A stretch of DNA of 64,000 nucleotides, taken from positions 1-64,000 of the IMG/VR virus record IMGVR_UViG_3300046008_000478, one strand, 5' to 3'. Below the pieces are notes generated by a model, which saw only the letters and a list, made by a program, of their open reading frames with translations, had not been told where the DNA came from and searched no databases. Position numbers and translations under genes: made by a program. Shown here piece after piece: positions 1-64,000 of the stretch (positions within the stretch are counted from its first letter, which is position 1; the number at the start of each line of letters is the position of its first letter). This DNA is from a virus.

Positions 1-403
1 CCAGTAGCTTGTTTTTAGGATCGATCCACACCTGGGTAGTTGAGATCTTTGAGAATGCATGAGGGAGGAGGGCGAGCTTTGCGTCTTCCGAGATCTCGCG
101 CTTCTCTTTCTTGCCTGGCTTGCGGCCGGTGGTGGCTTCAATGTGGGCGCACTGCTCATCCACCTTGCGCTTGATGACGTCGGCCGGCACTTGCTTGGAC
201 TCGATCATCAGCTTCAGGATGATCTGGCCGGCAACTTGCTCAAACAGTGGGCCAAACATTTGGTCGCGTGGCGATGTCCAGCCCATGGATTTTTCTTGAC
301 TTGCGCCGCAGGGCACGAAGGCATGCGCCTGCAGTGCATCCTCAATGACAAGGCCTTCCGCTGGAAGTACGGCGATACGGAAAATGACTGCGTTTTTAAA
401 CAT
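1..403 (-). CDS. rdgC: RdgC recombination-associated protein, 3' end cut by window edge
   Basis: The minus-strand frame starting at the ATG at 403-401 is open to the window edge, giving about 134 residues of the N-terminal part. It begins MFKNAVIFRI and contains FVPCG, SMGWTSPRD and LPADVIKRKV, followed by a Lys-rich GRKPGKKEKREI stretch and LLPHAFS. This order is typical of RdgC, a ring-forming DNA-binding protein that modulates RecA-type recombination. RdgC homologues are common in betaproteobacterial phages. It is the last visible gene of the leftward recombination operon, after SSB. The full protein is usually about 300 residues, so more than half lies outside the window. Confidence 0.85.
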   Translation of the reverse strand, partial: MFKNAVIFRIAVLPAEGLVIEDALQAHAFVPCGASQEKSMGWTSPRDQMFGPLFEQVAGQIILKLMIESKQVPADVIKRKVDEQCAHIEATTGRKPGKKEKREISEDAKLALLPHAFSKISTTQVWIDPKNKLL

Positions 404-555
404 GGTTCTCTTTCAAAATAAGTGGTCGGGATTTGCCGGGGTATTCGAGGGACTTAACCCTGCGTCACCCGGCCTATGCATCGCTGATTTATCCCGGTGC
501 GGTATCCGCTTCTCAGTTCATCCAGGGAGCGACCCTGGCTTCATCTTGCTTGGGC

Positions 556-1041
556 CTAGAAGGGGATGTCGTCTGACATGTCATCAAACCCGCTGCCCTG
601 AGCAGGCGCCTGGCGGGCAGGCTGCTGGCGCTGTGGAGCCTGCTGGTATCCAGGCTGACGCGGAGGCTGCTGGCGGGGTGCCTGGGCCTGCTGGCGCTGT
701 GGTTGCTGCTGACCTTGTGGTGCATCACGGCGATCCGTCAGTTCCACATCATCGATGCGACCAACCATCTTGTGACCCTCTCCTCCATCGTTCTTTTGGT
801 AGGTCTCAATGTGCAAGTCCGTCAGGTGGAAGACGTGCTGTGATCCCTTGACCAGCATGGGCGCCAGGGTCTCTGCGCGCTGGCCAAACAAGGAACCCTC
901 GATCCATTGGGTGGGGCGGTTTCCGTCTTGGCCTTTTTTCCCATGGTTGAATGCCAGGGAGACATTGGCGACAGCGGTTCCGTCTGGGAGAAAGCGGCAC
1001 TCACAATCGCGTCCGATGCGGAATAGGCCTGATGATTTCAT
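556..1041 (-). CDS. ssb: Single-stranded DNA-binding protein (SSB)
   Basis: 161 residues with an N-terminal OB-fold (about 1-105), recognisable from GRDCECRFLPDGTAVANVSL, the WIEGSLFGQRAETLAPMLVKG strand region and GRIDDVEL. A Gln/Pro/Arg-rich linker (about 112-150) leads to the acidic tip DDMSDDIPF, which is the partner-binding tail of bacterial SSBs. It coats ssDNA during phage replication and annealing. It follows the YqaJ exonuclease and ERF annealase genes in one leftward operon, which fits a phage recombination module. Confidence 0.95.
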   Translation of the reverse strand: MKSSGLFRIGRDCECRFLPDGTAVANVSLAFNHGKKGQDGNRPTQWIEGSLFGQRAETLAPMLVKGSQHVFHLTDLHIETYQKNDGGEGHKMVGRIDDVELTDRRDAPQGQQQPQRQQAQAPRQQPPRQPGYQQAPQRQQPARQAPAQGSGFDDMSDDIPF

Positions 1042-1065
1042 AATTTTCTTTCGTGGTTGTGGTTG

Positions 1066-1716
1066 TTACAGGCCAGCCATCTGGCGCATCTTTTTCTCTT
1101 CGGCATCCAGCTCCATCAGGAACTGCAATACACCGGCTTCGTGGGCTCGAATCTCTGCTTCGTTGCGCTCAACGCGGATGTGGAACTGCTGCAGCTTGGC
1201 AGGGAGACGATTGTCGTAACTCATGAAGTCTGCGAAGTCGGCGCCCGTGATCCACAGGTTGTGCGTGACCTGGGCCTTGTAGGTGGACGGCAGCACGCCC
1301 GCATTCAGGTAGCCCCAATGGGTCTTGCTCTTTGGGCACTTGGCCTCGTAGATCCCGCGGCGACCGCCGTCAGTGATGAAGCCGTCCACGCTGCAGCCAG
1401 CCTTGATTCCGCTGGCCAGGTAGACAAACCCGGACTCCTCAATGTCCAAGCCCTTGGCCATCTCGTAGGCCATGCGTGCGTGCGGCTCTTGCTCGGTTCC
1501 CCAGGCCATCTCAGGGCTGGTGTAGCCAAACGGCTCGGACACGCCGGTGATGCGCTCCAGCAGCAAGGTCATACGCAAGTCGGCGCGGGTGGCCGCCTCT
1601 CCAGACTTCACTTGCGCGAAGACGGCAGAGCAGGCAGATCCAGTGACCATGCCAAGCCTGGATTTAAACCACTCGGGCGTACCTTGCTCATGCTCACAAA
1701 CGATATAGCGGCTCAT
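1066..1716 (-). CDS. YqaJ-family phage exonuclease
   Basis: 216 residues. The PD-(D/E)xK nuclease core is visible as CSVDGFI followed by GIYEAKCPKS (Asp...Glu-x-Lys). The N-terminal QGTPEWFKSRLGMVTGSACS and WGTEQEPHARMAYE stretches are typical of the YqaJ/lambda-exonuclease family. These enzymes resect double-stranded ends to give 3' ssDNA for an annealase. Its start overlaps the stop of the ERF gene (1713-1716), so the exonuclease and annealase are translationally coupled, as in Red-type systems. Confidence 0.9.
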   Translation of the reverse strand: MSRYIVCEHEQGTPEWFKSRLGMVTGSACSAVFAQVKSGEAATRADLRMTLLLERITGVSEPFGYTSPEMAWGTEQEPHARMAYEMAKGLDIEESGFVYLASGIKAGCSVDGFITDGGRRGIYEAKCPKSKTHWGYLNAGVLPSTYKAQVTHNLWITGADFADFMSYDNRLPAKLQQFHIRVERNEAEIRAHEAGVLQFLMELDAEEKKMRQMAGL

Positions 1717-2474
1717 TTCGATACTCCTTCAAGTTTTGCTTTTGCATTAGCGCAATGGACCTTGACTGCGTTCCAGCCAATGACATCTCCGGCAGCCGTA
1801 AACTCTTCAGCTGCCAGGCTGCGGGTGACGCGCAGCGCTTCGATGTTGATTGCCGCATCTGCGCGCGCCATCCAGGTTTCAACAGCACTGCGCTGGTCGT
1901 AGTCCACCGGCGCCTGGCTGGACCCGTGTCCGTCGTCATCCGGCAGATCCATCGTGGCCAAACCGCAGGCGGCCAACAGCGTGTAGCGAGATAGATACGT
2001 CACCGAAGATGCAACCTGCTGGATGGCATTCTTCTTGCCGCTGTTGTCCGCCGTGGATTCCATGGTGGTGGACTCACTGTGTCCCAAGCGGTGGGTAATC
2101 TTGCAGGTGACGGTGATCAGTCCGTTGACTTGCTTGGTCTCCCAGCTATGGCTGAACCCGTGGCGAGCCAATGCCTCTACCACCGCCTTAGCCACATCAC
2201 CCAGGGTTGCATGGCTGTACGACGTTCCAGAAAACGCCACCTGCTTGGTCTTGTAGATCTCGGGCGGATTACGCTTGAACTCAGCCATGTCGGCCACATA
2301 ACTTTTCCTGGCTTCGTTAGACTCCCAGTCCTTTTGCAGACCCATAAGTCCTTGCATCTGCTCAATGGTCATGCCAGCCTGCAGTGCAGCGATAGCGCTG
2401 GCCATGGGCCCAGAGAACTGGGTTGGCTGCACTGCGATGGCGCCGGCGGCGGAGGTTTCTACGATTGCATTCAT
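1713..2474 (-). CDS. erf: ERF-family single-strand annealing protein
   Basis: 253 residues. The family core lies around residues 50-180: a KSYVADMAEFKRNPP segment, then FSGTSYSHATLGDVAKAV, VTCKITHRLGHSES, and SGKKNAIQQVASSVTYLSRYTLLAACGL, the last of which is strongly diagnostic of ERF. The tail is variable. It pairs complementary ssDNA and partners with the adjacent YqaJ exonuclease and SSB. Its start overlaps the end of the upstream coiled-coil gene by the usual 4 nt. Confidence 0.93.
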   Translation of the reverse strand: MNAIVETSAAGAIAVQPTQFSGPMASAIAALQAGMTIEQMQGLMGLQKDWESNEARKSYVADMAEFKRNPPEIYKTKQVAFSGTSYSHATLGDVAKAVVEALARHGFSHSWETKQVNGLITVTCKITHRLGHSESTTMESTADNSGKKNAIQQVASSVTYLSRYTLLAACGLATMDLPDDDGHGSSQAPVDYDQRSAVETWMARADAAINIEALRVTRSLAAEEFTAAGDVIGWNAVKVHCANAKAKLEGVSK

Positions 2475-3589
2475 GCTGGTTCTCCTGTTGCTTGTTCAAT
2501 GACTCGCTCGATAGTTTCGGCAAGCTTGTCCTGCGAGATGGGTGCTCCTGACCGGAGGCATGCGAGGATTGCCTGCAGCGTCCCCAATAGTTCCGGCGCA
2601 GCGTTGCGAACCCGGCTGCACTTTGTTTCTTCAAGGATGCGGGCCTGGGCCTTCTCGTCTTCAATGCGCTGCTTCTCTGCGCGCTCGGCGGATGCGATGT
2701 CGTCCAGGCGCTTGCGCTCGGCAGCGGCCGCATCGTCAATGACCTTTTGCTCCGCGGCGCGCTGTGCACGAATCACAGCAACCTCGGCGTCCAGCTGGTC
2801 CTGCTTTGCCTTGAGCTCTGCTCGGGCAGCGGCATCCTTGGCGTCTTGAAACTCTTGCTTCTCCCGCTCAAAGGTGGCGCGCTCCAGCGCAATGACCGCA
2901 GCTTGGGCTGCTTGCGCTGCAGCTGCGCACGCTGCGTCTTGCTCTTGCGCTTGGCGGACTCGCTCGATTTCGCGCTGCTGCTCCAACACGCGGGACACTT
3001 GCACCTCGGCCGCATAGGTTGACTCCTGCAGCTTGGCCAGCGACTCCAGTGTGGCCAGCTTGGCTTGCTGCGCCTCACCAGCACGGGACCCGAAGATCTC
3101 CAGGCTGATCTCGATTTCTTCCAGCGCATCCACTGCGCAAGCAATGTCGGCAGATGACTGACCGACCAGAGTCACATCAAAACCCAGCGCGGTAATGCGT
3201 GCTTGGATCTTTTCAGCCTGCTCTTTTTCTGCCAGCTCCAGAGCCGCTGCCAAGGCGGCCTTGCGCTCTTCTTCGGATTTGATGGCGTCGTCCCATGGGC
3301 CTTCAATGGCCAGCAGCTCGGCAGTGATGCGTGCTGCCTCGGAGTCGATCAGCTTGGCATGCGCCAGGGCGGGGGCCTTGAGTGCCTTGCGGATCTTTTC
3401 GCACTCATAGCGTGGTGCACGGATCTCGGCACGCGCCTCTTTGGCGTAGGCAAGGGAGGATGGCGTACCAACCTCGATCACCACGCCAACGTACTTGCGC
3501 TTGAGCTCGGCCAGGCCAGCCGCCACCGGGCTGTACTCGCCAATCTCTGTCACGAGTTCCGGTTCAATCAATTCAATTGAGTCAGTCAT
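2471..3589 (-). CDS. Coiled-coil protein of the recombination operon (DUF1351-like)
   Basis: Start chosen at MTDSIELIEPE (3589), the first good ATG below a strong leftward promoter; a longer frame would run into the promoter. It encodes 372 residues. Residues about 35-110 contain KEARAEIRAPRYECEKIRKAL, resembling the region found in phage proteins encoded beside ERF or RecT annealases. The middle is a long Ala/Glu/Lys/Arg-rich coiled coil (about 125-330). Its role is not known from sequence; it may be a structural partner of the recombination proteins. First gene of the transcript from the promoter at 3611-3639. Confidence 0.75.
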   Translation of the reverse strand: MTDSIELIEPELVTEIGEYSPVAAGLAELKRKYVGVVIEVGTPSSLAYAKEARAEIRAPRYECEKIRKALKAPALAHAKLIDSEAARITAELLAIEGPWDDAIKSEEERKAALAAALELAEKEQAEKIQARITALGFDVTLVGQSSADIACAVDALEEIEISLEIFGSRAGEAQQAKLATLESLAKLQESTYAAEVQVSRVLEQQREIERVRQAQEQDAACAAAAQAAQAAVIALERATFEREKQEFQDAKDAAARAELKAKQDQLDAEVAVIRAQRAAEQKVIDDAAAAERKRLDDIASAERAEKQRIEDEKAQARILEETKCSRVRNAAPELLGTLQAILACLRSGAPISQDKLAETIERVIEQATGEPA

Positions 3590-3610
3590 GTTTCTCTCCT
3601 GTAAGCCTAT

Positions 3611-3639
3611 ATTATGCCGAACAGCAAACAAAATGTCAA
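3611..3639 (-). promoter_or_regulatory. Sigma70-type leftward promoter for the ERF/YqaJ/SSB/RdgC operon
   Basis: On the minus strand a perfect -35 TTGACA (3639-3634) is separated by 17 bp from -10 CATAAT (3616-3611). The spacing is optimal and it faces the coiled-coil gene at 3589. The spacer and the edge of the -10 are occupied by the 16-bp operator listed separately. Confidence 0.75.
3614..3629 (-). promoter_or_regulatory. Repressor operator, copy 1
   Basis: The minus strand reads GTTTGCTGTTCGGCAT. It matches the operators at 6784-6799 and 13158-13173 in sequence and in its position against the -10 box. This implies control by the phage repressor or the cro-like protein. Binding is inferred. 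Confidence 0.55.
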
Positions 3640-3653
3640 CACAAAGTTGACAT
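3633..3653. repeat. Perfect 8-bp palindrome across the -35 box
   Basis: ATGTCAAC at 3633-3640 and GTTGACAT at 3646-3653 are exact inverted repeats separated by ACAAA. The left arm contains the -35 hexamer of the promoter above. It could be a second operator for a dimeric regulator, different from the shared 16-bp operator, or a chance duplication of the TTGACA hexamer. Confidence 0.5.
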
Positions 3654-3667
3654 GTTTGCAAGGGTAT

Positions 3668-3970
3668 TCAGACGGGTCGGATTAAGCCGCGCTCAAAGAG
3701 CTGGCCGATGGTTTTGCGATGGGCCTCGTCCCACTGCTCGATGCGCTCAGCCTTGCTGAGATTCTTCCCGCTGTCGATTTCCACATGGCATGCTGGGCAC
3801 AGTGCGGCCACCCGCCAGGGGTAGGACTTCAGGCTCATGCCCTTGCCATCCTTGGATTGATTCGAGTGCGCAACCTGGGTGCCATGTCGACCGCACAGCT
3901 GGCACTCCAGTTCCGCCACGGCAGCAAACAGTTTCTTCTGGTCGCCCGGGTTCATCATGGTGTACTTCAT
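3668..3970 (-). CDS. YbcO/DUF1364-like HNH-fold nuclease
   Basis: 100 residues with zinc-ligand pairs CQLCG and CPACH. Between them lie VAHSNQSKDGKGM and, after them, VEIDSGK, with a C-terminal helix ending in GQLFERGLIRPV. The arrangement (CxxC, VAH, Gly-rich loop, CxxCH, ID-G) resembles the small recombination nucleases of lambda nin-type regions. The next gene upstream encodes NinB, which supports this. Its start overlaps the stop of ninB (ATGA at 3967-3970). Specific substrate unknown. Confidence 0.6.
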   Translation of the reverse strand: MKYTMMNPGDQKKLFAAVAELECQLCGRHGTQVAHSNQSKDGKGMSLKSYPWRVAALCPACHVEIDSGKNLSKAERIEQWDEAHRKTIGQLFERGLIRPV

Positions 3971-4380
3971 TGCGGATCCAGGTCAATGAAGTGAACGCCA
4001 AGCTCAGTCGCAGCATGGGCCTCAACCTTGGTGCAGAAATCGCAGAACTCAGCCGTGCTCAGGTTGGTAGAGCTCATGCCCTGGACTTGTCCATTTGGCA
4101 GCTCAATCACACCAATGAACTGGCGCTTGAATTGTTCATGCCACACCTCGGATGAAAACATCTTACCGCCGACCACCACCTGCTCAGTAATTTGCGCCAG
4201 CACACCGCGCCCCCAGTAGCGCTTATTCTGCTTCTTGGTGCGCTTGCGCAATGAGACCGTCAGCACCAACTGCTTGCCCGCCTGAAGCCAGTGGGCAAGG
4301 AAGGGGTAGAGCTGCTCCTTGATGACGAAGAAGGCCTGCTGCCTGTTGTGCAGGTCCAGGGTGATTGATGTTTCGCTCAT
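3967..4380 (-). CDS. ninB: NinB-like recombination protein
   Basis: 137 residues from MSETSITLDL; this start makes an ATGA overlap with the stop of the gene before it, so it is preferred to the ATG two codons upstream. It contains SLRKRTKKQNKRYWGR, then VAGGKMF-like VVGGKMFSSEVWHEQFKRQFIG, and LSTAEFCDFCTKVEAHAATELGV. These are hallmarks of NinB, the lambda Orf-type recombination mediator that helps load an annealase or recombinase on SSB-coated DNA. The nearby SSB and ERF genes fit this role. Confidence 0.85.
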   Translation of the reverse strand: MSETSITLDLHNRQQAFFVIKEQLYPFLAHWLQAGKQLVLTVSLRKRTKKQNKRYWGRGVLAQITEQVVVGGKMFSSEVWHEQFKRQFIGVIELPNGQVQGMSSTNLSTAEFCDFCTKVEAHAATELGVHFIDLDPQ

Positions 4381-4562
4381 TCGCAAACACTCTCCGCAAT
4401 GCGCTGGCTGGCAAGCTCAATGCACCCGCCACAGATGGACTTCATTGCTGGGCCTTCATGCCCGTTGCTTATCATTTTTTTCACCGACCCCTCTGGCTTT
4501 TTGCAGAAGGAGCAAACCCTCTCGACTGGGTCTGGCTTGATCATTGGTATGACGTTGGTCAT
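4377..4562 (-). CDS. Small protein with ClpX-type C4 zinc finger
   Basis: 61 residues with CSFCKK and, about 25 residues later, CGGC. The spacing and the Gly/Ile context match the N-terminal zinc-binding domain of ClpX without any ATPase part. Such free-standing fingers in phages may bind proteins or adaptors; its role here is unknown. Its 5' part overlaps the 3' end of the previous gene by about 100 nt in another frame. An internal Met (MIKPDP, 4544) is an alternative start. Confidence 0.6.
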   Translation of the reverse strand: MTNVIPMIKPDPVERVCSFCKKPEGSVKKMISNGHEGPAMKSICGGCIELASQRIAESVCE

Positions 4563-4737
4563 TTTGTTGGTCCAGTTCGTTCAGTTTTTCATCCAGCCAT
4601 GCCAACATGTTTTTCATGTTGTGCGGGCACTTGTTTGCGTACCAGGTGGCGGCGTCCCTGGCGTACACCTCATCGATACCGGCCACCCAGATGAGGTGGC
4701 GCAGGACGCGAGCGGGTTGGTCATGGATCAATGCCAT
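4456..4737 (-). CDS. Hypothetical early protein
   Basis: 93 residues from MALIHDQPARVL (4737). The longer upstream part of the frame overlaps the winged-helix gene and looks like shadow. The conserved-looking core is VYARDAATWYANKCPHN followed by the amphipathic MLAWLDEKLNELDQ, then a polar Gln/Asn/Lys-rich tail that overlaps the zinc-finger gene. No family recognised. The tail may be weakly constrained because it shares DNA with the next gene. Confidence 0.5.
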   Translation of the reverse strand: MALIHDQPARVLRHLIWVAGIDEVYARDAATWYANKCPHNMKNMLAWLDEKLNELDQQNDQRHTNDQARPSREGLLLLQKARGVGEKNDKQRA

Positions 4738-4903
4738 ACACCATCCTCCTGGCCTCCCCGGTGACCACCAGCACACCCAGCTTTTCAAGGTTCTGAAGTG
4801 CGCTTGATACCTGGGGCGCCGTCCACAAGGTGATGGCGCGCATCTCTCCAAACGTGAGGGGCCCGTGCTCCAGCAACTTCCTGGCGGCGTAGGTGCGCGT
4901 CAT
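4721..4903 (-). CDS. Small winged-helix DNA-binding protein
   Basis: 60 residues. ARKLLEHGPLTFGEMRAIT, then APQVSSALQNLEKLGVLVV and RRMVYGI give the helix, recognition-helix and wing pattern of a MarR/ArsR-like winged helix. Nearly the whole protein is the domain. It could regulate early genes or act in replication. The start overlaps the stop of the DUF6475-like gene (ATGA), so they are co-translated. Confidence 0.6.
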   Translation of the reverse strand: MTRTYAARKLLEHGPLTFGEMRAITLWTAPQVSSALQNLEKLGVLVVTGEARRMVYGIDP

Positions 4904-5532
4904 TGTGCGAATGGCAGGGTGAGCACGTCTATCGCCTGAAAGCTGAGTCTTGTCACCCCGTCACCACCGCCGTGGTACACGACCATGGCCAGGGCCTGGT
5001 CACCAACGACGGCTGGCGCTGGCAGTGGTATGCCTCGGCGCTGGTACTCGGCATCGGGCGACCGGTCTCCGCCCAGGCGCCGGGGATAGTCAAACTTTCC
5101 GCGACCGGTGTAGGCCTTGTGGCTCTCGCAAAACCGATGCTGCATGTAGCTGAGTTCTTTGAGCTCAGTGCGGCAGACCTTGGGCCAGCCTCCGCAGTCG
5201 GCAATGGCTGCATGGATGGCAGGGTCGTCAAAGATGATGTCCTGGTAGCTGCCGACTGCACTGGTGGCCATGAGCACCTTGCCCCAGGCGAGCTGCGCCC
5301 GGTCGGTGTAGGTGCCCGACAGGATGCGTACCACATCGGACACCTTGGGTGCGAATTGTCCGCGCTCCGGGTCGGCTGCATGGGCGCTGAGTGCCTTGCT
5401 GACCTGCTCGAAGTCATAGCCCTGGCAGGCATTCCACCACACGGTCAGGACGAACGGGGTGGCATTTTGCCGGTAGTAGGCCAGCACGTCGGTGACGAGG
5501 GCCGCAAATTCTGCTCGCTCACTGCTCTGCAT
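4900..5532 (-). CDS. DUF6475-like phage protein
   Basis: Start at MQSSERAEF (5532), with ATCTCC-type Shine-Dalgarno complement just upstream; the longer frame runs back over the replisome gene. 210 residues. Visible features are FAALVTDVLAYYRQ, LTVWWNACQGYDFEQVSKALSAHAADPERGQFAPKVSDVVRILSGT, then WGKVLMA, a pattern of a phage family usually next to replication proteins. The function may be replicative (helicase-loader-like position), but this is inference from its place after the replisome organizer, which it overlaps by 14 nt. Confidence 0.65.
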   Translation of the reverse strand: MQSSERAEFAALVTDVLAYYRQNATPFVLTVWWNACQGYDFEQVSKALSAHAADPERGQFAPKVSDVVRILSGTYTDRAQLAWGKVLMATSAVGSYQDIIFDDPAIHAAIADCGGWPKVCRTELKELSYMQHRFCESHKAYTGRGKFDYPRRLGGDRSPDAEYQRRGIPLPAPAVVGDQALAMVVYHGGGDGVTRLSFQAIDVLTLPFAQ

Positions 5533-6331
5533 TTGGATCTCCTTGTGATGCCCAGTCGCTTGCGACTTTGCGGTTGTTTTGCTCCAGGGTCTCTTGCTTG
5601 TTCGGGTGGCTGCGCTGTCCAGAGCCGTGCTGGCAGGCCGCCTTGAGGTATTCCTTGGCATCGGCAGGCTGAGCAGATACGGCGGCTGCAACAGCCACTG
5701 TGACGATCTCAATGCCGTAGTCCTTCACCAGCTTGCCCATGAATGTTCGGCACTGCGCCTTGGGGCATCCGCCGTTTTCCAGAACGGATACCGCGGCTTT
5801 CCAGAGATCAGCCTTGGCAAGGTCTTCCTGGGATTTTTCAGGCGGCCCGTCTTCTGGGTCAAACGAGCCGCCGCCGGCGTCAGTACCTTCAGGTACTGAA
5901 TTACTCTTCTCTTCTCTTCTCTTCTCTTCTCTAGGTAACGATCCGCTAACGGTGCCAGCGTTACCTGTTGCGTTAGGCTTTGCGTTACCTTTGTGCTTTG
6001 CAACCCTTTTTGCCGTCAAAGCGCGGTCTTTTGCGGTTTGTCCGTTGTGCCGATCAAAGTTTGGAAGAGAGATGCCGTCATCGGTAACGATGATCCATGC
6101 AACTTTTTGCATTGCATTGATGAATCCGCTAACGCCAACGATACGGTCTAGTAACGCCGGGGTAACGCTGGGAGCGTTACCATCAATCGTTTGCTGGTCA
6201 AACCAGCGCCATAGCCTGAACAGCTTTCCAACAGTTGTGTCTGGGTCATCCCATCCCATGTGGGCTGTGATCGCGAGTACCTCCGCCTTTTCTGGGGTGG
6301 ATATTTCAAGCTTGAGCCAGTCTCCAGCCAT
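5519..6331 (-). CDS. Replisome organizer / replication protein O-like
   Basis: 270 residues from MAGDWLKLEISTP (6331). The N-terminal half (about 1-105) has a winged-helix-like DNA-binding region with MGWDDPDTTVGKLFRLWRWFDQ and VGVSGFINAMQKVAWI. The middle is low-complexity (GNAKPNATGNAG and REEKRREEK). The C-terminal half has DLWKAAVSVLENGG and FMGKLVKDYG, which may contact the helicase loader. This is the architecture of phage replisome organizers that bind an origin within their own gene. The clustered TAACG repeats at 5936-6179 inside this frame support that role. Confidence 0.75.
   Translation of the reverse strand: MAGDWLKLEISTPEKAEVLAITAHMGWDDPDTTVGKLFRLWRWFDQQTIDGNAPSVTPALLDRIVGVSGFINAMQKVAWIIVTDDGISLPNFDRHNGQTAKDRALTAKRVAKHKGNAKPNATGNAGTVSGSLPREEKRREEKSNSVPEGTDAGGGSFDPEDGPPEKSQEDLAKADLWKAAVSVLENGGCPKAQCRTFMGKLVKDYGIEIVTVAVAAAVSAQPADAKEYLKAACQHGSGQRSHPNKQETLEQNNRKVASDWASQGDPNAEQ
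5904..5932. repeat. Pentanucleotide tandem repeat CTCTT within the replication gene
   Basis: Five complete and one near-complete copy of CTCTT run in the plus strand (AAGAG in the coding strand), encoding the REEKRREEK stretch. The unit length is not a multiple of three, so gain or loss of one copy would shift the reading frame. Confidence 0.9.
5934..6180. repeat. Iteron-like repeats, candidate replication origin
   Basis: TAACG or its complement occurs ten times: 5936, 5947, 5959, 5971, 5983, 6085, 6130, 6152, 6163 and 6175. Most copies extend to GGTAACGC or GCTAACGC. A random 5-mer would be expected less than once on both strands in this length. The cluster lies in the replisome organizer gene, as lambda ori lies in gene O. 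Function as an origin is inferred. Confidence 0.6.
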
Positions 6332-6444
6332 CAAAAACCCCCAATTCTTGCGAATCCGCAAAATGGATTGCCAGTCGCCAAGCAAATAATGGGGTGGCGA
6401 GTGGCGCACCCAGCGCGCGGCGCCAGGGTAAAAAAATGAGACAT
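6331..6444 (-). CDS. 37-residue ORF before the replisome gene
   Basis: ATG at 6444-6442 is preceded by AAGGA at good spacing. The frame encodes a 37-residue peptide rich in Phe, Arg, Gly and Cys (MSHFFTLAPRAG...) and ends in TGATG, overlapping the ATG of the replisome organizer by one base. This suggests translational coupling. Similar short peptides are often annotated before phage replication genes, but I do not know a function. It sits where lambda carries cII, yet shows no HTH. Confidence 0.45.
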   Translation of the reverse strand: MSHFFTLAPRAGCATRHPIICLATGNPFCGFARIGGF

Positions 6445-6498
6445 CAGATTCCTTATTTCAAGGCGTATGCCAAGCTGTCTGCTGGTTGAAATTGCATA

Positions 6499-6539
6499 TT
6501 GCAAGCTCTTGAAAGTTTGCTAAAGTGAAAACATATAGC
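6499..6539 (+). promoter_or_regulatory. Possible PRE-like promoter reading toward cI
   Basis: TTGC-N6-TTGA (6499-6512) is one base from the lambda CII half-site pattern TTGC-N6-TTGC. A -35-like TTGAAA (6509-6514) and TATAGC (6534-6539, 19-bp spacing) lie beyond it on the plus strand. It would transcribe antisense to cro and into cI. The match is weak and no CII homologue was found. Confidence 0.25.
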
Positions 6540-6543
6540 GGTG

Positions 6544-6774
6544 TTAGATGCTGCGATGGACCTGGTTCTTGGACATGGCAATGCGGGTCTTGACCATGCC
6601 CATGGTGGTCACTTTGTTGCCAGACATCTCTTGAATGACGGGCATCCAGGCCAGCGGCATGAGCCGGCGGCTGTGCTTTACGTTGCTGATACTTCCGGCG
6701 GTGACACCGAGGGTTTTACGAAGCGTGGTTGCCAGGCCGGGGGTGGCGTCGAGCCATGATTTGAATTTATGCAT
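6544..6774 (-). CDS. Cro/YdaS-like HTH repressor
   Basis: 76 residues. A helix-turn-helix is read in TPGLATTLRKTLGVTAGSIS followed by NVKHSRRLMPLAWMPVIQEMSGNKVT, the form seen in YdaS/Cro-type proteins of phage switches. It is the first gene of the leftward transcript from the cI-cro divergent region and lies opposite the cI-like gene, as cro does in lambda. It probably competes with the repressor for the operators at 6784-6822. Confidence 0.75.
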   Translation of the reverse strand: MHKFKSWLDATPGLATTLRKTLGVTAGSISNVKHSRRLMPLAWMPVIQEMSGNKVTTMGMVKTRIAMSKNQVHRSI

Positions 6775-6780
6775 AAGCTC

Positions 6781-6799
6781 ATTATGCCGTAAGGTAAAC
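6781..6799 (-). promoter_or_regulatory. cro promoter -10 region with operator copy 2
   Basis: The minus strand carries -10 CATAAT at 6786-6781 and operator GTTTACCTTACGGCAT at 6799-6784. The geometry is identical to operator copy 1 at the ERF promoter. No good -35 hexamer stands at 17 bp, so the promoter may be weak or activated. Confidence 0.5.
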
Positions 6800-6806
6800 G
6801 CAGCTG

Positions 6807-6822
6807 GTTGTCTACGGCAAAC
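6807..6822 (-). promoter_or_regulatory. Repressor operator, copy 3 (diverged)
   Basis: The minus strand reads GTTTGCCGTAGACAAC, sharing the GTTTGCCGTA half with the other operators but diverging in the right half. It lies just upstream of the cI start at 6845, where a bound repressor would control its own gene. Confidence 0.45.
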
Positions 6823-6844
6823 AGCGTGCTGATAGGATTGAAAA

Positions 6845-7531
6845 ATGATCGAGAAAAACGAACTTGCCGTGCTGCGCCGAGCGAACCTGCAGGCCTGGAT
6901 GGATGAAAAGACGGTGTCAAGAACTGACCTTGCCGCAAAGCTTGGCGTTGGTCGGGCCTACATCTCGAACCTGTTTAACCCGGATCGGTTCTTTGGGGAG
7001 AAGTCAGCGCGCTCCATGGAGGAGAAGTTGTACCTTCCAAAAGGTTACCTGGATGAAGATGGTTCCCAGGCCATGTCGGTGGAGAAGTGGGACAAGCCGA
7101 CAGACCTGCAGCCCGATACCTTTGGCCTTGTGCCGCGGTTCGACTACGTGATGCTGACGGATGGATTGATCAAGCGCCCAACCAGGATCCAGAGGAGAGC
7201 CTCCCCTCTTGCGTTTGAGCGTGCTTGGCTGATTGATGCCCGGGTGACCAGTTTAAAGAACCTGGCGTTCCTCAAGGCCGAAGGCGTGGCCATGGCTCCT
7301 TATATCAACAATGGTGACTTGGTCATGATTGATATGGGTCAGAAGAATATAGAAGATGGCCAGGTGTATGCCGTACACCATGCAGATATCCGGGTGCGCC
7401 GCGCCCACCTGAGAAAGGGTGGGGCAGTGCTGCTCAAGCCGGACAACCCTCAGATGCCGGAAGAGCTGATAGAGGCAAATGATCTGGCGTCAGTTCCGGT
7501 TCTGGGTCGGGTGCTTTGGCGGTGTGGCTAA
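6845..7531 (+). CDS. CI-like repressor with degenerate S24 peptidase domain
   Basis: 228 residues. An N-terminal HTH (about 22-48: VSRTDLAAKLGVGRAYISNL) is followed by a linker and an S24/LexA-like C-terminal domain (about 125-228) with LKAEGVAMAPYINNGDLVMID and VPVLGRVLWR. In active members the catalytic Ser lies in a G-x-S-M motif and the Lys in the following strand. Here these are Ala149 (GVAM, codon gcc) and Arg185 (IRVRR). The protein should keep dimerisation but not RecA-stimulated self-cleavage. It is divergent from the cro-like gene and should be the lysogeny repressor. An odd 98-bp overlap with a convergent HTH gene covers its 3' end. Confidence 0.85.
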   Translation: MIEKNELAVLRRANLQAWMDEKTVSRTDLAAKLGVGRAYISNLFNPDRFFGEKSARSMEEKLYLPKGYLDEDGSQAMSVEKWDKPTDLQPDTFGLVPRFDYVMLTDGLIKRPTRIQRRASPLAFERAWLIDARVTSLKNLAFLKAEGVAMAPYINNGDLVMIDMGQKNIEDGQVYAVHHADIRVRRAHLRKGGAVLLKPDNPQMPEELIEANDLASVPVLGRVLWRCG

Positions 7532-7691
7532 GCGCGATAAATCCAATCAGCTTCTCGATTGCCGGAGATGCGCCACGCTGCTCGAACCTGGCATAGGTGC
7601 GCAGTGACACACCAACCTCTTGCGCCATGCGCTCCTGGGTCCATTTTAGGCTGTTGGTGCGGATGTTGCGGATGCCAATTGCGTTGCTCAT
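7434..7691 (-). CDS. XRE-family HTH regulator, convergent overlap with cI
   Basis: 85 residues. IRNIRTNSLKWTQERMAQEV and GVSLRTYARFEQRGASPAIEKLIGFI form a clear XRE helix-turn-helix with a Gly/Ser/Tyr recognition helix. The tail is Pro/Glu-rich. Its last 98 bp are antisense to the 3' end of the cI-like gene, so the two mRNAs are complementary there. It is the last gene of the long leftward run from 13150 and could be an anti-repressor-side or second switch regulator. Confidence 0.7.
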   Translation of the reverse strand: MSNAIGIRNIRTNSLKWTQERMAQEVGVSLRTYARFEQRGASPAIEKLIGFIALSHTAKAPDPEPELTPDHLPLSALPASEGCPA

Positions 7692-7945
7692 GATTTGTCC
7701 TTAAAGCGTTCGGCCAGGGTGGCGGCGAGAAAGCACTCCCAAAGGGTTTGTGCGTGAGATCCTGGGTAGCTGTAGCCGGGCGCCGGGGTGGTCTGTGGTG
7801 AAAAACCGTTGTCCTCCAGGAAGGCGTGAAACACCTTGCGGATTGGCGCGTCCCGGTCTTGGTTTTGGATGTCAAGGCGCACACGCTCTTTGCGGGCAGC
7901 TTGGCGCGCCTCGATGGAGTTTGAAAATGATTCGCGGTCGGTCAT
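7688..7945 (-). CDS. Hypothetical early protein
   Basis: 85 residues, very polar at the N-terminus (IEARQAARKERVRLDIQNQDRD), then IRKVFHAFLEDNGF and a C-terminal helix TLWECFLAATLAERFKD. The ATGA overlap with the XRE gene shows coupling. No family recognised. Confidence 0.55.
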   Translation of the reverse strand: MTDRESFSNSIEARQAARKERVRLDIQNQDRDAPIRKVFHAFLEDNGFSPQTTPAPGYSYPGSHAQTLWECFLAATLAERFKDKS

Positions 7946-7948
7946 GAT

Positions 7949-8842
7949 TTATCCTTTGATTTTTGCAAGGCGCAATTTGTAACTCTTGCGGGACTCGCGC
8001 TCGGTGCGGTAGTGGACCTGCAGAACGGGGTCGCTGGTCAGGTGGTCGCCAGTCTGCTCTTGGTAGCCGCCGGCCAGGCACCAGGCAATGGCGCCGTTGA
8101 TGCCGTTGAACACTGCAGCATCGCGGGCCGCCAGCTGATCAGATGTCAGGAATCCACCCAGTGGGTCTTTGATGTGCGGGTCGGCCCCAGCTTGGTACAA
8201 GACCAGGTCGCAGCCAAATTCGTTGAGCTCTTTGATGGAGTAGTCCAGCCAGAACTCAAACTCCAGCGCCTCCGTCTCCGGGTCGTCGCCGTGGAAGTGC
8301 TTGCCCTGCGTGCGGTGGATGATGCTCTTGGCCAGCACCGGGCGGCGCTTCAAGATGTCATCGGTGCCGTCTCCATAGTGCATGTCGCAGTCCAGGATGC
8401 CAATCTTCAGGCCAGGATTCTCAGACAGCAGCTTGGCGGCCGTGACCATCAAGCCGTTGAAGGTGCAGTAACCACCACCCCAGGCATGGCCAGCATGGTG
8501 GAAGCCAGAGGTGGGCGAGCACTGTGGACTCTCTGGGTACTTCAAAGCCTGTCGCGCAGACGCCAGGAGGCTGCCAGAGGTCCAAAGGCAGGCCTCTGGT
8601 ACGCGAGGGTCCCGCGTCTCGAAGCCGTTGTTCTGGACCCCGCTGAAGACCTCGTCAACATAGGTCTTGCTGTGCACACGGTACAGGTCATCCTTGGTCA
8701 CAGGGATCACCGGGCCCCGGTGGTGCGGGCCATAGTCGGTGTAGTTGTAATGCTGAAGGAGTGCTACGAAGCGCGCGGGCTTTCCGGCTGAGGGCGAGAA
8801 GCTGTTGACATCTTCAATACTTTGGCGTGCGTCGTAGAACAT
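7949..8842 (-). CDS. Histone-deacetylase/acetylpolyamine-amidohydrolase family enzyme
   Basis: 297 residues of the arginase/deacetylase fold. All expected catalytic positions can be seen: the His pair H115-H116 in GFHHAGHAWGGGYCTFNG, zinc ligands D153 and H155 in ILDCDMHYGDGT, D221 in QAGADPHIKDPLGG, and the transition-state Tyr in AGGY. The family removes acetyl groups from lysines, polyamines or related amides. It sits in the leftward early operon among tiny hypotheticals, so it would be made early in infection. Substrate cannot be told from the sequence. The gene is intact and shows no sign of decay. Confidence 0.9.
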   Translation of the reverse strand: MFYDARQSIEDVNSFSPSAGKPARFVALLQHYNYTDYGPHHRGPVIPVTKDDLYRVHSKTYVDEVFSGVQNNGFETRDPRVPEACLWTSGSLLASARQALKYPESPQCSPTSGFHHAGHAWGGGYCTFNGLMVTAAKLLSENPGLKIGILDCDMHYGDGTDDILKRRPVLAKSIIHRTQGKHFHGDDPETEALEFEFWLDYSIKELNEFGCDLVLYQAGADPHIKDPLGGFLTSDQLAARDAAVFNGINGAIAWCLAGGYQEQTGDHLTSDPVLQVHYRTERESRKSYKLRLAKIKG

Positions 8843-8845
8843 GAT

Positions 8846-9028
8846 TTACTTTCCCGGGTTGCCCCGTTGGTTACGTTTGATCCAGCAGTGCGAGCAGACC
8901 CAGCGGGTGGGGCTTAGCTCAATTCCGCCGCTGGGTTCTGATGGGTTGCCGCAGTTGGAACACGCCTTGAGTGGGTGGGTGTTTTTTGGTGTGCCGCCAA
9001 GGTTGAGCGGCGTATGCGAGGTTCTCAT
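8846..9028 (-). CDS. Small zinc-ribbon protein
   Basis: 60 residues with CSNCG and CSHCW separated by about 20 residues, a rubredoxin/zinc-ribbon spacing. The rest is polar. ATGA overlap with the 47-residue membrane peptide upstream. It may bind nucleic acid or protein; function unknown. Confidence 0.6.
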   Translation of the reverse strand: MRTSHTPLNLGGTPKNTHPLKACSNCGNPSEPSGGIELSPTRWVCSHCWIKRNQRGNPGK

Positions 9029-9168
9029 AATGATAGCCGGTAGGAGACCCAGCCCAGCAGCACGCAGGCGCCAAGGCTCTGGTACTGGTATGGGTTTAGA
9101 TCATTGACTCCGCTCAGTAAAAGGCCGAGGCTGATGGTGGCCAGGACGTTGGATGCGGCGGTCTTCAT
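9025..9168 (-). CDS. 47-residue membrane peptide
   Basis: Read directly from the minus strand between two ATGA overlaps (9165-9168 and 9025-9028). It starts MKTAASNVLATISLGLLLSG and ends CVLLGWVSYRLSL. Two hydrophobic stretches flank a polar NDLNPYQYQ turn, suggesting a helical hairpin in the inner membrane. Perfect coupling on both sides supports it as real. Function unknown. Confidence 0.65.
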   Translation of the reverse strand: MKTAASNVLATISLGLLLSGVNDLNPYQYQSLGACVLLGWVSYRLSL

Positions 9169-9377
9169 CGGGTGACAATCGCCTCGTAGATTTCCTTACC
9201 CAAGGACTCAAGCCCGGCCTGATCAATGGTGATGGCGTAAGTGGTGCGCTTTTCCAGCGGGTTCTTGGCGTGCAGCAAGCTGGACTCAAAGGTCAGGTGG
9301 AAGTGGCCAGGCAGCGCGGCGATGGGTTTGATGTTGGCTTCCAGGATGTAGCTCTTGGATTCAGTGATTACGGTCAT
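9165..9377 (-). CDS. Hypothetical early protein
   Basis: 70 residues, beta-rich: MTVITESKSYILEANIKPI, then FHLTFESSLLHAK and TYAITIDQAGLESLGKEIYEAI. Strand-rich N-terminus with an amphipathic C-terminal helix. It overlaps the next gene by ATGA and the previous one by 17 nt. No family recognised. Confidence 0.55.
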   Translation of the reverse strand: MTVITESKSYILEANIKPIAALPGHFHLTFESSLLHAKNPLEKRTTYAITIDQAGLESLGKEIYEAIVTR

Positions 9378-9600
9378 GATGTGCTTCCTTGATTTCGGTG
9401 TTGATGCGTTGGGTGTCGGAGTCGGTGAGCTTTTTTGCTAACCATGGGGCGGGCCTGCCGCGGCGGTCGCAGACGGTGAAGTCGATGTCGGTGTAGCCGT
9501 AGCAGTCCCAGTCGGAATCTGCGCGCGGGCCCATGGGTTTTTGAATGTGGAAGCGGTCCACCTGGATACGGCATGGGATGCCGGCCACGGTGCTTTCCAT
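9361..9600 (-). CDS. Hypothetical early protein
   Basis: 79 residues from MESTVAGIPCRIQVDRF (9600). This start forms TAATG with the stop of the 31-residue peptide upstream. It has DSDWDCYGYTDIDFTVCDRRGRPAPWLAKKL, an acidic and aromatic region common in small phage early proteins of unknown role. C-terminus His/Arg-rich. Confidence 0.6.
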   Translation of the reverse strand: MESTVAGIPCRIQVDRFHIQKPMGPRADSDWDCYGYTDIDFTVCDRRGRPAPWLAKKLTDSDTQRINTEIKEAHHDRNH

Positions 9601-9695
9601 TACGGCCGCCAGAAGGTGAGGTCCAACCACAGAATGCAAACAGCCGTCATGTAGACGGCTGCAAGGGCGAGGTTGATGAGTCGGTGTTTAATCAT
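9600..9695 (-). CDS. 31-residue membrane peptide
   Basis: Read from the minus strand: starts MIKHRLINLALAAVYMTAVC and ends LWLDLTFWRP. It has a basic N-terminus, then one transmembrane helix of about 20 residues. It begins in an ATGA overlap with the gene at 9692 and ends in TAATG with the next. The tight coupling is the main evidence that it is translated. Confidence 0.55.
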   Translation of the reverse strand: MIKHRLINLALAAVYMTAVCILWLDLTFWRP

Positions 9696-9928
9696 GGAAT
9701 CTCCGGGTTGAGTTGGCGGTCATGGCGCTCCAGGATGTCTTTGATGTAGCCCAGGGTGCAGGCGTCAACCACCTTGCCCTGCAGGTGCGCAAGAACCCCT
9801 GTGCACGTTGCGTAGCACAAGCGCCACAGCTTGCGTTCGTGCGGTCGGTGGATGGTGGCTTCGATGTCGCCAAGCGGGCCGCGCACAACAGCCCAGGACC
9901 CGATGGGGATGGGTTCGTAGGTGATCAT
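9692..9928 (-). CDS. Hypothetical early protein
   Basis: 78 residues from MITYEPIPIGSWAVV (9928), the start that gives an ATGA overlap with the previous gene; an ATG three codons earlier is possible. VRGPLGDIEATIHRP and LAHLQGKVVDACTLGYIKDILE are visible. Small beta-rich fold followed by a helix. No family recognised. Confidence 0.6.
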   Translation of the reverse strand: MITYEPIPIGSWAVVRGPLGDIEATIHRPHERKLWRLCYATCTGVLAHLQGKVVDACTLGYIKDILERHDRQLNPEIP

Positions 9929-10131
9929 TTTTTGCACTCCCAGGCTGGATCAAACTGGAATGCGACATCCAGCCAAAGCCCGCCCTCAACCTGGTTCTTG
10001 AAGGTTTGCGCCGTTCCGATTCCATGCTTCTTCAGAAGGCCAATGGTCTGCTCTGTGCGTGGAATGTAGAGGTCTGAGCAGTGGTTGGAATACGGAATTT
10101 TTAGGGATACGACTTCTTCAAATAGCGTCAT
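9925..10131 (-). CDS. Hypothetical early protein
   Basis: 68 residues from MTLFEEVVSLKIPYSN (10131), preceded by a GGAATGA-type ribosome site; the longer frame upstream is a shadow of the next gene. Residues CSDLYIPRTEQTIGLLKKHG and FQFDPAWECKK are visible. No family recognised. Confidence 0.55.
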   Translation of the reverse strand: MTLFEEVVSLKIPYSNHCSDLYIPRTEQTIGLLKKHGIGTAQTFKNQVEGGLWLDVAFQFDPAWECKK

Positions 10132-10132
10132 T

Positions 10133-10333
10133 TCATTCCTCCAAGGGTGGGAAAACTTCAAGGTTGCGCGTCTCAAACCCGAGCTGGCGAATGATGCGGA
10201 TGGATTCGAGCTGCTGGGCCTGTTCGGTACTTTGCGCATCCAGCAGCGGGTAGAACACTTTTCGCTCAAAGATCCCAATGGATCCGGATGGCCGGACCTG
10301 GGCAACGACGGTGGCTGATGTGAGGTAAGTCAT
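10133..10333 (-). CDS. Hypothetical early protein
   Basis: 66 residues from MTYLTSATVVAQVRPSG (10333), which makes an ATGA overlap with the gene at 10330. It contains a beta N-terminus and TEQAQQLESIRIIRQLGFETRNLE, a helix-strand unit. It ends one base before the next start region. Function unknown. Confidence 0.55.
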   Translation of the reverse strand: MTYLTSATVVAQVRPSGSIGIFERKVFYPLLDAQSTEQAQQLESIRIIRQLGFETRNLEVFPPLEE

Positions 10334-10737
10334 GCTGGCTCCACTTGTTTTGGCTGGATCTCCCACTTGGCTGCGTCGTAGCCAGGGAGGCGGCGGATGG
10401 CGGCGGCTTCAATCGAGTCCAGGATGCACTTGGCTTCGCTGGCCTCCCAGCCGTCGTGCTCGCAGGATTGGTAGGCCAGGCAGTGACAAGCCTTGATCAC
10501 CTCAATCGGCAGCAGGTTGGTGGCAAATGCGTCATAGACGATGGCCTGCTCCGTGGTTTCGTTGTAGCGGTGGTTGACCGACTTGATGTTTTCATCCAAC
10601 AGGAGCTGGGCAATGCGCTGCTCATTTCCAGCAACACCGACGCCGTCCGCGTTGCGGCGGTAGTAGCGCAGGTTGTCGCGGCAGGCCCAGCGGACCAGGG
10701 CGCTGATGTGGTTGTCATTGACTATGAATGCAGACAT
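10330..10737 (-). CDS. Conserved phage protein of unknown function
   Basis: 135 residues beginning MSAFIVNDNHISALVRWACRD. This opening, followed by AGNEQRIAQLLLDENIKSVNHRY, then ATNLLPIEVIKACHCLAYQSCEHDGWEASEA, is typical of a protein widespread in proteobacterial phages and plasmids whose function is not known. Start is just downstream of a leftward terminator, so its level would depend on readthrough. Confidence 0.7.
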   Translation of the reverse strand: MSAFIVNDNHISALVRWACRDNLRYYRRNADGVGVAGNEQRIAQLLLDENIKSVNHRYNETTEQAIVYDAFATNLLPIEVIKACHCLAYQSCEHDGWEASEAKCILDSIEAAAIRRLPGYDAAKWEIQPKQVEPA

Positions 10738-10754
10738 GGGAGCCTTTCAGTCGT

Positions 10755-10774
10755 AAAAAAAGCGCCGAAGCGCG
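10755..10774 (-). terminator. Leftward Rho-independent terminator within the early operon
   Basis: On the minus strand GCGC-TTCG-GCGC (10773-10762) is followed by seven T (10761-10755). The stem is short but has a stable UUCG loop. It lies between two early genes, so transcription past it would need readthrough or antitermination. Confidence 0.6.
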
Positions 10775-10800
10775 AATGGGTGCTGGTGACGTTGTTGATG

Positions 10801-10995
10801 TCACTCCAGCTTGTAGTTCCATGTTGCTGGCTGCTGCTTATTCCATTTTTCAAGTGTTGCTGCGACGGCCTTGTCCAGAGTTCTTTGCGGAAACCCATCG
10901 GGATCTCCAAATGCCCAGTGCTGGGCTGCGGTGAACTCACTTACGCCGGAGTTTCCGGTCTCAAGGTTGGTCCATTTGTATTTTGGGAGTGGCAT
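10801..10995 (-). CDS. Hypothetical early protein
   Basis: 64 residues from MPLPKYKWTNLETGNSG (10995); the longer upstream frame overlaps the next gene and is a shadow. The FTAAQHWAFGDPDGF segment looks like a surface loop; the C-terminal half is a Lys/Gln-rich helix. Overlaps the previous gene by 35 nt. Function unknown. Confidence 0.5.
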   Translation of the reverse strand: MPLPKYKWTNLETGNSGVSEFTAAQHWAFGDPDGFPQRTLDKAVAATLEKWNKQQPATWNYKLE

Positions 10996-11278
10996 TGTTT
11001 TCCTTATTGAGGCTGCTTGCAACAAAGCTTGCATAGGTGCGGATCCTGGAGCGCTGGTCGGCGTAGCGGTGGCGCCACTCCGGCTCAATGCCCTTAGCTC
11101 GCAAGGCGTCGTACAGCTTGGCCATGTCGCAGTCTTCTTCGAGGTAGACGAAGTCCCCGCGCTGGTAGCTGTAGCTGGAGATGGTTTGCTCGATGTTGAG
11201 CTCGGCCAGCAGCTTGCGTGGGACCTTGGCCCAGCCATGGCCCGGGTCGACGTGGAACGGGAAGGTGCGGGTTTTCAT
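10961..11278 (-). CDS. Conserved phage protein with VDPGHGW motif
   Basis: 105 residues. FPFHVDPGHGWAKVPRKLL, ISSYSYQRGDFVYLEEDCD and EPEWRHRYADQRSRIRTY are visible, a pattern seen in many phage early regions without known function. ATGA overlap with the next gene upstream (11275-11278). The tail after RTYASF is probably less conserved, as it overlaps another gene. Confidence 0.65.
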   Translation of the reverse strand: MKTRTFPFHVDPGHGWAKVPRKLLAELNIEQTISSYSYQRGDFVYLEEDCDMAKLYDALRAKGIEPEWRHRYADQRSRIRTYASFVASSLNKENNATPKIQMDQP

Positions 11279-11511
11279 TGGAGCTCCTCATGGCAATCGC
11301 CACAGTGGGTAAATTCGTGTTCGTCAATGTCAAAGACGGGGTGGATGGGGTTGCCTTCGTGGTCTTTTGCCCCAACGACAATGCCGTGAGAGTCGCAAAA
11401 GTCAGGCCGCTCATCCTGAATAAATTGCGGAAGGATGTGTTTACCAAACCGCTTGTAGGTGCAGTGTGAGCAGTGAACGTCTGCCTCAAAGGTGTAGGCA
11501 ATGATTCTCAT
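11275..11511 (-). CDS. Cys/His-rich early protein
   Basis: 78 residues with CSHCTY near the N-terminus, FCDSHG in the middle and HCGDCHEEL near the end, so it could bind one or two zinc ions. Strand-rich between. ATGA overlaps on both sides. No family recognised. Confidence 0.6.
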   Translation of the reverse strand: MRIIAYTFEADVHCSHCTYKRFGKHILPQFIQDERPDFCDSHGIVVGAKDHEGNPIHPVFDIDEHEFTHCGDCHEELQ

Positions 11512-11660
11512 GCTGCCACCACCGTAGCCCCGACGATGCGGCCAGCCCGCTCTGTTGCGTCTGCAAGAGTGAACAAGGTGGCGCCACTGCGCTGACCCAT
11601 GCCACCGAAGTAGCCGCGCCGGGCGCTGAAGTAGCGGCTGCCAATTGCGATTAGGTACAT
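11508..11660 (-). CDS. 50-residue early protein
   Basis: Read directly from the minus strand: MYLIAIGSRYFSARRGYFGG to RIVGATVVAA. ATG at 11660-11658 follows AAGGAAC. The stop overlaps the next start as ATGA. Gly/Arg-rich with an amphipathic middle helix. No family recognised. Confidence 0.6.
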   Translation of the reverse strand: MYLIAIGSRYFSARRGYFGGMGQRSGATLFTLADATERAGRIVGATVVAA

Positions 11661-11669
11661 ATCAGTTCC

Positions 11670-11990
11670 TTATGGCTTTGTTTTGCCGGTGGATATCACT
11701 GCATTGAAATGATCGATGCCAACGCGATCGGCGCAGGCTTGCACCTGAGCGATGGCTAAGGCCTTGGCCTCGCGCTGCGTGAAGCCTTTGGAGCTAACAC
11801 GCACACCCCGGTAGAGGCCGTAAATGTGGCAGACCCGGGACCCGCTGATGGGATCGCTAACCTGCCACCCAGCCAAGAGCTTGTGCAGCGCCAGGTTGTG
11901 ACGCTTGCTTCCTACTTGGACCCGAATGGGGGTGTATGAGACGGATACCGGAGGGTCGCCGTTTTTGAATGCGATGTCGAAAGTCTTCAT
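11670..11990 (-). CDS. Hypothetical early protein
   Basis: 106 residues from MKTFDIAFKNGDPPVS (11990), chosen for its ATGA overlap with the previous gene. VSYTPIRVQVGSKRHNLALHKLLAGWQVSDPISGSRVCHIYG suggests a beta fold, then TQREAKALAIAQVQACADRVG a helix. No family recognised. Confidence 0.6.
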   Translation of the reverse strand: MKTFDIAFKNGDPPVSVSYTPIRVQVGSKRHNLALHKLLAGWQVSDPISGSRVCHIYGLYRGVRVSSKGFTQREAKALAIAQVQACADRVGIDHFNAVISTGKTKP

Positions 11991-12148
11991 GCCGTCCTCC
12001 AGGCAGCGCAGCATCGCTGGCTGATGTAATAGTGAGCACTTGGGTCTGACAAGCGGTATTCCTTGACCATGGCCCTGGCCTCTTTGGGGGTGGAAAACTC
12101 GTCAACCGTCTCCAGGTAACCGTTGCCCTTGCGTTGGATGTATCGCAT
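11987..12148 (-). CDS. Small conserved phage protein
   Basis: 53 residues from MRYIQRKGNGYLETVDEF (12148), with AGGAGTTC just upstream. TPKEARAMVKEYRLSD then AHYYISQRCCAAW is the pattern of a very common small phage and plasmid protein of unknown function. The longer upstream frame is not supported. Confidence 0.65.
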   Translation of the reverse strand: MRYIQRKGNGYLETVDEFSTPKEARAMVKEYRLSDPSAHYYISQRCCAAWRTA

Positions 12149-12200
12149 ATGAACTCCTATGTAAAACACACTGACAAGGCCGAAGCCTTGGCGGTAGGCT

Positions 12201-12425
12201 CTAGCGATTGCAGAAAGAATCCAGTGCCTTGAGAGCCGATGCAAACTGCACGGCGCCGGTGTAGCTTGGGAAGAAAGACTCTTCGCCGGAGGGCTCCAGC
12301 ACGCCGTACTGCAGCGCAGGGCCACATTGCTTGGCGAACACGATGTAGGGGTAGATGCCGCCAGCGCTGTGCTTTTGAACGCCGGATCCGTCGGCGCAGT
12401 GGCCTTGATAAGTTGCTGAAGTCAC
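12201..12425 (-). CDS. Hypothetical early protein
   Basis: 74 residues, MTSATYQGHCADGSGVQ, then YPYIVFAKQCGPALQYGVLEPSG and a helix ALKALDSF. It has a ribosome-binding GGAGATCC just upstream. No family recognised. Confidence 0.5.
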   Translation of the reverse strand: MTSATYQGHCADGSGVQKHSAGGIYPYIVFAKQCGPALQYGVLEPSGEESFFPSYTGAVQFASALKALDSFCNR

Positions 12426-12434
12426 AGGATCTCC

Positions 12435-12785
12435 TTAAAGCCCGACCTGGGCGTTGTAATAACTCTCGGGGAAGTCGAAGTACGCTTCGCCGTTGTCGGC
12501 AACGTCATCGATCACGATCTTCTCGGTGGCCAGCAGCTCATCCACCGCGGCGGCGAAGATGATGTTGTCGTAGGGAACTGCTTGGGTGCGGCACTCGCGG
12601 CGCAGGTCCTGGCGGCTTTGGGGGCCACTGGATGCGAGGTGATCCAGGATGCAATCGGTGCAGGAGTAGCCGGAGGAGACGATCTTCCCTTGGCTGTTAA
12701 CCCGCAGGCGGCTGACGTCTTCGCCCTGGGCACTGCGCTGGTCAAGTTCGCGCTGTGCGGCGTCAATGTTGAATTCAAGTGACAT
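12435..12785 (-). CDS. Hypothetical early protein, first gene of the leftward transcript
   Basis: 116 residues. IDAAQRELDQRSAQ is a polar helix, CTDCI could be a metal pair, and LASSGPQSRQDLRRECRTQAVPYDNIIFAAAVDELLATEKIVI looks like a winged helix with a C-terminal wing. It has AGGAGATTC as ribosome site. It may be an early regulator, but no known family was recognised. Confidence 0.55.
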   Translation of the reverse strand: MSLEFNIDAAQRELDQRSAQGEDVSRLRVNSQGKIVSSGYSCTDCILDHLASSGPQSRQDLRRECRTQAVPYDNIIFAAAVDELLATEKIVIDDVADNGEAYFDFPESYYNAQVGL

Positions 12786-13152
12786 GTGAATCTCCTGTTA
12801 GTTAGTTGAGCAGCGCACCGACCGGAGGTTGTTATCCCCGCCGGGGTATTCCGTCCATCGCCATACGATGCTCATGTATGCAGGCCGGGGTCGACATACA
12901 TGAGCAGCCTGTTGCCAGGCTGAACCTTGCGACGAATTCCGAGGGCATCACCCTGGCACGTCGCTGTGGATTTATTCCGTTGGTACGGTCTCCACTTTCT
13001 TTCCTGCTGTTTCAGCCGCAGTAGCTGCTTTCCACACCGTCTCTGCCTGTTTTTACGTGGCTTCAAGGGCGCGACCTCATTTGTATTCCGCTGATCATTA
13101 CGGTTCGGCTTTTGGCTGCCTGTCGATTCGGTCGATACCGTTCGATGACTGC
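12786..13152 (-). other. Long structured 5' leader of the leftward early transcript, no gene seen
   Basis: About 365 nt between the start at 12785 and the leftward promoter. It holds a perfect 12-bp inverted repeat (12869-12880 with 12895-12906, TGCTCATGTATG / CATACATGAGCA) and a perfect 7-bp pair TGCCAGG / CCTGGCA further upstream in the transcript. Small open frames here on both strands lack ribosome sites. The leader may regulate the early operon by RNA structure. Confidence 0.55.
12869..12906. repeat. Perfect 12-bp inverted repeat in the early leader
   Basis: TGCTCATGTATG and CATACATGAGCA enclose a 14-nt loop. In RNA it forms a stable hairpin but has no T-run in either direction, so it is not a simple terminator. 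It may be an operator or an antitermination or processing site. Confidence 0.7.
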
Positions 13153-13182
13153 ATTGTATTCCGAAAGGTAAACAAGTGTCAA
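13153..13182 (-). promoter_or_regulatory. Leftward early promoter
   Basis: Minus strand: -35 TTGACA (13182-13177), 18-bp spacer, -10 TACAAT (13158-13153). A strong sigma70 match. It would start the transcript covering 12785 down to the XRE gene at 7434. Confidence 0.75.
13158..13173 (-). promoter_or_regulatory. Repressor operator, copy 4
   Basis: The minus strand reads GTTTACCTTTCGGAAT, matching copy 2 at 13 of 16 positions and lying between the -35 and -10 boxes. A bound repressor would occlude the polymerase here. Confidence 0.55.
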
Positions 13183-13316
13183 GTGGTCATGCTAATTTGG
13201 CACTTTCTCCAATGGGAGAGGTATCCGACTGGATCGTAGGGTTATTGCCAATTCAGGGCTAAAACAGGCAATTCCATGGTGCTCCGTCGATTTAATTGAA
13301 ATATTCCGCTTTCTCT

Positions 13317-13346
13317 TTGATAAATCCGTATACCGTCCAGCATAAT
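13317..13346 (+). promoter_or_regulatory. Rightward promoter for the VRR-NUC block
   Basis: Plus strand: -35 TTGATA (13317-13322), 18-bp spacer, -10 CATAAT (13341-13346). The predicted start lies about 7 nt beyond, at the ATG of the next gene. It carries no copy of the shared 16-bp operator. Confidence 0.6.
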
Positions 13347-13352
13347 TAGTGC

Positions 13353-13874
13353 ATGCAGGAAATAAATCCAGTTGACGTTTGGGACGATGGCTTCGAGCAC
13401 GGTGTGCTGGATGACTACTCCACCCCGCCGTATGCCGAGGTCGCCATGCGCAGGCTGTGGCAGCTGGGCTGGATGTCGGCCAGGAAGATCCAGGCGCTGT
13501 TCGATGGCAAGGTGTCAGAGCACACGCACCAGGTGGCGTTGATTCGATGGGCCAAGGCGGCTGAGCTGTTGCGCCCAGAGCTGAAGCTGCTGTTTGCTGT
13601 GCCCAATGGTGGCATGCGCCACCCGATAGTTGCCGCTCAGCTGAAGGAGGAGGGGGTCAAGGCTGGGGTGCCAGATTTGATTTTGCCGATTCCGCGCTAC
13701 GGGTCCGGAGCCCTGTATATCGAGATGAAGATGCCAAAGGGTCGCGTCAGTCCAGAGCAGGCCATTTGGCTGCAGGACTTGGAAGACAACGGGAATACGT
13801 CGCTTGCCTGCTTCGGTTGGCATGAGGCCAGGCAGGCGGTTAAAGATTATTTAAGCGGAGCTACTGAAGAATGA
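13353..13874 (+). CDS. VRR-NUC domain nuclease
   Basis: 173 residues. The C-terminal nuclease domain (about 60-150) shows FAVPNGGMRHPIVAAQLKEE, GVPDLILPIPRYGSGALYIEMKMPKG and a downstream Gln/Trp helix, the PD-(D/E)xK core of VRR-NUC enzymes, which cleave branched DNA. In phages it often acts as a Holliday-junction or branch nuclease before packaging. The ATG coincides with the predicted transcription start, so the mRNA may be leaderless. Its stop overlaps the HNH gene. Confidence 0.85.
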   Translation: MQEINPVDVWDDGFEHGVLDDYSTPPYAEVAMRRLWQLGWMSARKIQALFDGKVSEHTHQVALIRWAKAAELLRPELKLLFAVPNGGMRHPIVAAQLKEEGVKAGVPDLILPIPRYGSGALYIEMKMPKGRVSPEQAIWLQDLEDNGNTSLACFGWHEARQAVKDYLSGATEE

Positions 13875-14674
13875 GCTTCATCTTTGCATCTCAAAAATCA
13901 GCAGAGTTATTTACGGCAGCAACCGGGAAAAATTTGTCTGCCGACCAAGCGCTGCTATTGGGGGCAATGCTTTCCGCCAATGGATTTGATTGGACTAGAA
14001 GGCCGCACAACTTCTCTCAGCTTGCTGGGCGCAGGTTCGGAAGGCTGGAAGTTGTTGGTCCATCTGTGGACTACTGCGGAATCGTTAAGTGGCTCTGCAG
14101 GTGCGATTGCGGGGGTTACTCGCAGGTACACGGAGCAAATCTCAAAAGCGGACGCCAATTGTCATGCGGATGCCTTCGCGACGAGGTTAGGCAAATTGTT
14201 GCGGATAGTTCTCGCGTTACAAAAGAGCAAAAGCTTGAGACGCATAGGCGGGCAAATAGGAAATACCGGGTAACCGAGAAGAATCAAATACTGCAGCTCG
14301 AATACCGCCGGAAAAACAGAGACAAAATTTTAGCCAGAAGCCGCCTGCGGCATACGGAAAACCCAGAGGCGGCAAGGTCATCGGTAAGAAACCGCAGAGC
14401 GAGACTCAGAAATGCAGAAGGTAAACACAACCAATTCGACATAAGGATGATTGGCGATGAGCAGGGATGGGTTTGCCCTGGTTGTGATGTTGATATATCG
14501 AATGCGTACCACGCCGATCATGTTGTAGCTCTCGCAAATGGCGGGACAAATTGGCCATCAAACATACAACTCATGTGCGGCGCGTGCAACCTGAGTAAGT
14601 CAACGAAGACACTGGGTGTTTTTATGGCATTGAAGTGGCCAGACCTGTACAAAAACTACAAGGATATTGAATGA
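13871..14674 (+). CDS. HNH endonuclease with N-terminal zinc-binding region
   Basis: 267 residues. The N-terminal half carries GRRFGRLEVVG, CRCDCG and LSCGCLRDE, a DNA-binding module typical of homing-type endonucleases. A basic linker (RRANRKYRV, RRKNRDKILARSRLRH) follows. The C-terminal HNH domain has CPGCDVDISNAYHADHVVALANGG and CGACNLSKST. It is more AT-rich and Lys/Arg-rich than its neighbours, which suggests a mobile insertion, although it keeps ATGA overlaps on both sides. Confidence 0.85.
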   Translation: MSFIFASQKSAELFTAATGKNLSADQALLLGAMLSANGFDWTRRPHNFSQLAGRRFGRLEVVGPSVDYCGIVKWLCRCDCGGYSQVHGANLKSGRQLSCGCLRDEVRQIVADSSRVTKEQKLETHRRANRKYRVTEKNQILQLEYRRKNRDKILARSRLRHTENPEAARSSVRNRRARLRNAEGKHNQFDIRMIGDEQGWVCPGCDVDISNAYHADHVVALANGGTNWPSNIQLMCGACNLSKSTKTLGVFMALKWPDLYKNYKDIE

Positions 14675-14916
14675 CTGATTACTCAAAAAATGCAGCGGCT
14701 GATTCTCGCCAGGTGGGCGGGCGTCATTACGCGGACCTTGGAGAATTTCAGCCATGGAATGTGCTTGAGAAGTGGCTGACTCCAGAGGAGTACAGAGGGT
14801 GGATGAAGGGAAATGCCATTGTGTACTTGGCTCGCGAGCGCCAGAAGGGTGGAGATGTAGATATTTCAAAGGCGTCACATCACCTTGAGAAACTGCTGGA
14901 GGTTTTGTCGGCATGA
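14671..14916 (+). CDS. DUF3310 family protein (nucleotide-kinase-associated)
   Basis: 81 residues, VGGRHYADLGEFQPWNVLEKWLTPEEYRGWMKGNAIVYLARER followed by KASHHLEKLLE. This is the common DUF3310 pattern of phage proteins, often fused or adjacent to nucleotide metabolism enzymes. Specific activity unknown. Coupled on both sides by ATGA. Confidence 0.8.
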   Translation: MTDYSKNAAADSRQVGGRHYADLGEFQPWNVLEKWLTPEEYRGWMKGNAIVYLARERQKGGDVDISKASHHLEKLLEVLSA

Positions 14917-15068
14917 AAAAGCAATTCCCAACCGACGCCCAGGCGCTGGCCTTTCTGAATGATTGGCCAGATGGAACTCCAAAGTCGTTTGGGAATGGCT
15001 TCACGCTGCATTGGCATGCCGTACCGGCGCCAGTGGTGCGAGTAAGAAGGGCGCCAAAAGATGAGTGA
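14913..15068 (+). CDS. 51-residue hypothetical protein
   Basis: Read directly: MKKQFPTDAQALAFLNDWPD to VRVRRAPKDE, ending 8 nt inside the next gene. Starts in an ATGA overlap with DUF3310. A short helix, a Gly/Asn turn and a basic tail. No family recognised. Confidence 0.6.
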   Translation: MKKQFPTDAQALAFLNDWPDGTPKSFGNGFTLHWHAVPAPVVRVRRAPKDE

Positions 15069-15645
15069 GCCAATGACCATGGGGGAGCGCTATCTGAGCG
15101 CCACCCAGTCCAGCAACCTGCGCACCGAGGCTGATAGGACGACAGACGCCGATAAGTTATTGGCTGCTGCCTACGCAGTGGCCGGCGACAAGCGGCGCGA
15201 CCTGGCACTGAGGGTGTGGAGATTGAAGGCTGGAGACATGCGCGGCTGCCACCAAGTGGCGGATGACATGGGAGCGATGCTGCGCAAGTCAATGATGGGC
15301 CGCAATGGCGGGTATCTGCGAGGGTTTAAGCCTGGATGCATAGCGTCCATCGAGGCGCGCGACCTGGCGCTGATGGTTTTGAAATGGTGGGCCTACCCAA
15401 CGTGCCCGGCATGCCATGGGCGAGGTGGCCCGCTGATACCAGGCACCCCGGTGCTGGATGAGTCGATGGAGTGCGGCCCTTGCGGTGGCACTGGGCAGGT
15501 TCCGCTGGAGCGGCTGTTCAAGGCCACTGAGGTGGATGCTGCCAAGTGGTTGGTTTCGGAGTTGGAAGGATTGAGCGCTGTGATCTTTGGGGATATGGCG
15601 CGGATCTTGGCTCCACGGATGGATTTGAATTTAACTAAGGAATGA
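15061..15645 (+). CDS. DnaJ-type zinc-finger protein, possible late antiterminator
   Basis: 194 residues. A helical N-terminal half (LLAAAYAVAGDKRRDLALRVWRLKAGD, SMMGRNGGYLRGF) precedes a zinc finger with CPACHGRGG and CGPCGGTG, about 25 residues apart, then LERLFKATEVDAAKWLVSEL. Lambda Q-type antiterminators also carry a CxxCxGxG finger in a helical frame, and this gene lies just before the late region with its two RNA leaders. The Q-like role is inference from the finger and position; similarity to a specific Q family was not tested. Confidence 0.5.
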   Translation: MSEPMTMGERYLSATQSSNLRTEADRTTDADKLLAAAYAVAGDKRRDLALRVWRLKAGDMRGCHQVADDMGAMLRKSMMGRNGGYLRGFKPGCIASIEARDLALMVLKWWAYPTCPACHGRGGPLIPGTPVLDESMECGPCGGTGQVPLERLFKATEVDAAKWLVSELEGLSAVIFGDMARILAPRMDLNLTKE

Positions 15646-15646
15646 C

Positions 15647-15946
15647 ATGAGTAGATTTGGTTTATCACGCGAAGAACTTTTGAAAATGCTGGGCGCCTCA
15701 ATTGCCACGGAGCAAGTAAAGCCGCAGGCAGCTGGCCAATCCAGTCAGGAAGCACAACCCCAAGGTGAGTGCGAATGCGAGCAGTGCCAAGCCAATGTGT
15801 TGGACATTGCGCTGGCCGGGGCTTTGGATGAGGCGACTGAAGAGCAACTGATTGGACTGATGTCCAAGGCCTTGATGTTCATGGCCAAGGACGCCGGATG
15901 GACTGAGACAAGCGTTGCAGCCCACGCAATCTGGCTGGAAAGTTAA
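15647..15946 (+). CDS. Hypothetical protein
   Basis: 99 residues. N-terminal LSREELLKMLGASIATEQVKP, a Gln/Pro/Glu-rich linker with CECEQC, then VLDIALAGALDEATEEQLIGLMSKALMFMAKDAGW, an acidic helical bundle. Last coding gene before the structured RNA A region. Function unknown. Confidence 0.55.
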   Translation: MSRFGLSREELLKMLGASIATEQVKPQAAGQSSQEAQPQGECECEQCQANVLDIALAGALDEATEEQLIGLMSKALMFMAKDAGWTETSVAAHAIWLES

Positions 15947-15947
15947 C

Positions 15948-15997
15948 AGCCCTCATAACTGTCACTGCATGACAGCCACCCAGGGCTAAATGGGTGG
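15948..15997 (+). ncRNA. H-type pseudoknot just after the stop codon
   Basis: AGCCCT (15948-15953) pairs with AGGGCT (15982-15987) and encloses the hairpin CTGTCA/TGACAG (15959-15964, 15970-15975). CCACCC (15976-15981) pairs with GGGTGG (15992-15997) outside it. The two long stems interleave, giving a coaxially stacked pseudoknot. It begins 2 nt after the TAA of the preceding gene and may be the 5' domain of RNA A. Confidence 0.6.
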
Positions 15998-16880
15998 GAC
16001 CCTTTAACTGCCGCCGGCGCGGGTATGTAGAGCCGGCACCTCTCTGAAAGCATTGCGTGCAGTGTTTCCAGAGTGGGGCTTTTTCACTTGCTTTTTGTGT
16101 GACTCAAACCCGGAGTATGGCGTTGAAAAATTCCACCGGAACGCAGAGCAAAGCAGGCGTGACTCAGAACACGGTCAAACAACTGAGCGTTTTAAGGCGG
16201 TACTGACGATACAGCTAGGTGTCCCCTGGACCTAAACAGGCGCGTTACCAAAGGCGATATGTAGGTGAGAGCTTCGGCTCCGACCGGGTGAAAGGCCCGG
16301 ACCTTCAAGTATGGATCTGGTGTTGCACAAGTAAAACTGTTGCGGCTGAAGTTCCGGGTCCATTCTTGATGGTGTGCCGAAAGGCTGGGGCGAAGTTATA
16401 TAGCTCGTATCGCGTTTACTGCCCGAGATACCCGTGTAACCCACGACCGAGAGATACGCCGGGCGCAAGTGTGGGGACGCCATCAACCTATCCGCCAGTT
16501 CGCTGGCTACGCAGAAAGGGAACGCGCCTACTGCTTACGGTTTTGCTTGCGTGACGCCGACCAGAGGTCGGGCCATTACATAAGCGGCGGCGTTGAAGGA
16601 AACGCTACCGAGGAAACGAATCCTCTTCAGCGCTGAAGGCGAGGGGTAGGGATTGCAGGGGGCATTGTTTCAGACGCATGCCGCAATGCAAAGCCGGAAT
16701 CAAGCCCGGCCCGCTTATGTGATGGTGGTTGCGAAAGCATGCGGATTAGTCCAGCCCTGGCCAGGACCCATCTGACATTCGGGAAAGACCGGGGATATCA
16801 AGCGAGCCGCCTGGCTGCTTCGGACATTGGGATCTGATCCCTGGACCGGCTCAGGCGACTAGACGGCTCACTTGATATTT
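15998..16880 (+). ncRNA. Large structured non-coding RNA A (candidate)
   Basis: About 880 nt with no supported gene but dense base pairing. Hairpins include GCCGGC/GCCGGC near 16012, GAGC-TTCG-GCTC near 16270, CCGGG-TGAAAGG-CCCGG at 16288, CCGACC/GGTCGG near 16558, GCGTT/AACGC near 16592 and CTTCAG/CTGAAG near 16626. A closing helix GATATCAAGCGAGCC (16794-16808) with 16865-16879 has 14 of 15 pairs. Size and phage setting recall GOLLD- or ROOL-type RNAs, but I could not assign a family. No clear own promoter was found; it may be processed from the operon transcript. Confidence 0.55.
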
Positions 16881-16890
16881 TGGAGTGGAT

Positions 16891-16986
16891 ATGAAACTTT
16901 ATTGGCAGTCGCCGCTTTACTTCTGGCGCCCGGGGCTCTACCTGAAGATGGGCAATCGCCGCATTCGTTTATTCGCATGGCATTGA
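16891..16986 (+). CDS. 31-residue basic peptide
   Basis: ATG at 16891 follows TGGAG with about 5-nt spacing. The frame starts MKLYWQSPLYFWRPGLYLKM and ends in a basic, aromatic tail. Short phage proteins of this style are common between DNA-processing genes, but the function is unknown. It is separated by 1 nt from the next ATG. Confidence 0.5.
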   Translation: MKLYWQSPLYFWRPGLYLKMGNRRIRLFAWH

Positions 16987-16987
16987 A

Positions 16988-17233
16988 ATGATCACCAAAG
17001 CACCACCACCAGCCACCGAGGTCCACGACCTGAAGCAGCGCATCCACAGCCTGACCATGGCCGCGCGCCAGGCAGAGGCCTCGATTGCAGAGCTCAAGAC
17101 GAATGCCCGCCGCTACATGCATGTGCGCCGCCTGAATGTGCGCCAGTTCTCGGATTTGTACGTCGCCAATCTGAATGGCAAGGGTCCGTTTGATGCGCTG
17201 GTGGATCGTGAAATTACAAAGGCTAGGTCATGA
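16988..17233 (+). CDS. Coiled-coil hypothetical protein
   Basis: 81 residues: EVHDLKQRIHSLTMAARQAEASIAELKTN is a coiled-coil helix, then VRRLNVRQFSDLYVANLNGKGPFDALVDREI. Overlaps the next start by ATGA (17230). Function unknown. Confidence 0.6.
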   Translation: MITKAPPPATEVHDLKQRIHSLTMAARQAEASIAELKTNARRYMHVRRLNVRQFSDLYVANLNGKGPFDALVDREITKARS

Positions 17234-17406
17234 GCCGCCTGGATGACATCGTGCGCCAGGCCACAGAGGAGCTTGATGCCCTGGAGTACCGACTGGCAGT
17301 TGATGAGCTCAAGAGGCGCATGCTTGCCAAGCAAGGAAAACCCTGGTGGAGGCGCCTGCTGGCGCGCCTGCCATTCGCAATCACTTTTAACTGGAGAAAA
17401 TCATGA
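17230..17406 (+). CDS. 58-residue hypothetical protein
   Basis: Read from sequence: MSRLDDIVRQATEELDALEY, then a basic region ending in KPWWRRLLARLPF and a hydrophobic tip. Amphipathic helix with a Trp/Arg-rich membrane-proximal tail. Overlaps both neighbours by 4 nt. Confidence 0.55.
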   Translation: MSRLDDIVRQATEELDALEYRLAVDELKRRMLAKQGKPWWRRLLARLPFAITFNWRKS

Positions 17407-17600
17407 ACGTAACGAAGATCGAGAAAACCCTGACCATCCGTGAGCAAGCCGAAGCCGAGGTCCGCAAGGAGCTGGCCGCCAAGGCGGTGGAGAAGATGAA
17501 GGCCAAGCTGCGCGAGCTGGCGGCGGCCCAGGCGGTGGTGAAGGGTATTGAGCTGCAAATCAACGACCTCGAACAGCAGATCGCTGATGGCACTCTGTAG
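17403..17600 (+). CDS. Coiled-coil hypothetical protein
   Basis: 65 residues, almost all one charged helix: IREQAEAEVRKELAAKAVEKMKAKLRELAA then GIELQINDLEQQIADG. Heptad pattern suggests oligomerisation. It overlaps the next gene by 14 nt. No family recognised. Confidence 0.6.
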   Translation: MNVTKIEKTLTIREQAEAEVRKELAAKAVEKMKAKLRELAAAQAVVKGIELQINDLEQQIADGTL

Positions 17601-18156
17601 AGATGACAGTCGCCTGCTGAGTCGGCCCCACCGGGTCCACTTTGCGGGCTTCGAGAGCAGCACCTACCGGCTGCAGCAGGCCGGCTGGCAGTTGTCGGCA
17701 GAGCAGTCGCCCCGCGATGGCCGCCTGGGATTGGTCATGCGCCACCAGGGTGCTGGGTGCTACATGATGGCCGATGAGGTGCGATTCAATTTCATGAGCT
17801 CGCTTCGCAGTGAGCAGGAATATGAGCTGGATTTTCAGGTGCGGCGGTGCTCTTCCGACATCACGGTGATCCAATCGAACATGGGTTTCGGTGGATTTGA
17901 ACCGATTGACGCAACCCCACAGTTCGTCACCACTGAGCGCAAGTCAATCAAGGACTTCAACATCTTTGCCTCGCAGCTGGTGCGCACCGAGGAGATCATC
18001 ATCGAGCCCCAGTCCGTGGCCGAGTGTCTGGACCTGATTCGCAAGATGCAGGCGCCCGAGCTGGCCGCCGTGCGCAAGCGCAACCTGGACCGGGACCGCA
18101 TGGATCCGATCAACCAGCAGAATTTTCACGCACAGATTGTGAGTTTGGCAGCATGA
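17587..18156 (+). CDS. Hypothetical phage protein
   Basis: 189 residues from MALCRDDSRLLSRPH (17587), the start just after the previous gene's stop region. Features: FAGFESSTYRLQQAGWQLSAEQ, MRHQGAGCYMMADEVRFNF, then IQSNMGFGGFEPID and a basic C-terminal helix KMQAPELAAVRKRNLDR. Mixed alpha/beta. Proteins like this occur beside phage packaging genes, but the function is unknown. Confidence 0.6.
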   Translation: MALCRDDSRLLSRPHRVHFAGFESSTYRLQQAGWQLSAEQSPRDGRLGLVMRHQGAGCYMMADEVRFNFMSSLRSEQEYELDFQVRRCSSDITVIQSNMGFGGFEPIDATPQFVTTERKSIKDFNIFASQLVRTEEIIIEPQSVAECLDLIRKMQAPELAAVRKRNLDRDRMDPINQQNFHAQIVSLAA

Positions 18157-18593
18157 CGGTAATCGCGTGGGATGGTCGCACCCTGGCGGCCGACAAAATG
18201 GCTGTCACCGGAATTACCAAAGGCTCGGTGAAGAAGATTTTTTACCATGGTGGTGAATTGCTGGGGGTCACTGGGAACCTGTCCATCGGCATGGAAGTGA
18301 TGCGGTGGTACACGGACGGGGCGGACCCGGGCAAGTTCCCCGCCTCCAACCGAAACCTCAATGAGGGATCCAGCCTGATTCGGATTGACAAGGATTGCAA
18401 GGTTTGGAAATACGAGAGCTCCCCGATCCCATTCAGGGTGGAGGGCGACCGATGCGCCTTTGGATCTGGAGATGAGGCAGCCCTGGTTGCCATGGAGATG
18501 GGTGCGGATGCGCGCCGGGCAGTGGAGCTGGCGTCCATGTTCAACACCACCTGCGGCGGCGGGTGCGACGCAATTGATTGGCCTTTGAAGTGA
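18153..18593 (+). CDS. HslV/proteasome-beta-like Ntn-hydrolase
   Basis: 146 residues. MTVIAWDGRTLAADKM places Thr2 as N-terminal nucleophile after Met removal, followed by the conserved Asp (LAADK) and Lys (GSVKKIF), as in HslV and proteasome beta subunits. LLGVTGNLSIG and FGSGDEAALVAMEMGADARRAVELA match the core of the fold. It starts in an ATGA overlap. No HslU-like ATPase is encoded nearby. It might process virion proteins or degrade a host factor; both are inference. Confidence 0.75.
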   Translation: MTVIAWDGRTLAADKMAVTGITKGSVKKIFYHGGELLGVTGNLSIGMEVMRWYTDGADPGKFPASNRNLNEGSSLIRIDKDCKVWKYESSPIPFRVEGDRCAFGSGDEAALVAMEMGADARRAVELASMFNTTCGGGCDAIDWPLK

Positions 18594-18600
18594 GTACAGC

Positions 18601-19050
18601 ATGACCGAAGAAATGATGAATGCGGAGTTCGTCCGTATTTTGGCTGGTACGCAGGGCGACGTCGTAGGGGGAGCTTTGAAAGAGTGCCTGTTATCCGGGT
18701 TCGCAGCCGTCAGCTACACGATGACGGATGACGGGGTTAAGGTCTCACGCATCGACCCAGCCAGTATACAGGCTGAGACTCCACCTGCTACAAAAACGAT
18801 AGCTGCAACCTCACATCCCACATGGGCTAGACACCCATTGGTGCGTAGCGACCGGTATGGCTGCTTCAATCGAAGCGCGTTCGCTCAGGATCACGCCATG
18901 ACCAAGGATGGCCCACCGATCTACCTTCCAGCTTTTGGCCAGCCGACGTGCCAGTTCACCAAGACCGACCTTGGCCAGGTGGATCCACGCTGCACCGAAT
19001 GCAAGCACAAGACAAAACCCAACGGAGAAAAGCATGATGAAGTTCATTGA
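18601..19050 (+). CDS. Hypothetical protein with C-terminal Cys pair
   Basis: 149 residues. Helical N-terminus, then a central low-complexity TPPATKTIAATSHPTW region, then RSDRYGCFNRSAFAQDH, FGQPTCQF and DPRCTECKHKT. CTEC may bind zinc. Overlaps the next gene by 17 nt. Function unknown. Confidence 0.5.
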   Translation: MTEEMMNAEFVRILAGTQGDVVGGALKECLLSGFAAVSYTMTDDGVKVSRIDPASIQAETPPATKTIAATSHPTWARHPLVRSDRYGCFNRSAFAQDHAMTKDGPPIYLPAFGQPTCQFTKTDLGQVDPRCTECKHKTKPNGEKHDEVH

Positions 19051-19636
19051 TGGGGCGCTGGCCCTGGTGGGGTTGGGCCGGATGGCTGACATGGTGGCTT
19101 GGACAAAGCTGATGCGATCGCGGGTGGCAAGGCTGACCGAGCAGCGCGACGCCTTCGAGGAAAAGGCCTATGACCTCCATTTCCGCTGCGAGCACAGCAA
19201 GGAAGTCATGAAGGCGGAGTGCGAGATGGCCATGCAGGCTGCGCGCGACATGCATCTCCAGACCCTGGATAGCCTCCGGATCCATGCGACCTCAGAGATG
19301 CTGCGAATCCATAATGAGTACGCCAAGCGCGGGTTGGACAAGCGGTCCATGGATGTGCAGGCGGCCGTGCAGCTGGAGATGGATGGTCTCCGGGTGGACC
19401 TGGAGCGGGAGCTGGCGGAGCACAGGGCGTCAAATGATCGAGTGAAGATCAAGCTGCTGGAGACCGAGAAGAGCTACAGCCAGCTCCGGGAGTCCTATCA
19501 AACAGCGCGCAAGAAGGCTGACATGCTTGAGGCGCGAGAGGGGTCTTGGCAGAAACTGCACGGGGAAGCGGTGCGAGAGCGCAATACAGCAATGAGCGCC
19601 CTGGAAAATAGTTTGAAAAATACTGCAAATACTTGA
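19034..19636 (+). CDS. Coiled-coil protein with N-terminal hydrophobic segment
   Basis: 200 residues from MMKFIDGALALVGLG (19034), with a GGAGAAAAGC ribosome site; the longer upstream frame lies antisense-like over the previous gene. Residues 1-25 are weakly hydrophobic; the rest is a long charged coiled coil. Probably an oligomeric helper of unknown role. It ends just inside the promoter of RNA B. Confidence 0.6.
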   Translation: MMKFIDGALALVGLGRMADMVAWTKLMRSRVARLTEQRDAFEEKAYDLHFRCEHSKEVMKAECEMAMQAARDMHLQTLDSLRIHATSEMLRIHNEYAKRGLDKRSMDVQAAVQLEMDGLRVDLERELAEHRASNDRVKIKLLETEKSYSQLRESYQTARKKADMLEAREGSWQKLHGEAVRERNTAMSALENSLKNTANT

Positions 19637-19663
19637 CACAAATCTTTTGCGCACCGTTATATT
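19633..19663 (+). promoter_or_regulatory. Promoter of RNA B, candidate late promoter
   Basis: -35 TTGACA (19633-19638) is exact. The -10 is TATATT (19658-19663) at 19-bp spacing. The distance from the -10 to the conserved CAGCAA of the leader is 5 nt, the same as at the second promoter of this type near 44075. Confidence 0.65.
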
Positions 19664-19782
19664 CAATGCAGCAATAAAGCCGGAGAGACACCACCGGCAC
19701 AACAAATAGCGGCACCTTTGATGGAAAGCCGCCTTTGAAATTTATTGCTGTCCATCCGCATGGTATTCACAAGATGCCAGCC

Positions 19783-19854
19783 GAATGGGTAGCTCAACCG
19801 GTAGAGCAGCTGAGGAAACTTGGCCTGTTGCGGGATCGTACCCCGCTCCATTGG
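19783..19854 (+). other. tRNA-like fold inside RNA B
   Basis: A cloverleaf can be drawn: six-pair acceptor (GAATGGG / TCCATTG, the outer pair mismatched), T-A linker, D arm GCTC-8-GAGC, variable loop of 5 and a T arm GCGGG-ATCGTAC-CCCGC. The anticodon arm has only a 6-nt loop (GGAAAC) with no T33, and no CCA end. So it resembles a tRNA in three arms but is unlikely to decode. Confidence 0.5.
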
Positions 19855-20304
19855 TCGGTCGTCAAGGGGAGTTGCAGGAAACTGTAATACGACACCCACC
19901 GGGTTGCTTAAAACGCATATCCGGCCACTCTGGGCCTAGACCGGGCGGTTAGATCCGACCAGCAGCACCCCTGAAAGCGGGGAGCACCAATTTCGACTCT
20001 GGAGATACCGCCTACAGCCGGTGAAAGTCCCGGCAATCAGAGTCAGTCAGTTTGGGTTAAGCGCAAAGGATGCCGCCGTAAAGGAGGTCACACTGGCGCA
20101 GGGTTGGGGTCACCCGGCCGCCCGAAGACATTTACCCAGTGCTGCAGCATGTGGGTGGACGAGCCGCCATCGTAAGGGCGGAGTAGGGGCCGACAGTCGA
20201 AACTTGAACTTAACAGATGCCAGCTTGGGGCATGGTCGGAAACACAAGACGCGCAGGGGGTAGCCCTGACAAACATCTGGGTGTAAGCCCCGGAGCCAAA
20301 TACC

Positions 20305-20333
20305 AAAAGCCACCCTAACCCGGTGGCTTTTTT
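20305..20333 (+). terminator. Terminator of RNA B (t1)
   Basis: AAAGCCACC (20306-20314) and GGTGGCTTT (20322-20330) form a perfect 9-bp stem with a 7-nt loop, followed by more T. A strong Rho-independent terminator, upstream of terminase. Confidence 0.9.
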
Positions 20334-20427
20334 GTTTCAGCCGTCCGTAGAGTAGTCCAACCACTTTGTGATCACACAAGGGACTTGATCTCGGGCGGCG
20401 ATTTTTCTCCCTGGTCGCAAGACCTTT

Positions 20428-20452
20428 GCCTCGCTGCACGCGGGGCTTTTTT
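20428..20452 (+). terminator. Second terminator before terminase (t2)
   Basis: GCCTCGC (20428-20434) pairs with GCGGGGC (20440-20446, one T-G pair), followed by six T. Two terminators in series between the RNA B promoter and the terminase suggest that late expression needs antitermination. Confidence 0.75.
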
Positions 20453-20463
20453 ACATCTGAACC

Positions 20464-20670
20464 ATGAACATCACACAAACTTGGGAGGAGCTTGGCGTCA
20501 AGCGCCCAGAGCGAGGTGATCACCCACACATGGATCCGCGCCAGGCAGCCGAAGAGTCAATGAAGAACTGCAGAGCATTGATTGTGGATTTGATCCACGC
20601 CGGGCGACTTCCTGCTCCTCCAATGGGCAAGAGCTACATCCCAGGAGCAGACGGGGTGAGGCTGGCATGA
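20464..20670 (+). CDS. Small protein before terminase
   Basis: 68 residues: ITQTWEELGVKRPERGDHPHMDPRQAAEESMKNCRALIVDLIHAGRLPAPP. Mostly helical. It overlaps the small terminase start by ATGA. Position suggests a packaging accessory, but no family was recognised. Confidence 0.55.
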   Translation: MNITQTWEELGVKRPERGDHPHMDPRQAAEESMKNCRALIVDLIHAGRLPAPPMGKSYIPGADGVRLA

Positions 20671-21299
20671 GCGACGTAAAGAAGACTGCAGACTGGGAGC
20701 TGATCGAGCGGCATTACCGCGCCGGCATCCTTTCACTGCGCCAGACAGCCACAGAGGGCGGAGTCACTGAGAGTGCTATTCGCAAGCGAGCCAAGCGTGA
20801 TGGATGGTCTCGCAACCTCAAGGCGAAGATCCAGAATCGCGCCGAAGAGCTGGTGCGCAAATCAGAGGTGCGCAAAGTTAGTGCGCAAGCCCGCGCACTT
20901 CCGGAAAAAGAGATCATTGAGGTCAATGCCCAGGCAGTTGCCACGGTTCTGATCGTGCAGAAGGGCAGCATCAAGCGCATGCACTCATTGGCTGAGAAGC
21001 TGATGGATGAGCTGGAAGCCACGACTGACAACAAGGAGCTGTTCATCCAACTGGGTGAGCTGCTTGATACGTCGGGTCCGGATGAGAATGGCAAGGACCG
21101 CAAGGACTTGATGAATGAGATCTACCGCAAGGTCATCTCGATGGGCGGACGCATTGACTCTGCCAAGAAGCTGGCCGAGATCCTGGAGAAGGTCGTCAAG
21201 CTGGAGCGCGAGGCGTTCGGCATTGAGAACACTGAGAAGCAGGCCAGCCCAATTGATGAGCTGCTGCTGAGAATTGCCCGTGAGCGAAGCGGCCCGTGA
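20667..21299 (+). CDS. Terminase small subunit
   Basis: 210 residues. N-terminal HTH: WELIERHYRAGILSLRQTAT and GGVTESAIRKRAKRDGWSRNL, which is the DNA-recognition module of this terminase family. The middle is helical (VLIVQKGSIKRMHSLAEKLMDELE) and the C-terminus has KLAEILEKVVKLEREAFGIEN, the helix typical of small terminases that bind the ATPase subunit. It recognises the packaging site. Overlaps the large subunit. Confidence 0.85.
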   Translation: MSDVKKTADWELIERHYRAGILSLRQTATEGGVTESAIRKRAKRDGWSRNLKAKIQNRAEELVRKSEVRKVSAQARALPEKEIIEVNAQAVATVLIVQKGSIKRMHSLAEKLMDELEATTDNKELFIQLGELLDTSGPDENGKDRKDLMNEIYRKVISMGGRIDSAKKLAEILEKVVKLEREAFGIENTEKQASPIDELLLRIARERSGP

Positions 21300-22803
21300 G
21301 TTCGCCATCCAGGAGGTCATGGACTCCCTGGAGGTCCACGCTGCGTACTGCGCGAAGATCAAGGACAAAGGAGGGAAGCTAGTCCCCTTCCTGTTCAACA
21401 AGGCGCAGCACTACGTGCATGAGCGACTTGAGGCGCAGTGCAAGGAGACCGGCAAGGTTCGCGCGCTGATCCTGAAGGGCCGCCAGCAAGGTATCTCCAC
21501 TTACATCAGTGAGCGGTTCTACCAACGTGTGAGCACCAGGATCGGCCAGAGCGCGTTCATCGTGGCGCACGAGGACAAGGCCACCAAGAATCTGTTTGAG
21601 ATGGCCAAGCGGTACAACGACCACAACCCGTTGGCACCGAGCACCAAGGCATCGAACGCGCTGGAGCTGGTCTTTGGCGCACTGGATGCAGGCTATAAGA
21701 CGGCGACCGCGGGATCCAAGGACGTTGGCCGGTCCAACACGGCGCAGCTGCTGCACGGCTCTGAGTTCGCCTTTTGGGCCAACGCACAGAGTCACCTGGC
21801 TGGATTGGGTAACACGATTGCGGACATGCCTGGCACGGAGATCGTGCTGGAGTCCACTGGTAACGGAGTAGGTAACGCCTTCCACTTGATGTGGCAGGAG
21901 GCCGAAGCGGGCCGCGGCGAGTTCATTGCGATCTTTGTGCCGTGGTACTGGCAAGAGGAGTACACCGCACCGATCAAGCCGGACTTGATGCTGACGGCGG
22001 AAGACCAGAAGTACCAGCTTGCATACAGCCTGACGCTTGGCCAGATGCAGTGGCGAGCCAACAAGATTGCGACGTACGGCCAGGGATTCGAGTGGCTATT
22101 CGATCAGGAGTATCCAGCGACCGCCGCTTTGGCGTTCCAGAGCTCCACGGTGAATCCGTTGATCAGCCCGCACGATGTGATGGCCGCGGTCAACAGCAAG
22201 TACCTGGAGATGAATGCGCCGCTGGTGATCGGTTGCGACCCAGCAGGCGACGGTGTCAATGATGCCGACCGCACAGCAATTGCTTTCCGTCGTGGCCGCG
22301 TGTGCTTCCGCTTGGAGTACCACCAGGGCCTGAACACGATGCAGATTGCCGGCAAGCTGGCTGAATACTGGCGCGACTTTGAGCCTGATGGGCTGTTCGT
22401 GGACAAGGGCGGCCTTGGTGCTGGCATCTACGACCGGTTGATCGAGCTGAACATCCCGGCGCTTGGCATCAACAGCGCGACTGTGGCCAATGACCCAGAG
22501 CGCTACGAGAACAAGCGCGCCGAGATGTGGTGGACGATGAAGGAGTGGTTTGAGGATTCACCTTGCCGCATCCCGAATGACGCCGCATTGATCAGTGATG
22601 TGACCGCTCCGCAGCCCAAGGTGAGCTCCAACGGTCGCAAGCTGCTGGAGAAAAAAGAAGACATGAAGAAGCGCCAGGTTCGCTCACCAGATGGTGGCGA
22701 TGCACTGGCCTTGACGTTCGCCGTGCCTGTTGCTTACCGCGACAACCACACCGGTGGGCCTGTGCAAACAAGCAAATCGGCTGCCACCAGCGCAGGATAT
22801 TGA
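21280..22803 (+). CDS. terL: Terminase large subunit
   Basis: About 507 residues from GTG at 21280 (a TTG at 21274 or the ATG at 21319 is also possible). The N-terminal ATPase shows a Walker A-like LKGRQQGIST (about residue 65) and EIVLESTGNGVGN (about 187). The C-terminal RNaseH-like nuclease has GCDPAGDG (about 317), a second Asp in VDKGGLGAG and GGDALALTFA near the end. It pumps DNA into proheads and cuts it. Followed by a 52-residue gene and portal region. Confidence 0.93.
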   Translation: MSEAAREFAIQEVMDSLEVHAAYCAKIKDKGGKLVPFLFNKAQHYVHERLEAQCKETGKVRALILKGRQQGISTYISERFYQRVSTRIGQSAFIVAHEDKATKNLFEMAKRYNDHNPLAPSTKASNALELVFGALDAGYKTATAGSKDVGRSNTAQLLHGSEFAFWANAQSHLAGLGNTIADMPGTEIVLESTGNGVGNAFHLMWQEAEAGRGEFIAIFVPWYWQEEYTAPIKPDLMLTAEDQKYQLAYSLTLGQMQWRANKIATYGQGFEWLFDQEYPATAALAFQSSTVNPLISPHDVMAAVNSKYLEMNAPLVIGCDPAGDGVNDADRTAIAFRRGRVCFRLEYHQGLNTMQIAGKLAEYWRDFEPDGLFVDKGGLGAGIYDRLIELNIPALGINSATVANDPERYENKRAEMWWTMKEWFEDSPCRIPNDAALISDVTAPQPKVSSNGRKLLEKKEDMKKRQVRSPDGGDALALTFAVPVAYRDNHTGGPVQTSKSAATSAGY

Positions 22804-22804
22804 T

Positions 22805-22963
22805 ATGGACGGACCAGTTACCGCGGACATGATGAAAAGCCAAGCCGATGAATACGCAAACGCACACGCCAGCATGGATGCCCATGAAGGCGACAGCGCG
22901 CAACTGATGGCCCTTCAGCAACAGCTCCAGCAAGTCGAGTCACAACTGGCAGGCATGCAATGA
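22805..22963 (+). CDS. 52-residue acidic helical protein
   Basis: Starts MDGPVTADMMKSQADEYANA one base after the terminase stop. Ends in LMALQQQLQQVESQLAGM, a Gln-rich coiled-coil helix. It overlaps the next start. Likely a small virion or packaging accessory; family unknown. Confidence 0.55.
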   Translation: MDGPVTADMMKSQADEYANAHASMDAHEGDSAQLMALQQQLQQVESQLAGMQ

Positions 22964-23613
22964 GCGGGTTCCTGGATGAGTTGTTCTCTGCGAAGCACAT
23001 TGGATCGGGCGGCCTCACGCTTATCAATGACCAGGCGCTGCGTGCACTTGGGCAAGACGAGAACACAACGCTTGGCGCATTGAACGAAGGCATGAAGCAC
23101 GGTCCGCTAGAGGAAAGCATTACAAAGGGTCGTCCGGTTACCACCAACGAAGCCCTCAACGAGCGGAACAAAAACCTGGACCGAGACAAGAGCGGGAACG
23201 CAAAGACCGTTGCAGGTATCGCTGGCATTGTTGGTGCAGCTTTCGGTGGCGCAGCACTTGCTGGAGGTTCTGCTGGAGGTGCAGGCGCTGCGGGCGGCAG
23301 TGAGGCTGGAGCTGGGTCCGTCGCTGCTGAGGGATCTGCCGATGCATTCGCTGCTGAAGCAGCTGGCGGCGCGGATGTCAGTGGTGCAGCAAGCGGCGCT
23401 CCAGCTGAGGGATCTGCCGATGCATTCGCAGAGACCGCCAAAGGCGCCAAGTCTGGCAATTCTTTGGGTGACTGGGGTGACCTGATGTCGCAAGGCAGTC
23501 CGTCAAGCAACAAGCCCGACAACAGCGCGCAAAAGCAATCACTTCAAGCGCAGGCAGATTCCCTGCGTTCGCAAATAGCTGCATTACAGGCCCGCATGTC
23601 CGGGTCGAATTAA
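22960..23613 (+). CDS. Gly/Ala-rich probable virion protein
   Basis: 217 residues. N-terminal GFLDELFSAKHIGSGGLTLINDQALRALGQDE and a polar helix are followed by a long Gly/Ala/Ser stretch (about 85-165, with the unit EGSADAFA appearing twice) and a C-terminal coiled coil SLQAQADSLRSQIAALQARM. The Gly-rich domain could be membrane-active or flexible. Possibly an internal virion protein. Confidence 0.5.
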   Translation: MSGFLDELFSAKHIGSGGLTLINDQALRALGQDENTTLGALNEGMKHGPLEESITKGRPVTTNEALNERNKNLDRDKSGNAKTVAGIAGIVGAAFGGAALAGGSAGGAGAAGGSEAGAGSVAAEGSADAFAAEAAGGADVSGAASGAPAEGSADAFAETAKGAKSGNSLGDWGDLMSQGSPSSNKPDNSAQKQSLQAQADSLRSQIAALQARMSGSN

Positions 23614-23622
23614 GGAAACAAC

Positions 23623-24201
23623 ATGGCTACCACGCAAGAACAATTGGACCAGGATAAGGCTGAGTTTGACGCTGAGTTCGCAAATGACGCACTGGAAGAG
23701 GCGAACAACCGCGAGCAAGACGACCAGGAAGATGCCGAGGATGATGCGGAAGACGGCCGTGTCGCAGCCAAGGATTCCATGGGTGGAGGCGAGTCGATCG
23801 AAGGATCTGATGACGCCGCAGATAGTGATGAGGTCGCGCAGCCAGCAGTGAATGCTGTGATTGCTTCGGCCCGCATGGCAGGCGATGAGCAGTCCAAAGC
23901 TTTCACCGAGGCATTCAAGTCTGAGGCCCCAATGCTGCCTGAGCCCAAGGCGCCAACATTCAAAGAGGCCTTTGCTTCAGCACGCAAGGGCGGCGAGAAG
24001 GTTTTCGAGTGGCAAGGCAAGAAGTACACCACCGAGATGGCCAAGCCCAAAGCTGCGCCAGTAGTGGCCGCCAAGATGGATGGCCCGGCGCATGAGACTG
24101 CAGCCGTTGTTGCTAAGCCCGCTCAAGGCGACCTCAAAGGTGCATCAAGCCTGGCTGAAGCCATGGCCGGCGCCAAGCACACGGGCATGGGCAGCAAATG
24201 A
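23623..24201 (+). CDS. Acidic low-complexity protein, possible virion or assembly factor
   Basis: 192 residues. The first 80 are very acidic (EQDDQEDAEDDAEDG). A middle segment FKEAFASARKGGEKVFEWQGKKYTTE is a short motif seen in phage structural proteins, and the C-terminus is Ala/Pro/Lys-rich. Directly upstream of and overlapping the portal gene, so it may act in head assembly. Confidence 0.5.
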   Translation: MATTQEQLDQDKAEFDAEFANDALEEANNREQDDQEDAEDDAEDGRVAAKDSMGGGESIEGSDDAADSDEVAQPAVNAVIASARMAGDEQSKAFTEAFKSEAPMLPEPKAPTFKEAFASARKGGEKVFEWQGKKYTTEMAKPKAAPVVAAKMDGPAHETAAVVAKPAQGDLKGASSLAEAMAGAKHTGMGSK

Positions 24202-26525
24202 GCGAAGATCTGCAGTACGCGCTGGCAGCCAAGGAGGCGTTCGCCAATGATGGGGAGCAAGTCGTCCTGGGCGCCTTGGGAGCGCGGCTGCTGATGGAGT
24301 TCGCCAAGGCGGAGTCTGACCGCCGGTTGACCGAGGAGCGCTGGCTCAGCGACTTGCGTCAGTACCGCGGCCAATATGACCCCGAAGTGCTCGCCGCTAT
24401 CGGCTTGAAGCGCTCGCGTGCGTTTGTTCGCAAGACCCGCGTCAAGGTCAAGACAGTCAACAGCCGGGTGGAGGACTTGTTGTTCCCATCGGGCAGCGAA
24501 AAGAACTGGGAAATCGGCAGCAGCCCCGTGCCAAGCGTGTCCAAAGAGGAGCGCAACGCAGTAGGGCGCAACTTGATGCAGATGGCCGAGCAGGCCGCGC
24601 AACAGGCTATTGCCCAGGCGCAAGCCCAGGGTCAGCAGTTGCCACCACAACAGCCCGCCAAGATCACCAAAGACATGGTGGACAAGGCTGTGGCTGCGAT
24701 CTGCAAAGAGTCCGCCAAGAAGATGGCCAAGGTCATCGATGACCAGCTGACTGAGGTGCGTTACAAGGCGACTTGCAAGCAGGCGATTCACTCCGCCCAC
24801 CTGTACGGCACTGGGATCATCAAGGGCCCGCTGGTCGAGCGCCGGGTGCGCTCCAAGTACCAGAACGTGAATGGCAAGTGGGTTGAGAAGAGTGAGACCT
24901 ACGTGGTCCCGTTCGTGGACTACGTGCCAATCTGGCGCTTCTACCCTGACATGTCAGCAGACACGCTGGACAAGTGCCGCTACGTTTACGAGCGCCACCA
25001 GATGACGCATGCCGATCTGGCTGAGTTGGCTGAGCGCAAGTCGTTCAACAAGACGCAGATCATTGAGTACCTGAAGTCCAATCCCAATGGTCAGGTGACG
25101 ATCAAGTACATCGACAACCAGCTCAAGATCATTGGCGATCGCAATGCCAACCAGGGCGCAGTGGATGGCCGCTACGAGGTGCTGGAGCGATGGGGTTGGC
25201 TGACTGGCAAGGATCTGCACGATGTTGGCGTGAAGGTCGATGAGGCTCGCCACCATGAGAGTTTCTTTGGTAACGTGTGGATCCTGCCCAATGGCTCCGT
25301 GATCAAGGCTGTCTTGCAGCCTATCAATGGCGTGACCTGGCCGTACCACATGTACTACTTCGACAAGGATGAGACGAACATCTTTGGCGATGGCTTGGGT
25401 ACTGTGCTGCGTGACGACCAGACCATGCTGAATGCAGCGACCCGGCTGATGCTGGACAACGCGGCGATCTCCTCCGGTCCCATGATCGAGGTGGCCACCG
25501 GGCTGCTGAGCCGCCTGGATTCCGGCACTGAGATTGAGCCATGGAAAGTGTTCTACCGCAACGCAACTGCACCCGGAACACCCGCGGTGCGCGCCATCGA
25601 GCTGCCCACGCGGCTGGGTGACTTGTCTGGCCTGGCTGACCGCTTCGAGAACAATGCCGATGAGGTGTCGGCTGTGCCGCGCTACATGTCAGGCGAGAAC
25701 ATGAACAATGGCGCCGCGGCGACCAAGGGCGGCCTGTCCATGCTGATGGGTGCTGCCAACATCATGATCAAGGATTTGATCAGCTCCTGGGATGAGGGTG
25801 TGACCCGGCCGTTCATTGCGGCGCTGTACCGCTGGAACATGCAGTTCAACCCGGACAATTCGATCAAGGGTGACTACGACGTGAAGGCGCGTGGATCTGC
25901 AAGCCTGGTGGCGCGCGAGGTGCGTGCAGCCCAGCTGGATAACTTCTCCCAAATGACGGCCAATCCATTGGATGCGCCATTCATCAAGCGTGATGCATTG
26001 CTGCGCCAGCGGGCTGAAGCCAATGAGCTGAGCGACGTGGTGAAGACCGAAGACGAGGTCATGGCCGAGCAAAATAACCAACTGGCAGCAGCTCAGTCGC
26101 AGCTCCAGCAGGCGCAGCAAAAACTGATGCTTGATGAGCTGACGCAAAAGGTAGCCTTGCTGACCGCCAACGCAGCCAAGGCCATGGCCGAGGTCGAACT
26201 GATTCGTGCCAAAGTGGTCGAGACCAAGGTGGCCGGCGTCTACGCTGCGCTGCAGGCAGGCGGTGTTGCCACTGGCAGCCCACACATTGCTCCAGCCGGT
26301 GATGAGATTCTGCGCAGCTCAGGCTGGGTGGATGCAACACCGGACCCAACGATTGCCCAGCTGGCTGGTCCACAGGTGCAAGGTCAACAGATGCCGCAGG
26401 ATGGAAACCCCATGCTGCCTGACCAGGCCAATGTACCAGCCATGGAGCAACCTCAAACGCCCAACCTGCAGCCGCAGACTGGTGGAGTTGGCTTGCATGC
26501 CGGCATTGAGACGCAGGAAGTCTGA
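24198..26525 (+). CDS. Portal protein
   Basis: 775 residues. It has RVKVKTVNSRVEDLLFPSGSEKNW, CKQAIHSAHLYGTGIIKGP, VPFVDYVPIWRFYPDMSADTLDKCRYVYERHQMT, MYYFDKDETNIFGDGLGTVLRDDQTMLNAATRLMLDN and a long Gln-rich helical C-terminus (about 610-680), the features of large podoviral portals. It forms the dodecameric channel at one vertex. Follows the terminase and precedes head genes, as expected. Confidence 0.9.
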   Translation: MSEDLQYALAAKEAFANDGEQVVLGALGARLLMEFAKAESDRRLTEERWLSDLRQYRGQYDPEVLAAIGLKRSRAFVRKTRVKVKTVNSRVEDLLFPSGSEKNWEIGSSPVPSVSKEERNAVGRNLMQMAEQAAQQAIAQAQAQGQQLPPQQPAKITKDMVDKAVAAICKESAKKMAKVIDDQLTEVRYKATCKQAIHSAHLYGTGIIKGPLVERRVRSKYQNVNGKWVEKSETYVVPFVDYVPIWRFYPDMSADTLDKCRYVYERHQMTHADLAELAERKSFNKTQIIEYLKSNPNGQVTIKYIDNQLKIIGDRNANQGAVDGRYEVLERWGWLTGKDLHDVGVKVDEARHHESFFGNVWILPNGSVIKAVLQPINGVTWPYHMYYFDKDETNIFGDGLGTVLRDDQTMLNAATRLMLDNAAISSGPMIEVATGLLSRLDSGTEIEPWKVFYRNATAPGTPAVRAIELPTRLGDLSGLADRFENNADEVSAVPRYMSGENMNNGAAATKGGLSMLMGAANIMIKDLISSWDEGVTRPFIAALYRWNMQFNPDNSIKGDYDVKARGSASLVAREVRAAQLDNFSQMTANPLDAPFIKRDALLRQRAEANELSDVVKTEDEVMAEQNNQLAAAQSQLQQAQQKLMLDELTQKVALLTANAAKAMAEVELIRAKVVETKVAGVYAALQAGGVATGSPHIAPAGDEILRSSGWVDATPDPTIAQLAGPQVQGQQMPQDGNPMLPDQANVPAMEQPQTPNLQPQTGGVGLHAGIETQEV

Positions 26526-26776
26526 TGTCCCACCTTGATATTTCCCAGCGTGCCCACGCCTCCTTGCTTGATTCCTGCAAGGCGGTTCGAGCCTATGCGG
26601 ATTCTGAATTGTCCAAGCATGCCATTGACATGCTGGACGCCCTGGCCGCCGGCTACTGCGTGGACTTGATCCATGTGCAGCCCGAAGGACTAGTGAGATT
26701 GCAATCAGCGCTACAGCAGGTGTCTGCGCTGCGCGACGTATTTGCCAATGATGGCGCCGATATTCCAAAGATTTAA
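26525..26776 (+). CDS. Hypothetical structural-region protein
   Basis: 83 residues: AHASLLDSCKAVRAYADSELSKHAIDMLDALAAGYCVDLIHV then a helix LVRLQSALQQVSALRDVF. Wholly helical. Start overlaps the portal stop by 1 nt. Function unknown. Confidence 0.55.
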   Translation: MSHLDISQRAHASLLDSCKAVRAYADSELSKHAIDMLDALAAGYCVDLIHVQPEGLVRLQSALQQVSALRDVFANDGADIPKI

Positions 26777-26785
26777 GGACTCACC

Positions 26786-27019
26786 ATGAGCGACGCAACA
26801 CTGATTCCATCCAACTACGCCAACGTGACACCTAGCAATACAACACCCGTGAGCGCGAGCCTGGGCTTATACATCGGGGTCTCTGGATCGGTTGTGGTGA
26901 TGGGTGCTAATGGCGTCCAGGCGACCTTCCAGGCGCTTGCTGGGCAATACCTGAGTGGCAAGTTCTACAAGGTAATGGCGGCCACCACGGCGTCATCCAT
27001 CGTGGCTCTTTACGCCTGA
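26786..27019 (+). CDS. Small virion protein (spike-base-like)
   Basis: 77 residues: MSDATLIPSNYANVTPSNTT, then LGLYIGVSGSVVVMGANGVQATFQALAGQYLSGKFYKVMAATTASSIVALYA. The SGSVVV...G..ATF...G..L.G.F..V pattern matches small beta-sandwich proteins that recur in phage heads and tails. It may decorate the head or link a fibre; not tested. Confidence 0.6.
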   Translation: MSDATLIPSNYANVTPSNTTPVSASLGLYIGVSGSVVVMGANGVQATFQALAGQYLSGKFYKVMAATTASSIVALYA

Positions 27020-27021
27020 TC

Positions 27022-28686
27022 ATGCGCGGACTCGGACTCTCTGTTGCTGGGTTGGCATCTCGGTCATTGACCCAGATCCAGCAAGCCATCTCCCTCCTAC
27101 GCACCTACGGCACCAACGCCAATGCATTCGTACCGGGCGTTGGCTGGCTGAACGGCCTCCAAGCTGCTAACTACCTAGACAGCGCAGGCACAACGCCCGG
27201 CACAGTGGATCAGCCTGTTGGGTTGGTGCTGGATGCGGAGGGGGTGATGGGGGTGGAGTTGGTTACGAATGGTGACTTTAGTGCGGGGGCTACGGGGTGG
27301 ACTGCTGGCGGTTCTGATAGCAGTTTTACTGGCGGTGTGGCTACCTTGCCCACAGGCAACACAAGCAAAGCGCAGACATCGGCGGGAATTACAGTAGCCG
27401 GGAAAACATACCGAGTTCGGTACGATGTCTTAACTACGAATGGTGGGTCACTGGCTCCTTATTTTGGAGGAGTAACACAAAACCCTTACTGGGATGCAAC
27501 CAGCCCCGCAGGAACGCGAGAGTTCACAGCGTTGTGTACGGCAACCGGGCAATTCTCTATGGTGTCGTTTGGTTTCGTAGGCACCATCGACAACGTCAGC
27601 GTCCGCGAGATCACCGGCATCCACGCAAGTCAGAGTACGACGCCATCGAAACCCGTGCTGCGGCGCGGGGCTGTGAATCTGCTGCCGTATTCACAGGCTA
27701 ATTCAAACTGGGTTTCTGACGCTGCATCTACTGTTGTTACGGACAATAGCGCGGTGGGCGTACAAGGTGCGGCAACAGCATCTACTTTCACAATTACAGG
27801 CGCTGGATATAAGTACGGGGCAGCAGCAGCAAACACAAGCCTAGTTATGACGGGGTGCGCTTGGATTAAAGGCGCATCAGGGACAGTTGCTTTGCGACTC
27901 GCCTCAAACGGCTCTGCGGAAACCGCAAGCACAGTGGTGACGCTAACTGGGGAATGGCAGTTTGTGGTGGTACAGCTAACATCAACAGGTGCCCCCGGCA
28001 GTTACAAACTTGGGATAGACAATCGCGCACTCGCCGGGGCAGACACAATTACTAAAGCGGTAATGCTGGACGGCGCAGCCCTATTCCAAGGCACCTACAC
28101 ATCCTCCCAAATCCAAGCCCTCGGAGGCATCCCGCTGACCACCACAGCACCAGCAAGCACGGCACTTGGCCCGTATTTCTGGCAGTTCGACGGTGTAGAC
28201 GATTCGCTGGCAAACCTATCGACTGCTATTTGCCAGCTTTCTGATGACCACTGCTTCGGCGTGGCGGGTCAGGCTGATTCATCGGCTACAGGGGTATTTC
28301 TCAGTCAGAACGGATCAGCCAACTCTCGATTGCAGCTTTATCAATCCGGCACAAACCTCGTTATGGATTGGGCTGATGATGCGGCGGTGACGGTAAACAA
28401 GACAATTGCAAATGCTGTTGGCTCTAAATTCGTCGCATCCGTTCGGTCTATTGGCGGGAATAAGACGCTTTCCTTGGATTCTGTTGTTAGCGGGATAACG
28501 TCCACAGCGCAAGGCACCGGAACTTTCACCGACTTTAAGTTGGGTGCAAACGGTGTTGGCGTGTCGAGTGCAAACTTCCAGAAAGGAAGAACATTTGCAG
28601 CCTACGCAATAAAGGGTTCTGTCAGTGATGCTGACCGATTGGTCTTTGACCGACTCCTAGCGTCCCTGCAAGGTCGCACGATATGA
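27022..28686 (+). CDS. Tail fibre/receptor-binding-like protein with carbohydrate-binding modules
   Basis: 554 residues. Start MRGLGLSVAGLASRSLT; YLDSAGTTPGTVDQPVGLVLD is a phage structural motif. The next section GVELVTNGDFSAGATGWTAGG to GTIDNVSVREITGIHAS is a CBM4/9-like beta sandwich; a second (PVLRRGAVNLLPYSQ to TYTSSQIQALGG) follows, then a LamG-like beta domain (PYFWQFDGVDDSLANLS to KLGANGVGVSSANFQKG). Such proteins bind sugars on the host surface. Third fibre-type gene beside those at 37221 and 60846. Confidence 0.7.
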   Translation: MRGLGLSVAGLASRSLTQIQQAISLLRTYGTNANAFVPGVGWLNGLQAANYLDSAGTTPGTVDQPVGLVLDAEGVMGVELVTNGDFSAGATGWTAGGSDSSFTGGVATLPTGNTSKAQTSAGITVAGKTYRVRYDVLTTNGGSLAPYFGGVTQNPYWDATSPAGTREFTALCTATGQFSMVSFGFVGTIDNVSVREITGIHASQSTTPSKPVLRRGAVNLLPYSQANSNWVSDAASTVVTDNSAVGVQGAATASTFTITGAGYKYGAAAANTSLVMTGCAWIKGASGTVALRLASNGSAETASTVVTLTGEWQFVVVQLTSTGAPGSYKLGIDNRALAGADTITKAVMLDGAALFQGTYTSSQIQALGGIPLTTTAPASTALGPYFWQFDGVDDSLANLSTAICQLSDDHCFGVAGQADSSATGVFLSQNGSANSRLQLYQSGTNLVMDWADDAAVTVNKTIANAVGSKFVASVRSIGGNKTLSLDSVVSGITSTAQGTGTFTDFKLGANGVGVSSANFQKGRTFAAYAIKGSVSDADRLVFDRLLASLQGRTI

Positions 28687-28808
28687 CCTACCTAACCCAC
28701 TTCCTAGCCTACACCGTGGGCCTCCTTTGCGGGGTCTGTGGGGTCTTGATGGCAATGGCAAACACCGGGCGCTGCGATAACTGCCCACAGCACAAGGATG
28801 CCCAATGA
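28683..28808 (+). CDS. 41-residue membrane peptide
   Basis: Read directly from 28683: starts MTYLTHFLAYTVGLLCGVCG and ends QHKDAQ. One transmembrane helix followed by a Cys-containing tail. It joins the fibre gene and the HNH gene by ATGA overlaps. Function unknown. Confidence 0.55.
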   Translation: MTYLTHFLAYTVGLLCGVCGVLMAMANTGRCDNCPQHKDAQ

Positions 28809-29443
28809 GCTACGACAACACCCTGACAATCAAGCTGCCTTTCGCACTGGCTGACATTGCTTCGCGCATTGGACCGAAAGGCGGGAAGGTACACGTCAAA
28901 ACCGGACATATTGGAACGAAAGGCCATTCTGGTCCCGTGATTAATGGGCCTAGTGACATTACGGCAGAGCTTGCCAGTAAGGTGTTTTCATACAACCAAG
29001 ATACCGGTGTCATCACCAGAGTAATAGCCATCGGCGGGAAGACGCCCGGAGAAATAACGCAAGTGGACCGCTCTGGCTACATAAAAACATCTTTCATGGG
29101 AGTCCAGTTGCGTGGGCACAGGCTCGCTTGGCTGCTGCACTATGGAGAGTTCCCTGCGGTTGGAATGGAGATTGACCATATCAATCATGACAAGACAGAC
29201 AACAGAATCAAAAACCTGAGGTCTGTCACGAAATCCACAAACCAGCACAACCTATACAAATCAAGACCCCAGAGTAAAACAGGGTTGCTTGGGGTATCGA
29301 AAGCTAACCAGAAGTTTCAAGCGGAGATCGTTGCGCCGGGTAGCAAGAGGAAGTACCTAGGGGTGTTCGATACGCCAGAGCTTGCGCATGAAGCCTATAT
29401 GCAAGCCAAAACAAAATACTACCCCGGAGTGATGACACCATGA
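28805..29443 (+). CDS. HNH homing-type endonuclease with borrowed N-terminus
   Basis: 212 residues. Residues about 60-212 form an HNH nuclease: HRLAWLLHYGEF, MEIDHINHDKTDNRIKNLRSV, NQHN and a C-terminal AP2-like GVSKANQKFQAEI...YLGVFDTPELAHEAY. The first 24 residues (MSYDNTLTIKLPFALADIAS) match the start of the next protein (MSGYDQKLSITLPAELADIA). This suggests that the endonuclease inserted into, or captured the start of, a copy of that neighbour. Confidence 0.85.
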   Translation: MSYDNTLTIKLPFALADIASRIGPKGGKVHVKTGHIGTKGHSGPVINGPSDITAELASKVFSYNQDTGVITRVIAIGGKTPGEITQVDRSGYIKTSFMGVQLRGHRLAWLLHYGEFPAVGMEIDHINHDKTDNRIKNLRSVTKSTNQHNLYKSRPQSKTGLLGVSKANQKFQAEIVAPGSKRKYLGVFDTPELAHEAYMQAKTKYYPGVMTP

Positions 29444-29796
29444 GCGGCTACGACCAAAAATTATCAATAACTCTCCCTGCGGAATTAGCAGATATTGCAT
29501 CCCGTATAGGTAGGGCAATGGATAGTGACGTTGGCGGCGATAAGAGCTTCACCCGCATCGTGACAGGCTATGCGGACGGCAAGCCCGTGTACGGCGACAC
29601 GATCAGCATGACCACGCCGTGCACCAGCACATTCAAAGAGCAAGCCATTGCAATGCTGGCCGACCCTGTGCTGCTGCACTTGGCAGTTGAAGCTGACTAC
29701 GCGGTGCGTTGGGTTGATCTTGTTGCGCCTACGCTTGCTGAGTGCCGAGCGTTTTGTGATGGGGTGATTCCTGAGCCCGTACCAATCAAGCTGTAA
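29440..29796 (+). CDS. Hypothetical protein sharing its N-terminus with the HNH gene
   Basis: 118 residues. ITLPAELADIASRIGRAMDSDVGGDKSF, TPCTSTFKEQAIAMLADPVLLHLAVEADYAVRWVDLVAPTLAECRAFCDGVIP. Mainly helical. It looks intact, whereas the HNH gene carries only its first 24 residues. Function unknown; the place between fibre and scaffold genes suggests virion assembly. Confidence 0.6.
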   Translation: MSGYDQKLSITLPAELADIASRIGRAMDSDVGGDKSFTRIVTGYADGKPVYGDTISMTTPCTSTFKEQAIAMLADPVLLHLAVEADYAVRWVDLVAPTLAECRAFCDGVIPEPVPIKL

Positions 29797-29814
29797 CCAG
29801 CCACACAACAACAC

Positions 29815-29837
29815 AAGCAGCTTCGGCTGCTTTTTTT
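29815..29837 (+). terminator. Rho-independent terminator
   Basis: AAGCAGC-TTCG-GCTGCTT (29815-29832) followed by T to 29837. Stable UUCG loop. Separates the portal/fibre block from the scaffold/capsid block. Confidence 0.9.
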
Positions 29838-29921
29838 ACGTCCAGATTCTTAGCCCCTGGGAAACCAGGACAGTTCAGAGCCCAGTTCGCTGGCTCTTCA
29901 AAGCCCGTGAAGGAAAACACC

Positions 29922-30905
29922 ATGGCAACGTCCCCCGAAAAAGCACAACAAGACCAGCAAGACTTCGCGTCTGCTTACAACGAGGAGCAGTCCGCTGCAC
30001 CGCAACAGACCGAGGACGAAGCATTCGGCATTGAGCCTGAAGCGCATGAGACCCTGGTCGAAGAGGAGGCAGAGCCAATGGACGCGTCTGCCGCAGAAGG
30101 CGGAGCTGAAGGCCAGGCCGGCAACGACGACCAGGGATCTGCGCCAGCATTGGTGGTGATCGAGCCAGGCGCCACCGATAGCAGTGATGTGCAGGAAGAA
30201 GATCCCAAAGACATCCAGCGCCAGAAGTCCTGGGAAGGCCGCTTGAAGGCCAAAGAGGCTGAGCTCAAGGCGCGCGAGGAGGCTTTGAACGCCCCAGCAG
30301 AATCCACGCAAGAGCCAATGGAGGCGGGCGAGACCGCATCAGAAGAGTCCGCCGAGCCAGCCGTCACCGAAAAGATCGAGGAGACCGTGGAGAAGGTTGC
30401 ATCCGGAGAGATGACGGCCGACGAGGCTATGGCCTCACTGAGCCAGGACTTTGGCGAGGACTTCACCAAGATGCTAAGCCTGTTGATCGAATCCAAGGCC
30501 AGTGAGATCGCCGGCAAGACCGCCGACGAGCGCGTCTCCAAAGTGGGAGGCCAGCTGGACAGCATCGTTAGTGAGATCGTGGACGACAAGTCACGCATGC
30601 ATTACGAGTCCATCGCAGAAGCCCACCCTGACTTCGAGGAAGTAGCCGGTAGCCCCGAGTTCAAAGAGTACATCGACGCTATGGATGAGACGGCCAAAGA
30701 TGCCGCCATGCAAGTCATCGAGCAGGGCAGCTGGCGCCAGATCGTGAAGTTGCTCAACAGCTTCAAGGAAGCCGGCAAGCAACCAGAGCAACAAGACGAG
30801 TCCGGCATGGACGCGGCTGAAGGCGTGCGCTCCAAGGGCGCCCTACAGATCCCTAACAAGCCATCGAACTCCAAGGATTACGAAGAATCCTGGAACGATT
30901 TCTGA
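29922..30905 (+). CDS. Scaffolding protein
   Basis: 327 residues from MATSPEKAQQDQQDF (29922) with GAAGGAAA as ribosome site. Very acidic, Glu/Ala/Gln-rich, largely helical: the first 130 residues are low-complexity, and the C-terminal half has FGEDFTKMLSLLIESKASEIAGKT, YESIAEAHPDFEEVAGSPEFKEYID and a basic-polar tail NKPSNSKDYEESWNDF. Size, composition and place just before the capsid gene are typical of podoviral scaffolds. Confidence 0.8.
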   Translation: MATSPEKAQQDQQDFASAYNEEQSAAPQQTEDEAFGIEPEAHETLVEEEAEPMDASAAEGGAEGQAGNDDQGSAPALVVIEPGATDSSDVQEEDPKDIQRQKSWEGRLKAKEAELKAREEALNAPAESTQEPMEAGETASEESAEPAVTEKIEETVEKVASGEMTADEAMASLSQDFGEDFTKMLSLLIESKASEIAGKTADERVSKVGGQLDSIVSEIVDDKSRMHYESIAEAHPDFEEVAGSPEFKEYIDAMDETAKDAAMQVIEQGSWRQIVKLLNSFKEAGKQPEQQDESGMDAAEGVRSKGALQIPNKPSNSKDYEESWNDF

Positions 30906-31152
30906 TCTGAAAAGAATCCGCGGCTCACAAGGCCGCAACCCCGTGTTGGTGGGTTACCTCACCGCCTTGCCTAGTGGGCGTAATCACTAGGCAATTTTCG
31001 GAGCACGACATCAGTCGCGCTGACAGCACGCTCGGGACAAGGCATCACGCCTCCCCATAAAGAGCGTCGTTGGTCTGCATACGGCAAACGAGTCAAGTCG
31101 CTCCTTTTGATGGCCTCCGGGCCTTGTTTTTTTAGTCTCAAAAGGAAACCAC
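30906..31152 (+). other. Structured leader before the capsid gene, no ORF supported
   Basis: 247 nt with several hairpins (GCGGC/GCCGC near 30920; a perfect 10-bp TTGCCTAGTG/CACTAGGCAA at 30967-30994) and a GC-rich T-run just before the capsid. No supported gene. It may tune scaffold to capsid ratio. Confidence 0.5.
30967..30998 (+). terminator. Possible terminator/attenuator between scaffold and capsid
   Basis: TTGCCTAGTG (30967-30976) and CACTAGGCAA (30985-30994) are a perfect 10-bp stem followed by TTTT. It could act as an attenuator or an RNase processing site that stabilises the capsid mRNA. Confidence 0.55.
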
Positions 31153-32136
31153 ATGTCCACAGTAAATTATGGCGATATCTCGCCACGTACCGCCGCTTAT
31201 GCAGAAAAAGAATTGCTCAAGCGCGGCCTGCCCTACCTGGTGCTGGAGAAGTTCGGTCAAGCCAAGGCTTTGCCAAGCAACTCCACCAAGGTGGAAAAGT
31301 TCCGTCGCTACAACGCACTGAGCAACACGCCCGTCTCCCTGACTGAAGGCGTGACACCCGCATCGCAGACTCTGTCTGTGACCGACATCACTGCGACTCT
31401 GCAGCAGTACGGTGGCCTGGTCCAGATCACTGACGTGATTTTGGATACCCATGAAGACAACACGCTGAATGAAGCGGTTATCTTGCTGGGCGAGCAAGCT
31501 GCCCAGATGATCGAGAAGATGCGCTACGGCGTGGTCAAGGCCGGCACCAACGTGCAGTACGCCAATGGCGCATTGCGCACCGCAGTGAACACTGCTTTGA
31601 CGACTGCTATGCAGCGTAAGGCTGTGCGCGCTTTGAAGCGTCAGAACGCTCGCCCCATCACCACCATCGTTCGCTCCACGCCATCGTTTGGAACAGAGAA
31701 CGTGGCCCCTGGATTCGTTGGTCTGATTCACCCCGACTTGGAAGGTGATGTCCGCACTATGACTGGCTTCACGCCAGCTGAGAAGTACGGATCGATCTCT
31801 CATTGGGAGAACGAAATCGGCAAGGTTGATGACGTGCGCTACGTGTCCAGCACGATCTTTGAGCCCTTCGTTGATGCAGGCGGTGCCAAAGGCTTGATGT
31901 TGTCCACCTCCGGCACCAGTGCTGACGTGTACCCCGTGATCTACCTGGGCCGCGATGCCTACGGTTTGATCGCGTTGAAGGGTCAGTACGCATTGACACC
32001 AATGGTTGTCAACCCCAAGCCAAGCGATTCCGATCCATTGGCGCAGCGCGGCTCCGTGAGCTGGAAGGCTTACCAGACTGCAGTCATCTTGCAAGATGCT
32101 TTCATGGTAAGGGTTGAGGTAGCAGTCACTGCATAA
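31153..32136 (+). CDS. Major capsid protein, N4-gp56 type
   Basis: 327 residues. YAEKELLKRGLPYLVLEKFGQAKALPSNSTKVEKFRRYNALSNTPVSLTEG, ITATLQQYGGLVQITDVILDTHEDN and GFVGLIHPDLEGDVRTM are strongly characteristic of the N4-gp56 HK97-fold family. The C-terminus has DAYGLIALKG and AVILQDAFMVRVEVAVTA. It forms the icosahedral shell. Preceded by the scaffold and followed by an HNH gene, a usual insertion place. Confidence 0.93.
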   Translation: MSTVNYGDISPRTAAYAEKELLKRGLPYLVLEKFGQAKALPSNSTKVEKFRRYNALSNTPVSLTEGVTPASQTLSVTDITATLQQYGGLVQITDVILDTHEDNTLNEAVILLGEQAAQMIEKMRYGVVKAGTNVQYANGALRTAVNTALTTAMQRKAVRALKRQNARPITTIVRSTPSFGTENVAPGFVGLIHPDLEGDVRTMTGFTPAEKYGSISHWENEIGKVDDVRYVSSTIFEPFVDAGGAKGLMLSTSGTSADVYPVIYLGRDAYGLIALKGQYALTPMVVNPKPSDSDPLAQRGSVSWKAYQTAVILQDAFMVRVEVAVTA

Positions 32137-32198
32137 CGTGAAAATGATTGACCTCTGATGCGTACTCCATGGCACAATGTGCCAAAGGAGTGCGCACC

Positions 32199-33008
32199 AT
32201 GCCAATCAAGAAATGCGAGACATGCGGGTCTGAGTTTCAGGCCCGTCTTTCCAAGATCAGAACCTGCAGCACGAAGTGCAGAAACCAACTGATCTCGTCG
32301 GAGCGAGAGCAACGACACAAGGCCACCAAGCAGTGCGTGGTCTGCGAAAAGGAATTTGAAGTTGGTGCCAGTGACTCGAAGAGGCTGACATGCTCAGATG
32401 AATGCGGATACAAACTGCGCGGTTCAAAGACCAGTAGAAGCGTCCGACTTCAGTGTGCTACGTGCAACAAGAGCTTCTTGACAAAACTCTCCCAGCTATC
32501 CCAACCAGGTGGCGGAAAGTATTGTTCTAAGGAATGCATGTACCAGCGCAACTCTAGCGAGACAAATCGAGAGTGCGTGTGCTGCGGGAAGATGTTTACA
32601 TCACCGCCAAGCCAAATGCATGTTGTGACGTGCTCCACAGAGTGTGGGTATGAGTGGTTTTCTGGACCGAGACGTGTTAACTACATAGGCGCCACCAAGC
32701 GAATCATTCGTAAGGATGGGACCAATGGGGTGACATTTACCAGATGGTACTCAGCCAAGAAGAATACGGAACGCCGCGTTAAGACACAAATGGCCACGCC
32801 GCCATGGGCAAATCTTGACGCGATTCGGACTGTGTATGACTTGGCCGCAAAGATGGAGTCCCTAACAGGTCAGCGCTACCACGTTGATCACATCGTTCCG
32901 CTTAACAGTAGGACGGTTTCGGGGCTGCATGTGCACCATAACCTTCAAGTTCTTCCAGCAGTAGACAACCTGCGAAAAGGCAACCGACACTGGCCTGATA
33001 TGCCATAG
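32199..33008 (+). CDS. HNH endonuclease with four-fold Cys-rich N-terminus
   Basis: 269 residues from MPIKKCETCGSEFQARL (32199), after AAAGGAG. Four CxxC...C-rich zinc-finger-like units follow (CETCG, CVVCEKEF, CATCNKSF, CVCCGKMF), then a basic linker and an HNH domain YHVDHIVPLNSRTVSGLHVHHNLQVLPAVDNLRKGN. The fingers probably recognise DNA. It is a homing-type insertion between capsid and decoration genes. Confidence 0.85.
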   Translation: MPIKKCETCGSEFQARLSKIRTCSTKCRNQLISSEREQRHKATKQCVVCEKEFEVGASDSKRLTCSDECGYKLRGSKTSRSVRLQCATCNKSFLTKLSQLSQPGGGKYCSKECMYQRNSSETNRECVCCGKMFTSPPSQMHVVTCSTECGYEWFSGPRRVNYIGATKRIIRKDGTNGVTFTRWYSAKKNTERRVKTQMATPPWANLDAIRTVYDLAAKMESLTGQRYHVDHIVPLNSRTVSGLHVHHNLQVLPAVDNLRKGNRHWPDMP

Positions 33009-33034
33009 AAATTTCCACCCCCGTGTGGAAAACC

Positions 33035-33067
33035 AAAAGCCTGCATCTCCGCGCTGCAGGCTTTTTT
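33035..33067 (+). terminator. Strong Rho-independent terminator
   Basis: AAAAGCCTGCA (33035-33045) and TGCAGGCTTTT (33055-33065) are a perfect 11-bp stem, followed by more T. Ends the HNH/capsid transcript. Confidence 0.9.
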
Positions 33068-33104
33068 CATTACTGCGCGGGATTCAATCCAAAAGGAAAA
33101 CATC

Positions 33105-33629
33105 ATGTCCAAACTCTCCGATATCACCAACCAGGCCATCAAGGATCTGCTGGGAAATATGTGCTTCAGCAAGATCGCTCTGGCGGCTACCGGCGGTGCA
33201 ACTGCCACTGTTGCAAGCACCGGCGCAATCCTGTTCTCTAACGGCGGCCTGGCTTTGACCAAAGCTGCCTTGTCGGCCCAGTCAATCACAGCCACCCACT
33301 TCCTAAATGGAAAGCTGGCAGCCACCGCCAGCCAGGCGCTGCCTACTGGCAAGACCGCTTACTTTGTCCTGGGCTTGAGTGCCGCGGGTGCAGTGTGCGT
33401 CTCCCAGGGTGACTACGCCGGCCAGAACCTGAGCCAATTCAACATGGGCACCTCTGCCATGGGTGACGGCTCCGTGCCTGACGTTCCTGCGGGCTACACG
33501 CCCATCGGCGCCATCAAGATTGTCAACACCTCGGTGGGCGACTTCATTGCTGGCACGACCCTGCTGAACGTGGCTGGCATCACCGCCACCTACACCGACT
33601 TGTCTTTGATGCCTGTCGCCCTGGCTTAA
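33105..33629 (+). CDS. Probable head decoration protein
   Basis: 174 residues, low in charge and rich in Ala, Thr, Gly and Val: CFSKIALAATGGATATVAST, HFLNGKLAATASQALPTGKTAYFVLGLSAAGAVCVSQGD and YTPIGAIKIVNTSVGDFIAGTTLLNVAGITATYTDLSLMP. A beta-rich fold. Found after the capsid gene, it may cement the shell; not tested against a family. Confidence 0.55.
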   Translation: MSKLSDITNQAIKDLLGNMCFSKIALAATGGATATVASTGAILFSNGGLALTKAALSAQSITATHFLNGKLAATASQALPTGKTAYFVLGLSAAGAVCVSQGDYAGQNLSQFNMGTSAMGDGSVPDVPAGYTPIGAIKIVNTSVGDFIAGTTLLNVAGITATYTDLSLMPVALA

Positions 33630-33648
33630 CCAGTAGCCAACCCGAATG

Positions 33649-33680
33649 AGCCCCTGCGCAGAAATGCCAGGGGCTTTTTT
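33649..33680 (+). terminator. Rho-independent terminator
   Basis: AGCCCCTG (33649-33656) with CAGGGGCT (33668-33675) and following T. Third terminator in the head-gene block, so capsid, decoration and connector genes may be separately regulated. Confidence 0.85.
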
Positions 33681-33709
33681 CATGTCTGTTTCAAACCCGA
33701 GGTAACCAA

Positions 33710-34069
33710 ATGTCCGATCCAAAAACAAAATCCCAGTCCCAGATTACAACCCTGGACAACGAGCCAAGCCAGGCGGAGATCCAAGCCAAGGTGGCCAACG
33801 TCGCCATGGCAACTCCTGGCGAAGGCATGTCTGGAAAGATGGAGATCGTCACGATCCACTCTTCCAGCGAAGACGGCGGCTCTGATGCGGTGTTCTTGTC
33901 GCACAACGGCTATGCCTACCAGGTGCCGCGTGACCAGCCATTCAAGATGCCAACCGAGGTGGTGCAGATCCTGCGCGATGCCAAGGTGACGTCGTACAAG
34001 CCGGGCCCTGGCGGCGCAGTGACTGAAAAGCAAATGCCACGTTTCGCGTTCTCCGCGCAACCTGCGTAA
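33710..34069 (+). CDS. Hypothetical structural protein
   Basis: 119 residues. Polar Lys/Ser N-terminus, then GEGMSGKMEIVTIHSSSEDGGSDAVFLSHNGYAYQVPRDQPFKMPTEVVQILRDAK, a beta unit common in small phage head proteins. It precedes two connector genes. Function not known. Confidence 0.55.
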   Translation: MSDPKTKSQSQITTLDNEPSQAEIQAKVANVAMATPGEGMSGKMEIVTIHSSSEDGGSDAVFLSHNGYAYQVPRDQPFKMPTEVVQILRDAKVTSYKPGPGGAVTEKQMPRFAFSAQPA

Positions 34070-34087
34070 TAGAGTGGGCAGCCCATC

Positions 34088-34729
34088 ATGAAGCTGGAAG
34101 ATTTTTTCCCTTACATACTGGTGGAAACACCGGGCTGCCCCGATCCATTGGCGCGCCAGGCCCTGGTGTCTGCCGCCATTGAGTTCTGCAAGGAAACCAT
34201 GGCCTGGACCGAGTCGCAAGACCCAGTCACCCTGGTTGATGGCGTGTCGGACTACGAGCTGGAGGCGCCGCCACAAGCGATTGCTCTCACGGTTCGCGAT
34301 GTCTGGGTGGGCGCACGACGCCTGAACCCCATCACGATGCGGGCACTGCAGGATGTATTGCCCAACTGGGCCACCGCCGGCTCAAGCGACCCCGTTTACT
34401 ACAACTCCGCCACAGAGCGGGGATCGATTCGGGTATTCCCAATCCCAACCAATACAAGCGGCCAGTCGCTGGTGATGCGCTCAGCGTTCATCCCGGTGGC
34501 TGGAGCCACCTCGTTGCCAGACTTCATGGGCCAACGCCACATGGAGTTGATCGCAGCCGGAGCCAAGTGCCGATTGATGCTAATGCCCGGCGGAGCTTGG
34601 TCAAACCCGCAGTTGGGCGCTTATTACAAGCAGGTATTTGCAGAGGGCTTGATCAGCGTGCGCATCGATGAAGACCATGACCGGGTTCCTGGATCCGTCA
34701 CGGTGACGGCTCGCAGCTTTGGGTTCTGA
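34088..34729 (+). CDS. Head-tail adaptor/connector-like protein
   Basis: 213 residues. LEDFFPYILVETPGCPDPLARQALVSAAIEFCKETMAWTE and DYELEAPPQAIALTVRDVW, then GSIRVFPIPTNTSGQSLVMRSAFIPV and FMGQRHMELIAAGAKCRLMLMPGGAWSNPQLGAYYKQVFAEGL. This is the pattern of podoviral tail-adaptor proteins that attach under the portal. It lies next to a DUF6682-like connector. Confidence 0.65.
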   Translation: MKLEDFFPYILVETPGCPDPLARQALVSAAIEFCKETMAWTESQDPVTLVDGVSDYELEAPPQAIALTVRDVWVGARRLNPITMRALQDVLPNWATAGSSDPVYYNSATERGSIRVFPIPTNTSGQSLVMRSAFIPVAGATSLPDFMGQRHMELIAAGAKCRLMLMPGGAWSNPQLGAYYKQVFAEGLISVRIDEDHDRVPGSVTVTARSFGF

Positions 34730-34745
34730 TTTCTAAAGGCAACAA

Positions 34746-35399
34746 ATGACCATTACCGCCCAATCCATTGTGAAAGAGGTGCAAGAACAGCTGCAGGATC
34801 TTGAAGGCATCCGATGGGGTGCTCCTGAGTTGGTGGCGCACCTGAATGATGGTCAGCGCGAGATAGCGACTGTTCGGCCCGACCTCTACGCCACCATGAT
34901 GGCATTGCCTCTTTCTGTAGGCGCCCGGCAGACCCTCCCGGCCCAATGCATTGACCTGATCGAAATCATTCGCAATACAGATGGCCCAGCCGTGCAGGAG
35001 ACCGATCGCAAGATATTGGATCTGCTCAATCCATCCTGGTACACCAAGTTGGGTGCTGCGCTGGCGGTCAATTACTGCTACGACATCCGGGATCCCTACG
35101 TGTTCTACGTCTACCCGCCAGTCCTGGCCGGCGCAAGCGTTGATGCCGTGTGCTCAGTAATGCCTGATGAGGTTGCACTGCCAGGTGGCCTGGCATACGG
35201 CGCAGTCACCGGAAATATCTCAGGCAAGGACACCTGTAAGAACCCATTGATCCACTTTGTGCTGTTCCGCGCATTCTCCAAGGATGCAGAGTTTGGCGGA
35301 AATGTCAGCCTGAGCGCCGCGCATTACCAGATGTTCATGTCATTGCTGTCTACTGATTCGGGCGCCAAGCAAGCCGTCAAACCACAGGCGGGCGAATAG
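34746..35399 (+). CDS. DUF6682-like head-to-tail connector
   Basis: 217 residues. IVKEVQEQLQDLEGIRWGAPELVAHLNDGQREIATVRPDLYATMM and LPAQCIDLIEIIRNT, then RDPYVFYVYPPVLAGASVDAVCSVMPDEV and GKDTCKNPLIHFVLFRAFSKDAEF. The GI.W...EL...LNDGQ...v..RPD motif is typical of phage connector subunits. Closely follows the adaptor. Confidence 0.7.
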   Translation: MTITAQSIVKEVQEQLQDLEGIRWGAPELVAHLNDGQREIATVRPDLYATMMALPLSVGARQTLPAQCIDLIEIIRNTDGPAVQETDRKILDLLNPSWYTKLGAALAVNYCYDIRDPYVFYVYPPVLAGASVDAVCSVMPDEVALPGGLAYGAVTGNISGKDTCKNPLIHFVLFRAFSKDAEFGGNVSLSAAHYQMFMSLLSTDSGAKQAVKPQAGE

Positions 35400-35400
35400 C

Positions 35401-35808
35401 ATGCTGGATACCAAACTTTCTAATTTGAGCGTGAACACCCAGGCGGATGCTCTGGCTGCGCTGTGCAATGGCGGGTTCCTGCATGTCTTTGATGGCACCA
35501 GGCCTGCTAGTGCAGATGCTGCGATCTCTGGCAATACTCTGGGTGTTGTGCTGTCGTTGGCAAATCCAGCCTTTGGCTCCGCTGCGTCCGGCGTCCTGGT
35601 GGCAAACGCCATCTTGGCCGGGGTTGCGTCAGCGGGCATCACTGCTACGTTTGCGCGCCTTGTAAAAAGTGATGGCGTCACCGTGGTCATGGATATTTCT
35701 GCTGGACCGTCTGGAGCGAATCTAACCATCGGGTCATTCACAGCCGGAACACTGGTCGGCGCCACATCCTTCACGCATGACGTGCGCAATGAAACGGCAG
35801 GGTACTGA
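35401..35808 (+). CDS. Hypothetical structural protein
   Basis: 135 residues. NTQADALAALCNGGFLHVFDGTRPASADAAISGNTLGVVLSLANPAFGSAASGVLVANAILAGV, then THDVRNE. A beta-rich low-charge protein seen near podoviral tails. Function unknown. Confidence 0.55.
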   Translation: MLDTKLSNLSVNTQADALAALCNGGFLHVFDGTRPASADAAISGNTLGVVLSLANPAFGSAASGVLVANAILAGVASAGITATFARLVKSDGVTVVMDISAGPSGANLTIGSFTAGTLVGATSFTHDVRNETAGY

Positions 35809-35809
35809 C

Positions 35810-36133
35810 ATGCCGCTCAACGACTATGAGGCTGACGGTTGTTCGATCAATGGGATTGATACGCCGGCCGTGTTGTCTACCTGCTCTGCGGGGCAGGCGC
35901 AAGGAATCTTGCCGACTGCGTTTTCGCGCTGGCTGTCCGGGGTAGTTCAGTCTGCCCAAGCCCAGTCCGTGGCGTCAGTCTTATTCAAGGGTCTTGCCCC
36001 CAGCAGCAACCCCTTGCAGTTGTATCTGCGCGCAGACAGTCTTTCTTGCGTTGTGCCCGCCGGCCGTAACCGCGTGTCTGTGCCTGCAACGCTGTTGCGC
36101 GTCGACATCACCCCTGAATTAATCACGGAGTAA
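35810..36133 (+). CDS. Hypothetical structural protein
   Basis: 107 residues from MPLNDYEADGCSINGIDTP (35810); the longer upstream frame is not needed. FSRWLSGVVQSAQAQ and LRADSLSCVVPAGRNRVSVPATLLRVDITPE suggest a beta fold. The gene lies in the connector/tail block. No family recognised. Confidence 0.5.
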   Translation: MPLNDYEADGCSINGIDTPAVLSTCSAGQAQGILPTAFSRWLSGVVQSAQAQSVASVLFKGLAPSSNPLQLYLRADSLSCVVPAGRNRVSVPATLLRVDITPELITE

Positions 36134-36136
36134 CCC

Positions 36137-36427
36137 ATGTCGATCCTTGCCAAATACGAAAAACAACCAGTGGAGGCGCTGGACTACGAGGTGAACTATT
36201 CCGAGTGGCTGGCGTCCGTGGGCGACGCCGCAACTGGAAATGGAAACCTGATCGTGGTTGCGGATGCCGGAATCACCATCGGCACGACGACCCTCCTGAA
36301 TGGCTTGGCCAAAGCGCGCATCTCAGGCGGCGCGGATGGTGTTACCTACAAAGTCACGTTCACCGTCACCACGGTGGGCGCCCTGGTCAAGCAAGCTGAA
36401 ATCAAAATTAAGGTGAAGGAAATCTAA
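36137..36427 (+). CDS. Fibre/tail adaptor-like small protein
   Basis: 96 residues: MSILAKYEKQPVEALDYEVNYSEWLASVGD, then NLIVVADAGITIGTTTLLNGLAKARISGGADGVTYKVTFTVTTVGALVKQAEIKIKVKE. The immunoglobulin-like strand pattern is shared with small phage adaptor proteins. Its stop overlaps the next start (TAATG). Confidence 0.6.
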   Translation: MSILAKYEKQPVEALDYEVNYSEWLASVGDAATGNGNLIVVADAGITIGTTTLLNGLAKARISGGADGVTYKVTFTVTTVGALVKQAEIKIKVKEI

Positions 36428-37221
36428 TGGTCGCAAGAGCACTCCTGGCGAATAACGCCATCACGACACTCGCACTGGCAATCACTGGCGCGGGGGATGT
36501 CACGATGAATGTGACCTCGGCTGCAGCATTCCCAGCTTTGAGTGGCGGTAACTATTTCTATGCAACGATCCTCGATGGGTCAAATATCCCCGAAGTGGTG
36601 AAGGTGACCGGTGTTGCTGGGACCATATTTGCCATCGTAAGGGCTGCAGACAATACCATTGCACGCACTTTTGCGGTTGGGGCTAAGGTGTCTATGAATC
36701 TCAACGCGGCCGTTCTCAACGAGCTGCTGGGGAAAGATTTGGTTGGGTTGTCTGGAATAGTTGATGTTGCACACGGCGGCCACGGAGCAACAACCGCTGC
36801 AGGCGCAAGGACCGCTCTCGGCCTGGAGATTGGCGCTGACGTTGCTGCTCCGCTTGGCTTCACGCCAGCCAACGACACGCTCGCGCTGCACCTTGCTGGC
36901 ACCGAGTCCGTGACGGGAATCAAGCGCACAAACGAAACCACCGACAACGATGGCAGCTTCGACTTGAATGCCGCGATGGACTTCAAATGCACACCCTCTG
37001 CGGGTTTCACGCTGACGTTCACGAACATACCGGCAACGCCGCTGGTGCAAAAGGGCACGATCATGCTGGTCAACCCAAGCGCCTACTCAGTCGCGGCCCA
37101 CGCCAATACAAAAGTTGGTGCGGCCACTCTCGCAGCACTTAGCGCCGCAGGCACCTACGAGTTGAGCTACCGCACCAGTAACGGCATTGCTTATGTCACG
37201 GCATCTGGAGCACTCGCATAA
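36427..37221 (+). CDS. Tail fibre-associated protein
   Basis: 264 residues. A beta domain with GAGDVTMNVTSAAAFPALSGGNYFYATI, EVVKVTGVAGTIFAIVRAADNTIARTFAVGAKV and MNLNAAVLNELL, then VDVAHGGHGATTAAGARTALGLEIGADVAAPLGFTPANDTLALHLAGTESVTGIKR, a short repeat module found at the start of phage fibres, then a beta tail. It joins the next gene by a 1-nt overlap. Confidence 0.65.
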   Translation: MVARALLANNAITTLALAITGAGDVTMNVTSAAAFPALSGGNYFYATILDGSNIPEVVKVTGVAGTIFAIVRAADNTIARTFAVGAKVSMNLNAAVLNELLGKDLVGLSGIVDVAHGGHGATTAAGARTALGLEIGADVAAPLGFTPANDTLALHLAGTESVTGIKRTNETTDNDGSFDLNAAMDFKCTPSAGFTLTFTNIPATPLVQKGTIMLVNPSAYSVAAHANTKVGAATLAALSAAGTYELSYRTSNGIAYVTASGALA

Positions 37222-39617
37222 TGACCGGCTTTCTTGATGCTTCGGTAATCGAAGAAGGTGGGGGCTACCAAATCCAGCGCAGCCTGCGGACGAGGGCTAG
37301 TGCTACGGCGTATTTGTCGAGGACGTTTGGAGTTCCAACGGATGCAAAGAAATACACGATAAGCGTGTGGTGCAAGCGTGGTGCACTCTCTAGTTTGCAG
37401 GGTTTGATTTCCGCATTTGACGGAGCGCTATCTCACCCCGGTGAAATTACGTTTAACGCGAATGACACAGTAACCGCTAAGGCTGGTGGATCGGCGGTTA
37501 ATGGCGTGACTACCACTGCGGTGTACCGTGACCCATCTGCACACATGCACATCTGCTTTAGCATTGATGCAGCGAACACGACTTGCTCATTGTTTGTAAA
37601 TAACGGCCCTGCACTCACGGCAACAATCGCAAACGTAGTTAGTCAGCTAAATGCGAACGGGCGCGTTGTTCGGATTGGGGCTTTCTACACGGCGGCAGCC
37701 CAGTTCTTAGACGGATACCTGTCAGAGTTCAACTTCATCGACGGCCAAGCCCTCACGCCCTCCAGCTTCGGCCAAACCGACCCGACCACAGGCCAGTGGT
37801 CAGCAAAGAAGTACGTCGGAACCTACGGCACAAACGGCTTCTACCTCGACTTCAGCGACCCAACCAGCGCCACAACGCTGTGCTACGACCGATCTGGCAA
37901 CGGCAACAACTGGACGCCGAACAACATTTCAACGACTGCCGGTGCGACTTACGACAGCATGCTGGATGTGCCACTGGGTGGTGGAGGTGCTGAGCGGGGG
38001 AATTACTGCACGTTGAATCCGTTGGATAAGATAACAACGACTGTCACAAACGGGAACCTAACTGCGAACCCGTCAGGGATGGGGCCTGTTCTGGGCACTA
38101 TACAAATACCAGCAAGTGGCAAAATCTACGCTGAGTGCACAGCGGATACGACTGGGGCCTCTGGAACATCATTGGCTATTTTCGGTGTCAAGAAAACTTC
38201 AGCACCGTTGGTTGGGGGCAACGCTGCGCCACCAAATGTTTGGGGTGTTAGCTGGGACGGAAGATTGATATTTTCCCTAAATGCAACGCAGACAATCGGA
38301 GCATCTGGCTTCGGTGTTATTGGGCGTGTGTTTCAGTTTGCAATTGACACGGCTACGGGTAGCATTTGGCTCGGTACTAATAACGTGTGGTATTCGGCTG
38401 TAGGTACTGTCACCAGTGCACCCGATGCAGGCGGCACTCCCGCAGCAACCGGGCTACCCGCAGACCTAATACCATTCTTTTCCGCAGACCTTGCGACTGC
38501 CTCCGTCAACTTCGGCCAACGTGGTTTCACCTACACCCCACCCGCAGGCTTCAAAGCATTGCACACCGGCAACCTGCCAATCCCTGTTGGTGCTGCGCTG
38601 GAGCCTAAGAAGCATTTTGATGTGGTGACGTACCTTGGAAATGGGGGCGCAAAAGCCATAACAGGGTTAGGATTCCAGCCCGACTTGGTGTGGCCGAAGG
38701 ATCGCGGTGTGGCTTTGAATCACCGCTTGGTAGATTCAGTGCGCGGCACAACCAAGGTTCTGTCGTCAAACACCACTGATGCGGAACGCACGATTCCAGA
38801 CGCTAACGATACCTTCACATCCTTTGACTCTGGTGGCTTCACGCTTGGTGCTGGTCAGGGCATGAACTCCAATGGGGATAGCTATGTCGCATGGCTCTGG
38901 AAAGCAGGCGGCGCAGCAGTCACGAACACCACAGGAACGATCACCTCTCAGGTGAGTGCGAACGTGGCGGCTGGTTTTAGTGTCTTGACGTACACGGGCA
39001 CGGGCGCGAACGCTACGGTAGCGCATGGTTTGGGTGTTGCGCCGAAGATGATGATCGTCAAGCAGCGCAGCGCTACGGGTGATTGGTTTGTATACCACGC
39101 AAACTCAAACGCAACCCCACAAAACGCGGCGCTGTTTCTCAACCTGACCACAGCGTACACAAACAACGTGTACTGGAACAACACGGCACCAACCTCAAGC
39201 GTATTCACAACAGGGGTGGCTGGCGGCTTGAATGCCAGCGGCGTCACGCAAGTTGCCTACTGCTTTGCAGAGGTCGCAGGCTACAGCAAGATCGGTTCTT
39301 ACACCGGCAATGGCAGTGCAGACGGCCCGATGGTGTGGTGTGGGTTTAGGCCACGGTTTGTGATGTACAAACGTGCGGACTCCGTTAGCGACTGGCAGAT
39401 GGTTGATACGGCCCGTGACCCGTACAACCCGCAACACCTCGAATTGAATGCTAATCTGAGTGGTGTTGAGTTCGACAACACAGGTGTCCGTCCATTTGAC
39501 CTTGTTGCCAATGGATTCAAGATTCGAGGCACGAATGGTGGGGCAAACGCATCAGGCGGCACCTACATCTTCTACGCCATTTCCGAAGCCAATTTTAAAT
39601 ACGCACTAGGACGCTAA
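37221..39617 (+). CDS. Tail spike/fibre with lectin-like domain and threefold repeat
   Basis: 798 residues. N-terminal LamG/concanavalin-like domain (about 25-190) is followed by a SPRY-like domain (about 250-430, IYAECTADTTGASGTSLAIFGV, IFSLNATQTIGASGFGVIG). The C-terminal third has three copies of a Y.G.G.....LGF/P unit: VVTYLGNGGAKAITGLGFQPDLVW, VLTYTGTGANATVAHGLGVAPKMMIVKQR and IGSYTGNGSADGPMVWCGFRPRFVMYKR. Receptor binding is likely. Followed by a fibre-assembly-like small protein. Confidence 0.7.
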   Translation: MTGFLDASVIEEGGGYQIQRSLRTRASATAYLSRTFGVPTDAKKYTISVWCKRGALSSLQGLISAFDGALSHPGEITFNANDTVTAKAGGSAVNGVTTTAVYRDPSAHMHICFSIDAANTTCSLFVNNGPALTATIANVVSQLNANGRVVRIGAFYTAAAQFLDGYLSEFNFIDGQALTPSSFGQTDPTTGQWSAKKYVGTYGTNGFYLDFSDPTSATTLCYDRSGNGNNWTPNNISTTAGATYDSMLDVPLGGGGAERGNYCTLNPLDKITTTVTNGNLTANPSGMGPVLGTIQIPASGKIYAECTADTTGASGTSLAIFGVKKTSAPLVGGNAAPPNVWGVSWDGRLIFSLNATQTIGASGFGVIGRVFQFAIDTATGSIWLGTNNVWYSAVGTVTSAPDAGGTPAATGLPADLIPFFSADLATASVNFGQRGFTYTPPAGFKALHTGNLPIPVGAALEPKKHFDVVTYLGNGGAKAITGLGFQPDLVWPKDRGVALNHRLVDSVRGTTKVLSSNTTDAERTIPDANDTFTSFDSGGFTLGAGQGMNSNGDSYVAWLWKAGGAAVTNTTGTITSQVSANVAAGFSVLTYTGTGANATVAHGLGVAPKMMIVKQRSATGDWFVYHANSNATPQNAALFLNLTTAYTNNVYWNNTAPTSSVFTTGVAGGLNASGVTQVAYCFAEVAGYSKIGSYTGNGSADGPMVWCGFRPRFVMYKRADSVSDWQMVDTARDPYNPQHLELNANLSGVEFDNTGVRPFDLVANGFKIRGTNGGANASGGTYIFYAISEANFKYALGR

Positions 39618-39619
39618 TC

Positions 39620-40036
39620 ATGCAATACCACCCTGAATCAAACATTTACGTCCGTGATGGCGAGGCATTCACCCATGAGGGTACTCAGTACCCATCGACA
39701 TGGGACAAGGCCAGCCTTGGATTTATCGAAGTAACCACGGTAGGAACCCGCGAGAACGATGCTTACTACTGGGTCAGCGAGGAAGTGCTGGACGGTGTTC
39801 GCACTATCACCAACACGCCCAAAGACCCCGAGCAAATCAAGACGATGGAGTCGGCAAAGAAGCTGGCCGAGATTGACGCACTGGAGCGCAACGCATTGAT
39901 GCCCCGTGCAACCCGAGAATTCATGCTGCTGAGTATGCAGTCGATGGCAACACCCGAGCAGCTTGAAGCAAACTTTGGGTACAAAGCGGTCAAAGCATTT
40001 GACGAGCAGATCAACGCACTGAGGGCTGCGCTGTGA
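39620..40036 (+). CDS. Tail fibre assembly/accessory-like protein
   Basis: 138 residues. MQYHPESNIYVRDGEAFTHEGTQYPSTW and FIEVTTVGTRENDAYYWVSEEVLDG form a beta part; IKTMESAKKLAEIDALERNALMPRATREFMLLSMQSM and FGYKAVKAFDEQINALR a helical tail. Small chaperones placed after spike genes look like this. Overlaps the next gene by ATGA. Confidence 0.55.
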   Translation: MQYHPESNIYVRDGEAFTHEGTQYPSTWDKASLGFIEVTTVGTRENDAYYWVSEEVLDGVRTITNTPKDPEQIKTMESAKKLAEIDALERNALMPRATREFMLLSMQSMATPEQLEANFGYKAVKAFDEQINALRAAL

Positions 40037-40314
40037 CGCTACTCCTAATCCTCCTGTACCCAGTTGCTGTGCAGTATGAGCGCGGTGGCTGGTGGCGTTT
40101 GCTTGCCCCGGTCACGGTGTTTGCTTTGCTGATCGACGTCATTGCCAACTACACGGAGTTGGCAATGCTGACGTGGGACTTCCCACGCAAGGGAGAGTTG
40201 ACATTCAGCACTAGGTTACTTCGTCTGCGCCATGACACCGGCCACATGCGGTACGCCTACAGCAATGTGATTGACTACCTAAACTTCTTTGCACCCAACG
40301 GGAAGCATGTATGA
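40033..40314 (+). CDS. Small membrane-associated phage protein
   Basis: 93 residues. Two hydrophobic segments (LLLILLYPVAVQYE and LLAPVTVFALLIDVIANYT) precede TWDFPRKGELTFSTRLLRLRHDTGH. This is a widespread small phage protein next to lysis genes, with no proven function. Overlaps the next gene by 4 nt. Confidence 0.6.
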   Translation: MTLLLILLYPVAVQYERGGWWRLLAPVTVFALLIDVIANYTELAMLTWDFPRKGELTFSTRLLRLRHDTGHMRYAYSNVIDYLNFFAPNGKHV

Positions 40315-40763
40315 AAGACCGCTTCATCCGATCCCTATCCCGCGTTCTGTGGGACTCTGACCTGATTGCAACGCGGGTGTGGCTTGCGCTTGCGGAACTG
40401 TTCTGGGCGTTGATGCTGCTGATACCTGCGGATGGTCTGTTCTCTCGCCCGACATACAAGCACATGGCGACCGTCATGGGGCAGGATCAATGGGGTGTTG
40501 TGATGTTGCTGTCGGCAATCACTCAGATCAGCATCGTCTTGCAGAACGATTTGTACGGCAGGTTTTCGCGGTACTTTGCTGGCTACAACGCGGTACTGTG
40601 GTGCTACATAGGGGTCTACTCTCCGCTGGTGTCAGTAAGCCCACCGCCCGCAGCAATGGGGGCTGAAATGGCCGCGGCCTGCGCTGCTGTTTTCATCTTT
40701 ATCCAGCCTATCGTGCTGTGTGCAATCTACCGAAAGGGGTACGGCAATGGCAGGCTCCGATGA
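40311..40763 (+). CDS. Multi-pass membrane protein
   Basis: 150 residues with about four hydrophobic segments (VWLALAELFWALMLLIPA, GVVMLLSAITQISIVLQ, YNAVLWCYIGVYSPLVSVSP, AAACAAVFIFIQPIVLCAIY). In the lysis region, so it may assist the holin. The last 17 nt overlap the next gene. Confidence 0.6.
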   Translation: MKDRFIRSLSRVLWDSDLIATRVWLALAELFWALMLLIPADGLFSRPTYKHMATVMGQDQWGVVMLLSAITQISIVLQNDLYGRFSRYFAGYNAVLWCYIGVYSPLVSVSPPPAAMGAEMAAACAAVFIFIQPIVLCAIYRKGYGNGRLR

Positions 40764-41088
40764 GAAATACCAGCGCAGGGCATCTGACTTGGTTGGCGGG
40801 GCGCCATCTGGTGAGCCACTTCTGGACTTGCTACGCGATGTGCTTAAACGCCTTGAGACTCTTGAGTTGTGCTGCGCGGAAATACAAACGGCCTTTGTGC
40901 AAAACGACTTGAAGAAACCAGACTTTGACGGCCACCGCAAGGCGCACATCATCATGATTAAAGCGGCTGAAGTTGTGGATGGCTACAAGCAGGACGCCAC
41001 AAAGACCGTGCTGCACTGGCTACTGGCGGGAGTGCTTGGCTTGCTGCTCACCGGCTTCGGTGCTTGGGTGTCGGGGCATATCAAATGA
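40747..41088 (+). CDS. Single-pass membrane protein, possible lysis accessory
   Basis: 113 residues from MAGSDEKYQRRASDLVGG (40747). A charged cytoplasmic part with LLRDVLKRLETLELCCAEIQTAFVQNDLKKPDFDGHRKAHI, then one C-terminal transmembrane segment WLLAGVLGLLLTGFGAWVSG. The arrangement would suit an antiholin or signal-anchor lysis factor. Not assigned to a family. Confidence 0.55.
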   Translation: MAGSDEKYQRRASDLVGGAPSGEPLLDLLRDVLKRLETLELCCAEIQTAFVQNDLKKPDFDGHRKAHIIMIKAAEVVDGYKQDATKTVLHWLLAGVLGLLLTGFGAWVSGHIK

Positions 41089-41140
41089 TGGCGCTGACTG
41101 TTTGGTTTTACTGGTGGGAAAACGTCTGGAAGGATTTGAA

Positions 41141-41557
41141 ATGATTAACTCCCGCGACATCAACGCCCTTAACCCGCGCACCTCCGCCAAGGCGCTGGAC
41201 TTCCAAGTCCGATGCGCCAACGCCGGTATCGACATCATCTTCACCAGCACCTTCAGAGATGACGAGTCCCAGAACTCCTTATACGCTCAGGGTCGCACGA
41301 CGCCGGGTAAACGAGTTACGAATGTGGCGGGCGGTGGATCATTCCACAACTGGAGAGTGGCGTTTGATTTCGTGCCTATCGTCAATGGCAAAGCCATCTG
41401 GAATGACAACGATCTTTGGGAGCGCTGTGGCGTCATTGGCGAGCAGTGCGGGTTGGAATGGGGCGGACGCTGGAAAAAGTTTGTAGACCGTCCTCACATG
41501 CAGGACACGATGGGATTCTCCATTGCTCAATATCAACGAGATGAGGTTAACGTATGA
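41141..41557 (+). CDS. M15-family L-Ala-D-Glu peptidase endolysin
   Basis: 138 residues from MINSRDINALNPRTSAKAL (41141). GGGSFHNWRVAFDFVPI holds the His...Asp pair and DRPHMQD the second His of M15/VanY-type zinc peptidases, and WERCGVIGEQCGLEWGGRW is typical of phage L-alanyl-D-glutamate endolysins. It cuts peptidoglycan cross-links at lysis. A 19-codon ORF at 41085-41144 precedes it, too short to call. Followed by the holin. Confidence 0.85.
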   Translation: MINSRDINALNPRTSAKALDFQVRCANAGIDIIFTSTFRDDESQNSLYAQGRTTPGKRVTNVAGGGSFHNWRVAFDFVPIVNGKAIWNDNDLWERCGVIGEQCGLEWGGRWKKFVDRPHMQDTMGFSIAQYQRDEVNV

Positions 41558-42063
41558 ACGATTGGCTTAAAACACTTGCCCCTTTGTTGGGTACTGCACT
41601 GGGTGGTCCATTGGGCGGTGCGGCTGCAGCATTTCTTGCTGACAAACTTGGTATTGAATCAAAAACAGTCGAGGCTGTAACCGAGGTTCTGAACTCCGGC
41701 AAGATGACACCCGACCAGATTGCCAATATCAAACTGGCCGAACTCGATTTCAAGAAGTTCACGGAAACCAACAAGATCGACGTGATGAAGGTTGAGGCTG
41801 CTGACCGCGCTGATGCTCGTGACACGTTCAAGGTGACTCGTTCCCGTGTACCGGCAGCCCTGACATTTCTAATCACCGTTGGATTCTTTGGCGTGTTGAT
41901 CGCAATGTTTAAGTGGCCAGAGGTGAAAGAATCCGCACCGTTGATGATCATGCTGGGCAGCCTCGGTACGGCTTGGACGGGGGCTTGCGCCTTTTGGTTC
42001 GGAACCACCAACTCCAGCGCCGACAAGAATCAGATGCTGGCCAACAGCGCACCAGCGAAATAG
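41554..42063 (+). CDS. Holin, 3TM superfamily
   Basis: 169 residues. APLLGTALGGPLGGAAAAFLADKLGI near the start, then a charged helix VEAVTEVLNSGKMTPDQIANIKLAELDFKKFTETNKIDVMKVEAADRADARD, then VPAALTFLITVGFFGVLIAMF and APLMIMLGSLGTAWTGACAFWFGTTNSS. This matches the phage holin 3TM family, which times lysis. Overlaps endolysin by ATGA. Confidence 0.8.
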   Translation: MNDWLKTLAPLLGTALGGPLGGAAAAFLADKLGIESKTVEAVTEVLNSGKMTPDQIANIKLAELDFKKFTETNKIDVMKVEAADRADARDTFKVTRSRVPAALTFLITVGFFGVLIAMFKWPEVKESAPLMIMLGSLGTAWTGACAFWFGTTNSSADKNQMLANSAPAK

Positions 42064-42065
42064 AT

Positions 42066-43859
42066 ATGAAAATCTCGATAGATACCTTCACTGGCATGGC
42101 CCCAAAAGTGGGCCCGCACCTGCTTCCTGCTCAGGCGGCGCAGCGCGCTGTCAATGTGAAACTCGTTTCTGGCGCCATTCAGCCAGTGAACAAGCCGAAG
42201 CTGGTATTTACCGGGATTATTGGCAACGCAAAGTCTGTGTTCATGCTTGGGGTTGCCGGTTCGGCAGTCCCGATTTCCTGGGCGACTGATGTGGATGTGG
42301 CCAGTAGCCCTGTTCCAGATGATGAGTACCGCATCTACTACACCGGTGACGGGGCTCCAAAGAAAACAAGCGTGCTGCTTTGTGGCTCGCCTGTTGGCGG
42401 TCCCACTGCCTGGTACAACCTGGGGGTTCCTGCTCCTGCATCTGCTCCAAGCGCTGCAGCCACGACCGGTAGCGTTCCTGCCGGCACGTATGTCTACGTT
42501 TACACCTATGTAACCCAGTTCGGCGCCACGCTGCTGGAAGAGTCAGCCCCATCCAATCCCGTCACGATTACCCTGGGCGCCGCGGGAGGGGTGGCTTTGA
42601 CTGGGCTGGCCAACCCAGTATCCAGCACCAACTACAATTTTGTCTACAAGCGGATCTATCGCAGTACAGGGACAACCCTGCAGCTTGTTGCTCAGATCCC
42701 TGTGGCCACCACGACATACACCGACACGCTGAGTGCCACCAGTATTCTTGGGGATGCGCTGGCCACTGCCGGGTGGCTACCACCTCCAGCAGACTTGAAG
42801 GGGATCACATCGCTGCCATCGTCCGTTCTGGTGGGGTTTCGCGGCAATGAGGTGTGGTTCAGTGAACCAGGCTTCCCGCACGCATGGCCACTCCAGTACA
42901 TGCAGTCGCTGGATAGCCAGATCATTGGTCTGAAAGCGTTTGGCAATAACATCGTGATTGCGACACAGATGTACCCCTATGCTGCAAGTGGCCTGCACCC
43001 TTCTGCGTTTACGCTCCAGAAGCTGCCGCTGCTTGAGCCATGCCTATCCAAGCGGTCGCTGGTGAGTGACGAGTTTGGCGCCTTGTATGCGAGTGCAAAT
43101 GGGCTAGTTTCCATCACCAGTGATGCAAGCGGCCTGGCATCCGCCCAGGTACTGAGTCGAGATACCTTTGCGCAGTTTTACCCAAGCACCATCACGGCCG
43201 CCGTGTTTGAACGCAGGTACTACGGGTTTTATGATTCGCCATCAGGCGGAGCGGGTGGGTTTATTTTCACCAGGGAGGATGCGGGGCCCATCACAGTCAC
43301 GGATGTGCAGGCCACTGCCGTGCATGTGGACCAAGCGACGGCGCAGCTGCTCTTTGTCAATAAAGTGGATGGGGATTTGTACCAGTACGACCCCATAGAT
43401 TCCGCTCCATTCCGATTTTTGTGGAAGTCCAAAGTGTTTATCTTGGAGTCTGCTGCGAATCTTGGGTGCTTTCGTATCAGTGGGCCCGAGCTCACTCACG
43501 CCGACAACCAGGCCAATGCCGCCATTGACGCCATCAACGCCGGGGTTATTGCCGCCAACAATGTGCTGTATGCGTCCGGAGACTTGGGCATCGGCACCAA
43601 TGCACTGGTGACAAACTCCGATGTCAACGGCGTGAATGGCTCCAGCATGGAGGCCACCACTCCTTACCCGCTTTCCACTTTTGATGTGGTGGTGAGCGCC
43701 GGCGGCGTGGATGTGAGCTACCAGACATGCGTGGTCAACAAGTTGTATCGCCTGCCGTCTGGATTCCGAAATACTGGCTGGGAGATAGCTATCAGCGGCC
43801 AGCGTGAGGTCCGCGGGATTGACATGGCGATCTCGCCACAGGAGTTGCGCAATGGCTAG
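42066..43859 (+). CDS. Large virion structural protein
   Basis: 597 residues from MKISIDTFTGMAPKVGPHLLP (42066). Includes AQRAVNVKLVSGAIQPVNKPK, a fibronectin-III-like stretch (VPAGTYVYVYTYVTQFGATLLEESAPSNPVTITLG, about 140-230), then VWFSEPGFPHAWP, IIGLKAFGNNIVIATQ and many beta strands. Similar large beta-rich proteins in Bcep22-like podoviruses are tail components. Probably a tail-tube or hub protein. Confidence 0.6.
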   Translation: MKISIDTFTGMAPKVGPHLLPAQAAQRAVNVKLVSGAIQPVNKPKLVFTGIIGNAKSVFMLGVAGSAVPISWATDVDVASSPVPDDEYRIYYTGDGAPKKTSVLLCGSPVGGPTAWYNLGVPAPASAPSAAATTGSVPAGTYVYVYTYVTQFGATLLEESAPSNPVTITLGAAGGVALTGLANPVSSTNYNFVYKRIYRSTGTTLQLVAQIPVATTTYTDTLSATSILGDALATAGWLPPPADLKGITSLPSSVLVGFRGNEVWFSEPGFPHAWPLQYMQSLDSQIIGLKAFGNNIVIATQMYPYAASGLHPSAFTLQKLPLLEPCLSKRSLVSDEFGALYASANGLVSITSDASGLASAQVLSRDTFAQFYPSTITAAVFERRYYGFYDSPSGGAGGFIFTREDAGPITVTDVQATAVHVDQATAQLLFVNKVDGDLYQYDPIDSAPFRFLWKSKVFILESAANLGCFRISGPELTHADNQANAAIDAINAGVIAANNVLYASGDLGIGTNALVTNSDVNGVNGSSMEATTPYPLSTFDVVVSAGGVDVSYQTCVVNKLYRLPSGFRNTGWEIAISGQREVRGIDMAISPQELRNG

Positions 43860-44049
43860 GAGATTTCAGAATATCCCGCCAATCACAGCCGGGAATTCAC
43901 TTCCGGCACTTCGAGCCCTGGCGGACTCTGTTGGCTACATCACGGCACAGTCCCAGCCCGTGATTGCTCCTTTGCCGCCTGGCGCAACACTTGACCAGGT
44001 GGCAGCGAAGGTGAATGAGATTCTTTCCAGGCTGCAGGGCGTGGATTAG
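43852..44049 (+). CDS. Small virion-region protein
   Basis: 65 residues from MARRFQNIPPITAGNSLPAL (43852). ALADSVGYITAQSQPVIAPLPPGATLDQVAAKVNEILSRLQ ends in a coiled-coil-like helix. It overlaps the previous gene by 8 nt. Function unknown. Confidence 0.55.
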   Translation: MARRFQNIPPITAGNSLPALRALADSVGYITAQSQPVIAPLPPGATLDQVAAKVNEILSRLQGVD

Positions 44050-44050
44050 T

Positions 44051-44080
44051 GTGACGGAATTCACTCGTCACTGATAGAAT
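44051..44080 (+). promoter_or_regulatory. Promoter of RNA C, second promoter of the late leader type
   Basis: -10 TAGAAT (44075-44080) stands 5 nt before the conserved CAGCAA, as at the RNA B promoter. The -35 is weak (GTGACG at 44051-44056, 18-bp spacing). The shared geometry, rather than the -35, is the reason for the call. Confidence 0.55.
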
Positions 44081-44085
44081 GGTTC

Positions 44086-44201
44086 CAGCAACAAAGCGGG
44101 ACAGACAGCCCCCGCAAAACAAATAGCGGCCACTTCTGGGCCGACCTGTCTTCAAAATACCCAACAACCCAAGCCGCCTGGTTCTCAGTGCGGCTTTTTT
44201 T
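44086..44201 (+). ncRNA. RNA C, short leader RNA ending at a terminator
   Basis: About 115 nt. The first 45 nt (44086-44130) align without gaps to RNA B. Stem GCGGG (44096-44100) with CCCGC (44111-44115) has a loop that contains AGACAG (44103-44108). This can pair with CTGTCT (44146-44151), giving a pseudoknot. CGGCC/GGCCG (44127-44131, 44139-44143) is a second hairpin. The 3' end is the terminator at 44172-44201. No coding capacity is seen. The next gene is the acetyltransferase. Confidence 0.7.
44172..44201 (+). terminator. Terminator of RNA C
   Basis: AGCCGC (44172-44177) and GCGGCT (44190-44195) followed by T to 44201. It would stop transcripts from the RNA C promoter before the acetyltransferase unless read through. 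Confidence 0.85.
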
Positions 44202-44235
44202 GCATTTGCAATTAGCAAAGCGCCATGCAAATCAC

Positions 44236-44658
44236 ATGCTGAACTATCAATTCGACCCGGTATTTTCGTTTGTTCAATCGCGCATTCCAGGACTGGTGAG
44301 ATCGCCAGGCATGTCCGCTATTGGCCTTGAGCGCAATGGATCGATTGTTGCTGGCGCAGTCTACGAGGGCTTCAACGGGAAGAACATGTGGGTTCACCTT
44401 GCAGGCTTGCCTGGTCGGTCCTGGTTGAATCGCGAGTTTCTGCATGCTGGGTTCTGCTACCCATTTATTCAATGCGGAGTCCAGCGACTGAGTGGCTATG
44501 TGAACGCCAGTAACACTGAGGCTAGGCGCTTTGATGAGCACGTCGGCTTCCGCGAGGAGGCGCGTTTGCGTGGCGCAGCCCCCGATGGTGGCGATGTGAT
44601 TATTTATGTGATGCAAAAAGAGGATTGCCAGTTTCTCGGCAAGGTAAAAATATGTTAA
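44236..44658 (+). CDS. GNAT-family N-acetyltransferase
   Basis: 140 residues from MLNYQFDPVFSFVQSRIPG (44236). The frame extends further 5' but would read through the terminator. IGLERNGSIVAGAVYEGFNGKNMWVHLAG is the beta4-beta5 region with the core Gly turn, FCYPFIQCGVQRLSGYVNASNTEARRFDEHVGFREEARLRG the acetyl-CoA and C-terminal helix region. This GNAT type is common in podo- and siphoviruses, target unknown. Short range overlap with the S74 gene downstream. Confidence 0.75.
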   Translation: MLNYQFDPVFSFVQSRIPGLVRSPGMSAIGLERNGSIVAGAVYEGFNGKNMWVHLAGLPGRSWLNREFLHAGFCYPFIQCGVQRLSGYVNASNTEARRFDEHVGFREEARLRGAAPDGGDVIIYVMQKEDCQFLGKVKIC

Positions 44659-45833
44659 TTCCAAGTAAGCACTGCGGCTACCAGGCTAGCATTCGTCTGT
44701 ACCCCGGAAGCGGGAAGGGTGGCGGCGGAGGCTCCGCTCCAGCTCCAGACCCAGCCTTGATTGCGGCGCAAATTCGCTCCATGGGGATCCAGGACGAGGC
44801 GATCAAGACAGTGGTGGCCAACTCAAATGAGATGCTTCCTTTGCAAAAGGAGCAGACGAAGTTTGGCCTTGAATCTGCAAAGACCGCCTACCAGCAATCA
44901 CAGGATGACCGCGGTTGGGCGCTTGCTCGCCGCGGAGAGATGACTGGCGTCCAAGATGGAATGATCAAGGATGCCGCCGACTTCAATGCGGATGGCCGCC
45001 AGGAGCAGTTGGCTCAGAAGGCCGGAGAAGATGTCGCTGGGGCAATAAGTACATCCCAAGGGCAGTTGACACGGACACTGGCATCCCGCGGAATCAATGC
45101 CAATTCAGGTGCCGCGCTAACCGCCATGAATGGGTCTGCATTAACCGGAGCAATGGCTGGCGCCAGTGCTGTAAACAACACCCGAGAGGCTGCGCGCAAA
45201 GAGGGTTACGGCCTATCCGACCGGGCGAACAGTGCCCTGGCTGGGTATTCCACCCAGGCATCCGCATCGTCCGGTGCAGGCGCTGGGTTCGGAGCTTCCG
45301 GCGTAGCTACGGCAAATGCAGGGGCGACCGGAATGAATGCTGGATTTGGAACGGCCGGAGGAATGGCTGGGCAAATGGGATCCAATGCCGCTGGTATGTA
45401 CGGAACCCAGGCCAACTACTCCATCGCACAGAATCAAGCGAACAACCAGCCAGACCCCATGATGCAACTCATGGGTGGCGCGGCCATGAAGTACGCCATG
45501 TCCTCCGACGTCAACCAAAAGGAATCTATCTGCGCTACTGAGCCTGGATCAGCCCTGGAGGCGGTCAAAGCCCTGCCTGTGAGCGAGTGGCAGTACAAGG
45601 AAGATAGCCCAGCTAATGACGGAGGCAAGCGCCACACCGGACCCATGGCCCAGGACGTGCAGCGCGTCGTTGGAGAGAAGGCAGCCCCGGGCGGCAAGAT
45701 GATTGACTTGATCAGCCTGAATGGGCTGAACATGGCAGCCACCAAAGATCTGAACCAAAAAGTTGAGCAACTCACCCATCAGGTCAAGCGCCTGTCTGTA
45801 GGTGGCGTGCACCGAAAGGAATCCAATGTCTAG
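44652..45833 (+). CDS. Virion protein with C-terminal S74 intramolecular chaperone
   Basis: 393 residues from MLIPSKHCGYQASIRLYPG (44652), overlapping the acetyltransferase end. Middle region is Ala/Gly/Asn/Ser-rich (about 125-270), as in internal or fibre shaft proteins. The C-terminal 110 residues carry the self-cleaving S74 chaperone: MSSDVNQKESI with Ser and Lys, ALEAVKALPVSEWQYKEDSPANDGGKRHTGPMAQDVQRVVGE and a coiled coil NLNQKVEQLTHQVKRL-like end. The chaperone normally trims itself after trimer folding. Confidence 0.75.
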   Translation: MLIPSKHCGYQASIRLYPGSGKGGGGGSAPAPDPALIAAQIRSMGIQDEAIKTVVANSNEMLPLQKEQTKFGLESAKTAYQQSQDDRGWALARRGEMTGVQDGMIKDAADFNADGRQEQLAQKAGEDVAGAISTSQGQLTRTLASRGINANSGAALTAMNGSALTGAMAGASAVNNTREAARKEGYGLSDRANSALAGYSTQASASSGAGAGFGASGVATANAGATGMNAGFGTAGGMAGQMGSNAAGMYGTQANYSIAQNQANNQPDPMMQLMGGAAMKYAMSSDVNQKESICATEPGSALEAVKALPVSEWQYKEDSPANDGGKRHTGPMAQDVQRVVGEKAAPGGKMIDLISLNGLNMAATKDLNQKVEQLTHQVKRLSVGGVHRKESNV

Positions 45834-46278
45834 GGCACTGTTGAATATTGCCGGGATTACTGCAGCCATGATGGCTGGTCGCGGAGACCGAGAGCGACAA
45901 GCCAGCGACCGGGCCGCCTGGCGCGCGCGCATGGGTATGAAGCCCGAAGAAGAGCAAAAGGCACCCATCGACCGATTGACTGATTGGGTTGGGTCCAAGG
46001 CGAGCAGCATGCTCAAGCCAGCCGAGGCGGCCGCAAGCACGCCGCCATCACCTGCTGCTGTACAGGATGCGCCAACAGTCGAAAGCACCCGGCAGACCAT
46101 TGATCAGCCTGCGGTAGATGACTTGGCTGAGTCGACTCGGCAGCAGTCCGAAGCCGCAAGCAACTCCCAATTCGAGAGTGATAAAGATATCCCGGCCGGC
46201 GGTGCATTTACGACTGACCAGTGGGACAAAGCCCCTGATATGTACCCAAGTAGCCAAATGCTCGATGAGCAGCAATAG
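45826..46278 (+). CDS. Hypothetical virion protein
   Basis: 150 residues from MSRALLNIAGITAAMMAGRG (45826). Basic N-terminus with RARMGMKPEEEQKAPIDRL, then a low-complexity acidic C-terminus (about 80-135) with FTTDQWDKAPDMYPSSQML. Probably internal virion or morphogenesis; family unknown. Overlaps the previous gene by 8 nt. Confidence 0.5.
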   Translation: MSRALLNIAGITAAMMAGRGDRERQASDRAAWRARMGMKPEEEQKAPIDRLTDWVGSKASSMLKPAEAAASTPPSPAAVQDAPTVESTRQTIDQPAVDDLAESTRQQSEAASNSQFESDKDIPAGGAFTTDQWDKAPDMYPSSQMLDEQQ

Positions 46279-46286
46279 GAAACACC

Positions 46287-47900
46287 ATGGCTGATGCACT
46301 GACAAGTTTTATGGGCGGCCTGGCCGGCGGCTACATCAATGAATCCAATCGCCGCGAGGACCGTGAGCGCACCGATCGGCTGGACGCCATGCGCGAGCAG
46401 GAGTTTATGCTGCGCAAGCAAGGCCTTGAGGGAGACCTCAAAGACAAGGAGCAGGCCAGGTCTGATGCAGCCGATCTCCGCAAGGAGGGGCAGGATGTTG
46501 CTACAACCGATGTTTGGTCCAGCGATATGTCCGGCATGCCTCCAGAGGAAAGGCAGGCCATGGCTGAAAAGATGTCGAGCGGAGAGATGGGTCCGGCCAA
46601 TGGAGTAGAGGTTGGGTCGGGCTCGGAGCGCAAGTCCTTCCTGAAAAACGAGGGAGGCATTGCAGATGCGAAGTCATACGCCTCCTCGCTCAATGACCCT
46701 GGCGCCAAGTCAGACCGCGTCACCAGGATGTTGCGTTTGCAAGGAAAGTACAAAGAAGCCGACGCCAACGAGCTTGGGATCCAGGACCATAAAAAAGCCA
46801 TGTACAACGCTGGACGCGATGCTATTTGGCGCGGCATTTCTCCGTTCATCTTGAATGGCGATGATGCCAAACTGATTGATGCCTACGGCCATTACAAGGA
46901 TGGCAACACAATCCAAATCAAGCGCAATGAAGCGGGTGGCGGCGAGTTGTTTCAACTCGGATCCAAAGGCGAGCCCATTGGATCTTACAAATTTGCAGAC
47001 AACGCGGATCTTGCGGGCAAGGTGCGCGATGCTCTGTACCCAGAAGAGGCTCTTTCGCGCGTCAATGCGGGCAAGGTTGCTGGCGCCAAGCATGCCGCGG
47101 CTCTTGAGTTGCAAGGCGTCAAGAACCAAGGAACTCAGACTGCAGCTGCAATCAGGGCCAATGGGCAGATAGCGCTTGGTAGCCTGCGCGCAAGCAGCGG
47201 AGGATCATCTGGCGGGCGAGGCAAGGCTGCGGCAGGGCCGGAGACTCCAGAGTCCATCATGTCAGGGATCATCACGACATCCAACAAAGATGCGGATGGG
47301 GCGTCCAAAATGTCGCCTGAGCAATCCGGATCTGCGATTGAGTTTGGGTCGCGGTTTTTAGCCAATAACCCAGGACTTCATCCATCACTGGCGGCTAGTG
47401 CAGCCATTGCGCAAGCCAGAAATCCGCAGCCACTGCTGCGTGCTTTTGATGCGGATACATGGACAATCAAACCCGCCATTCAGGAGCTCGTCAATGGCAA
47501 AAAGCTGTTTGCTGGTGGATCACTTGCTCCGCAAGAAGCTGACAAATCCGTCTACGCAAATGGCATTCAGTCATCGCTGGATGCAATGAAGCCGGAAGAC
47601 AGGGGGATGTACCTGCGAGCAGCCAATGGCGACAAGCCGACAGCCACGCTCATGCACAACAGCTTGGTCAACAAAAAGGTTGCAGCCATCCAGGCGGACC
47701 CGAGGTTTACCAATACGCCGGCAGCAACCATTCGGGACTTGGCAATCAGAGAGGTGGACAACCACCTGGAAGGCCGATATGCACTCATCCGCAGGTATCA
47801 GTCCGGGATGCTGCTGAAGCCGGCTGGCTACCAGGCCCCGGCCGCACCTCCGATTAAGCACCAATTTACACCTGACGACATCCACCTTCCAAATGAGTGA
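46287..47900 (+). CDS. Probable internal virion protein
   Basis: 537 residues. A small hydrophobic N-terminus MADALTSFMGGLAGGYINE, a long charged coiled-coil (about 18-75), a compact middle (YNAGRDAIWRGISPFILNGDDAKLIDAYGHYKDGNTIQIKRNE), Gly/Ser-rich AGGSSGGRGKA and a helical C-terminus. Coiled coil plus Gly linker just before the giant polyvalent gene fits a protein ejected with the DNA. No family confirmed. Confidence 0.55.
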   Translation: MADALTSFMGGLAGGYINESNRREDRERTDRLDAMREQEFMLRKQGLEGDLKDKEQARSDAADLRKEGQDVATTDVWSSDMSGMPPEERQAMAEKMSSGEMGPANGVEVGSGSERKSFLKNEGGIADAKSYASSLNDPGAKSDRVTRMLRLQGKYKEADANELGIQDHKKAMYNAGRDAIWRGISPFILNGDDAKLIDAYGHYKDGNTIQIKRNEAGGGELFQLGSKGEPIGSYKFADNADLAGKVRDALYPEEALSRVNAGKVAGAKHAAALELQGVKNQGTQTAAAIRANGQIALGSLRASSGGSSGGRGKAAAGPETPESIMSGIITTSNKDADGASKMSPEQSGSAIEFGSRFLANNPGLHPSLAASAAIAQARNPQPLLRAFDADTWTIKPAIQELVNGKKLFAGGSLAPQEADKSVYANGIQSSLDAMKPEDRGMYLRAANGDKPTATLMHNSLVNKKVAAIQADPRFTNTPAATIRDLAIREVDNHLEGRYALIRRYQSGMLLKPAGYQAPAAPPIKHQFTPDDIHLPNE

Positions 47901-47983
47901 TGGCCGCAGGGCTGCCAGCCCTGTCTGCGGATTATTGTGGTTAAAGCCTGAATCCATTCAGCAATAAATATCAGAACCAAAAC

Positions 47984-50900
47984 ATGAGCATCCTCGACAA
48001 CACTGCCATTGAACAACAGCTACTGGCCATGGGCGAGAAAAAGTCCGCCGGAGATGCGCCAGCCGCGCCCAGGTCCGACAGCGCAGCCAGCGGGCCACAA
48101 GCTTTTGTTCAGCGGTATGCAGACCTTGCCGCAACCACCGGGGCAAAGCTCGGTGTGGCGCCAGAAGTTCTGCTTGGTCAATGGGGGCTGGAGACAGGCT
48201 GGGGCAAGAGCATCATCCCGGGAACCAACAACCTGGGCAACATCAAGGGTAAGAATGGCCCCATGGCCACCGACAACCAAACTGGCTCGCGTGACTCCTA
48301 CCGGGCGTATAAGGACGACGCTGATTTTGGCAATGGCTTCACTGCATTTATCGGAAACTCAGAGCGCTACCAGGGCGCCCTGAATTCAGGCGCAGATGCT
48401 GGCGCGTACTTCTCTGCCCTCAAGAAAGGTGGCTACGCAGAAGACCCCGCCTACGTGCAAAAGGGTGTAAGCGCAACTCGTCTTGCGTCACAATTCCTGG
48501 GTGGGCGTGCTCTACCTGCAGGGCAGGTGAGTGCAACGGAGGCGCCAACCGAGGCTCCGCAGTACCACTGGGGTGCACAAGATGGTCCAACGCGCACCGT
48601 TGCCACTAAGCCAGCCAGCTTCGCTGAAAAGGCGGCAGACACCGCTATTTCCCTGGGATCTGGGTTGCTTGGTGGCGCCAAGAGTTTGACGGATGTATTT
48701 GGCGCAGACAACTCCGCATCACAATTTCTTGGCGAGCAATCCAAGAATGTTGACGGTTACACATCGGATGAGCGCAAAGCGGAGCGCGCAGCCAGTCAGG
48801 AAAAGATCAAGCAAGCTGAGCTGTACGGTTCTGCATGGGATGAGATCAAGGCCAACATCAGTGCATTTGCAGATGCCCCCATTGACATCGTAGTGGGCGC
48901 GGTTGGATCCAGTGCCCCAACCCTGTTGAGCATGTTCATTCCGGGGCTTGGTCAAACTGCTGCTGCACGCCTGGTGATGGGCGGGATTATGGGTGCCGCA
49001 CAGGGGACTGGCGCTGGCAAAGGCAGCATCTACGAGGCTGTGGAAAATAAGCTGCTGGAGTCCGGCATCGACCAGGACACAGCAAAGAAAACAGCGGCGG
49101 CAGCGCAAGCATACGACGGCCAGAATGGCGGAATGATCGCAGCCAACGGAATCATGGGCACCATCGCTGGACTGACTGGTGTCGAGGGCTCGCTCGCCAA
49201 AATACTGGGAAAGAAGGTCGCAGAAGGCGCCGCAGAAAAAGCAGCCCCTGGACTGATTAAAACTTTTGCTAAGGGTATTGCGCAGGAGTCCCCAATAGAA
49301 GGTGCCCAAGGCGGCCTTGAGCGAGTCTCTGGGAATGTTGCTCTGCAAAACCAAGGGTACGACACTCCAACATTCCAAGGGGCTGCCGGACAGGCGGCTA
49401 TGGAAAGCTTGGCATCCGCACCAATGGGTGGCGGCTTTGCTTTGCTGAGTCGCAACGGCCAGCCAGCCGGCCCAATCACACCACCCAATCCACTGGAGGA
49501 GGCAGCCAAGGCGCCTGGCGCTGTACTGTCGCGCGCAGCCATTGCGCCGGATGACATCGCCCAGCGCGCCCATGAGATTGAAGGCGAACTCAAAGACAGC
49601 GGCGGCATGCAGGCCCTGCGCTCCATTGGTGCACAACACGTTGCCCCATTCCTAGAGGCCCTGTCGATTGCCAAGGACAAGCGCCTGCCGGCAGCCGCGC
49701 GCCAGGAAGCACTGGACACCATCAACCTGGGCATGCAGTGGATGGCTGACGGCAAGACCGCGGACCAGCCAGGCAATGGATCTCCATTCAGCACCAGCTT
49801 GGTGACGCAGTCAGCACCCACTCAGCCGGGCACGGACCTAGCCACCACAGCGGGCGGAGCCCTGACCAATCCTGGCATGCCGCAGGCTTTCGATCCCAAC
49901 ACGATCGATGGCGAGGTCACGCGCGTGGACAACATGCTGGATGGCCCCAAGGCATTGCCGGCGCCACCAGGCCCAGCACTCACCAATCAAACAACTCAGA
50001 CGCCTGCACCCGCAGGCGTTTCTACTTCTGCACCACAGGAAATCACCAATGTCACTCAAGCCCCTCAGTCCAAGCAAGCAGCGCAAGAAGGACAAGAAGC
50101 ACCCGCAGCTGCCACCCCAGCAGTAGACACTGCGCGCACGCAGGTTTCGGCGCCCAAGGTATCTATACCCACTGGCAAGGGAACAGCTCAGTCACGAAAG
50201 CGCCGGGCCCAGCTCGATGCCATGGTTGTCAGCGGATTCGACACGGTGGAGCGCCGCGACGATGGCTTCTACCTGATCAACCACAAGTCCAACGAAGAGA
50301 TGCGCCTGGATGGCATGGGTGACGCGCAGACTGCCCGGGTAGCCATTAAATTCAAGATGGATGCGGACTCGCACGTAGCGCCATCATCCCCTCTGAATGA
50401 CAAGAAGGCGCCTTCCGAGGCTCAGATTGAGGCCGGCAACTACCACAAGCCAGTCACATCAATCAACGGCTTCAAGGTCCGTATTGAGAACCCCAATGGG
50501 TCAACCCGAAGCGGCACCTCGCCCGATGGCAAGAAGTGGTCCAGCACCATGGCCGCCCACTATGGCGAGCTCGAAGGCACGCTGGGCGCAGATGGCGACA
50601 AGGTCGATGTGTTCATTGGCAGCCGCCCGGACAGCGACAAGATCTATGTGATCGACCAGAAGAACAAGGACGGCAGCTTCGACGAGCACAAGGTGATGAT
50701 GGGCTACCAAAGCCTGGAAGCCGCCAAGGCCGGCTACCTGGCCAATTACGAAAAGGGCTGGACCGGGATGGGCGCCGTCACCGAGATGGGTGTGGCGGAG
50801 TTCAAGGCCTGGGTGAAGTCGCAAGAGGCGCTGAAGCCAGTGGCGTACACTGACCCCAAAACAACAGGGGTAGAGAATGACGAACGAGGATCTGACGCAG

Positions 50901-53900
50901 CAGGCGCTGGACTGGATACGCAATCGGAAGGAATCACTGGAGTCAGCAGCAGCACTGGAGAAGGAGTGCGGAATCCAGCTTCGACAAAGGGGGCTGGATC
51001 CACTGGATCTTCCGGAGCCACTCAGCTCGATGGTAATGAAGCTACTGTCGCAAGAAACGCAGAGCTCCTAGCTCGGGTACGAAGCGCTATTGAGGGGCTG
51101 CGCGCTCGGTATCAGGCGCAGCTCTCCGTCGCAAGTACCGATGCGGAGCGTAAAAAACTCCTGCACGAAATATCTCGACTCCCCGATGTAAACGACCCTA
51201 GTGGAGAGTTGCTTCAGGGGTACTCAAATGTTGCCTCTGCATGGGAGCGCGCTTTTGGTCAATCCGTTGGTGCTTATGTAGACGGAAGGTCGTCGGCAGA
51301 CGATGGCTTCCAGATGGGAAGCGATGCACTCGTAAACCTGCTTAACCAACAGATGCCATTGCAGTGGACGATGGCCCATGAATTCAAGCACTTGAGCGAG
51401 TTTGTGCCGAGCCTGAAGAAGCTGTACGACAGAATTTTCAGCCTCATCCCACAGGGTGCGCGGTCAGAATACCTTAGCTATCTGCACCGTACAGGCCAGG
51501 CGTCCACCAAATCTCTCGATGCGGCCACTGCCGCGGATATCGCCAAGCTGCGCCAAGAGATGGTTGCAGACTTCCTTGGGCAGCGCTTTACCGACAAGGC
51601 TTGGCTTGAGCAGCTTGCAAAGCAAAAGCCAAATCTTTTTGGTGAGTTTGTCCGCGACTGGTTGAGCATACTCAACAACGCCATACACGAGCTTATTTCC
51701 GCACTGTCAAAGGGGAATAACCCAAAAGACATTGACCGACTGATGCTGGGTCATCTGAAGCAGCTCCAGGAGATGAAACTACTGGCGGTTGATGTGGCTA
51801 CAGAGTGGGCAGAGCGCAACCCAAGGATGTCAAAGAGCACAGGCGCAAGCGAAATACTGCATAGCTCCCGCATCGACTCCATCAACGAGCTCGGCAACCT
51901 CAACCTGGACGCCATGTCTATCGATGAAGACCTGGACATGGTCGAGTTCCTGAAGGCGCAGGCGGAGTTTGATGCACAGCGGCCAGCAGCCAAGGTCGAT
52001 CCCAAGCGCGGCGGGCCGGTGCAGCCGCGCGCGGATATTGCCGATGCCGAGATCCAGGCGCATGGCCTGGCGGCCGAGGATGCTTATGGCGACGCGACCT
52101 GGGTGCATACCCACAAGTCAGCCGTCATGCTGAACACCACGGCCCGCAACCTGTACAAGCAGGGCGACGAGTCCCGCATCGATCTGCTGCAAGAGCAAGA
52201 CGGCAAGTGGGGCACCGAGGGTGGCATCCGCGGCACCTGGGTCGGCAATGACGGCATGTCTACCGGCGGAACTACCAGCCTGAAGATGGCTCAGAAATTC
52301 GTCAGCCGATTCATTGCGTCCAAGGATTTATTCGCACGCAAATTTGACATTGCGCAGACTTACTCCAGCGCATCCAGGGCCAACCTGCTGAATGCCTGGA
52401 ATGCCTTGAACAAGATGGATGGCGTGCGCAAGTATGCCAAGGCCGACAAGACAGCCATGTCCATGAAGGACATCGCGACCCAGTTGGGTGTGACGAAGTT
52501 CTATGACGTGTCCACCTTCACTGAGCGCCAAAGCCCAACCGAATCATTCCTGATGGTTGAATTCACCAACAAGGAGACGAGCGAAACCCAAGAAGCCAAC
52601 CTGACCATCGAGAAGGATGGCGACCAGCGCTTTGCCACCGCCCACACCGGAGCATTGAACCGCAACGGACTGGGCGGCGCCTTCTACCAGATGGCTGTGG
52701 AGTACGCTGCACGCAACCGGCTGGTGATTCGGCCTGATGATTCGCTGTCTGGCGTGAACACCTACCGGCGCACCGAGCAGATGCTGGCGTCCGCTATGCG
52801 CTCGGGAAAGTCCAACATCATGGTTCCGCATTCGGTGCAGCGGGTCTACGGATTCCAGAACGATGCCAAGACGCAAGATGAGCACGATGACAACGTAGTG
52901 CGCTTGCTGCTGGCCGGGCTGCGCAACGCACGCGAGCTGGCGCCTGAGATGGGGCTGCTGAACTACCACCCTGAAACCGACACCTTCACCCTGAAGAATG
53001 GGAAAGATGCGACCGGAATTGTGGATCGCATGCTGGCCAACGAGGATGCTCGTGCATTTGGCCTGGGCCGCAGTACCCTGGCGCGCGCCGTGCTGACAGA
53101 GATGGCATTGCTTGGGCAGTTGGACGTCAAGTCCATCCAGTCCATCGGAACCCCGCTCTTGTACAGCGCCCGCGAGGATGCTGAGCTGGAATACAAGCTG
53201 GTCGAGGACCAGTACAAGGGCACGCCTCAGTGGATGAAGGCGCCAGATGGCAGCCAGACACAGCTCACCCAGCGCCAATGGGTGCAGGTGCGCACGCCTC
53301 AATTCAAGGAATGGTTTGGCGACTGGGAAAAAGCCCATGCTACCGGCGGCGTCTGGGCAACAAAAGAAGATGTGTCCAAGGTCGTGGGCTCAGATGGTGA
53401 GCCTCTGGTGGTTTACCACGGGACCGACAAGGGCGGATTCATGGCGTTCAACCAGCCCGGCGGCACCAAGCGCGGCGACCTGGGAGTCTTCACGACCAGC
53501 AATGAAGGCATGGCTCGCAGCTATGTCCGCAAGGGTCGGCCGCAGGATATGACGCCACCAGTTGGGCTAGGCGACCTGGAGGAAATTGGCTACGCTTTTG
53601 AGCAAGGATTCCGGATCGATGGTGACTTCTACGATAGCGAAGAGGAGGCTCGCGATGCGGCGCAAGAGGGGGATGTGATTGCTCCAGCTGTGCGCGCCAT
53701 GGATATTGATGGCTATTTTATAGATGGGCCACGGGAGACTGGTCATTTCTTTGCAACCATGGACGATGCGGTGGAAGAGGCGCTTGGCTTGTACGACGGA
53801 GCAACCGGAATCTCCACAATTTACGCCGCCTTCGCCAACATCCGCCACCCAAATGAGACCAATTTTGAAGGCGCACTCTGGGGTGGCGAGCGACCAGAGC

Positions 53901-56900
53901 AGTACGTTGTATCGATTGATGGGGATCTGCAGTCGCGCGCGGATGGTAAGCAATACTTCACCCGAGAAGAGGCCGAGGCGTTCGCCAAAGAGCATCCCAA
54001 CCCACTCTACCAGGATGACGATGGCAGTGACTACATCGAGCCAGCTCAAGACCACTACCAAACCACCGACGACGCAGTGCGCGAAGGCCTGAAGCATGGC
54101 CACGACGGCACGATCATTCGCGAGGTTATTGATGACGGCGGCGGAATTGGCTACGACGACATGCCTTCCGATGTGTTTGTGGCCAACAAGCCAGAGCAGT
54201 TGAAGTCGGCAGACTGGAACACGGGTGAGTTTGGATCGTCGGATGACCTGCGGTACAGCGAGAGACTCATCGAAGCATCGTCAGCGCAGCACCAAATGGA
54301 GATCGAAAGGGAGGAGAGGGAGATTGCCGCCACCACTCGATTGTCTGCCGCAGAGCAGAGCTCCATCGCCATCGAGGCTGAACTCATTGGCATACCAAAA
54401 AGCAAGCTTGAGCTTGAGGTGCGTCGTATTAAGGCGCAGTTCCCAGCATCTGCGGGCTGGGCGCCCATGGAATTCGACAAGATCAATAAAGCCGAGTACG
54501 CCAAGAGGGGCGTCCTGATAATGCGCACTGTCGAGTTCAAGAAACAGCCTTACGATTTCCATCTTGGGCGCGATGGAAAGGACGACACGTCTACACACAA
54601 CAAGCGGGTGACGTCAGTTGCCAAAGGCATAAGTGACGAGATTATTGGACTGTCCAACAAGGCTAAACAAGGTGACAAGAACGCGCAAATCACCATGGAC
54701 CAGATTGGCTGGTACAGCAAGGTAGCCGCCATGTTGCACCATCAGTTTGGCGGCTTCGCAGACTTCCTTGCTCAGCTCATGGGGCCAACCAGCGCCAATA
54801 CGCCAGTGGAGGGCAATGTCAAGTACGCTATGTCCGCACTCAAGTCGGCAATGTCTGGCAAGTGGGATGGCCTCATCGCGGACACAATACGCTGGAATGA
54901 AGGCGTCATGCAAGCGGCTGCCGGATTGGATGCGGTGATCGATGCTAATCGCGCAAAACCCAAGGCAGAGCGCCTGACCGGGAAAGCTTTAGCTCAGACC
55001 GTGGAGTTCAAGGATGCCATGGCAGTAGTTGCAGCGGCCGCACCCTATCAAGGAGAGGTGCCACAGCAAGATAGCGGAGCTAAATTCGGCATGGCCACCC
55101 AGGGTGTTGTAGAAATACTGGCTGGCATTTGGAGTGACTTCCAGCGCGGTGATGCACCCAAGACCAAGAACTACTACCAAAACCTGATTGGCCGCCAGTT
55201 CACCGGCGCCACCATCGACGTCTGGGCGGCGCGCACGCTGCGCAGAATGGCTGGATTGCTGCGCCTGCCAACGTCGGCAGAGAAGGGCGTCGCTGGCAAC
55301 ATTGGGGCCAAGCTAACCCCGGGCGCGGAGTTTGGCTTCGGGCAGGAGGCGTTTGTTAAGGCTGCTGAAAACCTGCGCAACTCAGGCATTGAGGAATTTG
55401 CCAACACCACGCCGGCTGATGTGCAGGCGATGATTTGGTTTAGCGAGAAAGAGAGTTGGGCTCGCAGCAACTGGACCACCAAAATTGGCGAAGGCGGCTC
55501 TGCTGAAGCAGAATTCAATCTCCAGGGCAATGCCGATCGAGATGGACTGGAGGATGCGCGTAGGATGGCTCGCAAGGGACTGCCTCACACCGGAAGCACC
55601 AAGCCAAACAAGACGGAGGAGGGCGCCCAACAAGCATCCATCAATGCTGGCGTGGGGCAATTCCCATCCGCCCGCGAAACCCCTCAGTACAAAGAACGCC
55701 TGGCGAAAATCATCGCCAAGGCGGTGCGCGCCCGCAATGAAGCCCGCGTGCAGTTTGAGTCCATGCGCGGCGCAGCCGACCGCTGGATTGCTGGGGTGAC
55801 CCCGGCCACGGACTTCACGCCAACGGACGCCACCATGGCCGAGGTTGGCGCAGAGCTGGAGTCAAAGGTTGCCATGGGCGAAGATGCCCACAAGGTCTTG
55901 GCATTCAAAGCGCTGCCGACCATGGGTCGTTACGGCTATGACGAGCGCTCCATTGACTTCGAGGGCGTCACCCGCCAAGGCTACAACGGCGTCGATATGC
56001 TGAAGCCGCTGCTTGAATTAGCCAAGGACAAGGCGCAGGATGGCCTGCTGTTTGGACGCGTCTTGCGCGCGGATGAGGATATCGACTACCTGCGGCACCG
56101 CCCTGGCCTTGAACTCTATCTGGCTAAAGGCACAACGATGGAGAAGGCGCAGCCACTGCTGGACAAGCTCACGGAACTTGGCTTCCAGCAGTTCACATTC
56201 GTGGTGGATCCAGTGCGGACCCCGGGCGCCTTATCCGGCAAGATGGGGGATGTTGTTGGCCTGCGCTACATCTTCACTCCGGAATTTGCGTTGCGCGAAC
56301 CCAACCCTGAGTACGGCGGCGACCAGACTTGGGCGCCTGGAGCCTTGACCGATGACCAGATCCGGGGCAGAATGTTAGCGAAGGCTGATGAGCTGCATGG
56401 CCTCTCTGATGACCTACAAATGATTGCAGGCGTTTCCTCTGTTGAGAGGCGCCATTACGAGGCTAATGTTTATTTTTGGGGTGATTATGACAACGCAATT
56501 GCAAGACTTGGAGCGAGGGCTGGAAATAGTGACTCGGAAAAATCATGGAGCGGACAGCCCTTACGCTCAGGGCTTGAGGGCGCAGATCGCCGCCGCGAAA
56601 TGGACTCAGGCTCAGAAGACGCAAAGTCCTTCGCAGCTCGAAGAGACGTACTTCGGGGGGACTCGGAGCCAGCCTTCAGCCGCCGGGACGAGGGATATAG
56701 CGGACGGGATGGAGCGGATGGCTCGGTCTCGATTAAAGGAGCTGTCCACTACGGACGGCAAGCAGGCCTAAGCGTACTGTCCGGGTCCTCTAGTGGGACC
56801 GGAATCAAAGGCGCAGAGCAAGACCGCTTGAGTGCACCAGGAGTAGACCCCCGCATCAAGCGCCGGGTCTATTTTTACATCCCAACATCAGTCGGAATTC

Positions 56901-58219
56901 CCCAGTCAGAGATTGGACTTGGGGCGCACGTCTACATGGCAGACCTGGACGGCCTGTACAACCCGCACACCACCACCAAACCTATTGCCAAGTCCGGCAA
57001 TGCGCTCGAAACGGCTGTGCTGGATGCTGGATACAAGGGATATGTAAACCCAGAGCAGGGATCCATTGTGGTGCTGGACCAGGATGTTCCAGTGAGGTAC
57101 GCTGGCATTAGCTCGCAGCACGCCATTACTCCGCGCGTGGTGCAGCGGGTGCAGCAGCGCATCATGACTCGCCTGGAGCGCTCCGAGCTGGTGCGCAAGC
57201 CGGTCGGCAACGAGATGCTGCAAATCATCGGGGCACGCGCGGCCATCGATGCCGCGGCCCCATCGTTCAAGCTGCAGTATGGGGATGCCCGGGTAAATCA
57301 GGATGAATCTGCTGCGGCAGATGGCGCCCTGGCCTCCGCCGGGTCGACCTTTCAGTTTGGCGAGGCGCGCTACAGTGCCCGCGACCTGGGCTTCTACTCT
57401 GAGCTGTCAGCCCAAATGGACAAGGCCACCATGAAGCAGGCCCCGGCCGGAGCATGGAAGTCGTTCATCGGCGCCCTGGCCCAGAAGGGTGTAAAGAAGG
57501 ATGAGGTCGAGTGGACCGGCATCAATGACTTCCTGGATCTCCAGGAGGGCAAAGTGTCCAAGGAGCAGATCCAGGAATACCTGCGCGGCAATGGCGTACA
57601 GGTGGAGGAGGTTGTGCTCGGAGATGAGCCGGCAATCAAGACAGTTGAGGCTGCCAAGAAGTATCTGCTTGAAAGATTCAAGGAAGATCCGGAAGAGCGC
57701 TATGGGTACAGTGATGATGCGGACTACATCTCAATCGCCAATGAGTGGCAGCTTGGAGACACTGGCCCCAACAGCGTATCAAAGTACCACCAGTACACCC
57801 TGCCTGGTGGCGAGAACTACCGCGAGGTGTTGCTGACGCTGCCTCGTGAAGATGATAAGACCAAGTCCGCGAAGGCTGCATTTGAAGAAGCCAAAAAGAA
57901 ATTTGATACAGATGGGTCGCAGCCCAACTACTTCAATCTGAAGATGGCAGAGATGGATCTATCAAGCGCCCAGCGTAACGTTGGGGGAGCGTACAAATCA
58001 AGCCATTGGGACCAGAAGAACGTCCTTGCCCACATCCGCCTGAATGACCGCACCGATTCGACAGGAGCTCGCGTACTTTTTGTAGAAGAAGCGCAGAGCG
58101 ATTTTCAGCAGGACTACCGCAAGTCAAAAGAAGCAGTTTCCAAGGCTGTTGAAAGTGACTTCAATGGGATAATTGAGCGCATGAAAAAGGCTGGTGTTTT
58201 GGAGGTGAATTGTGATTAA
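47984..58219 (+). CDS. Giant polyvalent injected virion protein, N-terminal part
   Basis: 3411 residues. Domains seen in order: FlgJ/lysozyme-like muramidase (about 40-175, with catalytic GLETGWGK near 69); hydrophobic, membrane-active segments (about 298-345 and 384-402); a pyrophosphatase-like polyvalent domain (about 826-950, FKVRIENPNGSTRSG, GDKVDVFIG); a zincin with HEFKH near 1131; a conserved FKEWFGDWEKA helix then an ADP-ribosyltransferase-like domain starting VVYHGTDKGGF (about 1811-2090); a DUF7178-like TIDVWAARTL stretch (about 2410); and near the end LFVEEAQSDF. Injected polyvalent proteins counter host defences and reshape host metabolism. The frame stops exactly where a GIY-YIG gene begins and continues in the gene at 58892. 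Confidence 0.8.
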   Translation: MSILDNTAIEQQLLAMGEKKSAGDAPAAPRSDSAASGPQAFVQRYADLAATTGAKLGVAPEVLLGQWGLETGWGKSIIPGTNNLGNIKGKNGPMATDNQTGSRDSYRAYKDDADFGNGFTAFIGNSERYQGALNSGADAGAYFSALKKGGYAEDPAYVQKGVSATRLASQFLGGRALPAGQVSATEAPTEAPQYHWGAQDGPTRTVATKPASFAEKAADTAISLGSGLLGGAKSLTDVFGADNSASQFLGEQSKNVDGYTSDERKAERAASQEKIKQAELYGSAWDEIKANISAFADAPIDIVVGAVGSSAPTLLSMFIPGLGQTAAARLVMGGIMGAAQGTGAGKGSIYEAVENKLLESGIDQDTAKKTAAAAQAYDGQNGGMIAANGIMGTIAGLTGVEGSLAKILGKKVAEGAAEKAAPGLIKTFAKGIAQESPIEGAQGGLERVSGNVALQNQGYDTPTFQGAAGQAAMESLASAPMGGGFALLSRNGQPAGPITPPNPLEEAAKAPGAVLSRAAIAPDDIAQRAHEIEGELKDSGGMQALRSIGAQHVAPFLEALSIAKDKRLPAAARQEALDTINLGMQWMADGKTADQPGNGSPFSTSLVTQSAPTQPGTDLATTAGGALTNPGMPQAFDPNTIDGEVTRVDNMLDGPKALPAPPGPALTNQTTQTPAPAGVSTSAPQEITNVTQAPQSKQAAQEGQEAPAAATPAVDTARTQVSAPKVSIPTGKGTAQSRKRRAQLDAMVVSGFDTVERRDDGFYLINHKSNEEMRLDGMGDAQTARVAIKFKMDADSHVAPSSPLNDKKAPSEAQIEAGNYHKPVTSINGFKVRIENPNGSTRSGTSPDGKKWSSTMAAHYGELEGTLGADGDKVDVFIGSRPDSDKIYVIDQKNKDGSFDEHKVMMGYQSLEAAKAGYLANYEKGWTGMGAVTEMGVAEFKAWVKSQEALKPVAYTDPKTTGVENDERGSDAAGAGLDTQSEGITGVSSSTGEGVRNPASTKGAGSTGSSGATQLDGNEATVARNAELLARVRSAIEGLRARYQAQLSVASTDAERKKLLHEISRLPDVNDPSGELLQGYSNVASAWERAFGQSVGAYVDGRSSADDGFQMGSDALVNLLNQQMPLQWTMAHEFKHLSEFVPSLKKLYDRIFSLIPQGARSEYLSYLHRTGQASTKSLDAATAADIAKLRQEMVADFLGQRFTDKAWLEQLAKQKPNLFGEFVRDWLSILNNAIHELISALSKGNNPKDIDRLMLGHLKQLQEMKLLAVDVATEWAERNPRMSKSTGASEILHSSRIDSINELGNLNLDAMSIDEDLDMVEFLKAQAEFDAQRPAAKVDPKRGGPVQPRADIADAEIQAHGLAAEDAYGDATWVHTHKSAVMLNTTARNLYKQGDESRIDLLQEQDGKWGTEGGIRGTWVGNDGMSTGGTTSLKMAQKFVSRFIASKDLFARKFDIAQTYSSASRANLLNAWNALNKMDGVRKYAKADKTAMSMKDIATQLGVTKFYDVSTFTERQSPTESFLMVEFTNKETSETQEANLTIEKDGDQRFATAHTGALNRNGLGGAFYQMAVEYAARNRLVIRPDDSLSGVNTYRRTEQMLASAMRSGKSNIMVPHSVQRVYGFQNDAKTQDEHDDNVVRLLLAGLRNARELAPEMGLLNYHPETDTFTLKNGKDATGIVDRMLANEDARAFGLGRSTLARAVLTEMALLGQLDVKSIQSIGTPLLYSAREDAELEYKLVEDQYKGTPQWMKAPDGSQTQLTQRQWVQVRTPQFKEWFGDWEKAHATGGVWATKEDVSKVVGSDGEPLVVYHGTDKGGFMAFNQPGGTKRGDLGVFTTSNEGMARSYVRKGRPQDMTPPVGLGDLEEIGYAFEQGFRIDGDFYDSEEEARDAAQEGDVIAPAVRAMDIDGYFIDGPRETGHFFATMDDAVEEALGLYDGATGISTIYAAFANIRHPNETNFEGALWGGERPEQYVVSIDGDLQSRADGKQYFTREEAEAFAKEHPNPLYQDDDGSDYIEPAQDHYQTTDDAVREGLKHGHDGTIIREVIDDGGGIGYDDMPSDVFVANKPEQLKSADWNTGEFGSSDDLRYSERLIEASSAQHQMEIEREEREIAATTRLSAAEQSSIAIEAELIGIPKSKLELEVRRIKAQFPASAGWAPMEFDKINKAEYAKRGVLIMRTVEFKKQPYDFHLGRDGKDDTSTHNKRVTSVAKGISDEIIGLSNKAKQGDKNAQITMDQIGWYSKVAAMLHHQFGGFADFLAQLMGPTSANTPVEGNVKYAMSALKSAMSGKWDGLIADTIRWNEGVMQAAAGLDAVIDANRAKPKAERLTGKALAQTVEFKDAMAVVAAAAPYQGEVPQQDSGAKFGMATQGVVEILAGIWSDFQRGDAPKTKNYYQNLIGRQFTGATIDVWAARTLRRMAGLLRLPTSAEKGVAGNIGAKLTPGAEFGFGQEAFVKAAENLRNSGIEEFANTTPADVQAMIWFSEKESWARSNWTTKIGEGGSAEAEFNLQGNADRDGLEDARRMARKGLPHTGSTKPNKTEEGAQQASINAGVGQFPSARETPQYKERLAKIIAKAVRARNEARVQFESMRGAADRWIAGVTPATDFTPTDATMAEVGAELESKVAMGEDAHKVLAFKALPTMGRYGYDERSIDFEGVTRQGYNGVDMLKPLLELAKDKAQDGLLFGRVLRADEDIDYLRHRPGLELYLAKGTTMEKAQPLLDKLTELGFQQFTFVVDPVRTPGALSGKMGDVVGLRYIFTPEFALREPNPEYGGDQTWAPGALTDDQIRGRMLAKADELHGLSDDLQMIAGVSSVERRHYEANVYFWGDYDNAIARLGARAGNSDSEKSWSGQPLRSGLEGADRRREMDSGSEDAKSFAARRDVLRGDSEPAFSRRDEGYSGRDGADGSVSIKGAVHYGRQAGLSVLSGSSSGTGIKGAEQDRLSAPGVDPRIKRRVYFYIPTSVGIPQSEIGLGAHVYMADLDGLYNPHTTTKPIAKSGNALETAVLDAGYKGYVNPEQGSIVVLDQDVPVRYAGISSQHAITPRVVQRVQQRIMTRLERSELVRKPVGNEMLQIIGARAAIDAAAPSFKLQYGDARVNQDESAAADGALASAGSTFQFGEARYSARDLGFYSELSAQMDKATMKQAPAGAWKSFIGALAQKGVKKDEVEWTGINDFLDLQEGKVSKEQIQEYLRGNGVQVEEVVLGDEPAIKTVEAAKKYLLERFKEDPEERYGYSDDADYISIANEWQLGDTGPNSVSKYHQYTLPGGENYREVLLTLPREDDKTKSAKAAFEEAKKKFDTDGSQPNYFNLKMAEMDLSSAQRNVGGAYKSSHWDQKNVLAHIRLNDRTDSTGARVLFVEEAQSDFQQDYRKSKEAVSKAVESDFNGIIERMKKAGVLEVNCD

Positions 58220-58892
58220 AAAGTTCTTTGTCTACCAGCACAAAACAGCAGACACCTTGACGGTTTTCTATATTGGGAAAGGGTCGCTAAAAAAAGGTGG
58301 CTTTGATAGGGCGTATGTTTCAAAGAAGCGCAGTAAATTCTGGCAGGCCATTGTTGCAAAGCATGGTCTTGTTGTTGAAATTCTTGATTCATTCGACACA
58401 GAGCAAGAGGCTTTTGAATCAGAGCGCCAGTTAATCTCCTTGCACAAGCGCCGATCTGACGGAGGGACATTGTGCAATATGACTCTCGGCGGAGATGGTC
58501 ACTTGGGATTAACAGCATCGCCAGAAGCAAGGGCCAAACTTAGCGCCGCATTGTCTGGCGAGAAGCATCCGAACTGGGGCAAGAAACTATCAGCAGAAAC
58601 GTGCCGCAGAAAGTCCGAGTCGCTAAAGGCCAGTCCCCACAATCTCAAGGGAAAGAAGTTGCCTGATTGGTGGAAGTCTCGTATTGCTGCAACGAAGGTT
58701 GGCGAACTCAATCCTATGTATGGCAAGACCGGGTCTGCGAATCCAAACAGTCGCAAGGTGCGCGATGCTGGAACTGGCCGCATTTATGACAGTGTTCTTA
58801 TTGCAGCTGATGCCAATGGCTACAAAATGAAAACACTTTACAACTGGCTATCAGGTCACCGACCAAACCCAACCTCACTGGAGTTCGCATAA
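58212..58892 (+). CDS. GIY-YIG homing-type endonuclease inserted in the polyvalent gene
   Basis: 226 residues. FFVYQHKTADTLTVFYIGKG is the GIY-YIG opening, AIVAKHGLVVEILDSFDTEQEAFESERQLISLHKR the catalytic region with Arg and Glu, and the C-terminus has repeated NUMOD-like units (SPEARAKLSAALSGEKHPNWGKKLS, SRKVRDAGTGRIYDSVLIAADANGYKMKTLYNWLSGHR). It overlaps the giant gene by 8 nt and the next by 1 nt. More AT-rich than the flanks. It lies exactly between two parts of a polyvalent domain. Confidence 0.88.
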   Translation: MIKKFFVYQHKTADTLTVFYIGKGSLKKGGFDRAYVSKKRSKFWQAIVAKHGLVVEILDSFDTEQEAFESERQLISLHKRRSDGGTLCNMTLGGDGHLGLTASPEARAKLSAALSGEKHPNWGKKLSAETCRRKSESLKASPHNLKGKKLPDWWKSRIAATKVGELNPMYGKTGSANPNSRKVRDAGTGRIYDSVLIAADANGYKMKTLYNWLSGHRPNPTSLEFA

Positions 58893-59947
58893 TGGCCTGC
58901 CAATACACCTACAAAGGAAGCACCTATGAAGCGTGGGAGTTTGAGGACGTCTTAAAGGCAATGTCACCATCTGAGGCCTCCGCCTTCATTCCTGGAGTGA
59001 AGTCAGTTCCAGATGCTCCATTCACCCAGAACACGCAAGGCTGGCTGAACCTGGCACTCAAGCGCGTCATGAAGCTGGCGGTGGATGGAGGCTACGACAA
59101 GGTGGCATTCGTGAATGGCGAGCAGTCTGCGGATCGGTACAGCCTATCTAAGTCCGTCGCAAAAGTTGATTGGTACAAAGCGCAAAGCGAGTACGGCACA
59201 AGGATTGTCGAGATCGAAACCACGGCGGATGATACGGCCATGCTGTATGTTGATGATGCCGGATTGATTGTTAGGGTTGGCTCGCGTACCGCCGCCTTGA
59301 AGCAGCTTCAGGGTCGCCAGCTAGACGAGGCGCTCGGAAAGGACTTTGCTAACAAGGTCTTGTCAGAAGACGATGGCAGCTCCAGCGGGGATGGACTGAA
59401 CATCGGCGGCGAAGGCATGAAGACCTTCTACAACTCCATCGTGCCCAATGCCGCCAAGGCCTTACTGAAGAAGCTGGGTGGCGGGCAGATGGAGTTCGTC
59501 AAAGGCATGACGGCCGACAAGCAAGGCTGGCACATCACCGACCCATCCAACACCACCACCGGTAAGTGGATGCTCAAGAGCAGCGACTACAACTCAAAAG
59601 GTTTGCACTTTGACACTGAAGCCGCGGCCAAGGAGGCGCTTGCAGAAAAGCAAGTGAAGCTCAGTCAGCCAGGATTCACCATCACCGACGCCATGCGCGA
59701 GAAGGTGGGCAACGGAATGCCACTGTTCAGCATGCGTGACACCCAGGCGCTGGATGCGGAGCAAGCCCACCAGGACGACGCTCCGGCTACTCCAAAGGCC
59801 AGGAAGTACGCCGGCGCCAAGGTGGACATCCAGGTGAAAATTGAGGACACGGGCGAGGTGGCAACCCTTAGAATGGATGTACACCAAACGATTGACGACT
59901 TTGATAGCCGTCAAGCAAACATGCAGACGCTGCTGGATTGCCTGTAA
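58892..59947 (+). CDS. Polyvalent protein, C-terminal part split off by the GIY-YIG insertion
   Basis: 351 residues. After a short lead (MACQYTYKGSTYEAWEFEDV) comes SVPDAPFTQNTQGWLNLALKRVMKLAVDGGYDKVAFVNGEQSADRYSLSKSV and GGEGMKTFYNSIVPNAAKALLKKLG. In intact polyvalent proteins this follows the FVEE.QSD motif that ends the upstream gene. The tail has FTITDAMREKVGNGMPLFSM, a common end of such proteins. It may still bind the N-terminal part, or be inactive; this is not visible here. Confidence 0.75.
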   Translation: MACQYTYKGSTYEAWEFEDVLKAMSPSEASAFIPGVKSVPDAPFTQNTQGWLNLALKRVMKLAVDGGYDKVAFVNGEQSADRYSLSKSVAKVDWYKAQSEYGTRIVEIETTADDTAMLYVDDAGLIVRVGSRTAALKQLQGRQLDEALGKDFANKVLSEDDGSSSGDGLNIGGEGMKTFYNSIVPNAAKALLKKLGGGQMEFVKGMTADKQGWHITDPSNTTTGKWMLKSSDYNSKGLHFDTEAAAKEALAEKQVKLSQPGFTITDAMREKVGNGMPLFSMRDTQALDAEQAHQDDAPATPKARKYAGAKVDIQVKIEDTGEVATLRMDVHQTIDDFDSRQANMQTLLDCL

Positions 59948-60396
59948 TGAAAATTGTCAAGTCGACCGAAGACCTCAAGCGCATGGCCCTCGCCCGGGGT
60001 GCTAGCGCCAGCTTCGGCGGTGCAAAGTTCAACAGCACCGAGGACCGGGTGAGCTCCAGGCCCATCAAGCCTGAGCCCAAACCAGAGCCTGCCCCAGAGC
60101 CACCCAAGGAAAAGCCGCCAGAGCCACGCATTGAGCAACCCAAGGCAGTTGACCTGGCGCCCATCGTTCAGGCTGCTGTGGATGCTATGGCGGCCAGCGT
60201 GAGCGACATTGCCAAGGACAACGCCCGGGTGATGCAGGAAGTCATGAAGGCGGTGGAGCGAATAACTGCAGCGCCTCCCGCAGCCACGACCATCACCTCT
60301 ACCGTGCCAGAGATGACGGCCAAAGCCTGGCAGCTCAAAGTGAATCGCGATACCCGCGGGTTCATGGACACAGTCGATATCAAACAAATCGGATAA
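59947..60396 (+). CDS. Hypothetical virion-region protein
   Basis: 149 residues from MKIVKSTEDLKRMALARG (59947), TAATG-coupled to the previous gene. Pro/Glu/Lys-rich middle (PEPKPEPAPEPPKEKPPEPR), a coiled coil (VQAAVDAMAASVSDIAKDNARVMQEVMKAVERI) and a short WQLKVNRDTRGFMDTVDI tail. Likely a tail-associated protein. Confidence 0.5.
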   Translation: MKIVKSTEDLKRMALARGASASFGGAKFNSTEDRVSSRPIKPEPKPEPAPEPPKEKPPEPRIEQPKAVDLAPIVQAAVDAMAASVSDIAKDNARVMQEVMKAVERITAAPPAATTITSTVPEMTAKAWQLKVNRDTRGFMDTVDIKQIG

Positions 60397-60405
60397 GGAG
60401 CAACC

Positions 60406-60615
60406 ATGCAAACAGTTTCCGGGTCACTGACCCTACTCAACGCCCACACGGACGCACCACAGGTTTACTGGAATGGAGCCAAGGTCGAAGGCATCACCGC
60501 CATCGCCATTGCAAACGGCGGGGGAATGCATCGTGTTGTACTGACCCTGCCCGAAGACCCAATCCTTGCTGAGATGCAAGCGGCTGGTATCACCATCAAA
60601 CGGAGTGCAGTATGA
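60406..60615 (+). CDS. Small tail-region protein
   Basis: 69 residues: MQTVSGSLTLLNAHTDAPQV, then GITAIAIANGGGMHRVVLTLPEDPILAEMQAAGITIKR. Beta-rich. Overlaps the next by ATGA. Function unknown. Confidence 0.55.
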   Translation: MQTVSGSLTLLNAHTDAPQVYWNGAKVEGITAIAIANGGGMHRVVLTLPEDPILAEMQAAGITIKRSAV

Positions 60616-60842
60616 GCGGCGAATTCCTTTTCATCCTGCCTACGGGCTGGGAGCAGATTGTTCCTGCGGACGTTGACATGATTGAAGGCGGCTTGTCTAC
60701 CTGTCGCGCTCACATCAGCGGCGGTCAGATGGGTGACTTGACCGCCTTGTTCATTGCCAGTGGACGCTTCACGGCCCCTACCTACATTGACGAGGCCAAG
60801 CTGCTGAATGACGATATTCTGGTTGTGCATACGGTGACGTAA
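60612..60842 (+). CDS. Small tail-region protein
   Basis: 76 residues: FILPTGWEQIVPADVDMIEGGLSTCRAHISGGQMGDLTALFIASGRFTAPTYIDEAKLLND. Low-charge beta protein preceding the large spike. The pair at 60406 and 60612 may form an adaptor for the spike; unproven. Confidence 0.55.
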   Translation: MSGEFLFILPTGWEQIVPADVDMIEGGLSTCRAHISGGQMGDLTALFIASGRFTAPTYIDEAKLLNDDILVVHTVT

Positions 60843-60845
60843 TCA

Positions 60846-63431
60846 GTGACTGCCTACACGATCAGCAACGGGGGGCTCAATTACTTTGATGCCCAAACTG
60901 CCCCAAGCCTTAACGCGACATTAGACACCTACACAATTTCTGCGGGTAGTACCCTTGTTTGTCGCACCGATACCTACGCCTGCGCCAATCACTCGATAGC
61001 GGGTGGTTCGCTGGACACGGTGACATTCACCGGGCAGGGTGGCGAACTTCGCTTTGACCCCACCTATGTGCGCGAGATTGACTACACAGGCGGTAGCGGT
61101 AACTCGCCCGCCTACGGTGCGGCAGTCAGCCAAGGCGGTGTAAGCGGTGTGTTCTTGGGGTGCTGGGCCAACTGGCAGAGCGACCCCGCTGTGGCTGGTG
61201 TAGCCATTCCAGCTACCGGAAAAATGAAGATTGGCGGAGTGACTGGCGGGGCTTTTGCTGCCGGTGCGCTGACGGGCATCGCCGCAACTTGCTCCGGTGC
61301 AGACAAGCAATCGTGGATCGAAATCAAAGGCCCCGACACAGCCACCATCACAGTGCCGCGTATCGGCAAGGTCACCAGTGTTGAGGCGTGGTACGAGCTT
61401 GGCACCACCACTGGTGTGCGCGGTCAGATCATCCCTTGCCCCACCACCGTCACGGTTGCAGGCGTTTGGCCGGGTGTGTGGATTGAGACTGCGGCAGGCT
61501 CTGGGGTCTATGACCGCTATGCCGGTGTGGGTTCGCAGGCTGCTTTGGCGACTACCCGCACCACGGCTGAAATGAAGATCATTTGGCAGACCACCGCAGG
61601 CATTCGTATTGGCAACGATGGCACTAACGGTGTCGGCTACCTGCCTGTCACGGGCTGCAAGGTGCGCATTCCAGCCACTATCCTGACCAACTGCACCCGC
61701 GTGGTGGGTGGATCAGGGCCAAGGGTGCTACCCAATGCCACGATTGCCACACGGCAGGAGCTGGTGACTACCGGAGCGGGTTACTTTGATCTGCGCAATC
61801 TGGTGTGCCAGTGGTACATGAACTTCAGCCAACCGTTCTATGTCAAGTATTTGAACTGCGCGGTATCGGATTCGATGATCTTGTCGGAGGTGGCATCACC
61901 GCTGGATGTGGACAACTGCATCGTGGGTGTGACTCAGGCACAGAGCAACTTCGCCCTGAATGTGGCTTCATGCTTCGCTGGCGGGGCTATCAAGAACAGC
62001 CTGTTTGGTCGGTTTGCAATGGCGGCATCGGGCAACTACGTGGCTTCGTTGGCCTACATCACTGGTGTGGCTTTCAGCAGCAACACACTGTTGTCTGCTA
62101 CCTTGCGCGGCAATGCCAGCACGGGTGTAATTAACTCAACCCAGTTGGTGAACTGCACGTTTACCAACGAGACTTGGATTGGTGGACGCGGTTACTTCGT
62201 TGGCCCGCAGCGTTGTACCTTCAACAACACGACATACTACGACCACACGATAACCACCACGACAACGGCGACCAACCCAATGTACGCGCTGGACTTCGCC
62301 ATCGGAGGCTCTGGTAATGTGGTGAACGGTTTTGCAATGCCGCAACCCAACTTCGGCCCATACAGCGGCTTGGTGTCAGTCAATGCTTGCTACACCACGC
62401 TGATCAAGAACATCGGCACGGACTACGACACGCCGCTGGTGATGAATGCTGCGGTGACAGGCGTAGGTGTAAACGGTGTTGGTAACAATGACGGCATCAC
62501 GATCAAACGGATGTACCTGAGCAACACCCGGTCAGGGCCGTATGCGTTCGTCAACTCGGACACCAATGTGCTGATTGAGAACATTTCAGGCGATGCGGCT
62601 GACACTTCAGTGGTGGCTGGATTGAACGTGCTGGTGAAGAATGCACAGCTCACCGGAGCAACAACGGGTCAAGTGTCGGTCTATGGGTCACACTGGCTGA
62701 CACGCTACACCAGCGCCACGGCTGGTTTCACGGAGATTCTGTGCAATGAGCCAACCAGCTCCAGTGCAGCGCAGTGCTTTGCATCCGGTGGATTGCCACA
62801 GTTCAACTCCAGCGGATCGGTGCTGCTGACCAAGGTGGGCGACTCGGTGACTTGGGAAATGCCGTTCTTCGCAGTGGGCTACACCGCGTTCACCAACGGC
62901 GCACCCACTATTACCGGCACGAACGTGACCTTTGGCACACGATGGGGAAATCACGACATTGAATTCCAAGTGGACACCGGCACAGGCTACGGTGGCACAT
63001 GGCTGAACCTGACTGCTGCCAACCTGATTACCAAGACGTTCACCAGTACGGCAGGTTTCAAGCTCAAGGTGCGAGCCACTTGTGCGATTGCTGCGGCCAC
63101 CAACGTCATTACGAATATGCGCGTAGCCATGACCACCACGGCCAGTGCCCGCAAGGGGACGCTGTACCCGCTGTCGGTCAACACCATCACGTTCACAGGC
63201 TTACCCACTGGCACGGATGCAGTGGTGCTGACTGCTGGGACTTCTACGGTGCTGGCAAGTGTGGATGCAGGAGTAGGCACCACGTTCAGCTACCAGTACG
63301 AGGGAACACCAACCGTGGATGTTGGCTTTATTCAACCCGGCTATGTACCTCTGTACATCCGGGGACTTGCACTCACCAGTGTGGATTCGTCCATCCCTGT
63401 ATCGCTTTCAATTGACAGAAATTACGTCTAG
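60846..63431 (+). CDS. Large tail spike (beta-helix type), GTG start
   Basis: 861 residues from GTG at 60846, just after the stop of the previous gene. Many short Thr/Val/Gly/Asn-rich turns such as YFDLRNLVCQWYMNFSQPFYVKYLNC, NTLLSATLRGNASTG and LIENISGDAADTS suggest a parallel beta-helix like pectate-lyase-fold spikes, followed by a beta-sandwich C-terminus (about 720-861). Would bind or cut host surface sugars. Catalytic residues not identified. Confidence 0.6.
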   Translation: MTAYTISNGGLNYFDAQTAPSLNATLDTYTISAGSTLVCRTDTYACANHSIAGGSLDTVTFTGQGGELRFDPTYVREIDYTGGSGNSPAYGAAVSQGGVSGVFLGCWANWQSDPAVAGVAIPATGKMKIGGVTGGAFAAGALTGIAATCSGADKQSWIEIKGPDTATITVPRIGKVTSVEAWYELGTTTGVRGQIIPCPTTVTVAGVWPGVWIETAAGSGVYDRYAGVGSQAALATTRTTAEMKIIWQTTAGIRIGNDGTNGVGYLPVTGCKVRIPATILTNCTRVVGGSGPRVLPNATIATRQELVTTGAGYFDLRNLVCQWYMNFSQPFYVKYLNCAVSDSMILSEVASPLDVDNCIVGVTQAQSNFALNVASCFAGGAIKNSLFGRFAMAASGNYVASLAYITGVAFSSNTLLSATLRGNASTGVINSTQLVNCTFTNETWIGGRGYFVGPQRCTFNNTTYYDHTITTTTTATNPMYALDFAIGGSGNVVNGFAMPQPNFGPYSGLVSVNACYTTLIKNIGTDYDTPLVMNAAVTGVGVNGVGNNDGITIKRMYLSNTRSGPYAFVNSDTNVLIENISGDAADTSVVAGLNVLVKNAQLTGATTGQVSVYGSHWLTRYTSATAGFTEILCNEPTSSSAAQCFASGGLPQFNSSGSVLLTKVGDSVTWEMPFFAVGYTAFTNGAPTITGTNVTFGTRWGNHDIEFQVDTGTGYGGTWLNLTAANLITKTFTSTAGFKLKVRATCAIAAATNVITNMRVAMTTTASARKGTLYPLSVNTITFTGLPTGTDAVVLTAGTSTVLASVDAGVGTTFSYQYEGTPTVDVGFIQPGYVPLYIRGLALTSVDSSIPVSLSIDRNYV

Positions 63432-63439
63432 GAATCATC

Positions 63440-64000
63440 ATGGGCCACTTACTGCTTCCATCGTCTGAAACGCCTATGTGCGTATACACGGTAACCAATA
63501 CTTTAAGCGGCAAGACGTATGTTGGTCAGACGACAAAGCTGGCTGGTGACCGCTGGTACAAGCACGTATGGAATAAAGAAGGGTCTGCAATAAGTGCAGC
63601 AATCAACAAATACGGGGTCGATAATTTTGAATTTGCAGTTATCGACAACGCTGAAAATATTGACCAGTTAAATCACAAAGAGGACTTCTGGGTAAAGAGG
63701 CTGAACACGCTATCACCGTTTGGGTACAACTTGTTGCACGGCGGGAAAAACAGAATACCGTCTGAAGAAACACGGAAGAAGCAATCTGCATCAAAGCGTG
63801 GTAAGCCGTCAGTCCCTGAGCATGTTGAGAAGCGCACCATCGCACTCCGCGCATATCACGCGGCGTTGCCAAAGACGCCAAAGCCTCCAAAGGTGTACGT
63901 TGACAGGAAGTCGCCTGAGTATCGCGCAAAGATGTCTGCCGCCAAGATGGGCACCCGCATAACTCATAGGTCAATCAATGCCACAAACCGGACAGGTAAG
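63440..64000 (+). CDS. GIY-YIG homing-type endonuclease, 3' end cut by window
   Basis: ATG at 63440 follows AGGA. The frame is open for 187 codons to the edge. It begins MGHLLLPSSETPM, then CVYTVTNTLSGKTYVGQT (GIY-YIG strands), YKHVWNK, KYGVDNFEFAVI, LNHKEDFWVKRLNTLSPFGYNLLHGG (Glu with Tyr-Asn) and a NUMOD-like SEETRKKQSASKRGK. It follows the tail spike, so a second GIY-YIG insertion in the late region. Confidence 0.85.
   Translation, partial: MGHLLLPSSETPMCVYTVTNTLSGKTYVGQTTKLAGDRWYKHVWNKEGSAISAAINKYGVDNFEFAVIDNAENIDQLNHKEDFWVKRLNTLSPFGYNLLHGGKNRIPSEETRKKQSASKRGKPSVPEHVEKRTIALRAYHAALPKTPKPPKVYVDRKSPEYRAKMSAAKMGTRITHRSINATNRTGK

Follow-up and report, generated by a model that had tools for sequence, protein, structure and literature searches.

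A covarying leader RNA at two phage late promoters is probably part of a new form of Q-type late antitermination

The textbook view of Q-type late control places the switch in DNA, as a binding element and a pause. Loading of Q proteins of the lambda type depends on a DNA element in the promoter spacer and a -10-like pause hexamer, and AlpA, 21Q, and 82Q require a -10-like pause sequence as well as a DNA binding element located in the stretch from -35 to -10 (PMC9371919). The put elements of phage HK022, which belong to early operons, consist of two adjacent stems separated by 1 nt and need no phage factor (PMC9378689). The N protein of lambda, acting with nut (boxA/boxB), represents protein-dependent antitermination via an RNA hairpin. 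Here, we describe a leader RNA that is present twice, as elements B and C, in a 64,000-nt window of viral DNA (the whole stretch that was analyzed, which is part of a 79,245-base IMG/VR virus record). We consider it likely that B and C are copies of one cis-acting late antitermination RNA that begins where late transcription starts and is used by a Q-like protein, and the leader is probably a new form of Q-type late antitermination.

The leaders and their promoters, hairpins, and terminators, the late genes that follow them, and the zinc-finger gene discussed below all lie on the plus strand. Positions 19669 to 19713 (B) and 44086 to 44130 (C) are identical at 38 of 45 nucleotides without gaps, as a first-pass annotation of this DNA had pointed out, and form the top 45-base repeat pair in the window; the runner-up pair anywhere in the window has 35 identical positions. 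Because the flanks of B and C agree at just 17/45 positions upstream and 15/35 immediately downstream, the shared unit is the leader and not the promoter. The predicted late promoter of B (19633 to 19663) contains TTGACA at 19633 to 19638 and TATATT at 19658 to 19663, which gives a spacer of 19 nt, or of 18 nt if TTATAT is taken as the -10 box. The predicted late promoter of C (44051 to 44080) combines a weak -35 box, GTGACG (44051 to 44056), with the -10 box TAGAAT (44075 to 44080). Both elements begin 5 nt past the -10 box, in agreement with the earlier claim that the two RNAs start at the same place. Across the aligned leaders, the -10 box is conserved in 18/18, with 5 nt between it and the element in 14 of them and 6 nt in the other 4. 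The weak points of these promoter predictions are the poor -35 at C and the position of the best -35 of B, 18 to 19 nt from the -10. An inverted repeat, GTGACG...CGTCAC, covers the -35 and spacer of promoter C (44051 to 44069) and was not seen elsewhere among the leaders.

The complete leader elements span 19669 to 19745 (B) and 44086 to 44162 (C) and score 77.7 and 76.6 bits, respectively, with a covariance model (R1) that we built from an alignment of 13 leaders (A3). Element B is composed of a conserved 5′ segment, CAGCAATAAA, followed by hairpin 1, an A-rich linker, AGCGGC, and a weaker hairpin 2. Hairpin 1 (19679 to 19698 in B and 44096 to 44115 in C) has a 5-bp stem and a 10-nt loop, which usually reads ACAGACANNC. 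The stem pairs GCCGG (19679 to 19683) with CCGGC (19694 to 19698) in B and GCGGG (44096 to 44100) with CCCGC (44111 to 44115) in C; this change, from which covariation had been proposed, is real and is one among many compensatory changes. All 5 pairs are intact in 18/18 distinct leaders (100% of stem cells paired), and both sides have changed in 4/5 pairs. Among 13 leaders there are 18 compensatory cells, a count that was reached in 0/500 shuffles, and the paired fraction drops to about half when the partner is slid by one column. Mean pairwise identity in the leader alignment is 0.82 over the first 10 nt, 0.81 in the loop, and 0.67 in the linker, versus 0.32 to 0.35 upstream (except for the -10 box) and 0.34 to 0.39 beyond +45; conservation begins at +1 and fades past about +45. 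The first 40 nt of the leaders are poor in T, with 0 to 5 T residues compared to a window mean of 8.2. Since the hairpin covaries, conservation starts at +1, and the spacing to the -10 box is fixed, we conclude that the conserved unit is an RNA element anchored where the transcript begins. Hairpin 2 is seen in single-sequence folds, and we dropped it as a conserved stem: with 65% of its cells paired and a mean folding z of -0.8 it is weak, and its register is blurred rather than conserved. A 10-nt closing helix, CAGCAATAAA/TTTATTGCTG, can form around the B leader by pairing 19669 to 19678 with 19740 to 19749 (folding z of -4.85). It was rejected as a general feature; other leaders do not keep it, and it is thus private to B. 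In the leaders at L021:2206 and L041:490, hairpin 1 is replaced at the same place by RCCGG-GAGTT-CCGGT, which has a different loop.

Neither leader region had a blastn match among 50,697 phage records. Using the terminase large subunit (phrog_2; 21274 to 22803) as an anchor, we retrieved 80 loci from IMG/VR, and about a dozen of these carry the leader upstream of terminase, right after the -10 box, as determined with nhmmer and by inspection. Over 84 sources (1.05 Mb), the significant matches to R1 were these leaders and two weaker ones with a different loop, in L021 and L041. In whole records, R1 found exactly two copies in the 79-kb window genome and exactly two in the 82-kb genome of a relative, L005. 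The first-pass annotation had suggested such a covariance-model search of phage genomes and had counted loss of the leader and hairpin in homologues against its reading; homologous phages keep both. Copies at the second site are present in two other phages. One, L111:2550-2630, also precedes a homologue of phrog_8003, and the other, found by a pattern scan in a third phage (L172), lies beside an 84% homologue of the internal virion protein of the window. Matches to a degenerate DNA pattern within coding sequence (L085, L087, L088, L090, L092 to L094, L097, and L099) were discarded as chance. There is also a second leader type, which consists of HP1, the linker AAGAACAACA, and a strong hairpin 2, followed by tRNA-Met in several cases (L014, L019, L022, L026, L027, and L029). 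It goes together with distant homologues (51 to 78 bits) of the zinc-finger protein described below; the gene is seen in L014 and L029, and L019, L022, L026, and L027 are short contigs. Inverted repeats in this second type, CAACA-N3-TGTTG, overlap the -35 and are perhaps an operator. With Rfam 15 at the gathering score, the window had no match and eight related loci matched tRNA only, and at E values of up to 5 the leader region gave noise only. A search of the open-access literature found no described terminase-leader RNA. As an RNA family, the leader appears to be undescribed, and it serves as a marker for the late promoters and antiterminator genes of uncultivated phages; nearly all of the related phages are metagenomic contigs.

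Both leaders are followed by intrinsic terminators ahead of late genes, as had been annotated. Two stand behind B and one stands behind C. The first terminator after B occupies 20308 to 20333 (hairpin at 20308 to 20327, AGCCACCCTAACCCGGTGGC, plus T6) and the second, before the terminase small subunit gene, occupies 20428 to 20452 (hairpin at 20428 to 20446, GCCTCGCTGCACGCGGGGC, plus T6); the terminator after C is located at 44172 to 44201 (hairpin at 44172 to 44194, AGCCGCCTGGTTCTCAGTGCGGC, plus T7). The first recognized late gene past B encodes the terminase small subunit (phrog_1206; 20667 to 21299), and the late genes after C (44188 to 45833) encode an acyl-CoA N-acyltransferase (phrog_4470; 44188 to 44658) and a virion protein with a Peptidase_S74 domain (phrog_8003; 44625 to 45833). 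An intrinsic terminator ahead of the first late gene was found for 19/21 leaders, at 98 to ~870 nt from the leader start, and the minimal layout of promoter, leader, terminator, and late genes is seen at C and in L111, L010, L011, L118, L122, and L123. Distances of this order bear on the idea that the leader is an attenuator or riboswitch or encodes a leader peptide, and that an alternative antiterminator hairpin would arise when it pairs with the terminator. The leader AGCGGC is indeed complementary to the terminator arm GCCGC in C and L172, but complementarity of this type is missing in B, L018, and L111, the terminator is 98 to ~870 nt away, no start codon is conserved, and leader C has no ATG, so we give this idea almost no weight.

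The region between leader B and its first terminator (19746 to 20307) had been described as an insertion of about 550 nt that C lacks. The difference in length stands, with the first T-run at 659 nt (B) versus 109 nt (C) from the leader start, but the insertion is not special to B: the same slot in relatives holds tRNA genes (six in L013, two or three in L005, and one or two in L016, L031, and L041) and recurring noncoding modules, such that the leader opens a series of tRNA and noncoding RNA clusters. In slot B, the sequence around 19782 to 19860 resembles a degenerate tRNA; neither ARAGORN nor Rfam detected a tRNA in this slot, though part of it resembles a D-arm. One of the modules, GCGCAGGGTACGYAGCACACAGAGTGCTRCACACCA...CCCCTAACAGCATCA, lies between the leader and terminase in L089, L018, L021, L031, and L041 (for example, L018:2660-2735), is 82 to 90% identical across phages, and has no Rfam match. 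A second, around CACCTAGAGTGCTGG..CCGGTAACGCTGG..., is found in the leader-to-terminase slot of L004, L016, L021, L031, L041, L117, and L168 and is enclosed by a stem, such as GACTCGCC...GGCGAGTC in L004. A third, CAAACGCATG...CCGTTTGG, has complementary ends and is mostly located directly 3′ of the leader (L004, L005, L006, L089, L117, and L168). A conserved TCTCCCTGTG(G) with a small hairpin is situated just 5′ of the last preterminase terminator in the window (20402 to 20425, where it reads TCTCCCTGGTCGCAAGACC) and in L004, L005, L016, L018, L118, and L122. Because tRNAs and other stable RNAs are often downstream and hairpin 1 starts no more than 10 nt from the 5′ end, the leader could be imagined as a stabilizer whose hairpin shields abundant late mRNAs and noncoding RNAs from decay, unrelated to termination. 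Such a function would not be expected to conserve the loop, linker, and 5′ sequence so strongly or to keep the leader in the regular company of terminators and a Q-like gene, and we judge it very improbable.

The best candidate for a protein partner of the leader is the product of the gene at 15061 to 15645, which the first-pass annotation had singled out as a zinc-finger gene. This 194-aa protein, a putative late antiterminator resembling lambda Q, carries a DnaJ-type zinc finger (C115-x2-C118 ... C138-x2-C141). Every record with a leader that extends far enough in the 5′ direction has a homologue upstream of that leader (L112/L005, L021, L018, L089, L004, L006, L031/L095, and L046 among them), either immediately upstream, as in L018, L118, L122, and L123, or several kilobases away, as in the window and L005. 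Close homologues are encoded in 13/40 whole records, and 11 of the 13 contain an R1 leader; in a 12th (L035), inspection by eye revealed a divergent one; these co-occurrence counts are not independent because the phages are all related. The gene is missing solely where the contig itself starts a short way before the leader (L010, L011, and L013). A reverse search by the zinc-finger protein, without terminase, led to L117, L118 to L121, L122, and L123, all of which have a leader downstream. The protein had no tblastn match in the 50,697 phage records.

An AF2 model of the protein made from 20 homologues (pLDDT, 88.8) was compared to 350,542 PDB chains with Foldseek, and the top match was Q-lambda in its loading complex (7ubn_Q), which aligned over the full length with a probability of 0.97, followed by a next match at 0.12. 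The TM-score of the 7ubn_Q match is 0.48 and its E value, 0.17, is above the usual cutoff. An earlier AF2 model from 11 sequences (pLDDT, 73.6) yielded no Foldseek fold match. The zinc finger is placed at residues 115/118/138/141 of 194, compared with 118/121/144/147 of 207 in lambda Q, and its cysteines are invariant (4/4) across the 20 homologues. Weak matches to "Q-like" families were obtained with phrog_6060 in 9/11 members (best E value, 6e-4) and with phrog_127, which includes lambda Q itself, in 8/11 (best E value, 5.5e-3). Profile comparison with seven lambda-Q-like proteins gave an E value of 1.7e-6, the aligned part being the zinc finger. When the zinc finger was masked, the signal was marginal (P = 0.027), and the N-terminal part alone was co-linear (P = 0.03; a reversed decoy gave P = 0.65). 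The case for a Q-lambda fold is built on the wide margin over the second structural match together with the zinc finger and the gene order, and the modeled protein is probably a Q-lambda-like antiterminator.

The overall arrangement resembles lambda pR′/qut with Q and 6S RNA, in that a late promoter, a short RNA, an intrinsic terminator, and late genes follow one another and a Q-lambda-like zinc-finger gene is upstream. Unlike in lambda, however, an RNA with a covarying hairpin is present here at +1, there are two copies per genome, and tRNAs or RNA modules often come before the terminator. The lambda-type sigma-pause hexamer (A2, T6) is found in the initially transcribed region of 4/18 leaders, versus 59% of random window 25-mers. 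No conserved Q binding element was seen between -35 and -10, where mean pairwise identity is 0.32, a value compatible with a site that varies by phage. The systems of AlpA, 21Q, and 82Q share promoter-proximal loading and a terminator just downstream, but their DNA binding element and -10-like pause were not found here. The first-pass interpretation survives in that an RNA with conservation and covariation heads the late transcripts, followed by a terminator and then late genes; direct membership in the lambda qut or HK022 put class, to which it had drawn an analogy, is not supported. In the case of qut, 14/18 leaders lack the A2..T6 "-10-like" hexamer in +1 to +25, and the spacer sequence is not conserved.

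A related possibility is that Q control is ordinary here and that the leader is a mere pause, with hairpin 1 holding polymerase at about +41 while the Q-like protein loads from a DNA site. An invariant A-G-C is present at +40 to +42 (A40-G41-C42), and the base of hairpin 1 is 11 to 12 nt away, which is the spacing of hairpin-stabilized pauses; the depletion of the sigma-pause hexamer means that another pause would be needed. A bare pause hairpin, however, requires neither the ACAGACA loop nor the first 10 nt, both of which are conserved like the pause site, and the spacer contains no conserved DNA site. We therefore find this explanation unlikely.

The likeness to HK022 putL and putR lies in a short RNA with which the transcript opens (~70 nt in put, ~75 nt here), hairpins that here include one with a conserved loop, two copies per genome, and terminators downstream (PMC9378689). 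By analogy with put, which works through the β′ zinc-binding domain of polymerase, the folded nascent leader might bind RNA polymerase and confer terminator resistance with no phage protein involved, and the Q-like gene would then act elsewhere. The layout of put is absent, however: hairpin 1 ends at +30 and the next possible stem starts at about +41, so that an A-rich linker of ~10 nt and a weak second hairpin stand where put has stems 1 nt apart. Furthermore, R1 has no significant match in HK022 (best E value, 0.089, at an unrelated place), put serves early rather than late promoters, and a Q-like gene accompanies the leader whereas put needs no phage factor. A factor-independent element of this kind is, in our assessment, quite improbable. 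The leader shares with lambda N and nut a hairpin and a presumptive protein partner but differs in its 10-nt loop, its position at +1, its late operon, and the lack of a boxA above shuffles, the best match to YGYTCTTTAACA averaging 6.94 versus 6.97 in shuffled sequences.

Because the leader stands ahead of stop signals and is found with a Q-like protein, we favor a reading in which this RNA probably belongs to a new form of the switch that allows read-through. With no phage factor, polymerase from B or C would halt at the nearby intrinsic terminators and produce short RNAs, namely, the leader plus the noncoding RNA region from B and an RNA of ~110 nt from C. Once made, the Q-lambda-like zinc-finger protein would be loaded on polymerase near the start, and hairpin 1 and the invariant segments may bind the protein or polymerase directly or may keep polymerase paused. 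The modified polymerase would then read through into the terminase and head genes (B) or the acyltransferase and virion genes (C). We infer read-through, its dependence on the Q-like protein, and its action through the leader from the sequences. Since neither a spacer DNA element nor a pause hexamer is conserved, RNA-mediated loading or an RNA-hairpin pause is the simplest proposal, and because known Q proteins use a DNA site and a sigma-dependent pause, which are not seen here, a Q protein that works through RNA would break with the known pattern. In its most specific form, which we put forward tentatively as one possibility, the proposal is an RNA-guided Q: a Q-lambda-like antiterminator would be loaded via structured nascent RNA (the ACAGACA-loop hairpin, 5′ segment, and linker) rather than a promoter DNA site and sigma-dependent pause, at two late promoters of one phage, and leader and protein would diverge together, as suggested by the group 2 leaders with distant zinc-finger homologues. 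If a Q-like protein is truly loaded through nascent RNA, this system would be an intermediate that links antitermination by Q, by N, and by put. Short templates should make the case easy to test, given that the element starts at +1 and that its minimal form measures ~110 nt.

A genome scan identified one named carrier, Polaromonas sp. strain CG9_12, with a gene of the L035 type. Its prophage (L138; CCJP01000005.1) has the zinc-finger gene and a divergent leader, and the strain offers a culturable relative. Polaromonas belongs to the Comamonadaceae, and judging from this carrier, the phages of this family, including the one in the window, probably infect Burkholderiales. Two further open reading frames lie in the window. 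One, at 18024 to 18593, is located just upstream of the late promoter and matches phrog_1040, "peptidase HslV family" (E value, 1e-26). The other, at 47984 to 58219 in the late region, is a single open reading frame of 3,411 aa.
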